DNA from: a virus
Length of the DNA: 35,288 bases
IMG/VR virus record: IMGVR_UViG_3300030108_005274
Location: 1 to 35,288 of that record
Reading direction: 5' to 3' (one strand)
The stretch's first letter is position 1. Every line of letters begins with the position of its first letter. The notes under the pieces are model-generated. The model did no database searches, had not been told where the DNA came from, and saw only the letters and a list, made by a program, of their open reading frames with translations. Positions 1 to 35,288 of this stretch are shown piece by piece. Position numbers and translations under genes: made by a program.

Positions 1-627
1 TTATTTTATTTCCTGCATTATATCCAAATGCAAGATTATAACTTCCAGTTACTACATTAGCACCCATTGCACAGTCACCAAGTGCAATATTATTACTACC
101 CGAAGTTACATTTTTACCAGCATAACATCCTAGTGCAATGTTATTAACACCACTTTGAATAGAATATAATGCAAAATTACCAAGTCCCACATTATAACTT
201 CCATTTCCAAGGCAACCAACTCCAAAACCAGCACTATTTCCAATATAAACATTTTCTGTACCAGTTTGTGGACAAGCACCTGCATACCTTCCAATTGCGA
301 CATTATTATTTGTAGTAGTTACACGCAATCCCGCATAAGATCCCAAAAATACATTAGAACTTCCCCCACTCATATCACGACCTGCCTCATTACCAATCAT
401 GGTATTCATGTTGCCACTACTTGTTGCCTCACACATCGCATTAAAACCAATCGCGATATTCTGACCAATACTTGTAGCCTTAGCACCGGCATTTGTTCCT
501 AAAAAGATATTACAATCACCTGAATTCAGGTCGTTACCAGCATTAGAACCTAGAGCTATATTGTAACAAGTATCAGAATCAGAAGCTGCTCCAGCACCTG
601 TTCCTGCATATAAGTTCTCTTGTCCGT
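1..627 (-). repeat. Second block of ~17-residue fibre rungs (NxxxGxxAG)
   Basis: Inside the fibre gene at least 12 consecutive units follow the GDGSALTG motif, each of the form N-[IV]-x-x-G-x-x-A-G followed by 7-9 variable residues and ending in G-[SD]-x. Examples are NIALGSNAG, NIFLGTNAG and NVAIGRYAG. At DNA level the period is about 51 bases and is well diverged. The block continues past the window edge. Confidence 0.85.
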
Positions 628-3600
628 CTGGTGAGAATCCAGCAGAGATACCAGTTAATGCAGAACCATCACCACAGAATTTAGTGGCACTAACGATACC
701 AGAAGCAGCATAAACTGTAGCAATACCAGATAAAGTTACATTAAAGGAACTATTACCATTGATCCAATAATTTGATCCATGACCAATCACAAGTTGACAA
801 TTATCAGTTGCAGAGGGAGCATTTACACAGCAACCTATCATAATATTACAAGAACCACTAGTAAGAAGATGTCCTGCTCTATATCCTACAAGGAAATTAC
901 CTGATCCAGAGGTAACACATTTTCCTGCATCATCTCCTAAGATAATATTACGTTCACCAGTTGAAAAAGTACCAACACCCCCTTTATATGCTGCGAAACC
1001 AATTGCGATATTTTCACCACCAGAACAATGTCTTTGTCCAGCTTGATCACCAATAAAAACATTATCATCATCGTCTACGAGGCACTTACCAGCAGCATCT
1101 CCTATGAGAATGTTGCTAGAACCATTATTAAGAGATCTACCTGCTTCTTTACCTAAAATTGTATTATTACTACCATCAACGATTAATTTTCCTGCTTCAT
1201 CTCCTAAGATAATATTACGTGAACCACCATCTATACATTGTCCTGTATGATATCCTAAGAGTATATTAGCAGAACCACCATCTATATTTTGACCAGAATT
1301 ATGCCCAACAATAAAGTTATCACTACCACCAATGATTGAACATCCTGCATTCTGTCCAAGGATGACGTTATTACTTCCACCATCGATTGCACATGCAGCA
1401 TTTTTTCCAACAATAAAGTTATTACCACCACCAGCTAAACAGTATCCTGCTTTCTGTCCAAAGATAACGTTATCTTGTCCATTTAGTCTATTAACTGATC
1501 CGGCACAGCATCCTATAAGAATGTTATTATTATTAGCTATACATCTTCCTGCATTACGTCCACTTATGAAATTATGGTCTCCAGATAAAGAATCTGTTGC
1601 TGTACAATCTCCAATGTAAACATTGTAACCTTCATTTTGTACTGATTTTCCAACACCAACACCAATAAACACATTATTGTCACCTGCACACATAGCTTTT
1701 CCAGTACAAGATCCAAGTAAAATATTATAACAGGCACTTGTACTGGCAGGTGTAATCGCAATACCAGCCTGAGTTCCAGCAATTAAGTTTCCGTCTGCGT
1801 CTGATTCGAATCCAACACCTGTTAAATTTGAACCATCACCAAAGAAATTAGTGGCACTTACGATACCAGAAGATCCATACATTGTAATAGCAGTGCCTAC
1901 ACTTGAGACACCACTTACATTTAATTGTTTTGTAAATAATGTTTCACCTGTGACTGTTGTGATTCCAGCAAATGTAGAAATACCACCAACATTTAAAGTG
2001 CTAAAAATATCAACAGTTTCTTGAGCATTTATGTTTGGAACATTTAAAGTATTAGTTCCAATTGTATATGTTAAATTTGCAGAACTAGTTAATCTACCAC
2101 CAGATCCACCATACACAAGTCCTGTTCCGGTTAGTGTTTCGTCTTTAATACCACTTCTTGCTGTTATTAATCCTACCGAATCTATATTTGTTACATCTTC
2201 GTATGTTAATGTGCCAGCAATTGAAACGTTACCACTAAATGTTGCAGCAGCACCAGTTATATTTCCAGAAAAAGTAGTTGCAGTTATGATACCAGATGTA
2301 TTAATACTTACTGTTGTTCCAATACCAACTGATTTTTCTTCACCACTTTCGTCGGTAAACTGTATTTCACCTGTCTCTGATTTTTTAATCGTGATAGCAG
2401 TCGTTCCTGATCCAATTTCAATCTCATCTATACCACTTATTTTCTTTTCAGTTGGATTTAGAGTAATTGATCCAGTTCCAATAGTTAATATACCCGTTAC
2501 TCTGGCATCACCATTGACAAGTAAGTCTGTAGTAGCACCACCAACCACAACATTGCCTATTGTGGTAACACCAGTTACCTCAAGATCATTAGCAATCTTG
2601 ACTTTCTTTGTCGTTGTAATTCCAGTATTACTATCAAATGTAGCCCACGTTCCACCAGCACCTGTGGATCCTCCACCACCACTAACAGTTTCAAATACAA
2701 AATTCTTTCCTGCTGGTTGTGATGTATCTACTTTTAAAAACTTACCGTTATATTCACTTAAATCAGTGGCAATACCAACAATATCATCAAGATATTGTAG
2801 TCTTGTTTCACCACCACCACCTAATGTGGATAGTTGTGTTTGAATGCGTCCTAAAAATAATCTATAATGTTGTTGAAGTTGATCTAACGTAACATAATTT
2901 TGATCTAAAGGTGTGAGTGGATCTGAAGTTTTTGTAGATGGTAGTGTTTCTTCAATTAAAGTTTCATTTATTTCACTCTCCTTTTTTAAATTTTCATAAA
3001 CTTCCTCAAGATGTTTAATTTTTGTTGAAAGAACAAAATTTTCTTTTTCTATATCTTTAATATTTAATTTATCAATTGTATCTTTAAAAGATTGTTCAAT
3101 TAATAAAATATTATCATTCTGTTCTTTTAAATTATTTTCACCACGAACTATTTCAATTTCAAGATTTGTAATTTTTTCAGTTAAATCTTTATTAATTGAT
3201 TTATTAACCTTTAAGTGTTCAATTACATCTTTCTTAAGTTTTTTAATCTCATTTACTTTAGTTTTTATAGTTTTAGATAAACCATCATTACCTGAATATA
3301 AATCATTGATTTTATTTTCTAAATTTGTAACAACTTCATTTAAATTTTCTTCTGTTTTAGATTCTATCTCAAACTGTTTTGTATCAATATTTGTTGAAAC
3401 TTCATCTATTAATTTAGAGAATTCTTCTTTAAATTGATTGAATTTTTTATCTGACCTTACTTCAGCATCAATTATATTTTTTTTATATTTTGGTAATTCT
3501 ACTTCTGCAAATTCATTAACTACCTCAGTTACATCTGTGACCTTGGACTTTATCTCAGTTAATGTTTTTGTATTAATACTTTTTACATTATCTTTTAACG

Positions 3601-3856
3601 TGTTTATATTTTCTTCTAACAAAAAGACATACGACATCATCGCATTGTCAAGATCCTCTTTTTTAAGGAAATCTTGCAATTCTGTTTTTATTTCATCTAC
3701 AATTTTAATTGTGTCAGTTATCTTATCAAATTTTGATAAGTGTTCTTTGAAAGAGTTAAAAGCCTCTGAGTAAGAATTTAAATTTGGTTTACCAACTAAA
3801 TTCTCATTATCTTTACTTTCTTCTTTAAAGTAATCTGAAGGTTTTTTGATCCCCAT
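1..3856 (-). CDS. Giant tail-fibre-like protein, partial (C-terminus beyond left edge)
   Basis: An uninterrupted minus-strand frame starts at the ATG at 3856, two bases after the gp16 stop, and stays open for 1285 codons to the window edge. The N-terminus is MGIKKPSDYFKEE. Residues ~20-320 are rich in K, E, N, L and I with heptad character, so a long coiled coil is likely. A Gly-rich linker follows (GGGG at ~347 and ~392). Fibre modules come next, including YEDVTNIDSVGLITARSGI near residue 550, a motif recurrent in marine T4-like phage fibres, and two copies of a GDGS-x-LTG motif (~675 and ~1060). Each GDGS motif precedes a block of ~17-residue NxxxGxxAG rungs (about 18, then at least 12). 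I infer a trimeric virion fibre or adhesin that touches the host surface. Proteins with such rungs often end in an intramolecular chaperone, which would lie outside the window. The target is unknown. Confidence 0.85.
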   Translation of the reverse strand, partial: MGIKKPSDYFKEESKDNENLVGKPNLNSYSEAFNSFKEHLSKFDKITDTIKIVDEIKTELQDFLKKEDLDNAMMSYVFLLEENINTLKDNVKSINTKTLTEIKSKVTDVTEVVNEFAEVELPKYKKNIIDAEVRSDKKFNQFKEEFSKLIDEVSTNIDTKQFEIESKTEENLNEVVTNLENKINDLYSGNDGLSKTIKTKVNEIKKLKKDVIEHLKVNKSINKDLTEKITNLEIEIVRGENNLKEQNDNILLIEQSFKDTIDKLNIKDIEKENFVLSTKIKHLEEVYENLKKESEINETLIEETLPSTKTSDPLTPLDQNYVTLDQLQQHYRLFLGRIQTQLSTLGGGGETRLQYLDDIVGIATDLSEYNGKFLKVDTSQPAGKNFVFETVSGGGGSTGAGGTWATFDSNTGITTTKKVKIANDLEVTGVTTIGNVVVGGATTDLLVNGDARVTGILTIGTGSITLNPTEKKISGIDEIEIGSGTTAITIKKSETGEIQFTDESGEEKSVGIGTTVSINTSGIITATTFSGNITGAAATFSGNVSIAGTLTYEDVTNIDSVGLITARSGIKDETLTGTGLVYGGSGGRLTSSANLTYTIGTNTLNVPNINAQETVDIFSTLNVGGISTFAGITTVTGETLFTKQLNVSGVSSVGTAITMYGSSGIVSATNFFGDGSNLTGVGFESDADGNLIAGTQAGIAITPASTSACYNILLGSCTGKAMCAGDNNVFIGVGVGKSVQNEGYNVYIGDCTATDSLSGDHNFISGRNAGRCIANNNNILIGCCAGSVNRLNGQDNVIFGQKAGYCLAGGGNNFIVGKNAACAIDGGSNNVILGQNAGCSIIGGSDNFIVGHNSGQNIDGGSANILLGYHTGQCIDGGSRNIILGDEAGKLIVDGSNNTILGKEAGRSLNNGSSNILIGDAAGKCLVDDDDNVFIGDQAGQRHCSGGENIAIGFAAYKGGVGTFSTGERNIILGDDAGKCVTSGSGNFLVGYRAGHLLTSGSCNIMIGCCVNAPSATDNCQLVIGHGSNYWINGNSSFNVTLSGIATVYAASGIVSATKFCGDGSALTGISAGFSPDGQENLYAGTGAGAASDSDTCYNIALGSNAGNDLNSGDCNIFLGTNAGAKATSIGQNIAIGFNAMCEATSSGNMNTMIGNEAGRDMSGGSSNVFLGSYAGLRVTTTNNNVAIGRYAGACPQTGTENVYIGNSAGFGVGCLGNGSYNVGLGNFALYSIQSGVNNIALGCYAGKNVTSGSNNIALGDCAMGANVVTGSYNLAFGYNAGNKI
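920..953 (-). repeat. 34-bp direct repeat, copy A
   Basis: These 34 bases match positions 1187-1220 with one mismatch (A versus T at the ninth or tenth base). They encode the rung segment RNIILGDDAGK. The other rungs are far more diverged at DNA level. Confidence 0.9.
1187..1220 (-). repeat. 34-bp direct repeat, copy B
   Basis: Partner of the repeat at 920-953, in the same frame and 267 bases (89 codons, about five rungs) away. It encodes RNIILGDEAGK, so the single mismatch changes Asp to Glu. Confidence 0.9.
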
Positions 3857-3858
3857 TA

Positions 3859-4293
3859 TTAAGACTTATCATTTAAACTAGTATTATTATTTAGAAGACC
3901 ATCTTTGAGCAGTTTTGACAACTCAGCAGTTGATCCTACAAACAAAGAATTATTTGTGACATTATTCGTTGTTTTCTGAATGTCCTCTTCAACTTCTTTA
4001 AGTTTTTTCTGTAAGTCCATTAATTTATCCGTGCTATCCGCAACTGATTTTATTAACTGACCTGCAACTTCATATGCTCTAGGACTCGCACTCTCACCGG
4101 CAACCTCCATTATACCATTTATTGCTTCTTGACCCTTTTCTATTAAGGAATACAACTGTCCTCTAGTATATTCATAATCTTTATCTACATCATTCTTATT
4201 TTTTGAAAGATTTAGTCTTTTCTCTTTCACAGGTTCAATTTCAACAGAATCTGTATTAAATGTTTTATTTAATGAATTAAATTTATCTTCCAT
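3859..4293 (-). CDS. gp16: Terminase small subunit, T4 gp16-like
   Basis: A protein of 144 aa; T4 gp16 is 164 aa. After a polar N-terminus, residues ~40-115 form a helical region (YTRGQLYSLIEKGQEAING, then SPRAYEVAGQLIKSVADST and a K/E-rich coiled coil) that matches the central helical core of T4-type small terminases. This subunit forms a ring that recognises phage DNA and regulates the large terminase gp17 during head filling. It lies six bases after gp15 and two bases before the fibre gene, within the T4 order 13-14-15-16. The large terminase, which normally follows, is not in the window. The family call rests on the motif pattern and the gene order. Confidence 0.85.
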   Translation of the reverse strand: MEDKFNSLNKTFNTDSVEIEPVKEKRLNLSKNKNDVDKDYEYTRGQLYSLIEKGQEAINGIMEVAGESASPRAYEVAGQLIKSVADSTDKLMDLQKKLKEVEEDIQKTTNNVTNNSLFVGSTAELSKLLKDGLLNNNTSLNDKS

Positions 4294-4299
4294 AATTCA

Positions 4300-5097
4300 T
4301 TATATATCCTTTTGTTGAGTTGGACTATATGTCTTACCATCAGAGAAGAATGAAGTTGTTTCACTGAATCCAAAATCATCATCAGGTCCTGCCGTGATTG
4401 GATCAGGTTCAACAGTGTATCTGACCTCACGTTTTTTATTTTTAGTATCGATATCAGTATGATAATCAATTTGTGCTTTCTTAATAATGCCTTGAGAAGA
4501 ATCTGGGACAGGTCCAAATAGATATGTTTTTGCTGTAAAGGATAGTGTGTATATTAAAGCTCTTCTAGTGGAAAAGTCACCTTCATAATCATCTTGAAAA
4601 TTTATTGAATCTAAAACTATTGGTATATCTCTTTTCTCACCAATAGAACTTACTAGATCTACTGATAAATTAAATGATGGTTGAAAGAATGGTAGTATTT
4701 GCTCAACAATTTGTAAAGCATCATCATTTATCTTTGTTAATATATTTAATTCAAACCCTATATTATATGGAACTGGCATGAAAACTTTTTTTATTTTTTC
4801 TCCATCTGATGCTTTGAATGTTTGTGTTACTCCAGTTTTTCTTGTTGAATCATACGTAACATTTGTCATTTCAAATGACATGCGAGGTAATGTTATTTGA
4901 ACTGGTTTATTTAAATCTGCTTGTTGTTCTAATCTTGCTAAGAATTTCTGTGAAGGACCATATGCCAAAGGAACTTTCATTTCACTATAAGTATCACCAT
5001 CTTTATCATCATGTCTGATGTAAATTGCATTAAATAATGTTCCAAAAGATATTATCGTCTTTCTAATTATTTGATGATAGTAGTAAGTTCCTAACAT
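4300..5097 (-). CDS. gp15: Tail sheath stabiliser and completion protein, T4 gp15-like
   Basis: A protein of 265 aa; T4 gp15 is 272 aa. The N-terminus MLGTYYYHQIIRKTIISFGTLFN is characteristic of gp15 in marine T4-like phages, as is the following region around KVPLAYGPSQKFLARLEQQ. The C-terminus is acidic and low in complexity, ending near GRKTYSPTQQKDI-like residues. In T4, gp15 caps the tail by forming a hexameric ring on the last sheath ring and joins it to the neck proteins gp13 and gp14. The ATG shares one base with the gp14 stop codon, which suggests translational coupling. Homology is well supported by length, N-terminus and position. Confidence 0.9.
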   Translation of the reverse strand: MLGTYYYHQIIRKTIISFGTLFNAIYIRHDDKDGDTYSEMKVPLAYGPSQKFLARLEQQADLNKPVQITLPRMSFEMTNVTYDSTRKTGVTQTFKASDGEKIKKVFMPVPYNIGFELNILTKINDDALQIVEQILPFFQPSFNLSVDLVSSIGEKRDIPIVLDSINFQDDYEGDFSTRRALIYTLSFTAKTYLFGPVPDSSQGIIKKAQIDYHTDIDTKNKKREVRYTVEPDPITAGPDDDFGFSETTSFFSDGKTYSPTQQKDI

Positions 5098-6527
5098 TAA
5101 AATGTACCAAATGGATTTCCTTCTGAGAAGTCAATGATGTCATCAGCTTCACTTTCGATTTCATCACCCTTATCATATTTATCAGCAAATTCTGCTGATT
5201 CTATAAAATCAACTGTAAATCTAGCATTAGAGGTCGCTCCAATAGCAACATCTCCTGCGACAAATGTGCCATCAGTTGTTCCCAATTTTAATATATTATT
5301 AACAGTATCCCATGATTTAACTCTACCCTTTGCCCCAGATATACTTCCAGTTATTTGCTCGTTAAATATGTAAGTTCCAACACCTGTAATAACTGGTGGT
5401 GGAGATATTGTTGCAATACCAGTTCCTGAAGTGTAACCTATACCAGCATCTTCTAATAATATTTGATTTACAAAACCATCAGTGCTTATACTTACTCTAC
5501 CAACAGCAGTTCCAACACCTGATGTAGGTGTGTTAAAGAATATGATTGGGTTTCTCGCATATCCACTTCCACTTGAGGCAATGCTGATTGCACCTACACC
5601 TGCAGAATCAGTAACGAGAACAGCTGTTGCTGCTGCACCAGCACCGTATGATGTAGATCCGACACCAGCGATAGTTGAGGTTGCACTTACGATAGTCACA
5701 GTTGGTGTAACAGTGTATCCTGCACCTGGATTTGTTATTAATATTTCTTTAATTGATTGTGATCCTAATATGGAGGTAGTGATTGCTACAGCAGTTGCAT
5801 CAACACCACCAGATGGTGCAGTTGATATTGATACAGTTGGAGTTTTTGAATAATCGAATCCATCATTATTTAAAATTATATTTCGAATATAACCAGCACT
5901 CGTAGTGATACCAACTGTTGCAGTTGATCCAATTGAAATTAATTGTAATGATGTTATATAACCTTGATCAACTAAGGTATCATCAATCATTTGTGTGGTT
6001 CTATTAATTTCATCCCAACCACCAATTTCATCTGAAAGTTCAAATAGTTCACATTTTAATTGATAAACATAATTTTTACCTAACTGATAAAATGGGTCTT
6101 CATGTTCAACAAATTTTATTTCAAATAGTCTTTTACCTAAAGGGAAAAATATTAAATCACCTTCACTCGGTCTCGTAGATACTTCAACTTCACCAGCGGG
6201 TAAAGACCCTAAAAATGGTGATATAAAGTCTTCAAATCTCTCTCTTGAAATAGTTACTGTTAATTCATCCTTTAAACTCATTCCAAATTTAGTTAAAACA
6301 TCTCCAGCACCAGAATAACCATCATATGTATTAACATATGCCTCAATTAAAAAGTTATCATTAAATGAAGAGGACTGAATTTCAGTTAATATTTGATCTT
6401 TTTTAACTATTTTACGTGGTAAATATACAATTTCAACCCCATAAATTTGCAACTGCTCATTTATGAGACTTTGAACTAAACGTTGCTCACTTTGTGATCC
6501 TTGTAAGAAGAAGGGATTTAATGCCAT
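5097..6527 (-). CDS. gp14: Neck protein, T4 gp14-like, enlarged by repeat modules
   Basis: A protein of 476 aa, almost twice the T4 gp14 length (256 aa). Residues 1-190 match gp14 of marine T4-like phages (MALNPFFLQGSQSEQRLVQ, then RERFEDFISPF and FFPLGKRLFEIKFVEHEDPF). Residues ~213-375 are an insertion of four related units built around [NS]xGxGY followed by xxPTVxI (NNDGFDY, NPGAGY, SSGSGY, DAGIGY). Residues ~380-440 hold a second module, FNEQITGSISGAKGRVKSW to GDVAIGATSNARF. The acidic C-terminus NPFGTF resumes the core. gp14 helps complete the head and joins it to the tail. The gene shares single bases with the gp13 stop and the gp15 start. Confidence 0.92.
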   Translation of the reverse strand: MALNPFFLQGSQSEQRLVQSLINEQLQIYGVEIVYLPRKIVKKDQILTEIQSSSFNDNFLIEAYVNTYDGYSGAGDVLTKFGMSLKDELTVTISRERFEDFISPFLGSLPAGEVEVSTRPSEGDLIFFPLGKRLFEIKFVEHEDPFYQLGKNYVYQLKCELFELSDEIGGWDEINRTTQMIDDTLVDQGYITSLQLISIGSTATVGITTSAGYIRNIILNNDGFDYSKTPTVSISTAPSGGVDATAVAITTSILGSQSIKEILITNPGAGYTVTPTVTIVSATSTIAGVGSTSYGAGAAATAVLVTDSAGVGAISIASSGSGYARNPIIFFNTPTSGVGTAVGRVSISTDGFVNQILLEDAGIGYTSGTGIATISPPPVITGVGTYIFNEQITGSISGAKGRVKSWDTVNNILKLGTTDGTFVAGDVAIGATSNARFTVDFIESAEFADKYDKGDEIESEADDIIDFSEGNPFGTF

Positions 6528-7372
6528 TATCCAATCATATCTAGTGGTGGGAGTTCATACTCAAGCATCATTCTTTCTCTTAAACTTTCTAATTCTCTCA
6601 CTGCATCCTCATAAATTTCTCTTCCATTTAATTCAATACCACCTGGTAATTTAACACCTTTAAATTTAATTAAATTTTGTCCCCACTGTTTTTTAATTAG
6701 TGCAGTAGCGTATCTTTTCAAAAATAAATCATTTAACATATTAGTAAAATCATCAGGGTTCAATGCTCTATAACATTCAATAACTATAAAAGAACCTACC
6801 TCTTGTGCTTTCCAATCAATATCCAAATATAATCTGTCTGTCCTCATATTAAATCTTATTTGTTTATCTGTAGTCAATAGAAAATCAATATCTTCAAGAT
6901 AAGTTTTTGTCATAGAGTATTGTAATAGATCAATAGAATTAAATCTGTACAAATCATTTAAAAATAATTGATACTTTATACTAAACATTCCACCAGAGAT
7001 GGTGCTTGAGTCAAATTTAAAAACTCTTTCAATCCCTAAAACAGGTTCAGGAACCTGTATGAAATTAGATGTCTCAACCCAATTACTTTGAATATTTCCA
7101 AAACCACTTATATCCGTAGAACCTCCAGTGGTGGTTACAATACCAACTCCTGTTGTTCCAGATGCTTTTCCTCTATCTATATCATCTTGAGTAAGTTCAT
7201 GCTTTAAATATACCTTCTCAACACCATTATAATGCCTTTCATTGTAAAGTTGTCTTGCATCATCCAATGCATCCTGAATTTGATCGTCATCAACATTTAT
7301 CTCTAATACTGGAGCACCTAGTTGTCGCAAACAATAATCAACAAATTCTTGTCTATTACTAATTAATGCCAT
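6527..7372 (-). CDS. gp13: Neck / head completion protein, T4 gp13-like
   Basis: A protein of 281 aa; T4 gp13 is 309 aa. The N-terminus MALISNRQEFVDYCLRQLG and the helix DDDQIQDALDDARQLYNERH are the standard signature of gp13 in this phage group. The middle and C-terminal part (FNSIDLLQYSMTKTYLEDID, then RALNPDDFTNMLNDLFLKRY, and a Leu/Glu-rich end) is also family-like. gp13 forms the neck ring with gp14 on the filled head, where the tail docks. A short Gly/Thr-rich loop at residues ~70-90 is probably lineage-specific. The gene shares one base with each neighbour, in the late structural run. Confidence 0.92.
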   Translation of the reverse strand: MALISNRQEFVDYCLRQLGAPVLEINVDDDQIQDALDDARQLYNERHYNGVEKVYLKHELTQDDIDRGKASGTTGVGIVTTTGGSTDISGFGNIQSNWVETSNFIQVPEPVLGIERVFKFDSSTISGGMFSIKYQLFLNDLYRFNSIDLLQYSMTKTYLEDIDFLLTTDKQIRFNMRTDRLYLDIDWKAQEVGSFIVIECYRALNPDDFTNMLNDLFLKRYATALIKKQWGQNLIKFKGVKLPGGIELNGREIYEDAVRELESLRERMMLEYELPPLDMIG

Positions 7373-7767
7373 CAGAAAGATCCTCCATCTAAAGATGTAA
7401 TGTCACCAGTAAAAGTAACAACACCACTTGTTGCTGTAATAATACCAGAATCCACTTTAACTCTATTTAACGTACTTATACCGCTTACATTTAATTCACC
7501 AATAGACCCTAGATCTGTAGCAACCACTCCACTTAGTTGACTTCCATCTCCTAAGTATGTAACAATTCCAGTTGTGGAAGATATAATTCCACTTGAAACT
7601 GTTATGATTCCCAGTGTGGATACACCACTTACAGATAATGTAGTGACAGAGGCAATACCACCAATTACATTTGTGGCATTATCTGATTGTTGTGGATTTA
7701 CGGATGGTTGAGTCGTTAAAACCTTTATTGCAGGTGAAGGTCCTATATTTGAATTAATTTCTGACAT
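7372..7767 (-). CDS. Small fibre-like virion protein
   Basis: A protein of 131 aa with a Pro/Ser-rich N-terminus (MSEINSNIGPSPAIKVLTTQ), then two copies of a fibre-type strand unit: VSGVSTLGIITVSSGI with IVTYLGDGSQLSGV, and VSGISTLNRVKVDSGI with GVVTFTGD. The GDGS-x-LSG motif is the same one that introduces the rung blocks in the large fibre at the left end of the window. I infer a small structural protein, perhaps a short fibre or an adaptor that trimerises with fibre chains. It lies between a 112-aa putative structural protein and gp13 and shares one base with each. No enzyme motif was seen, and the function is not known. Confidence 0.65.
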   Translation of the reverse strand: MSEINSNIGPSPAIKVLTTQPSVNPQQSDNATNVIGGIASVTTLSVSGVSTLGIITVSSGIISSTTGIVTYLGDGSQLSGVVATDLGSIGELNVSGISTLNRVKVDSGIITATSGVVTFTGDITSLDGGSF

Positions 7768-8105
7768 TACCTAGTCACCCCATCTCTTACTAGTGCTGAT
7801 CCTTCAACCACTCTCGTTTTTATTTCACCCGAAGTAACAACTACATCATATACATATCTACCAGGTTTGATATTCACTGTTTCAGTTGATGGTAATCCAA
7901 CTAAAATTTTTCCAGAAGTTGCATCACTTATAGAGGCAGTGAAGGTTGTTACACCTGAACTACTAGCATGTTTTCTCATTTGAGCTGCTATGGTGTAACC
8001 AGTCAAATTAAATGGTGAGTTATCTTGTGTGTTACCTAGTTCAAATGTTTGACTGAAAGTTGATCCAGCGTTTATAACTAGATTTGATACATATACTGCT
8101 GACAT
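7767..8105 (-). CDS. Conserved small beta-rich virion protein
   Basis: A protein of 112 aa. The start MSAVYVSNLVINAGSTFSQT leads into a domain of alternating strands (NLTGYTIAAQMRKH, then GKILVGLPS, then GRYVYDVVVTSG and RVVEGSALVRDGVTR). The layout resembles the small N-terminal domain of phage baseplate upper proteins of the BppU type: G-x-T-F, L-T-G-[YF]-x-[IAV]-x-[AM]-x-[IM]-R-K, then P-G-x-Y-x-Y-D-V. That assignment is by pattern only. Proteins like this commonly sit next to tail genes in marine T4-like phages, so a structural role is likely. The stop shares one base with the start of the next gene, and 27 noncoding bases precede the ATG. Confidence 0.7.
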   Translation of the reverse strand: MSAVYVSNLVINAGSTFSQTFELGNTQDNSPFNLTGYTIAAQMRKHASSSGVTTFTASISDATSGKILVGLPSTETVNIKPGRYVYDVVVTSGEIKTRVVEGSALVRDGVTR

Positions 8106-8132
8106 CTACTTTTATAATGATCCTAGTTATAT

Positions 8133-8339
8133 TTAGTTTTTATTAAGACTATTAATAATTTGGGACAATGCATCTTTTATATCTTCAATGTCACTCTTCA
8201 TTTTATTCAATTCTACCTCTCTTTTATTATCACTTTTTTTCAATTTCAAATATTGATTGTATGCATTATCATCAGTATTGACAATGGCTCCTGTTTTTGA
8301 ATCTCTAAAAAGATTTGAGTGTCCTTCTACTTTTATCAT
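8133..8339 (-). CDS. Small coiled-coil protein, conserved in T4-like marine phages
   Basis: A protein of 68 aa. The N-terminal half (MIKVEGHSNLFRDSKTGAIV, then NDDNAYNQYLKLKK) looks like the small phage protein often found beside baseplate or head genes in this group. The C-terminal half (ELNKMKSDIEDIKDALSQII) has heptad spacing of hydrophobic residues, so it is likely to form a coiled coil. Its ATG overlaps the stop of the 2540-aa gene by four bases, a coupling that argues it is real and expressed with the baseplate cluster. The function is unknown; a chaperone or minor structural role is possible. Confidence 0.7.
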   Translation of the reverse strand: MIKVEGHSNLFRDSKTGAIVNTDDNAYNQYLKLKKSDNKREVELNKMKSDIEDIKDALSQIINSLNKN

Positions 8340-11300
8340 CTTACTGCAATTGTCCTTAATTCTTTTATTCTTGGAACTTCCGCTTGATTTGAACTTGACA
8401 TAACAATCTTTATGGTGTAACCATTAAATTCATCTAAATTGTCAGCAGTAAATTGATATTCTGAAAATCTATCAGATGTGTTTGCTGGTACGAATGCATC
8501 TGGTCTTCCATCATTTTTTGTTGGATCTACGACCAAATCACCAAATCCATCATCTGGATCTACATTTGTTAAATTTTTATAACCAGGAAATAGTTCAAAA
8601 GATTGTGCAATTTCCTCCGAATTGATTCTATTTAAACTATATAAAACTCTAAAATCAGCAGAAGCAGGTCTATTCGCAGTTAAAATAACTTTAAGTGATG
8701 TTGCTGGTTTTGATAATTTAATACTGTTTGAAACATAAACAGCTGCATGAGGATCATTTATTATTGAATTGACTTCACCATTTACGTCATAATGATCAAG
8801 ATCTATTGGTCTATTAACTCTACTTGAATATAATTCGACATTAGGTAACGTTCTCATTGAGATTGCTGGTGATAAATTTGGATTGTTTGAACTTAAGTTT
8901 AAAAGTAATGTAAATGATTTATTTTCTGGAAGACCATTTAAATATTGAATCTCATTAACTTTAGATGCCACCATACGAACACTATTTAAAGAGTTTAAGT
9001 TATTAAGAGAAATAGATTCATAACCTTGATCAACAAATGATGCTTCATTTCCTGCTACACTTGCTCCAGATATCGTTCTCATTGATGCATTAATATCGGT
9101 TCTTGCACCATCGACTCCAACAGGAGTAGCAATTGTAATATTAGGTTTTATAGAATTGAATAAAATATTTTTAGTCGATTTTACTAAATTTCCACCAGTT
9201 GATTCTTTTGAATTAAATGATAATTGTGGGAAATTGATTGAATCCGATGATCTATCTTTACCATTTGTGGATCTATCAAACTCAACAAAATGACTATCTA
9301 ATTCTATTTCATTATTGTTTACATTAAAATTATTTTTAGATAATCTTCTTATTGAAACACCGTTTAATTCATATTTACTAACTAAGGTGCTGACATCATG
9401 ACTTATAACCACTGTGTTATCAACTCCCCTTCCGTTAGCACCAGAGGCAATATTTAACACCCCTTCTCCAACACCATCATATCCTATAATCTCATTACCT
9501 ATGATGACGTAACCTGTATTAATTCCACTTACAGTAGATCCTTCAAAATCAACAAATACTGATGTGCTTGCAACACTTATATTACTTGATTCAACATTTG
9601 ATAAAATGGAACTTAACTCTGTCGGGACTACATCACTTGTAATATTTGTCAAATTTAGTTTGTTTGCACTAGAATGCATACCATGTTCAAGATTTCTGAC
9701 TTTAAATAAATTTCCAGCGTTAACACCTGTAGTAGTGAAATCATTTGCTGTGATGGTGGTTAATGCTAAACTTACGATATTATTGTTATCGTCAAAGAAA
9801 CTCAAAGCAGCGCCAACATTAGCTGGGAATGAGTTATTATCACCTTTAATATTAGTTAAAAATATTCTATTAGTATGATCAGTTGCGTTAACACTTGTAA
9901 CTGTGATTCTTGCTCCTCTACCTTGACCTCCTTTAGTTCCTACACTACTTGTTGTTATTCCAATGACATCTCCAACTTTGTATCCAACAGCAACACCAAA
10001 CGATTCACCCATTTTATTAAGACCTCCATCTAGGACATCTATATTTGATATAGAAGTTATCGCACCAGTATCAGAATCAACTCCTGTAATACTGAGTCCA
10101 ATTCCACTACCTTTACCTGTAATTGCAAATGTATCAACAGAAGAATCAGTTGTGTAGTTCAATCCACCATCAGTGATTTGTAAAGCAGTAACACTCGCAC
10201 CAACACCTGTTATAACAGCAGTGCTTGTGGAATTTATACCACAAATTTTCCTGCCTGTGGTTAATATTCCAACTATTTCACTATTAGAAGTAGAAATTCC
10301 AATTGATCCAGTTTTAGGGAATGTTTCTATCGGATTTGGAGATAATTTTGGAATATAATCATTACCTTCACCCAACTCAGAATTATGTAAAAGTAATGAA
10401 CCATTGGATACAAATTGAGCTTTGTATAATTTAAATGTCAAATCTTGTTCATTGTCTTCTGACCATAACGCACCATTTTGTGATTTAAAGATTGCTCCTA
10501 GTGTATATTGCTGTGAATATTGTATTGATTCTCCTCCAGTTGCACCAGGTATAGATTGAGGATTTAAGGCATTTTGTCCAGCAATTCCAGTGAAAACAGT
10601 ATATTTGTCTGAATCTGGGGCAAGTAAAACAATTGCATAAGTTTCATTGGGACTTAGATAAAGAGGTTCATCAAATGTAAATTTAGTTCCAACTGATGCA
10701 TCCTCAGATGTTTGGATTAATTGATTAGAAACACCATTTACAAAGACAGTTGATGCTAATGTTTTAGATGCTAAAATTGTTCTTGAAGGTCTAGTACCCT
10801 CATCTGTAGTCCTCATTTGTAAAGTTACATCTGTATTTGGATCGATTGTTCTAAAGAATACTTCAACCGATGTAATATAAGCACCATTCTGATCATTAGA
10901 AGTATTAAGTGCATTTTCAGTTTGTGGATTTCTTGAGCCTATGACAAATGTTTGTGCTAAAGGATCATAATATTCTGCTTCTACTATGTTCACAACTTCA
11001 TTTTTAACCTCGATACCACTTTTACTTGCATCTGTAGTAATATCAACTGATTGATTTATATTGTATGTGGTTGAGGTATTTGTAATAATTGTCTCTTTTT
11101 CAAAATCTATACTTGTCCCTTGAGATGTGAATGGAATTTGGGCAGCAAATATGTTTGGATCTACACCAGGTATGAATGTTGAATTTGTTGGACTTGATGT
11201 AAGTAAGAAAGTAATTGTTCCTGTTTCCCATCTTCTATCTGGAGGTGGAGTAGTATTTGGTTCTTTTACAAAAAATGTTCCTATTAAATCACCTCTATTA

Positions 11301-14300
11301 TCACTTATTAATCTTTTATCTTTAACAAATGCCACGGCACCACTTTCGTTTCCAACTAATTTAAAACCTGTATCTAAGTATCCATAATATGATGGTTGTG
11401 ACATATCAGATAATGAAAGTGTATCTACATTGACAATAGGTGTTGTAAGAGAATAACTTTGAGATAAACTATCCGCACTATCATTTTGATATGTGTAAGG
11501 ATTAAATTGATATGATTCACTTGGGTTATTAAATTCACCAGTTTTATGATCTGGTCTACTAACTCTAAATTGACCAACCTTGGTTCCTTGTAAATTAAAT
11601 ACAACAACTGTTTCACCAGTTATAAATGAAGCACCACTAGTTCCTGAAGCAGATCCATTTATTGTTGGAGTAACTTCAACCAATTTTGGTACAAAGTCTA
11701 CAACTATTTTATCTAAAAATGTATAGAATCGTGTATATGAAGGAAAACTAGTAGTTTCAAATTGCACATTCCTTGATCTCACAAATGTTGCTGTTGAGGA
11801 AGTGACTTTGTTATTAATAACAGTGTCTCTGCCAAAAAGAGTGATTTCACCTTTGCTTTCACCTTTTAAAGATATACTACCGGAAACAGTACTGCTTCCA
11901 CCATCTGTTGTTGTTTGTAAACTCTCAATTATATCTCCATTACCGACTCCAAGTGCAGCTCCCTGACCAGGAGTTAACAGTTTTTTAGTTGTATTAGTGG
12001 TTACATTTGTAAGATTACCAGAAAGTGTTGCATCTTCTATAGTTGTGTTTAATTCAATAGTTTTTTTAGAGGTTACGGGATCTGCGTCTGACTCTCTTGT
12101 TTCTCCATCCCTTTCTGTTGTTCTTGTCCATAAATCAGAGGCAGGAGTTAATTTTATTTGACCGGTATATGTTGGAACTAAAAATGGATTAATATTTAAA
12201 GAACTAGTAGCATATTCCTGACCAAACCATTCAACTTCTTCATAATTTAAGGTTATTAAATCACCAGTTCTTCTTACATTTGAGTCAAATAATTCATTAT
12301 TTTGTCTTACATCAAAATCTGCTTGTGATTTTGGAACTGCTAATTTTGGAACTAAATCAACAGTATTTCTAGACCTTGATGGGAAAATAAGATTTGAAAA
12401 TGTATCAACTTCAATATCAGATAATATTAAATTCATCAAATTATAATTTCTAAATGGATCTACAAAAAATCCACTTTTAAATCTATTTCTACCCTCTGAA
12501 TCTAATATTTGAAGAGTTTGTACATTACTTTCTAGTAATGATAAAGAAGTTACTTCCTCTAAATTTGAAACTCTATCCTCAATAGTTCCAATATCCTTCA
12601 TTGTAAATCTTTTATTTTCAGTTATCAACAATCGTGCATTTTCAGGATTAAAAAGATAAGGTGGTAAAGTAATTGTTGCCAACTTCATTAATCCATCGTT
12701 TCTAGATGGAGGTTTTGGATTTAATGATGATATTCCCTTTTCATATACTAAATTACCATTTTTACTAAGATACAAAGTATCAACTCTTGGTAAATAGAAA
12801 TTATAACTTAAGGAAAAACTTTCATTAGGTGTAATAAATTGTTTTATTGTTGAAAAATTTCTTGAATCAAATGAAAATGGTGATAATGTATCTGTGCTTA
12901 TATCATATACTGGTACTCTTGGTCTAAAATCAATTGTATCTGATGCTCTGACATTAGATGATCCTATATTAGGAATATCAAAATTAAATCTCTCTTTATT
13001 ATAACTTAGTACTGTAAATACATCACCTTCATCATCATTGTCAACAGAATAATAATCAAAAATTATTAACAGTCTTTTTGATGGAGGTGTAGTATTTCTT
13101 TTTCTAGAAATTCTGGAATAATCATAGTATTCATTTCTCTGCCCTTTATCCAAATCATATGAGTTGGTAAGATCTTTATATTTTCCTACATTTATTATAC
13201 TATTGATTTTTGTTTGAATATTTGATTCTGAAAAAGTAACATCATCTGCTAATCCAAACCTTTCTGCAGTCAAGTAAATTATAGATAGTTGATTTGAAGT
13301 TGGTTTACCCACCACTCTGGCAACAATGGACTTATCATCACTAATGATATCTTCACCAATAATTGCATTATTATCAACATCTACAGTATCACTAAAACTT
13401 AATGTATCTAATATCGGATCATTTTCATCTAAAGATTCAAATATAGCTAAAACTTTAACCGCATCAGGATAATTAAGTGATATTTCTTGATCTTGAACTC
13501 TTAAACCATATCTTCTATCAAATGTTAGACCATCTTGAATCGAATTGCTTACATTTCCAGTTAAACCAGATGTTCTATCGTTTGATAATCTTACATAATA
13601 TAATTGACTTTTATTATATATTTTTAGTTTACTTTTTATTTCATTTTTTGATAAAGTTGAGTTTAAGACAACAGTGTGATTATTTAATCCAGTTAATGTA
13701 AAAGTGGTGCCATCAGTACTAAAATTATCACGATTTAGAGGCTGTATTGTCCCACCAACATTATGAACTGAATAACGTTCTTGGTCAAAAGATATGAAAC
13801 TGGAGTTTAATAAATCAGTATCACTAGATGAATTAACTGTAACAGTTCCTCCAGATATAGTTTTTGGAGCAATTTGTTTAGTTACTGTTAATTGTGAATT
13901 TGATAAATCAACAGATTCAATATTACCATTATTTAAAGATTTAAATAAACTACCTGTACCTCTTATATTTGGTGCAGCAGCAAACATTGATACTTGAACG
14001 TTTGTAGTTGGAAGAGACCCTTCAAAAACACCAAATACTGTGCCTAAGGGTTCTATCACCATTGATAATCCACCACTTGCGATTGATTTAACTTTGTTAA
14101 ATCTTTCTGTGTTTATACCTGGACTTATGTATCTGACTATTGATCCTTTTCTTAATCCTGTAAAAGGTTCTCCTCCAGCAGTTACAGTTGAAATTCCTCC
14201 ACCTGCACCAGAAGCTGCGCTTATATCTACGTTACTTATACCACCTGGAATCCTAAATCTTTCAAGAAAAGAGTTTGCTTTAAATCCACTACCTGATATG

Positions 14301-15958
14301 TTTGGAAAATTACTAGAAGTTGGTTGAGAAACAGATTTTATTTGTTGTATATTATTTGATGTTACAATACCTACACTTCTTTCTAAATCAATTCCATTTA
14401 CAGTTAATTCTTCTCCAACCATAAATGTACCTGAAGTTTCACTTAAAGTTACAATTCCTACAGTGCTGGCGTGATGAGGTCTGACAAATCCAGATGCATT
14501 TGAATTTTTTCCTCTAACAAAAGATCCCTCAGGTAGTGTAGATATACCAACAGGTGTATTTAAAGTTATAGTTGAAAATGTTTGTAAATCAAATAATCTC
14601 AAATCCCAATTTGTTGTATCTCCCGAATAAGCAGAATTTTCCAAATTAAAACTGTAAACTCTTGCACTTCCTATCAAATTACCTTCCGAATTGAAATTAT
14701 CAAATAACTTGACAACTGTTCCTTGTTTTGGAACTCCTTGAACATTATTAACTCTCAATATATTACCCATCTCAAAATCAACTGCACTATTTGTTACGAT
14801 ACCAACATCTCTAGGTTTTTCAACATCAATAATACTTGTTGTAGACTTTAAAACTCTATTCCCTCTAACATAAGATAAACCAGGTGATACTTTTACACAC
14901 ATTAAATCATCAGAAGGTGTATTATCTTGATCTGTTAATTGATTACTAAAATATAGTCCATTATTACCTAACTTATCATTCAGAGAATTATGTATGGATG
15001 GTCTAAATGCTCTAACTGAATAATTTCCAGATTCTTCAAAAGTTCTTTGAGCAAGAACATCTCCTAAAATATTTAAATCATTATTTACACCCTCTCCAAC
15101 TTTTTTTATTTTACCATCTTCAATCTCAAGTAACAATATAAAGTCAGTATCATTTTTATCAGTTAATAATTTTTTTGTAAGAGTTAAATTTATTTGTAAT
15201 CTATCAGCACCAGGTGCTGCAAAATTTGTAAAACCTGTTGCATTATCGTATAATGAACTATCTTCTTTTGCATTTATAATTATTTCATCTACTTTCAAAC
15301 CAACACGATAGGATGGTTTATTTTCAAAAGCATCTAATATTATTGATTGTTGATCAACATTAACAAAATAACCTCTAATATAGTATACTCCCTTATCAAT
15401 ATGAACTAAAGAACCAAAACCAGTAGAATTATTTGATATTAAAGACGCTACAGGGGTTCCTGCATTTATTGTGGTATTACCATATACAATATTTTCATCA
15501 CATACTAATGATTCTCCGTTTTGAAATGTATCAAAACTACTTAAATTGTTTCCAGAAGATATTTGGTCAACATGTAAAATTATTTGACTATTATTTTCTG
15601 AGTCGGTTATTGTTGTTGCTAACTTTACATTTGCACGTATTCCTGAAGATTGACCTGATACTGTTTTACCAATTAAATTATTCGTATATAATGATACATC
15701 AACACCAAAGTTTGTAGAATTTAATTTTATAGCTCTAACATTATCCTGAAATGATGGATCACCTGGTATTACTTTTGCCCCATTCTTAAAAACATAAGTA
15801 CTTAGTTTAGATAATTGATCTTGTGATATTGATTGAGAACTAGTTAATTCTCTTGCTTGAACTGGAAAACCAGGTTTGTAAAGAACTTTGTAAAAATTTT
15901 TAGATTCATCAAAATCATCATAATATGGACTTGTATTTAAATTTGTTTTTTGTTTCAT
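8336..15958 (-). CDS. Giant baseplate/virion structural protein with DUF4815-type N-terminus (gp9/gp10 position)
   Basis: A protein of 2540 aa. Residues ~5-75 (NLNTSPYYDDFDESKNFYKV, PGFPVQARELTSSQSIS, NGAKVIPGD) match the DUF4815 pattern of large phage tail proteins. Around residue 1660 begins DPLAQTFVIGSRNPQ followed by YITSVEVFFRTIDPN, a region conserved in the corresponding proteins of marine T4-like phages. The C-terminal ~150 residues form a probable beta domain. Short recurring modules lie between: a G-rich unit near 2000 (ITDGGLNYTTDS) and an ID-E-type unit near 2150-2186. By position after gp8 it replaces the T4 gp9/gp10 region, so a wedge or tail-pin role is inferred. T4 gp10 is only about 600 aa. 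It starts five bases after gp8. Confidence 0.85.
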   Translation of the reverse strand: MKQKTNLNTSPYYDDFDESKNFYKVLYKPGFPVQARELTSSQSISQDQLSKLSTYVFKNGAKVIPGDPSFQDNVRAIKLNSTNFGVDVSLYTNNLIGKTVSGQSSGIRANVKLATTITDSENNSQIILHVDQISSGNNLSSFDTFQNGESLVCDENIVYGNTTINAGTPVASLISNNSTGFGSLVHIDKGVYYIRGYFVNVDQQSIILDAFENKPSYRVGLKVDEIIINAKEDSSLYDNATGFTNFAAPGADRLQINLTLTKKLLTDKNDTDFILLLEIEDGKIKKVGEGVNNDLNILGDVLAQRTFEESGNYSVRAFRPSIHNSLNDKLGNNGLYFSNQLTDQDNTPSDDLMCVKVSPGLSYVRGNRVLKSTTSIIDVEKPRDVGIVTNSAVDFEMGNILRVNNVQGVPKQGTVVKLFDNFNSEGNLIGSARVYSFNLENSAYSGDTTNWDLRLFDLQTFSTITLNTPVGISTLPEGSFVRGKNSNASGFVRPHHASTVGIVTLSETSGTFMVGEELTVNGIDLERSVGIVTSNNIQQIKSVSQPTSSNFPNISGSGFKANSFLERFRIPGGISNVDISAASGAGGGISTVTAGGEPFTGLRKGSIVRYISPGINTERFNKVKSIASGGLSMVIEPLGTVFGVFEGSLPTTNVQVSMFAAAPNIRGTGSLFKSLNNGNIESVDLSNSQLTVTKQIAPKTISGGTVTVNSSSDTDLLNSSFISFDQERYSVHNVGGTIQPLNRDNFSTDGTTFTLTGLNNHTVVLNSTLSKNEIKSKLKIYNKSQLYYVRLSNDRTSGLTGNVSNSIQDGLTFDRRYGLRVQDQEISLNYPDAVKVLAIFESLDENDPILDTLSFSDTVDVDNNAIIGEDIISDDKSIVARVVGKPTSNQLSIIYLTAERFGLADDVTFSESNIQTKINSIINVGKYKDLTNSYDLDKGQRNEYYDYSRISRKRNTTPPSKRLLIIFDYYSVDNDDEGDVFTVLSYNKERFNFDIPNIGSSNVRASDTIDFRPRVPVYDISTDTLSPFSFDSRNFSTIKQFITPNESFSLSYNFYLPRVDTLYLSKNGNLVYEKGISSLNPKPPSRNDGLMKLATITLPPYLFNPENARLLITENKRFTMKDIGTIEDRVSNLEEVTSLSLLESNVQTLQILDSEGRNRFKSGFFVDPFRNYNLMNLILSDIEVDTFSNLIFPSRSRNTVDLVPKLAVPKSQADFDVRQNNELFDSNVRRTGDLITLNYEEVEWFGQEYATSSLNINPFLVPTYTGQIKLTPASDLWTRTTERDGETRESDADPVTSKKTIELNTTIEDATLSGNLTNVTTNTTKKLLTPGQGAALGVGNGDIIESLQTTTDGGSSTVSGSISLKGESKGEITLFGRDTVINNKVTSSTATFVRSRNVQFETTSFPSYTRFYTFLDKIVVDFVPKLVEVTPTINGSASGTSGASFITGETVVVFNLQGTKVGQFRVSRPDHKTGEFNNPSESYQFNPYTYQNDSADSLSQSYSLTTPIVNVDTLSLSDMSQPSYYGYLDTGFKLVGNESGAVAFVKDKRLISDNRGDLIGTFFVKEPNTTPPPDRRWETGTITFLLTSSPTNSTFIPGVDPNIFAAQIPFTSQGTSIDFEKETIITNTSTTYNINQSVDITTDASKSGIEVKNEVVNIVEAEYYDPLAQTFVIGSRNPQTENALNTSNDQNGAYITSVEVFFRTIDPNTDVTLQMRTTDEGTRPSRTILASKTLASTVFVNGVSNQLIQTSEDASVGTKFTFDEPLYLSPNETYAIVLLAPDSDKYTVFTGIAGQNALNPQSIPGATGGESIQYSQQYTLGAIFKSQNGALWSEDNEQDLTFKLYKAQFVSNGSLLLHNSELGEGNDYIPKLSPNPIETFPKTGSIGISTSNSEIVGILTTGRKICGINSTSTAVITGVGASVTALQITDGGLNYTTDSSVDTFAITGKGSGIGLSITGVDSDTGAITSISNIDVLDGGLNKMGESFGVAVGYKVGDVIGITTSSVGTKGGQGRGARITVTSVNATDHTNRIFLTNIKGDNNSFPANVGAALSFFDDNNNIVSLALTTITANDFTTTGVNAGNLFKVRNLEHGMHSSANKLNLTNITSDVVPTELSSILSNVESSNISVASTSVFVDFEGSTVSGINTGYVIIGNEIIGYDGVGEGVLNIASGANGRGVDNTVVISHDVSTLVSKYELNGVSIRRLSKNNFNVNNNEIELDSHFVEFDRSTNGKDRSSDSINFPQLSFNSKESTGGNLVKSTKNILFNSIKPNITIATPVGVDGARTDINASMRTISGASVAGNEASFVDQGYESISLNNLNSLNSVRMVASKVNEIQYLNGLPENKSFTLLLNLSSNNPNLSPAISMRTLPNVELYSSRVNRPIDLDHYDVNGEVNSIINDPHAAVYVSNSIKLSKPATSLKVILTANRPASADFRVLYSLNRINSEEIAQSFELFPGYKNLTNVDPDDGFGDLVVDPTKNDGRPDAFVPANTSDRFSEYQFTADNLDEFNGYTIKIVMSSSNQAEVPRIKELRTIAVR

Positions 15959-15963
15959 TTTAC

Positions 15964-17583
15964 TTAAAATTCAAGAACGATTTTTACATCTTCTTTTTGC
16001 CTAGAGTTTCTTTCGACCAATTCTCTATTATCAATGTAGATAATATCTCCTGTTTTTTTATTTATCTCCTCCTGAGAGATTCCATTTGTGAAAGTAACTC
16101 CTAAATTAATTATTTTGTTATTAACAACTGTTGTGATACCACTAAAAGTGGTATCAACAGATTTTGTAAATGCTAGATCAGGATCTGTGTTATCTGATAT
16201 AATAGATTCATTTGATGACTCAAATGCTATGACTTTTGATTGTGTTGACGTATTAGGATTATCAGTTTGATCATTTCCATTTACAAAGTATAATGATCTA
16301 TCTTGGTAAAATTTTAAAATTTTTGTATCTTTATCATAAGAGGAAATATATCCTCTAGCAATTCCATTTGATGTTGATTGTGTTATTCCAACACCAATTA
16401 ATGACTTAGTGATGCCTATGTCTGAAGTTAATTTTAATGAAGATAGTGAACTAAATTGATTTAAAGTAAAAGTAGCAGCAGAACTTACTTGACTGGGATT
16501 TTTTATGATTCCTATCTGTGAAAACTTAGTATCTGTTGGAAAATCTTTAGTGGAATCATCAAATCTAGCATAAATTAAAACTTTATCGGAACCTAATTCT
16601 TTATATACGTTATGTCCGTGTCCTTTTGAAGGTGGTATGATAGGAATTAGTTTTGCTGCGTTTTCAACACTTAGACTTGCTTGAGGATTTAGTTGAACTG
16701 TTGATAAATCTACCACACCAAATGTATAACCTGAACCACCTGTTGTAACTTTTGCACTTGAAATTTTTCCAGTCGTATCAACTACAATTTGAACCTTTCC
16801 TCCGGTTCCGTCACCTAAAATATCAACCTCATATGTCCCTGTTTGATACACAGCATTTACACCACTGCCAGCATTTTCAATATAAACTTTTTTAATCTGA
16901 TTTAAATTTAAATCAGAGTTTCCTGATTCTCTTACATTTTGTATTTGACTATCAGTTGATGTTTCCCAATCATTTGGTAATACTATGAATTCAGTAGAGT
17001 CAAATTTAATGATGTCTGATGGTGATGCCGTAAACAAATATTTCCACAAGTACCCATCACCACTTGTTCCAGCAGCAGTAACTTCTAAATCAGTAAATGT
17101 AGGTTCATCAACAGATACGTTTCCCTTTACATTTGTACCACTTGATCCATTATCAATACAGACATAAACTTTAAAATCACTATTTACAACGTAAAAATTT
17201 GAATCAAATAAATTACCCGTATCACTGTTAGGAGCTGGATTGACTATAGTTTGGTAATCATGACGATACATATCGTATCTAGTGTTTGAAACCCAATTAT
17301 GTCTCTTTACAACTCTACGTATATTAGCACTATTTATTTTTTTACCAAATAACATGGTATCTCTATAATGACTGAGATATTGTAAATTATCTATAGGTGC
17401 AGGTGTTTGAGTTTGCCAATCTGCAGTTCTACCGAAACCCACAATCGTGTTTGAAAATGGTATTTTTCCAAATGGATTTGCTAATCCTAAAAATACATAA
17501 TATGAATCATCACTTGTCAATACTGAATTAACAAAATTATTAGCATTAAATATTCTGAATTGATCTGTTACAATTGCTGGCAT
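15964..17583 (-). CDS. gp8: Baseplate wedge subunit, T4 gp8-like
   Basis: A protein of 539 aa; T4 gp8 is 334 aa. MPAIVTDQFRIFNANNFVNS, then YYVFLGLANPF, is the usual N-terminus of gp8 in marine T4-like phages. Residues 60-120 (DNLQYLSHYRDTMLFGKKI, RRVVKRHNWVSN) and 315-365 (PPSKGHGHNVYKELGSDKV, then KFSQIGIIKNP) are further conserved blocks. Two [NT]xGSGY-like units at ~238 and ~283 belong to a module shared with gp14 and the giant proteins, and explain part of the extra length. gp8 dimers form the wedge that links gp6, gp7 and gp10 in T4. A perfect late promoter lies just upstream, inside the end of the noncoding gap after the 4216-aa gene. Confidence 0.88.
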   Translation of the reverse strand: MPAIVTDQFRIFNANNFVNSVLTSDDSYYVFLGLANPFGKIPFSNTIVGFGRTADWQTQTPAPIDNLQYLSHYRDTMLFGKKINSANIRRVVKRHNWVSNTRYDMYRHDYQTIVNPAPNSDTGNLFDSNFYVVNSDFKVYVCIDNGSSGTNVKGNVSVDEPTFTDLEVTAAGTSGDGYLWKYLFTASPSDIIKFDSTEFIVLPNDWETSTDSQIQNVRESGNSDLNLNQIKKVYIENAGSGVNAVYQTGTYEVDILGDGTGGKVQIVVDTTGKISSAKVTTGGSGYTFGVVDLSTVQLNPQASLSVENAAKLIPIIPPSKGHGHNVYKELGSDKVLIYARFDDSTKDFPTDTKFSQIGIIKNPSQVSSAATFTLNQFSSLSSLKLTSDIGITKSLIGVGITQSTSNGIARGYISSYDKDTKILKFYQDRSLYFVNGNDQTDNPNTSTQSKVIAFESSNESIISDNTDPDLAFTKSVDTTFSGITTVVNNKIINLGVTFTNGISQEEINKKTGDIIYIDNRELVERNSRQKEDVKIVLEF

Positions 17584-17601
17584 TATTATTGTTTTTTTAG
17601 A

Positions 17602-17609
17602 TATTTATA
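17602..17609 (-). promoter_or_regulatory. T4-type late promoter box before gp8
   Basis: The minus strand reads TATAAATA, the exact T4 late promoter core recognised by the sigma factor gp55 in T4. Eighteen bases separate it from the gp8 ATG. They contain an A7-C run and no clear Shine-Dalgarno sequence. The same arrangement precedes gp25. The box lies in the 31-base gap after the 4216-aa gene. Confidence 0.8.
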
Positions 17610-17614
17610 CATCA

Positions 17615-20600
17615 TTATATAAGATTAGTTTTTAATGCTCCAGTTTTTCTGAGAGTATCGTCTCCTGATCTTCTAATCACAGTTGGGAAGGTTGATAATC
17701 CCACATCAACAGTTAAACCTGTAACTCCAATTGATATTGGATTCGAAGACCTTGATATACTTGATATTTTTCCTAATGAAAATTTACCAACTGGTACACC
17801 AGCAGTCTCAGTTGTTGCTATCCCAACTGTATTAGTGTCAATGGTGCAAGTAATAATACCAGTGATAACATTACCTCCTCCAACTACCCCCAACGTTGTT
17901 ATTCCTGCAACGATATAAACATTATCAACAAAAGTCGTACCAATACCTACTACATTTGTATTTGTTACATCAGTCGATGTAACACCATTTCCAACAGTGG
18001 TGTCATATACGAATAATGGATCACCAATTGTGATAGGTACTAACCCCTCAGTATTTATACCTGTAAATTTGATTGCTAATGCTGAGTTGAATATTGTTGT
18101 TCCTATACCTGTTATAATACCTGATGTATTTTCAAAAACAATACTAGTACCAGTTATTGTTTCATCAACTATGGGTGATTTAGGAGCAAGAACTTTAGGT
18201 GGATTAGTATTTGTGTAACCTGAACCAGGATTTGTGATATTAATTGGTAAACTAACTGATCCATTTGTTATAGTTGCTGTTGCAGTTGCAGTTGTTCCAA
18301 ATCCAATTGTTCCATCATTCATTGTAAAAGATGTAATTCCTGTAGTGGGTATGCCTATTGATAACTGTATTGTTGATTCGGTATATCCAGATCCAGCATT
18401 GACTATACTTAAGGATTGAATTGTTCCAATTCCTGATACAATAGCAGTTAAAGCAGCTGCTACAGGATTACCTACCCCTGAAACTAAAGTTAAATCGAAA
18501 TTTGGACTAGATTCATTTTCATAATTAAATAATGATGCATCATCGACAAATATTTCTGCATTAGAATTTGTAATATTACCAATCACCTTCGCAGAAGGAA
18601 AAACTAAAGTCTCAATTAATTGTCTTGTTTTTGGAATTTTTTCATCATTGACAGCTAAATCTCTCTTTTGTTTTAATAAATCTAAAGGTTTAAAATCAAC
18701 TTCATTTATTCCCTGACCAAAGTAAATATTTGTTTCAATTTCGTCTGAGTCTTTTATATCAAAAATTACTCTAGGATCTTGAGATTTACTGGTTACTAGA
18801 CCTGCGTTTTTAACTATTTGAACTGTATCACCTTTTTCAATAGGTGATGTCTCAGCATCTACTTGTATTGAATCTGTTCCAGCAGTGCCTCTATAAAAAT
18901 ATATTTGTATATCATCATCTTTTTCTGGTGGAGTTGTAAATGTTAAAGATGTGCCACCTTCAAAGACATAATTTTTAGTTGGTTCTTGTAGAACACCATT
19001 TCTAAAAATTATTAAAACATTTGATATATCACCAGTAAATAAATTTCCTTCCTCTACACTTATTTGCTCTTGATTGTATTTAATAGGAAATCTTACTCTT
19101 GATCCGTTTTGCAAATCCTTTATTGAATCAATAAAATCAAATTCTCCAAATTGGAAAAAACTAAATCTATCATTAAAAATTCTTCTTACCTCTAATTCAA
19201 AATTATGAATTGGTGAAGCAAAATTTCGATCAGTGACAAGACCAACTACCGTAAATTTGTCACCAAATTTAAATGCATTTCCATTTCCATTTACTTTAAA
19301 GTTTTTAACTTCAAATAAGGTAGAGCCTATGCCAACATTTGTCGAAACTGCTCCTACATTCAAATCAACTGTTATGTTTTCACCAGTATTGGTTGTCAAA
19401 CCCTCTCCAAGTCTTGAAATTCCTGTTATTCCTAAACCAGAGTATGAAGGTGAAGATACAAAAATTTTCGGATCTTTATAGTTTGAACCTGCTGCAGCGA
19501 TTGTAAAAATTACCGTTCCACCAATTCCTGCTATAGCAGTTATATTTGCACCTGATCCTACATTTGTACCAACATTAACACTAAATCTGTCATCATCTAC
19601 TTTTGTAACACTTAATGATGCACCACCTCCGGCAGGGTCAGTGGGTCTAGGATAAGGGTGATCGGAAAAGAAATTATCTTTAGAACATTTAAATATAATT
19701 GAATATTGATCCAAAGTTATAGTATCACTTGTTGATAAATCATGATCTGCCACAGTGAACGTAACAATTCCTGATACAGGATCATAGATAGCATTTGTGG
19801 GTGTTAATTGTGCTAGATAACCACTGGTTCTATTAATAGCACCAGTATTTGCAGATACAAATCTATGAATATAACCTGGATCAAAAACTGTGACTCCAAT
19901 ACCACCAATTCCATTATAACCTGATCCAAAAGTAAGATCTCCATAGTATGGATATATTAAACCCGATGGTCCAGATGGTGATGGATTGTATAAATGCGAA
20001 GTAGCTCTTACACCAAGATTTACTCCAATTATGTTAGTGGCTGCAACAGAGACAACTGAGAAAGTTCCTCCAATCGATAGACCTCCACTAAATGGTACAT
20101 TTATTAATTGAACTTCATCTTGACTCTGTTCACCAAAAACCCAATCAGGATCGATTTCAGTAGTAATTGTGCAAATACCAGTTGTCCCGTTATAAAAAGC
20201 TGTAATAATACCTAATGATGCCCCAGTTGTAGCAACACCAACAATTCCACTAATTTGTCCACTATTTAAGACAGGTCTTACTTTAGCACCTGCTAAAGGT
20301 GCAAATCCTAATCCTGAACTTGATCCTAAAGATACTATGACACCTCCTCTTGGTAGTTGATTTTGATTAACATCCTCATCACTTATTACAAGTTCGTTAT
20401 CAACAGTTAAACCAGTAAAGTTTATAGTGGTAACACCCGCATTTGAATCTTGAGTTACATTAAAATTACCATTAGGATTATTAAATGTGGATGGATTTTG
20501 GAAAATACCATTTAAAAGCATTAATCCATTTCCAGTTGTTCCAACTCCAATCGTGTTTGCACCTCCAACAGTTAGATTAAATGTTGAATTAATACCTGTA

Positions 20601-23600
20601 AATTTATCTGAAATATCATCAAATATCACATTTGTATCATAATTATTTCTAAAGTATACTCTACCTGCAAAAGTTGAACGTGGAAACGGTAAATTACTAA
20701 AAGTATCTGATCCTTGTGGATTTCCTATTGGAGAATTTGTAAAATGAATTGTGCTTTCTTCAATATTAAATGAACCTGTAAAAAACTTAATAGTGGTTGC
20801 ATCATTATGAGAAGAAGATTTACTTCCTAAAGAGGCACGATCAACTTGAATTAATGGAAATGTTCCAATACCTGGTGTAATTGGTCCTGAGAAAGAAGTT
20901 CCTACACCGACATTGTTTATTATCATAAACTCATCATCAATTTTAATTACATCTTCAATTAAAACAGACGAAATACCACTAAGTGAAAATATACTACTTG
21001 AAGCACCAATATTACCATTGTTATTAAGAAGAGTTTGAGTTAAATTTTTAACTGCTATCGGATCCTGCATCAATCCATCAATAGTAATAATTGATTTTTC
21101 ATTTCTCTTTGACATGGTAAATTTGTGAGCATTTCCTTCACCTAAGTCTGTAAATGTAACTGCAGTTCCTGCCCGTGTCGTTGAAATCTGAAAAGTATTT
21201 TCACTAGTTTTAATACAAAATACATTGCTTACCTCTGTTAAAACAGTGTTTATACCTGCTGATACATTTTTGTATACGAGTGATGATGTTCCAACACCAA
21301 CAACTGTTGAATCTGGTTTATACACCAATTCCTCATTATTTCTGAAAAAATGATCATTTATAGTAAATATACCAGTCGATGCTTCTAAGGTATTTGATGG
21401 ATTAAAAGTTTTACTAAAAATAGGGATATCATTTGATTTTAATTTAAAATCAGTTTTGTTAATTCTTACGCCATTGACTGCATTAAAGAATTTTAAATCA
21501 ATCGACTCTCTTATTGAACCATACTCAAAATCATTTGCCACATTTTCAGTATCATTTAAATTATAAAAACATTGATTAAATGTTTTTATAGTGCTTATAC
21601 CAGTCAAATTATCAGGATAAAAATTAATTTTGACATTGGATCCGTCATATACTCCACCAAATGTTCCTAGTCCAATATTATCATCAAATAATGATGTAGA
21701 TCCAACTGATAAAAATTGTGCTGGTTGAGTGAAAACTTGAGATCCATCATTTATCGAATAAACTTGATGTAAAGCTTTGGAAGATCCTATGCTTACCTCA
21801 ACAACTGATTTAAAAGCATTGAATAAATTTTTATCTAAATCGATTATTGAAGTTGTTCCTATACCTGCTGTTGTTATACCTTGATATAAAACACTTCTCT
21901 CTTGTCCTCCTATTTGATCATTAGATAAAAATCTATGCTCACCATTTCCTAATCCAGTTGTTCCAATACCTATTACTTTTGATTTTATTAATAAAACTTC
22001 ATCTTCAGTATCATTATAAAAACTTAATGATAGATTACCATTTGATAAACCACCACTAAAAATACCTACTCTATCATTAGTAATATTATTATCTGAATAA
22101 TATTCAGAATAATAAGAATTAACAGTATCATGAGTTAAATATGATTCAATAAATTCAACCTCATTACTTGTTATGATTTGTGTATTTACAAAGTATGATT
22201 CAAATTGATTAGATGGAAGTGAAACAATCGTTGACGTAATTCCCGGTTCAACTTTACCTTCCGAGGATAAAATTCTGATAACACCTAAACTTTGTGAACT
22301 AATTCCACTTGTGGTAGGTGCTGAAATAATTTGGTTAGAAGAAGTAAATTTATTTTCTATTATTTTAAAATCATAATCGGTACCAAATTTATCTTTGGGA
22401 GTATATCTTAATACATTATCTCCTGCTTCATTTGTTGCGATGGAAAAATCTCCAAGTGTTTCATTTTCTGCAGTAATTTGATTATTTCCAATGTTATTTA
22501 ATTTAGATTTAACAATTAAAGCATTTTTTGATCCATCAGCAGCATCTGGTGAAATTAGTAATATTACTTCTTGTAATTCTAACTCTGTTCCAATAAAACT
22601 ATTCACTCTAACGAGAAGGTTTGTAAAGGATTTTACTTGATTTAAATTTAAAATATCTAAAAATGTATCAGGTTCTCCGTCAGTATTTGAGAATTCTTTA
22701 CTTACATCATCAATAGTAAGAACATTGTTAGTGTTACATTGAACATAGTCAGTAAGTCTGATAGTTTTTAACTCTAAAAACTTTGAAGAATTATTAACGG
22801 GATCTTTATCTCTTGATAAATCAATATTTTTGATAGTATCAACCCTTTTATCGTCAACTATGTTTATAGTAATTGATGTTATAGATGTAGATCCTATTCC
22901 AACACTTGTTGATGATGAAATTTCAGTATCAGCAAAATTTTTCAGACCTGAAGTATGAAGTATATCATTAACAGGAGTCTCAAATTTATTCCATGGTATT
23001 TCACTCTTAACAGAATATGATAAATTTTGATAATAATTATTATCGGAAGTAACCTGATTATCAACACTTAATTTACCAACTTCATCATCCCATCCAATAT
23101 TTTTTCTGGTTGAAAAATCTATTTTAAAAATACCTTTACTTTCGTTTATTTCTCTTACTTCAGCTTTTGAATTTGAATATTGACCAACGATAATATCACC
23201 TACTTTTAAGTCATATGAACCAATAACTTTAATATAATTATCATTATATTTTGATATGAATAAATCTTTGATTTGAGAATTTACCTTTAATCTTTCTCCA
23301 TCTGTGAATTTAGATTTGACTATATTATAATCAAAAGTAGGATATCTGGATTTGTTGATGATAGTAGCAAAATTATTTTGATTTGTAACTGCAATTCCTA
23401 CATATGTGCTTACACCTGTATTATCAACACTACCTGTAGTGGATATTCCTAATACAGAGACAATTACTTTTCTTGGGTTTGTATTTTTATTATATTCAGA
23501 TACTCTTAAGAAAGAATATTTATAATCGGATGAATTATGTCCACTACCAACAAAAGGTAGATTTTCTCCAGTTTCATTGTTTACTCCGACATATCTTTGA

Positions 23601-26600
23601 ACTCCCTCTATAAAAACTTCATCTCCGGCTGCAAAAGGTTCAATATTAAATCCATTTAATGGAGTTGATATAAAGCATGTAAATGAAGTTCCAACACTGT
23701 TATCAAAATCAATTGATTTTATAGAAACACCATTAGTGTTATTTGTTGTAATTATTTTTACTCTCTCATCAGGTAATCCATTTGGTTTATCATTAATTAT
23801 AACGTTTGATATTGTACTTTGATTCATTACAACTTCTAAATATCCACTGTTTATTTCTAAACCTGTATTTGGATCAACGATTATTATTTTAGGAGCATCA
23901 CTATAATTTTGTCCCCCAGATGTTACAGTGATAATTCCTATAGTATTTCCATTTGATGTCCTAATTATTGGAGATACGGGTGCACTAGGGTTTAAAGTTT
24001 TATCTGTTGAGTATTCAAAACTATCATTTAAAATTCTTACCTCTTTTATTTTACCTATTGAATTTGATAGTAAATCAACAGTTGCATCTGAGGCAATCGT
24101 AGAAGACGATCCAGAGAGCACTGGGAGTTTTTTATATCCTGTTCCCCCTGATACTAATTGAACATCTCCTATGCCGTCTTGAGAGGAAATAGAAGTTGTT
24201 TTATAAGAAATTGATTTTGATTTAGAAATTATATTTTGATTAAAATCATTTGTATTATAAGATAATCTCTCTGGATTTTTATCTAAAAATATATCAAATG
24301 TAGTTGAACCAATTGATGAAACTTTGTAATCTCCAGTGTAATTACTGTTTACATAATTTATTTGATTATTATCAATTACTTCTGTGTCTACTGTATTGAT
24401 ATATCCAGATTTTTCTAAATTATAGTATAATTTAGAGGGTAATGAAGTGGAAAATCCAACAGTCAATGATGATCCTACTCGAATCACATTAAATTCAGTT
24501 GATGAACCTGCTGATATGATTTCATTATTAAAATCATTATCAAAATATACTTTAAATTCATAATTATTAAGTGAAGAATCTGATAAATCAAAAACAATAT
24601 TATTATTTTTTACCACATCTATACGTGGATTTATTTTAGATAATGTCTGTGTTGATCCCCCAGTTGAACCTAACCCAACTACTACTGGAGGTTTACTTTG
24701 AGAATCAAGGTAACTCTCTGTAAGTTTAAAATTATTATCATCAACCTTAAATACAAAATATTCTTTATTAACAAGACCTTGTGGTGCTAAGTTAGAATTG
24801 TATTTTATTTTATCCCCAGTATTTAAATTATGGGATTGTACAGTAAAGGTGTTTGTGGTTGTATTAATGCCAGTTGAATTTAATCCTATTTGATCAAATA
24901 ATAGATATCCAGTTCCTAAATCACGTTTAACACTTACTGTTGATAGGGTTCCAATCCCTACATTCAAACCAGGTTTAACATTTAATGTAATTTGATCATT
25001 CAATGATAAAGTATGTGAAGTGCTTAAGGTTACCTTTGTATTAAATTTTTTAATATTTCCTGTAATCTGATTGAAATCACTTTCGAATAAATATTCATCA
25101 CTATCATTACCAACAGATATTGATCTAAAAAATAATTCACTAAATGTTGCACCAATTCCTGTTTTTAATCCTATTAAATCTTTCCCACTATTAACAACGT
25201 GTAAATTATTTGTTGGTAAATTAAATATTGCAGATGTTGGAGTTGTTGACACAGAAATTTGAGATTTACCAGTTGGTATCGATAAATTTATTTTTTGATT
25301 ATTAAAGAATGGATGATTACTTAGTAATATTTTTTGTGTAGGTATATTTCTATTAACTGTACTATCCAAAAATACAAAGGAAGTCTGATGATTAAATCCT
25401 GGTGTAGTGCCAACTCCAACAGATTTTGTTGGGTTGAAAAATATTTTATCATTTCTCTTAGAATCGAAGTATGATACTTTTTCATTTATTGTAAATGTAT
25501 TTGATTCAAAGACAATTGGTGATGTAGCTGAATGTGAAGTTCCTGTTACTGACCTTTTTATTCTCAAAACATTGTTATCAAAAACATTCAAAATTTTCAT
25601 TGTTTCGATGCCAACTCGTATGCTTCCTCCTATTGATACATTTTCAGGTATACTTGATACAGTAATTTCTGTTGTCAAACCTGCAGTTACAGTAGAATTG
25701 ATAGTTGATATATTTTTTGATACGAAAGAAGATACCCCTATTATATTAAACTGATCTAAATTAATAATATCTGTAGATAATCCTGACAATACCACCGAAT
25801 CTTTATTATTTAAATTGTGTGGAATATCAGTATCAACAATTAATTGATCTTGATTCCAAATTAATATTGCGTTATTAATTTGATTAACTGTGGTATCAAG
25901 ATTTGTTATCTCTTTACCCTTCAATTTTGATACTCTTACATTCAATCCATCACCACTTGTGTTCGTATTGTCAAAGATTAAATTATCATTAACTTTATAA
26001 TTTTGCCCTGAATTAACAACTTTTATATTTTCCACTGTCCCCGAAGACACAGATTCTACTATGCTTTTTTGTTGTGTTATCTCATTAGTTTCAACTAAAA
26101 AATCATTATCAGCAAAAGAATCTGATACTTTATATGGGAATGTATTTCTTTTAAAACTGGAAGAATTCAAATCGTATGATTGATTGAAAGGTGAGAAATT
26201 AGATTCAATTGATTTTGATCTAAATTTATTACCTATAAAATATGGGAAAGTTGAAATTCCAGCATTAGTAATAGTTGCATGATAAGCATATACACCATTT
26301 GGAAAATCATCATTGATTTCATATCTACCGTTAAATATATCTAAATCACCACTATCATCAAATTTATAATCTTCTACAAAAAATTTTTCTGGGAAAACTG
26401 TTAAACTCGGTCTATCAACATAATTCGTATCAACATTGTAACTAGATGTCAATAATCTTACTGAACCACTTTTATCTGCGTTCTTACCATAAGGACCATA
26501 AATTGGGTTGCCATCATAAGCCCAACCTATGATAGGTGATGCTTCACTACCTCCATCATCAAACGTAACAGTGCTATATCCACATACAGTATACTTTAAT

Positions 26601-29600
26601 TTACCTTCACCTTTAGATAATGATGCATTTGTTGAATTATTATAATTTTTGTTTAATGATAAAGATCTGACATCTGCATCAAAAATAAAATCTGATCCTG
26701 AGGGTTTAACAGTGATCGTGGAATCAGTTGAATATCCTAAACCAGGATTAATTACAATTACATCAGTTATTTTTTGATTTGTTATTATTGGTCTTAATAC
26801 TGCTCCAGATCCGTTTTTATCATTAACAATAAGGTCAGGAGATGAAAAGTATTCCGTTCCACCATAATCAATACTAACAGAATCTACTTGACCATTAAGT
26901 ATATTTAATTTTAATGCAGCATCTTTTCCATTTTTTATTGAAATGGTGGGTTTTTTATGGTAATTTAATATAGTTGAACCATATCCAGTGCCATTCTCAT
27001 AAAGATATAAATTTGTTACAGAACCTTTAACCACAGGGGTCAATTCAACTGTTTGTAGTGAAGTCGTGCCCAGACCAACCGACGTGAAATTGATAAATGC
27101 CTTTATTTTTGGATAACTAAATTGTTGAAATCCAGTTCCAGTTGATGATATTTCTACTATGTCATCTCTTTCAAAATTCGAGGTAATTGTACCACCAATA
27201 CCTGCATCATATAATTGAAATTTATTTTCATCTAATTTTTTTACAAAATAATCATTAGTAGTGCTTAGTCCAGAAATGAATTCAGGTTGTGTTGTCCCTA
27301 ATCCAACAGCATTGGAGTATTGAACTACATCACCAGTTTCAAATCCGTGATTTGTAAATTGAATTGCATTATAATTAGTTAAAATTCCAGTTGGTTTTAC
27401 TAATAGTTTTTTATTTCTATAATTTTCACCAGGATTTATTACTTTTACCTCTGACAAATTATTTTTTGATGAACTTAATCTAAATTTTTGAATGCCACTA
27501 CCACCACTCACTAGATTAATTGGATTTGTGCTTGTCCTTTGATCTTCAGAAGTATTATATAATCTTATTGTCTTATTATTAAGAACTGATGCAAAATAAT
27601 TTGCACCACTTAGTAAAGTTGTTGATGCAATGGACACAGAAGTGTTATTTTGATTATCGTATACAATCTCCTGACCATCAACAAAATTATGCTCTTTTAA
27701 AAATGTTATTGTGTTTATTGAAGTATTAATCCCACCACCAGTTAACGTTGTTCTTGAATCAAAAATAACACTTCTAAATCTTTTAACAATAATTGGTTCT
27801 AGCACACAATTAGAACCATTACCACCAGTCACTCCTATTGAAACTACTTCATTTATATCAAAATCTTGAGGATCTACAAAAACTGTTTTAACAGATCCAT
27901 TTATTACTGGTTGAACTAAAGCAGTTGTTCCTATTCCAGTTGATACTGTAAATTTTGGTTCATCTACGACATCAAAATTAGCACCAGCACTTAAAACAGA
28001 AGTTGAGTTTAAAGGACCAAAATATACTTTATCATTTGATTTATAATTTGATATTTCAACACCATTTATTAAAATTCCTATTTGACCTGGATTAGTGGTT
28101 TCACCTTTTCCTGTTGATAAATCTTGTTTTAATGGGAATTTTTTTAATAATTTTTGAGGTGTAATTAATTTATCTTTATGATCAATTAAAGTAAATACAT
28201 GAGTAGAAATTCCAGTGGGTGGTGTGAAAGATATGAACGAATCACTTGGTATGCTAGATCTTGAATTGTATAATTTAATCTTTTTTGAATTATCATCTAT
28301 TTTATTTTTTATAAAATATGAACCTGTCTCAAGTCCAACTAAAGGTTCACCACTTGGTTGATAAAATACCTCTGTTCCGGTTAAAAAACTAACATTTTCT
28401 TCAAATGTTATGGTTGTAAATTCTTCTAAATCATTTTTATCAGTTAATTGACCTTGAGTGTTAATTCCAATCCTCAATGTTTCTTCATTTATCCGTGTCT
28501 CAATCAATTCTGTAAATGGAAATTTTTTAGTGATTAAACTCTCATTATAAGATGGTAATGAATTTGATGCCACATAAGCAAAATCATCAAATTCATCAAT
28601 ATATACATTTTGAATATCTGATGTAATTATATTATTTCCATATGATATTTGTGCAGCATTTACATCGGAAAATGCTTTATTAAGTTTTCTGCGTATTTTA
28701 TATTTTTCACCTGTTGTTCGTATAAAGTCAAATCTTTCTAAACTTACGGTATTATCATCAATTATTTTATTTACGTAAGGAATATCATCATTATCTAGTG
28801 GATATACAACTTCATTTGTTCCCGTTTTTAATAACTCTATTTTGTCTCCTTCTTTTAAACTTGATTTGTCAATTTTGCTAAACAAGGTTATGGTAGAACT
28901 ACTAGTAAATTGATCTATTTCATAAGTTGAACTAGTATTATAAATCCAAGAATTTGCAAATGTTTGTTTATAATTTTTTACTGTAGGATTTATTATTTTA
29001 TCACCGATACTTTTGACAAATAATTCATCATTTTCTTCAACATCCAACGATGATATATTTTTATATTCATTTAAAACACCAGTAAATCTTAATTCTACTT
29101 TTTTACTTAGATCTCCATTTTCATAAGCATAGTAAACTTCACTAGATCTAATATTATCAGTTGGTGAAATTGTTGGTACATCTTTACAATCTAAAAATTG
29201 ATTAACTGTTTTACTACCATAAGAAAATGTGTTTGATCCAGAAACTAATAATCCTGATGTTGCAAATCCAACAGTTGAATCTACAGTAACAACTGATGAG
29301 TCTTTTGATATCGTCTCAAGACATTTTGTATTAGGAATTATGGTAAAATCATCAGATATTTCTGATTCATTATTAAAACCAACAAAAAGTTCAAATTTAA
29401 AATATTGTTTATCATTTCTTGTGAATGGTTCAACCTGTGAAATAGATGTATTAATATCTAAATTCAAATCACTTTTAAATAATGATTGACCAATGAGAAG
29501 TAAAGGATTTCCTGATATTACTTCTGCAATCGCAACATCTCTTCTCACATACTTTGCTGTCGATGGTTTAATCAGAAATTCTTCTAAATTTATTACTTTT

Positions 29601-30265
29601 ACAGCTACGTTGAATAATGCTCTGAATAATATTCTAAAAGACTCATCGGTGCCTTTTGATTGATATAAGGATCTAGAATTCTTTAAAAAATTACCTACGT
29701 TTAAATCAGTTGTAAAATCTGTTTTTTCAAGTCCTGGTGTTATTGTTGATTTAATTTTTTGATAAAATTCTTTTAAAAATAATACTGATAAATTTTCAAC
29801 AGATGTTGATGTTGAGTGTTCAGATGCAGTGGACGTTGAAAAAACTAAATTTTCTTTTTCAAGATCTGCGTGATAACTTGTAATACCACTAAATCCACGT
29901 TCACAACCAATAAAACTGTTTGTGGTTATTCCAGTATAAGTAATTATCTCATCATCGATCTTTAGTAAACCATATTGATTTGGAAATCCTTTTGTGCTAT
30001 TAACAGAAATTGTTTTAGCACCAATCGTAGTGATACCAGTCAAAGTTGTGGAATTTTGAATTACATTTGGAGTTAAATTATCCAGATTTAAATATTGATC
30101 TAAATTATCTACAATATCAACTGGAGCACCTTGATGTTCCTGAGAAATATAATATTGATTTAGGAAATCAACAGTTAATGGACTCTCATCCAAAATAAAT
30201 TGTGGAAGTTGATTTGATAAAATATCCTGTATTTTTACTCTTGTATTAATACCAGTGCCAATCAT
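17615..30265 (-). CDS. Giant 4216-aa baseplate protein at the gp7 position
   Basis: The gene lies between gp6 and gp8, the place of the T4 wedge initiator gp7 (1032 aa), so it is probably a greatly enlarged gp7 analogue. The N-terminus (KIQDILSNQLPQFILDESPL, then GTDESFRILFRALFNV near 220) is the conserved part in marine T4-like phages. The rest is a mosaic. ID-E/R-G...H units lie at 101-132, ~1540-1575 and ~3107-3155. [NS]xGxGY units lie near 937, 1090, 1170, 1410, 2035, 2110, 3590, 3955 and 4010. HxF/L-xxGD units lie near 853, 965, 1805, 2966 and 3500. A YHYH-like domain spans ~1220-1345 (GWAYDGNPIYGPYG, YAYHAT). FKCSKDNFF...DHPYPRPTDP is near 3525 and LIIFRNGVLQEP near 3748. There is a one-base gap to gp6. 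The gp7 label is positional. Confidence 0.85.
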   Translation of the reverse strand: MIGTGINTRVKIQDILSNQLPQFILDESPLTVDFLNQYYISQEHQGAPVDIVDNLDQYLNLDNLTPNVIQNSTTLTGITTIGAKTISVNSTKGFPNQYGLLKIDDEIITYTGITTNSFIGCERGFSGITSYHADLEKENLVFSTSTASEHSTSTSVENLSVLFLKEFYQKIKSTITPGLEKTDFTTDLNVGNFLKNSRSLYQSKGTDESFRILFRALFNVAVKVINLEEFLIKPSTAKYVRRDVAIAEVISGNPLLLIGQSLFKSDLNLDINTSISQVEPFTRNDKQYFKFELFVGFNNESEISDDFTIIPNTKCLETISKDSSVVTVDSTVGFATSGLLVSGSNTFSYGSKTVNQFLDCKDVPTISPTDNIRSSEVYYAYENGDLSKKVELRFTGVLNEYKNISSLDVEENDELFVKSIGDKIINPTVKNYKQTFANSWIYNTSSTYEIDQFTSSSTITLFSKIDKSSLKEGDKIELLKTGTNEVVYPLDNDDIPYVNKIIDDNTVSLERFDFIRTTGEKYKIRRKLNKAFSDVNAAQISYGNNIITSDIQNVYIDEFDDFAYVASNSLPSYNESLITKKFPFTELIETRINEETLRIGINTQGQLTDKNDLEEFTTITFEENVSFLTGTEVFYQPSGEPLVGLETGSYFIKNKIDDNSKKIKLYNSRSSIPSDSFISFTPPTGISTHVFTLIDHKDKLITPQKLLKKFPLKQDLSTGKGETTNPGQIGILINGVEISNYKSNDKVYFGPLNSTSVLSAGANFDVVDEPKFTVSTGIGTTALVQPVINGSVKTVFVDPQDFDINEVVSIGVTGGNGSNCVLEPIIVKRFRSVIFDSRTTLTGGGINTSINTITFLKEHNFVDGQEIVYDNQNNTSVSIASTTLLSGANYFASVLNNKTIRLYNTSEDQRTSTNPINLVSGGSGIQKFRLSSSKNNLSEVKVINPGENYRNKKLLVKPTGILTNYNAIQFTNHGFETGDVVQYSNAVGLGTTQPEFISGLSTTNDYFVKKLDENKFQLYDAGIGGTITSNFERDDIVEISSTGTGFQQFSYPKIKAFINFTSVGLGTTSLQTVELTPVVKGSVTNLYLYENGTGYGSTILNYHKKPTISIKNGKDAALKLNILNGQVDSVSIDYGGTEYFSSPDLIVNDKNGSGAVLRPIITNQKITDVIVINPGLGYSTDSTITVKPSGSDFIFDADVRSLSLNKNYNNSTNASLSKGEGKLKYTVCGYSTVTFDDGGSEASPIIGWAYDGNPIYGPYGKNADKSGSVRLLTSSYNVDTNYVDRPSLTVFPEKFFVEDYKFDDSGDLDIFNGRYEINDDFPNGVYAYHATITNAGISTFPYFIGNKFRSKSIESNFSPFNQSYDLNSSSFKRNTFPYKVSDSFADNDFLVETNEITQQKSIVESVSSGTVENIKVVNSGQNYKVNDNLIFDNTNTSGDGLNVRVSKLKGKEITNLDTTVNQINNAILIWNQDQLIVDTDIPHNLNNKDSVVLSGLSTDIINLDQFNIIGVSSFVSKNISTINSTVTAGLTTEITVSSIPENVSIGGSIRVGIETMKILNVFDNNVLRIKRSVTGTSHSATSPIVFESNTFTINEKVSYFDSKRNDKIFFNPTKSVGVGTTPGFNHQTSFVFLDSTVNRNIPTQKILLSNHPFFNNQKINLSIPTGKSQISVSTTPTSAIFNLPTNNLHVVNSGKDLIGLKTGIGATFSELFFRSISVGNDSDEYLFESDFNQITGNIKKFNTKVTLSTSHTLSLNDQITLNVKPGLNVGIGTLSTVSVKRDLGTGYLLFDQIGLNSTGINTTTNTFTVQSHNLNTGDKIKYNSNLAPQGLVNKEYFVFKVDDNNFKLTESYLDSQSKPPVVVGLGSTGGSTQTLSKINPRIDVVKNNNIVFDLSDSSLNNYEFKVYFDNDFNNEIISAGSSTEFNVIRVGSSLTVGFSTSLPSKLYYNLEKSGYINTVDTEVIDNNQINYVNSNYTGDYKVSSIGSTTFDIFLDKNPERLSYNTNDFNQNIISKSKSISYKTTSISSQDGIGDVQLVSGGTGYKKLPVLSGSSSTIASDATVDLLSNSIGKIKEVRILNDSFEYSTDKTLNPSAPVSPIIRTSNGNTIGIITVTSGGQNYSDAPKIIIVDPNTGLEINSGYLEVVMNQSTISNVIINDKPNGLPDERVKIITTNNTNGVSIKSIDFDNSVGTSFTCFISTPLNGFNIEPFAAGDEVFIEGVQRYVGVNNETGENLPFVGSGHNSSDYKYSFLRVSEYNKNTNPRKVIVSVLGISTTGSVDNTGVSTYVGIAVTNQNNFATIINKSRYPTFDYNIVKSKFTDGERLKVNSQIKDLFISKYNDNYIKVIGSYDLKVGDIIVGQYSNSKAEVREINESKGIFKIDFSTRKNIGWDDEVGKLSVDNQVTSDNNYYQNLSYSVKSEIPWNKFETPVNDILHTSGLKNFADTEISSSTSVGIGSTSITSITINIVDDKRVDTIKNIDLSRDKDPVNNSSKFLELKTIRLTDYVQCNTNNVLTIDDVSKEFSNTDGEPDTFLDILNLNQVKSFTNLLVRVNSFIGTELELQEVILLISPDAADGSKNALIVKSKLNNIGNNQITAENETLGDFSIATNEAGDNVLRYTPKDKFGTDYDFKIIENKFTSSNQIISAPTTSGISSQSLGVIRILSSEGKVEPGITSTIVSLPSNQFESYFVNTQIITSNEVEFIESYLTHDTVNSYYSEYYSDNNITNDRVGIFSGGLSNGNLSLSFYNDTEDEVLLIKSKVIGIGTTGLGNGEHRFLSNDQIGGQERSVLYQGITTAGIGTTSIIDLDKNLFNAFKSVVEVSIGSSKALHQVYSINDGSQVFTQPAQFLSVGSTSLFDDNIGLGTFGGVYDGSNVKINFYPDNLTGISTIKTFNQCFYNLNDTENVANDFEYGSIRESIDLKFFNAVNGVRINKTDFKLKSNDIPIFSKTFNPSNTLEASTGIFTINDHFFRNNEELVYKPDSTVVGVGTSSLVYKNVSAGINTVLTEVSNVFCIKTSENTFQISTTRAGTAVTFTDLGEGNAHKFTMSKRNEKSIITIDGLMQDPIAVKNLTQTLLNNNGNIGASSSIFSLSGISSVLIEDVIKIDDEFMIINNVGVGTSFSGPITPGIGTFPLIQVDRASLGSKSSSHNDATTIKFFTGSFNIEESTIHFTNSPIGNPQGSDTFSNLPFPRSTFAGRVYFRNNYDTNVIFDDISDKFTGINSTFNLTVGGANTIGVGTTGNGLMLLNGIFQNPSTFNNPNGNFNVTQDSNAGVTTINFTGLTVDNELVISDEDVNQNQLPRGGVIVSLGSSSGLGFAPLAGAKVRPVLNSGQISGIVGVATTGASLGIITAFYNGTTGICTITTEIDPDWVFGEQSQDEVQLINVPFSGGLSIGGTFSVVSVAATNIIGVNLGVRATSHLYNPSPSGPSGLIYPYYGDLTFGSGYNGIGGIGVTVFDPGYIHRFVSANTGAINRTSGYLAQLTPTNAIYDPVSGIVTFTVADHDLSTSDTITLDQYSIIFKCSKDNFFSDHPYPRPTDPAGGGASLSVTKVDDDRFSVNVGTNVGSGANITAIAGIGGTVIFTIAAAGSNYKDPKIFVSSPSYSGLGITGISRLGEGLTTNTGENITVDLNVGAVSTNVGIGSTLFEVKNFKVNGNGNAFKFGDKFTVVGLVTDRNFASPIHNFELEVRRIFNDRFSFFQFGEFDFIDSIKDLQNGSRVRFPIKYNQEQISVEEGNLFTGDISNVLIIFRNGVLQEPTKNYVFEGGTSLTFTTPPEKDDDIQIYFYRGTAGTDSIQVDAETSPIEKGDTVQIVKNAGLVTSKSQDPRVIFDIKDSDEIETNIYFGQGINEVDFKPLDLLKQKRDLAVNDEKIPKTRQLIETLVFPSAKVIGNITNSNAEIFVDDASLFNYENESSPNFDLTLVSGVGNPVAAALTAIVSGIGTIQSLSIVNAGSGYTESTIQLSIGIPTTGITSFTMNDGTIGFGTTATATATITNGSVSLPINITNPGSGYTNTNPPKVLAPKSPIVDETITGTSIVFENTSGIITGIGTTIFNSALAIKFTGINTEGLVPITIGDPLFVYDTTVGNGVTSTDVTNTNVVGIGTTFVDNVYIVAGITTLGVVGGGNVITGIITCTIDTNTVGIATTETAGVPVGKFSLGKISSISRSSNPISIGVTGLTVDVGLSTFPTVIRRSGDDTLRKTGALKTNLI

Positions 30266-30266
30266 A

Positions 30267-32192
30267 TTATATACGTTTTAAATTTCCGTTTGAATAACTA
30301 GATGTATAAAAATCTCTGGCAAATTGAACACCAGAAACATCATCACCTGATGCAATAACATCTCTAACCATATTTATGGAACTATCCGCAACACTAAAAG
30401 ATACGTATAAATCCTTAAGTCCAACAACATCATTCGATTCAGGAAAAGCTTGAATCTCAATAATATTATCAGGTTTTTCTGTTGATACAATATTAACTGT
30501 GTTAAGTATCACTTCACCCTTTACATAATCAACAATACCTGCTGAAGATTTAACAATAGTGAATACATCTGTATTTCCTGAGGAATTTTCTCTAACGATA
30601 GAAATAACACCAGTTCTCATATCACTATTAGGAACGTCAGTTAGATATACTTTTGAATTGACACCATTAATGAAAAATCCTGTAGATTTAATATTAAATC
30701 CAGTAGTGTTTACATGGAACTGATTACCAAAACACAATTCATATTGTGCAAACTGATTTAATGTGACTTGCAAATCTCTTCTTACCACTACTTTCGTAAT
30801 GTTAGATGTAATTGATGTATCTGTCTTATCAATTACCTGTAAAATTTTACTATACTTGAACCTTCCACCAAATTTATTTAATTCAATTGATTTTGAGTAG
30901 GCATTTAAATTATTAATTATTGCAGTTTTTAATGATGAAGAACTTGAAACTAAAGAATTGTTATAGTAAACAGAAGACATTATTTCAACATATAAAACTT
31001 TCAAATCTACAATTTTTTGATTTATACCAGAAACTGAGTATGTTTTTAATTTGGATAATATAAGTTGTTTAGAAAAATCAGATACAAAACTTCCATTTTT
31101 TGGTTTAATACTTATGTTTATTGTCCCAAATTCTGGTGGGTCAAGTTCTTCACCTCCTACCACCGCCACAGACTCTGTGTTGGGATATATTTTCTTTACT
31201 AATGATTCATAGTCTCTTGCAGTTACCGCACGGTTCTGTGAGGAATATGAGTATGGTGAATAATATTTTATAGAACTCAAAGACTCTATTTCAGATCCAT
31301 TTATTGATGATTGATCAGTTGTTATGATAACTGATGATTCTGGGGTGATAGATCCACCATTTTGATTTACAAGAGTTCCAGAGAAGGTAAAATTAGACAC
31401 ACCATTTCCTTCATCACCATCTGTAATTAAATATCTTACTGTTATTGTATCACCGTCCTCTTGACTTAATCCATGAGCATTACCCAATTTTCTTCCAAAA
31501 ATACCATCACCAAAAATTAATTCATATCTTTCGTCTTGTACTTCCCTTATAAAATATATTCTAGATAATGATGTAACATCATTTAATTCTGTTGCTAAAT
31601 TATATTTTACCCCATCTCCACTGTCTCCATTTTTTTTAATTGATACTCTAATCGTTGAAGAATCTATATTTTGATTATCTAATATGAATCTTTGATCTAA
31701 TGATCCATCATATAAAAATACTTGTGATAGATAAACACCTTGATATATGTTAACATTATTAAATGATGCAACATTATTATTCACTGTTGTTGTTATACTA
31801 TCAACAGTAGAAAATGTAAATGATGAATCGTTAAGTCCTCCTGTGCATACAAGACCTGGTTGTAAAGTAACAGTCGTTGTATTGTCAGGAACTTCTACAT
31901 CAAAACTAATTTGAGATAGTGCAGCAGTCTTTGATCTAGGTGTATATCCAATGTTACTAGCCAATGAAACAACGTTCTCTCTTAAAGTTGCTGAATCGAG
32001 AAAAGACTCATTAACTATCATATTGGCATTGAATGCTGTTACATAAGTATTATATGCTAGTGTATCAATTAATATTGAAAAATTAGAACCATCAAAATCA
32101 AATCCACTAAAATTTGAATTAGATCTTAAATAATCTTTAATTTGTGTCTTAATTTGGTCAAAATCAAGATTTGCGTAATTATTATAAGGCAT
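30267..32192 (-). CDS. gp6: Baseplate wedge subunit, T4 gp6-like
   Basis: A protein of 641 aa, close to T4 gp6 (660 aa). Residues 1-90 (DFDQIKTQIKDYLRSNSNF, then NTYVTAFNANMIVNESFLDS and LRENVVSLASNIGYTPRSK) form the typical N-terminal region of T4-like gp6, and the central part (YELIFGDGIFGRKLGN, then SSQNRAVTARDYESLVKKIY) is the baseplate J-type core. In T4, gp6 dimers form the inner iris of the baseplate and change conformation when the sheath contracts. It starts one base after the gp25 stop and ends one base before the giant gene, so the three are probably co-transcribed from the late promoter upstream of gp25. Confidence 0.95.
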   Translation of the reverse strand: MPYNNYANLDFDQIKTQIKDYLRSNSNFSGFDFDGSNFSILIDTLAYNTYVTAFNANMIVNESFLDSATLRENVVSLASNIGYTPRSKTAALSQISFDVEVPDNTTTVTLQPGLVCTGGLNDSSFTFSTVDSITTTVNNNVASFNNVNIYQGVYLSQVFLYDGSLDQRFILDNQNIDSSTIRVSIKKNGDSGDGVKYNLATELNDVTSLSRIYFIREVQDERYELIFGDGIFGRKLGNAHGLSQEDGDTITVRYLITDGDEGNGVSNFTFSGTLVNQNGGSITPESSVIITTDQSSINGSEIESLSSIKYYSPYSYSSQNRAVTARDYESLVKKIYPNTESVAVVGGEELDPPEFGTINISIKPKNGSFVSDFSKQLILSKLKTYSVSGINQKIVDLKVLYVEIMSSVYYNNSLVSSSSSLKTAIINNLNAYSKSIELNKFGGRFKYSKILQVIDKTDTSITSNITKVVVRRDLQVTLNQFAQYELCFGNQFHVNTTGFNIKSTGFFINGVNSKVYLTDVPNSDMRTGVISIVRENSSGNTDVFTIVKSSAGIVDYVKGEVILNTVNIVSTEKPDNIIEIQAFPESNDVVGLKDLYVSFSVADSSINMVRDVIASGDDVSGVQFARDFYTSSYSNGNLKRI

Positions 32193-32193
32193 T

Positions 32194-32595
32194 TTATCGA
32201 GTTGCCTCTAGGATGAAGGTGTATTCTTGTGTTGGAAATTCTTGACCCACAATATCAAAAATAACAGTTACTTCAAAATTATTATCATCAGGTCTTGGAT
32301 TTACTTCAACCCTTACATTTTCGACTCTTGGTTCAAAATTACGTATTGAAGTTAAAATTTGATCTTCAATAACTGTTGCTGTACCATAATCTACAAAATC
32401 AAATAAACTTTGATAGACATCAGATCCAAATAAGGGGTTAAAAAATTTCTCAGTAGGTATTGTTTGCACTATGTTACGTACAGATCTTCGCACTGCATTT
32501 TCATTTTTTAAAATAGGAAGATCTTTGGTCACCGGATGTGGTGAAAAAGACAAACTTATGTCTTTATATGATCTAAATATCCTCGTTACGGGCAT
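32194..32595 (-). CDS. gp25: Baseplate wedge subunit, gp25-like
   Basis: A protein of 133 aa; T4 gp25 is 132 aa. The GPW/gp25 signature is present: AVRRSVRNIVQTIPTEKFF, GSDVYQSLFDFVDYG and SIRNFEPRVENVRVEV, including the conserved E-P-R. gp25 joins gp6 and gp53 at the inner baseplate next to the sheath and is conserved across contractile injection systems. The start ATG is 18 bases after a perfect late promoter box. The gene opens the baseplate run gp25-gp6-gp7 position-gp8, the same order as in related marine phages. Confidence 0.95.
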   Translation of the reverse strand: MPVTRIFRSYKDISLSFSPHPVTKDLPILKNENAVRRSVRNIVQTIPTEKFFNPLFGSDVYQSLFDFVDYGTATVIEDQILTSIRNFEPRVENVRVEVNPRPDDNNFEVTVIFDIVGQEFPTQEYTFILEATR

Positions 32596-32613
32596 TTAAC
32601 ATAGTTTTTTTAT

Positions 32614-32621
32614 TATTTATA
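32614..32621 (-). promoter_or_regulatory. T4-type late promoter box before gp25
   Basis: The minus strand reads TATAAATA in the 45-base gap after speD. Eighteen bases separate it from the gp25 ATG, the same spacing as before gp8, and again an A7-C run follows the box with no obvious ribosome binding site. It marks the change from the speD block to the late baseplate genes. Confidence 0.82.
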
Positions 32622-32640
32622 TGGTTTTTTTAAAAAATAA

Positions 32641-32976
32641 TTAACGATTGATTGTTCTTATCTTATAATCGTCCGTATCGAAGTGAAAAATGAGCTCATT
32701 TGCAACTTTTGTAGGTGAAGAAGACCCACATGTGAAGATATCAACTGCTGCACAACCTTTTTCTGGCCAAGTATGAAGAGAAAAATGACTTTCGGCAAGA
32801 GAAATGTTAACAGTTACTCCTTGTACCGGAAAAGAGTGACTAAAAACGTTCAAAATTTGCATTCCTTCGTCCTCAACAGCTGAAATCATGATTTTTTCAA
32901 GATTTTTACGATGATTTAGCAAATAATATGAGACATCATAAAAATTTATCAACAAATGTTTTCCCATTTTTGACAT
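32641..32976 (-). CDS. speD: S-adenosylmethionine decarboxylase proenzyme
   Basis: A protein of 111 aa that decarboxylates S-adenosylmethionine to supply the aminopropyl donor for spermidine synthesis. It matches the short prokaryotic pyruvoyl-dependent enzyme. Self-cleavage is expected between Glu62 and Ser63 in AESHFSLHTWPEKG, and Ser63 becomes the pyruvoyl group. His68 and Cys83 (FTCG) fall at the catalytic positions. These numbers equal those I recall for the Thermotoga enzyme, in which Ser55 assists processing; here position 55 is Thr. The protein lacks the ~20-residue C-terminal tail of many bacterial homologues. Phage speD is known from T4-like cyanophages, where it probably raises polyamines during infection. 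It starts one base after the 243-aa gene and precedes the late promoter of gp25. Confidence 0.95.
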   Translation of the reverse strand: MSKMGKHLLINFYDVSYYLLNHRKNLEKIMISAVEDEGMQILNVFSHSFPVQGVTVNISLAESHFSLHTWPEKGCAAVDIFTCGSSSPTKVANELIFHFDTDDYKIRTINR

Positions 32977-32977
32977 T

Positions 32978-33709
32978 TTAGCCTAATTCTGGTTCAATAT
33001 TGATATTTACGACTCCTTCTTGCAAATTTGCAGTATTTCCTGCTCCAATATTAGTGTCAATTGACCTTTCTTTTGCTGTTTTCCAGAAATAATTCTCTTC
33101 TGACCCTAATCCGTCACGATCATGACCGTTTTCCACCTGATAGTATACGGTTGATACTTTAAAATCAGGAATCTTAGGTGTCTCAGGAGTGATACTGTTG
33201 TCATAGATCCTCATTCTGTTATTTGGATAGAGACAAAACTGCCCATTATCCAGTTCTAATAGATTATGAGACTTATGTTCCGCTGGTTGTTCACTTGTTG
33301 AGTAGTCAATTGCATCTACATCAGAGTGATAGTTGTCAAGAGTACATATGTACGTGCCGGTCTGAGTGCCAAAATCCCTTGTATACACTTCATAGTGCAT
33401 ACTTCCGATAAACTGCTTCTGAACAGCAACTACACCATAGTCCATACAGTTCCAAAACTGTAGGTTATGAAGAGTCATATCAGGATCTGGTATTTCTGGA
33501 GACGAGAGAAACGCAGAAATCGGTAACTTATCGAACATTGCTGCATATTCCGGTAGATAAGTTTCAAAGTAAAAGGCACGACCAGGTATACTTTTTGCGG
33601 ATACCCAGACTCCTTTGACAAATTCACCATGACCACTTTTATGGTCGGTTAAATATTCTTTTCTGACCCATACCTCATAGGAGGGTAAATTCGTAATTAG
33701 AGTAGACAT
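32978..33709 (-). CDS. Conserved phage protein of unknown function, 243 aa
   Basis: I recognise it as a protein conserved in T4-like marine phages but with no known function. The N-terminus (LPSYEVWVRKEYLTDHKSGH, then GVWVSAKSIPGRAFYFETYL) is strand-rich. Later come EHKSHNLLELDNGQFCLYPN and NRMRIYDNSITPETPKIPDF, conserved among related phages. The C-terminal 60 residues (ERSIDTNIGAGNTANLQEG) are polar. It has no signal peptide or membrane segment. It sits between a zinc-ribbon gene, with which it shares one base, and speD, one base away, so it belongs to the right-end block. The regular strands suggest a soluble beta protein. Confidence 0.8.
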   Translation of the reverse strand: MSTLITNLPSYEVWVRKEYLTDHKSGHGEFVKGVWVSAKSIPGRAFYFETYLPEYAAMFDKLPISAFLSSPEIPDPDMTLHNLQFWNCMDYGVVAVQKQFIGSMHYEVYTRDFGTQTGTYICTLDNYHSDVDAIDYSTSEQPAEHKSHNLLELDNGQFCLYPNNRMRIYDNSITPETPKIPDFKVSTVYYQVENGHDRDGLGSEENYFWKTAKERSIDTNIGAGNTANLQEGVVNINIEPELG

Positions 33710-33861
33710 TATTTGTGATGAAAAACTTCAACGTATGATTGGCATTTTGGACATGTAAAATTGGAGAAGAAATCATATTCTGACTCTTCCCCATCATTTA
33801 TATCCTCCATAGAATGGTCGGCACCCCAAATCAATTCAGTTCCACAGTGCCAACAATTCAT
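33709..33861 (-). CDS. Small zinc-ribbon protein, 50 aa
   Basis: Translated from the sequence: MNCWHCGTELIWGADHSMED opens the protein and SNFTCPKCQSYVEVFHHK closes it. Cys3/Cys6 and Cys37/Cys40 form two CxxC knuckles separated by an acidic 30-residue loop, the layout of a zinc ribbon. Conserved small proteins with this start are found in T4-like cyanophages. The role is not known; such ribbons often bind nucleic acid or other proteins. The stop and the next ATG share a base (TAATG), and its own ATG overlaps the stop of the 47-aa gene (ATGA), so the set looks translationally coupled. Confidence 0.85.
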   Translation of the reverse strand: MNCWHCGTELIWGADHSMEDINDGEESEYDFFSNFTCPKCQSYVEVFHHK

Positions 33862-34001
33862 TTTCCCTGCCCTCTGTATTTTTTGCGAGCCGAGTTACGG
33901 GACGTTGCCGAGAATTTTGAGTGTTTTCCTTTTCCTTGTCGAGTTTTCTTCGGTCTGGAGTCAACTCCTCCACTTGTAAATCCGAGAGATTTAGTTGCCA
34001 T
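33858..34001 (-). CDS. Small basic protein, 47 aa
   Basis: Translated from the sequence: MATKSLGFTSGGVDSRPKKT, a Lys/Arg/Gly-rich middle, and SATSRNSARKKYRGQGK at the end. About a third of the residues are Lys, Arg, Ser or Gly, with no hydrophobic core, which fits a disordered nucleic-acid or chromatin-like binder. I recall nearly identical small proteins in T4-like marine phages. Its ATG is two bases before the stop of the 55-aa gene and its stop overlaps the next ATG. It is unlisted in a longest-ORF view because of its size, yet the four-base coupling supports it. Confidence 0.8.
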   Translation of the reverse strand: MATKSLGFTSGGVDSRPKKTRQGKGKHSKFSATSRNSARKKYRGQGK

Positions 34002-34003
34002 AA

Positions 34004-34171
34004 TTAATCTTGTGAAATAATTTCTGTAGTAATCGTTGTTCCGTTTGGTATATTGCCTTCATAAAAGTCTTCTGCAACAGTCTGTATCTTATCAAGATAT
34101 TCATCCTGTGTAAGTCGATCATGAAGGACTTTTGTACCAATACGAATTCTAAATAACTCTTGATTTTTCAT
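34004..34171 (-). CDS. Conserved small phage protein, 55 aa
   Basis: Translated as MKNQELFRIRIGTKVLHDRL then TQDEYLDKIQTVAEDFYEGN and an acidic tail. The pattern RIRIG...DRLT-x-x-E-[YF] is shared with small proteins in T4-like marine phages. The start chosen at 34171 overlaps the glycosyltransferase end by 23 bases; a longer start at 34225 would overlap by 77 bases, and a GTG two codons-plus upstream is also possible. The family match begins at MKNQE, so the short form is preferred. The function is unknown; it has a short strand part followed by helices. Confidence 0.75.
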   Translation of the reverse strand: MKNQELFRIRIGTKVLHDRLTQDEYLDKIQTVAEDFYEGNIPNGTTITTEIISQD

Positions 34172-34925
34172 GTCCGACACGAATTCTTGGGTCACACCAG
34201 ATTTCAAAACCTGCTTCTTTTGCATCTAAACAGAAACTTACATCCTCTCCACACATATCCTGTACCTCACCTGATTCAAATATCTGCATCTTTGGAGCAA
34301 ACCATGGATAAGGTAATCCTTCGTGTTCAAATACACCCTTCTTGATCAGTAACCATCCGAAACCTGTATAGTCTACGGTAAACGGTTTCTTGCGTTTTGA
34401 TATACTTTCGATGGTTTCGTGATTCATCACTCCACCATTACTACGAAAATCGTCTTCTTCTAACCAATGTGCCACCGATGTGGTTCTACCATCTTCGGTA
34501 CAATACCATCCTGCAACAATTTCTCTTTCCTTTTCACCTTCTGGGTTTGCATCAAGAACAAGTTGCCAGAACTTCTCTGAGTTAAAAACAATATCAGAGT
34601 CAATCCATAACTGATAATCATACTTTAACTTACCATCCCATGGAATTTGGTTTGGTCCTCGAAGAACATTTGCACCAAGACACTTACAACGGGCAAAATT
34701 TACCATTGATGAATAGTCTTGTGATATTTGTATACTTGCTCCTGCCTGTACAAGATCAAAACAGAGTTGTACAAAATTCTTTAAAAATACATATGAGACT
34801 CCTCGACCTGGCAAACAAAATACAATTGCTTTTCCTTTGATAATTTCTTTTGCTCTATCGTAATCCCATTCTTGTTTCTTTGGTGTCTTAGGTGTCTTTG
34901 CCTTAACTGTAAATCCTTTAGCCAT
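34149..34925 (-). CDS. Glycosyltransferase-like protein (GT-A fold, DxD motif)
   Basis: A protein of 258 aa. After a Lys-rich N-terminus, residues 31-48 (GKAIVFCLPGRGVSYVFLKN) open a Rossmann-like nucleotide-sugar region. YDYQLWIDSDIVF at ~102-114 holds the DSD (109-111), the metal/nucleotide-binding motif of GT-A enzymes. VAGWYCTEDGRT, then VDYTGFGWLLIKKGVFE and CGEDVSFCLDAKEAGF (225-240, with the usual acidic E-D) follow the order seen in family 2-like enzymes. The sequence closely resembles a protein common in T4-like cyanophages. The acceptor is unknown: a host surface glycan, a virion protein or phage DNA are possible. A sigma70-type promoter lies just upstream. Confidence 0.85.
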   Translation of the reverse strand: MAKGFTVKAKTPKTPKKQEWDYDRAKEIIKGKAIVFCLPGRGVSYVFLKNFVQLCFDLVQAGASIQISQDYSSMVNFARCKCLGANVLRGPNQIPWDGKLKYDYQLWIDSDIVFNSEKFWQLVLDANPEGEKEREIVAGWYCTEDGRTTSVAHWLEEDDFRSNGGVMNHETIESISKRKKPFTVDYTGFGWLLIKKGVFEHEGLPYPWFAPKMQIFESGEVQDMCGEDVSFCLDAKEAGFEIWCDPRIRVGHEKSRVI

Positions 34926-34947
34926 AATTTGTTGTAATTACATTCAT

Positions 34948-34976
34948 ATCATACCATTTATATAGCAAGTTGTCAA
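34948..34976 (-). promoter_or_regulatory. Sigma70-type promoter before the glycosyltransferase
   Basis: The minus strand carries TTGACA (34976-34971), a 17-base spacer and TATGAT (34953-34948), a near-perfect bacterial promoter. Its -10 ends 22 bases before the ATG at 34925. The -35 box overlaps the TGA stop of the 57-aa gene. A late-like TATAAATG (34962-34955, 7 of 8) lies in the spacer, so a second late start is possible. Confidence 0.75.
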
Positions 34977-35146
34977 TCGTCCTCAACCGTTAAAAATACA
35001 TCATCATTTTCGATGTTCCATTTCAGCATCATTTCTTCATACCAATCGAGTTCGTTTATGATTTCTTCGGGTATTGTGATGTGATATTTGTCTGTAACTG
35101 GATCGATCTCTATGGTCGAAAAAATTTGGTCGAAATTTTTTTTCAT
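34973..35146 (-). CDS. Small AbrB/MazE-like protein, 57 aa
   Basis: Translated as MKKNFDQIFSTIEIDPVTDK then YHITIPEEIINELDWYEEMM and LKWNIENDDVFLTVEDD. The YxITIPEEIxxELxW block followed by a strand and an acidic end resembles the SpoVT/AbrB (MazE) swapped-hairpin fold of DNA-binding antitoxins and transition regulators, common in phage of this group. The call is based on pattern only. An AAAGG ribosome binding site (35159-35155) is eight bases before the ATG, and a sigma70-type promoter lies upstream. No toxin gene is adjacent, so a transcription-modulating role is more likely than a toxin-antitoxin pair. Confidence 0.72.
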   Translation of the reverse strand: MKKNFDQIFSTIEIDPVTDKYHITIPEEIINELDWYEEMMLKWNIENDDVFLTVEDD

Positions 35147-35154
35147 TCAGTGAA

Positions 35155-35195
35155 CCTTTGCACTTGATTTTATATATGCGAAAATTTTTTTTCAA
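35155..35195 (-). promoter_or_regulatory. Sigma70-type promoter and ribosome binding site for the 57-aa gene
   Basis: TTGAAA (35195-35190), 17 bases and TAAAAT (35172-35167) match the -35 and -10 consensus at 5 of 6 bases each. An AAAGG Shine-Dalgarno core (35159-35155) follows and is eight bases from the ATG at 35146. This is one of the few clear ribosome binding sites in the window. The A/T-rich sequence also contains TATATAAAA, a weak late-promoter likeness. Confidence 0.68.
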
Positions 35196-35261
35196 CCATG
35201 AAATATAAATCTGCCTTTCGTAACACTTTGTAGACTAGGGGAGTCACGCAATTTTATATAA

Positions 35262-35281
35262 GGGGGGCATCAACGCCCCCT
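35262..35281 (-). terminator. GC-rich hairpin, probable terminator of an upstream unit
   Basis: GGGGGGC and GCCCCCT pair as a seven-base stem (one G-T pair) around the loop ATCAAC. In the minus direction it is followed by TTATATAAAATT, a weak T-rich tail. It is by far the most GC-rich spot in this AT-rich window. It lies upstream of the 57-aa gene and probably ends transcription arriving from the right. The 80 bases between it and the promoter hold only a small stem (GACT...AGTC at 35233-35245). Confidence 0.6.
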
Positions 35282-35288
35282 AACTGCT

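Follow-up and report, generated by a model that had tools for sequence, protein, structure and literature searches.

In phage T4 genes 16 and 17 overlap. For cyanophages the interval between gp16 and gp17 (here called the slot) is listed as a hot spot by Sullivan 2010, who credits Millard 2009 (PMC3037559), and a review that likewise cites Millard 2009 speaks of 4 to 14 genes inserted between g15 and g18, at a position unique to cyanophages (PMC2984593). The passages of these papers concerned with the interval lay stress on metabolic genes and hypotheticals. Among the publications listed for gp16, gp17 and tail fiber in cyanophage none was, by title and abstract, about this arrangement, which is described in papers on hyperplastic regions. 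Homology identification of the tail-fibre genes of T4-like cyanophages is stated to be difficult in the relevant sections of two papers (PMC2993671; PMC2984593). In the Synechococcus phage Bellamy (MF351863) the slot gene gp121 is annotated as a putative tail fiber and gp17 is found further on; S-B05, likewise a Synechococcus phage, carries between gp16 and gp17 an ORF (QCW22875.1, 517 aa) with a solenoid of NxxxG repeats.

We have analysed a long fibre frame in a stretch of 35,288 nucleotides (the window), which is the single contig of the IMG/VR virus record IMGVR_UViG_3300030108_005274 and ends inside the fibre gene. It is quite likely that this frame is the 5′ part of a gene for a cyanomyovirus virion fibre or adhesin, located in the variable gp16-gp17 slot and evolving by module exchange.

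Gene order around the fibre frame

A first-pass annotation of the window had described a partial fibre of 1,285 codons that starts two bases past the stop codon of gp16 and is cut off by the contig edge. The ORF list of the window confirms both the two-base spacing from the stop codon to the fibre ATG and the open end (Table 1), and the fibre was rightly called partial since the record consists of this contig only. The 3.8 kb following gp16 are taken up by the single fibre frame without gp17, and on the other side profile matches give the cyanomyovirus order gp16, gp15, gp14, gp13 and baseplate genes. The match of gp16 to Pfam DNA_Packaging was barely above the cut-off; its closest public sequences belong to Synechococcus phages, Prochlorococcus phages and single-cell marine viruses. 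The fibre frame matches the fibre and tail families phrog_30742 and phrog_4636.

The window also encodes a baseplate wedge protein of 4,216 aa (17615-30265, minus strand; phrog_2885), occupying more than one third of its length. A homologue of the auxiliary metabolic gene speD, for S-adenosylmethionine decarboxylase, adjoins gp25 (32641-32976, minus strand; phrog_3125, E=3.9e-32).

The gap between gp16 and gp17 was measured in 27 public records, which cover T4-like cyanophages and single-cell marine viruses (296-9,684 bp, median 4,004), and in 38 further-compared loci (603-7,980 bp). The two sets overlap in six isolates (L002-L007), and the second includes another copy of Bellamy (L128) and some near-duplicate contigs, so that the counts are not independent; gp17 did not abut gp16 in any record or locus of either set. 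In a further contig, G002 (L196, L197), the interval reaches 11,845 bp (positions 17357 and 29202) and holds several fibre-like genes in series, including one KKPGDFF gene. Because of the measured gaps and the published hot spot, the premise of the first-pass annotation that gp17 normally follows gp16 fails for cyanophages. Its statement that the fibre occupies the slot of gene 17 holds against the T4 order, from which the window differs in having the fibre frame after gp16, but not for cyanomyoviruses, and the packaging pair that it took to be split by an insertion is simply in the normal cyanomyovirus arrangement. The split is already known and is not peculiar to this phage. If it were a special feature with a consequence for packaging control, as the overlap of the two genes in T4 might suggest, neither the gaps found in the records and loci compared nor the hot spot as set out in the passages cited above would be expected; we consider this reading extremely improbable and reject the split as a feature special to this phage. 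The locus shares with the hot spot, as those passages present it, the position, the variable content and, in relatives, a downstream gp17, and differs in having, as the first gene of the slot, one for a long fibre rich in repeats.

The window is one of seven contigs that end inside the fibre (the others being L008, L088, L089, L090, L091 and L094), which fits assembly trouble in the repeats and raises the question, already put by the first-pass annotation, of whether the frame is an assembly chimaera wrongly joined to gp16. The junction recurs, however, in eight contigs from several samples (L008 and L088-L094, with L092 and L093 near-identical), all having gp16 and, within a few bases, a fibre with this N-terminus, which in L008 is 97% identical to that of the window; more distant relatives also retain the order. 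Since near relatives carry the same junction, the join is not chimaeric; the probability that we would still give to such an artefact is negligible, and it was ruled out.

Domain organization of the fibre

The features of the frame are collected in Table 1.

Table 1 Features of the fibre gene and of its neighbours in the window
Feature	Coordinates	Strand	Residues and remarks
Fibre gene	2..3856	(-)	1,285 codons, starting with ATG; open at window edge and lacking its 3′ part
MGIKKPSDYF N-terminal segment and heptad-rich stalk, probably coiled-coil	2927..3856	(-)	aa 1-310
Conserved collar DPLTPLDQNYVTLDQLQQHYRLFLGRIQTQLSTLGGGGETRLQYLDD	2657..2926	(-)	aa 311-400
Shaft, without heptads, mosaic between relatives	1841..2656	(-)	aa 401-672; phrog_30742 tail fiber; module switches
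GDGSNLTG motif ahead of repeat block 1	1817..1840	(-)	aa 673-680
Repeat block 1, rungs mostly 17 residues	797..1789	(-)	aa 690-1020
Inter-block linker QLVIGHGSNYWINGNSSFNVTLSGIATVYAASGIVSATKFC	674..796	(-)	aa 1021-1061
GDGSALTG motif ahead of repeat block 2	650..673	(-)	aa 1062-1069
Repeat block 2, truncated by window edge	2..616	(-)	aa 1081-1285
gp16, terminase small subunit	3859..4293	(-)	phrog_445 E=1.5e-53; Pfam DNA_Packaging
gp15, tail sheath stabiliser	4300..5097	(-)	phrog_227 E=5e-102; Pfam T4-gp15_tss

The heptad periodicity of residues 21-300 was equalled by 5 of 1,000 shuffled sequences and 37% of the residues in this stretch are charged, a composition and periodicity that probably match those expected of a coiled coil. 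Beyond residue 650 the strict pattern NxxxGxx[AGST]G occurs 23 times, mostly at a spacing of 17 residues, whereas 1,000 shuffles gave 1.0 on average and never more than 5. The shuffles thus bear out the heptad-rich N-terminus and the two NxxxG blocks that had been noticed at first pass, and the GDGS-x-LTG motif said to introduce each block is indeed there, at aa 673 (GDGSNLTG) and aa 1062 (GDGSALTG). The N-terminal segment and stalk have homologues among slot fibres. The collar stretch (aa 300-400) is 93-97% identical to that of L008, L089, L090, L091 and L092 and occurs also in slot fibres having other N-termini, while the inter-block linker recurs in L008, L090 and L092.

For block 1, taken as a single chain, AlphaFold2 predicted a solenoid (mean pLDDT 77.5, pTM 0.75) whose two ends were of low confidence. 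This model is matched at E <= 0.001 by 80 viral models, including S74 fibre proteins and the putative proximal tail fibre of P-SSM2, and its best solved match is the head of BpaC (PDB 7o23; Foldseek E = 0.078, TM 0.40, probability 0.98). By fold comparison the block would share with the YadA-type head of trimeric autotransporter adhesins, to which BpaC belongs, a beta solenoid of stacked short repeats. It differs in its mostly 17-residue rungs and in being part of a phage gene with no detected autotransporter part and no YadA Pfam match (no YadA head repeat was found in the window up to E 0.1), and the weak resemblance may be read as "works like" and not as membership. Sequence searches of solved structures gave no match for the distal part of the window fibre and one weak, chance-like match for the tip region of L092.

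Probable exchange of modules between close relatives

The DNA of the window and of L008 is ~94% identical through gp15, gp16 and the start of the fibre, and beyond it matches only in patches. In the protein, residues 1-300 of L008 share 97% identity with the window and 68% with L092, whereas for its residues 400-525 the values are 94% with L090 and 38% with the window, and for its residues 900-980 they are 90% with L091 and 67% with the window. Residues 400-525 of the window are in turn 99% identical to L089. Close relatives switch modules at sharp boundaries. This mosaic fits module exchange, which we favour because fast divergence alone would hardly explain why a relative less similar at the N-terminus should be the closer one in a distal segment; recombination may take place at the collar or the linker. 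A more far-reaching proposal, which we put forward as doubtful, is that the KKPSDYF fibre is one of the main fibres by which this cyanophage group recognises its hosts, and that collar and linker act as recombination joints by which whole repeat blocks are exchanged.

Slot fibres of relatives and the distal end

Genes sharing the collar or the N-terminus are present between gp16 and gp17 in six loci (L002, L096, L102, L121, L124 and L148). Bellamy gp121 resembles the window fibre in lying directly after gp16, in a shaft segment that is 56% identical and in having gp17 downstream; it differs in its length of 850 aa, in its N-terminus and in the lack of repeat blocks. The repeat solenoid of S-B05 is, unlike that of the window, a separate and shorter ORF, 36% identical and not directly after gp16. 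The more distant KKPxDFF fibres of L192 and L194 share the N-terminal family and the collar and belong to the same cassette, where they are placed downstream of gp16, but have only 436-487 aa, no repeat blocks and a Peptidase_S74 C-terminus. Known relatives, Bellamy and S-B05 among them, hence carry slot fibres with gp17 downstream, which the first-pass annotation had named as a finding that would refute its view of the locus.

The complete 1,943-aa fibre of the IMG/VR contigs L092 and L093, directly after gp16, is the nearest guide to the missing 3′ part: it has an N-terminus 74% identical to that of the window over 390 aa, the collar, the linker and the repeat blocks, and differs in having three blocks and a complete tip, its last 140 residues matching phrog_5906. 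In L092 the strict repeat pattern occurs 33 times and the GDGS motif three times. Should the window fibre be of similar length, the frame would represent about two-thirds of the gene, its 5′ part. A Pfam search of the complete L092 fibre detected no domain, Peptidase_S74 included; the model of its tip (pLDDT 38) was too poor for use.

In L092 and L093 the fibre is followed by a lectin-like ORF, an ORF of 97 aa and the first part of a phrog_727 protein, which in L092 stands at the contig end and is near-complete. The L192 homologue of the lectin-like ORF matches Laminin_G_3, and in Bellamy the phrog_727 protein directly precedes gp17. Ahead of gp17 in G002 there are an L092-type tip (89%), as the end of a 1,057-aa gene, the lectin-like ORF (73%), the small ORF (75%) and then one more ORF. 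There was no terminase match in the records of L092, whose contig ends before the expected position, and L192, and one in that of L190. From these relatives we infer that gp17 of the window phage would be downstream, past the end of the fibre and a few more genes.

Proposed role of the fibre in the virion

In the mechanism that we propose the KKPSDYF segment and the coiled coil would probably fix the fibre to the virion; they would be followed by the near-invariant collar, a beta-rich shaft, stacked solenoid blocks joined by the conserved linker, and a tip beyond the contig. The fibre would most likely be a trimeric adhesin meeting the host surface and would diversify as modules of the shaft and of the repeat region are swapped at conserved joints. 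A putative host-range role is plausible. Indirect support for the proposed function comes from a YadA-domain protein of cyanophage S-TIM4 in which mutations arose in the course of host adaptation (PMC6224464).

Genes with the same N-terminus that lie outside the slot count against the fibre reading: one in S-SKS1 (L106 8001-11564), near photosystem and sugar-metabolism genes and annotated as baseplate wedge subunit, the other in B23 (L107 9001-11631), after the portal gene. Their location and the S-SKS1 annotation would allow another attachment site and another role for the window fibre. The S-SKS1 homologue would suit a structural whisker, collar or baseplate fibre, with the host receptor recognised by another fibre, and so would the neck-whisker gene wac of T4, which is also located in the structural cluster and which, together with several T4 tail-fibre genes, is reported missing from cyanomyoviruses in the section of the review on this point (PMC2984593). 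Yet relatives that are otherwise near-identical keep the N-terminus but differ sharply in their distal parts, as is more typical of an exposed part that serves recognition, and in relatives a lectin-like ORF comes after the fibre. We regard a purely structural protein as unlikely and prefer the virion fibre or adhesin that evolves by module exchange. With its recognisable N-terminus and collar and its visible module boundaries, the family offers a concrete candidate for adsorption tests.

Two other proteins of the window have sequence in common with slot or baseplate proteins. Residues ~257-331 of gp14 (5097-6527, minus strand) match, at 37-39% identity, a 599-aa slot protein of L190 and L194; a neck protein and slot proteins therefore have a common domain. 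A 131-aa protein (7372-7767, minus strand) contains one GDGSQLSG motif and matches baseplate wedge families.
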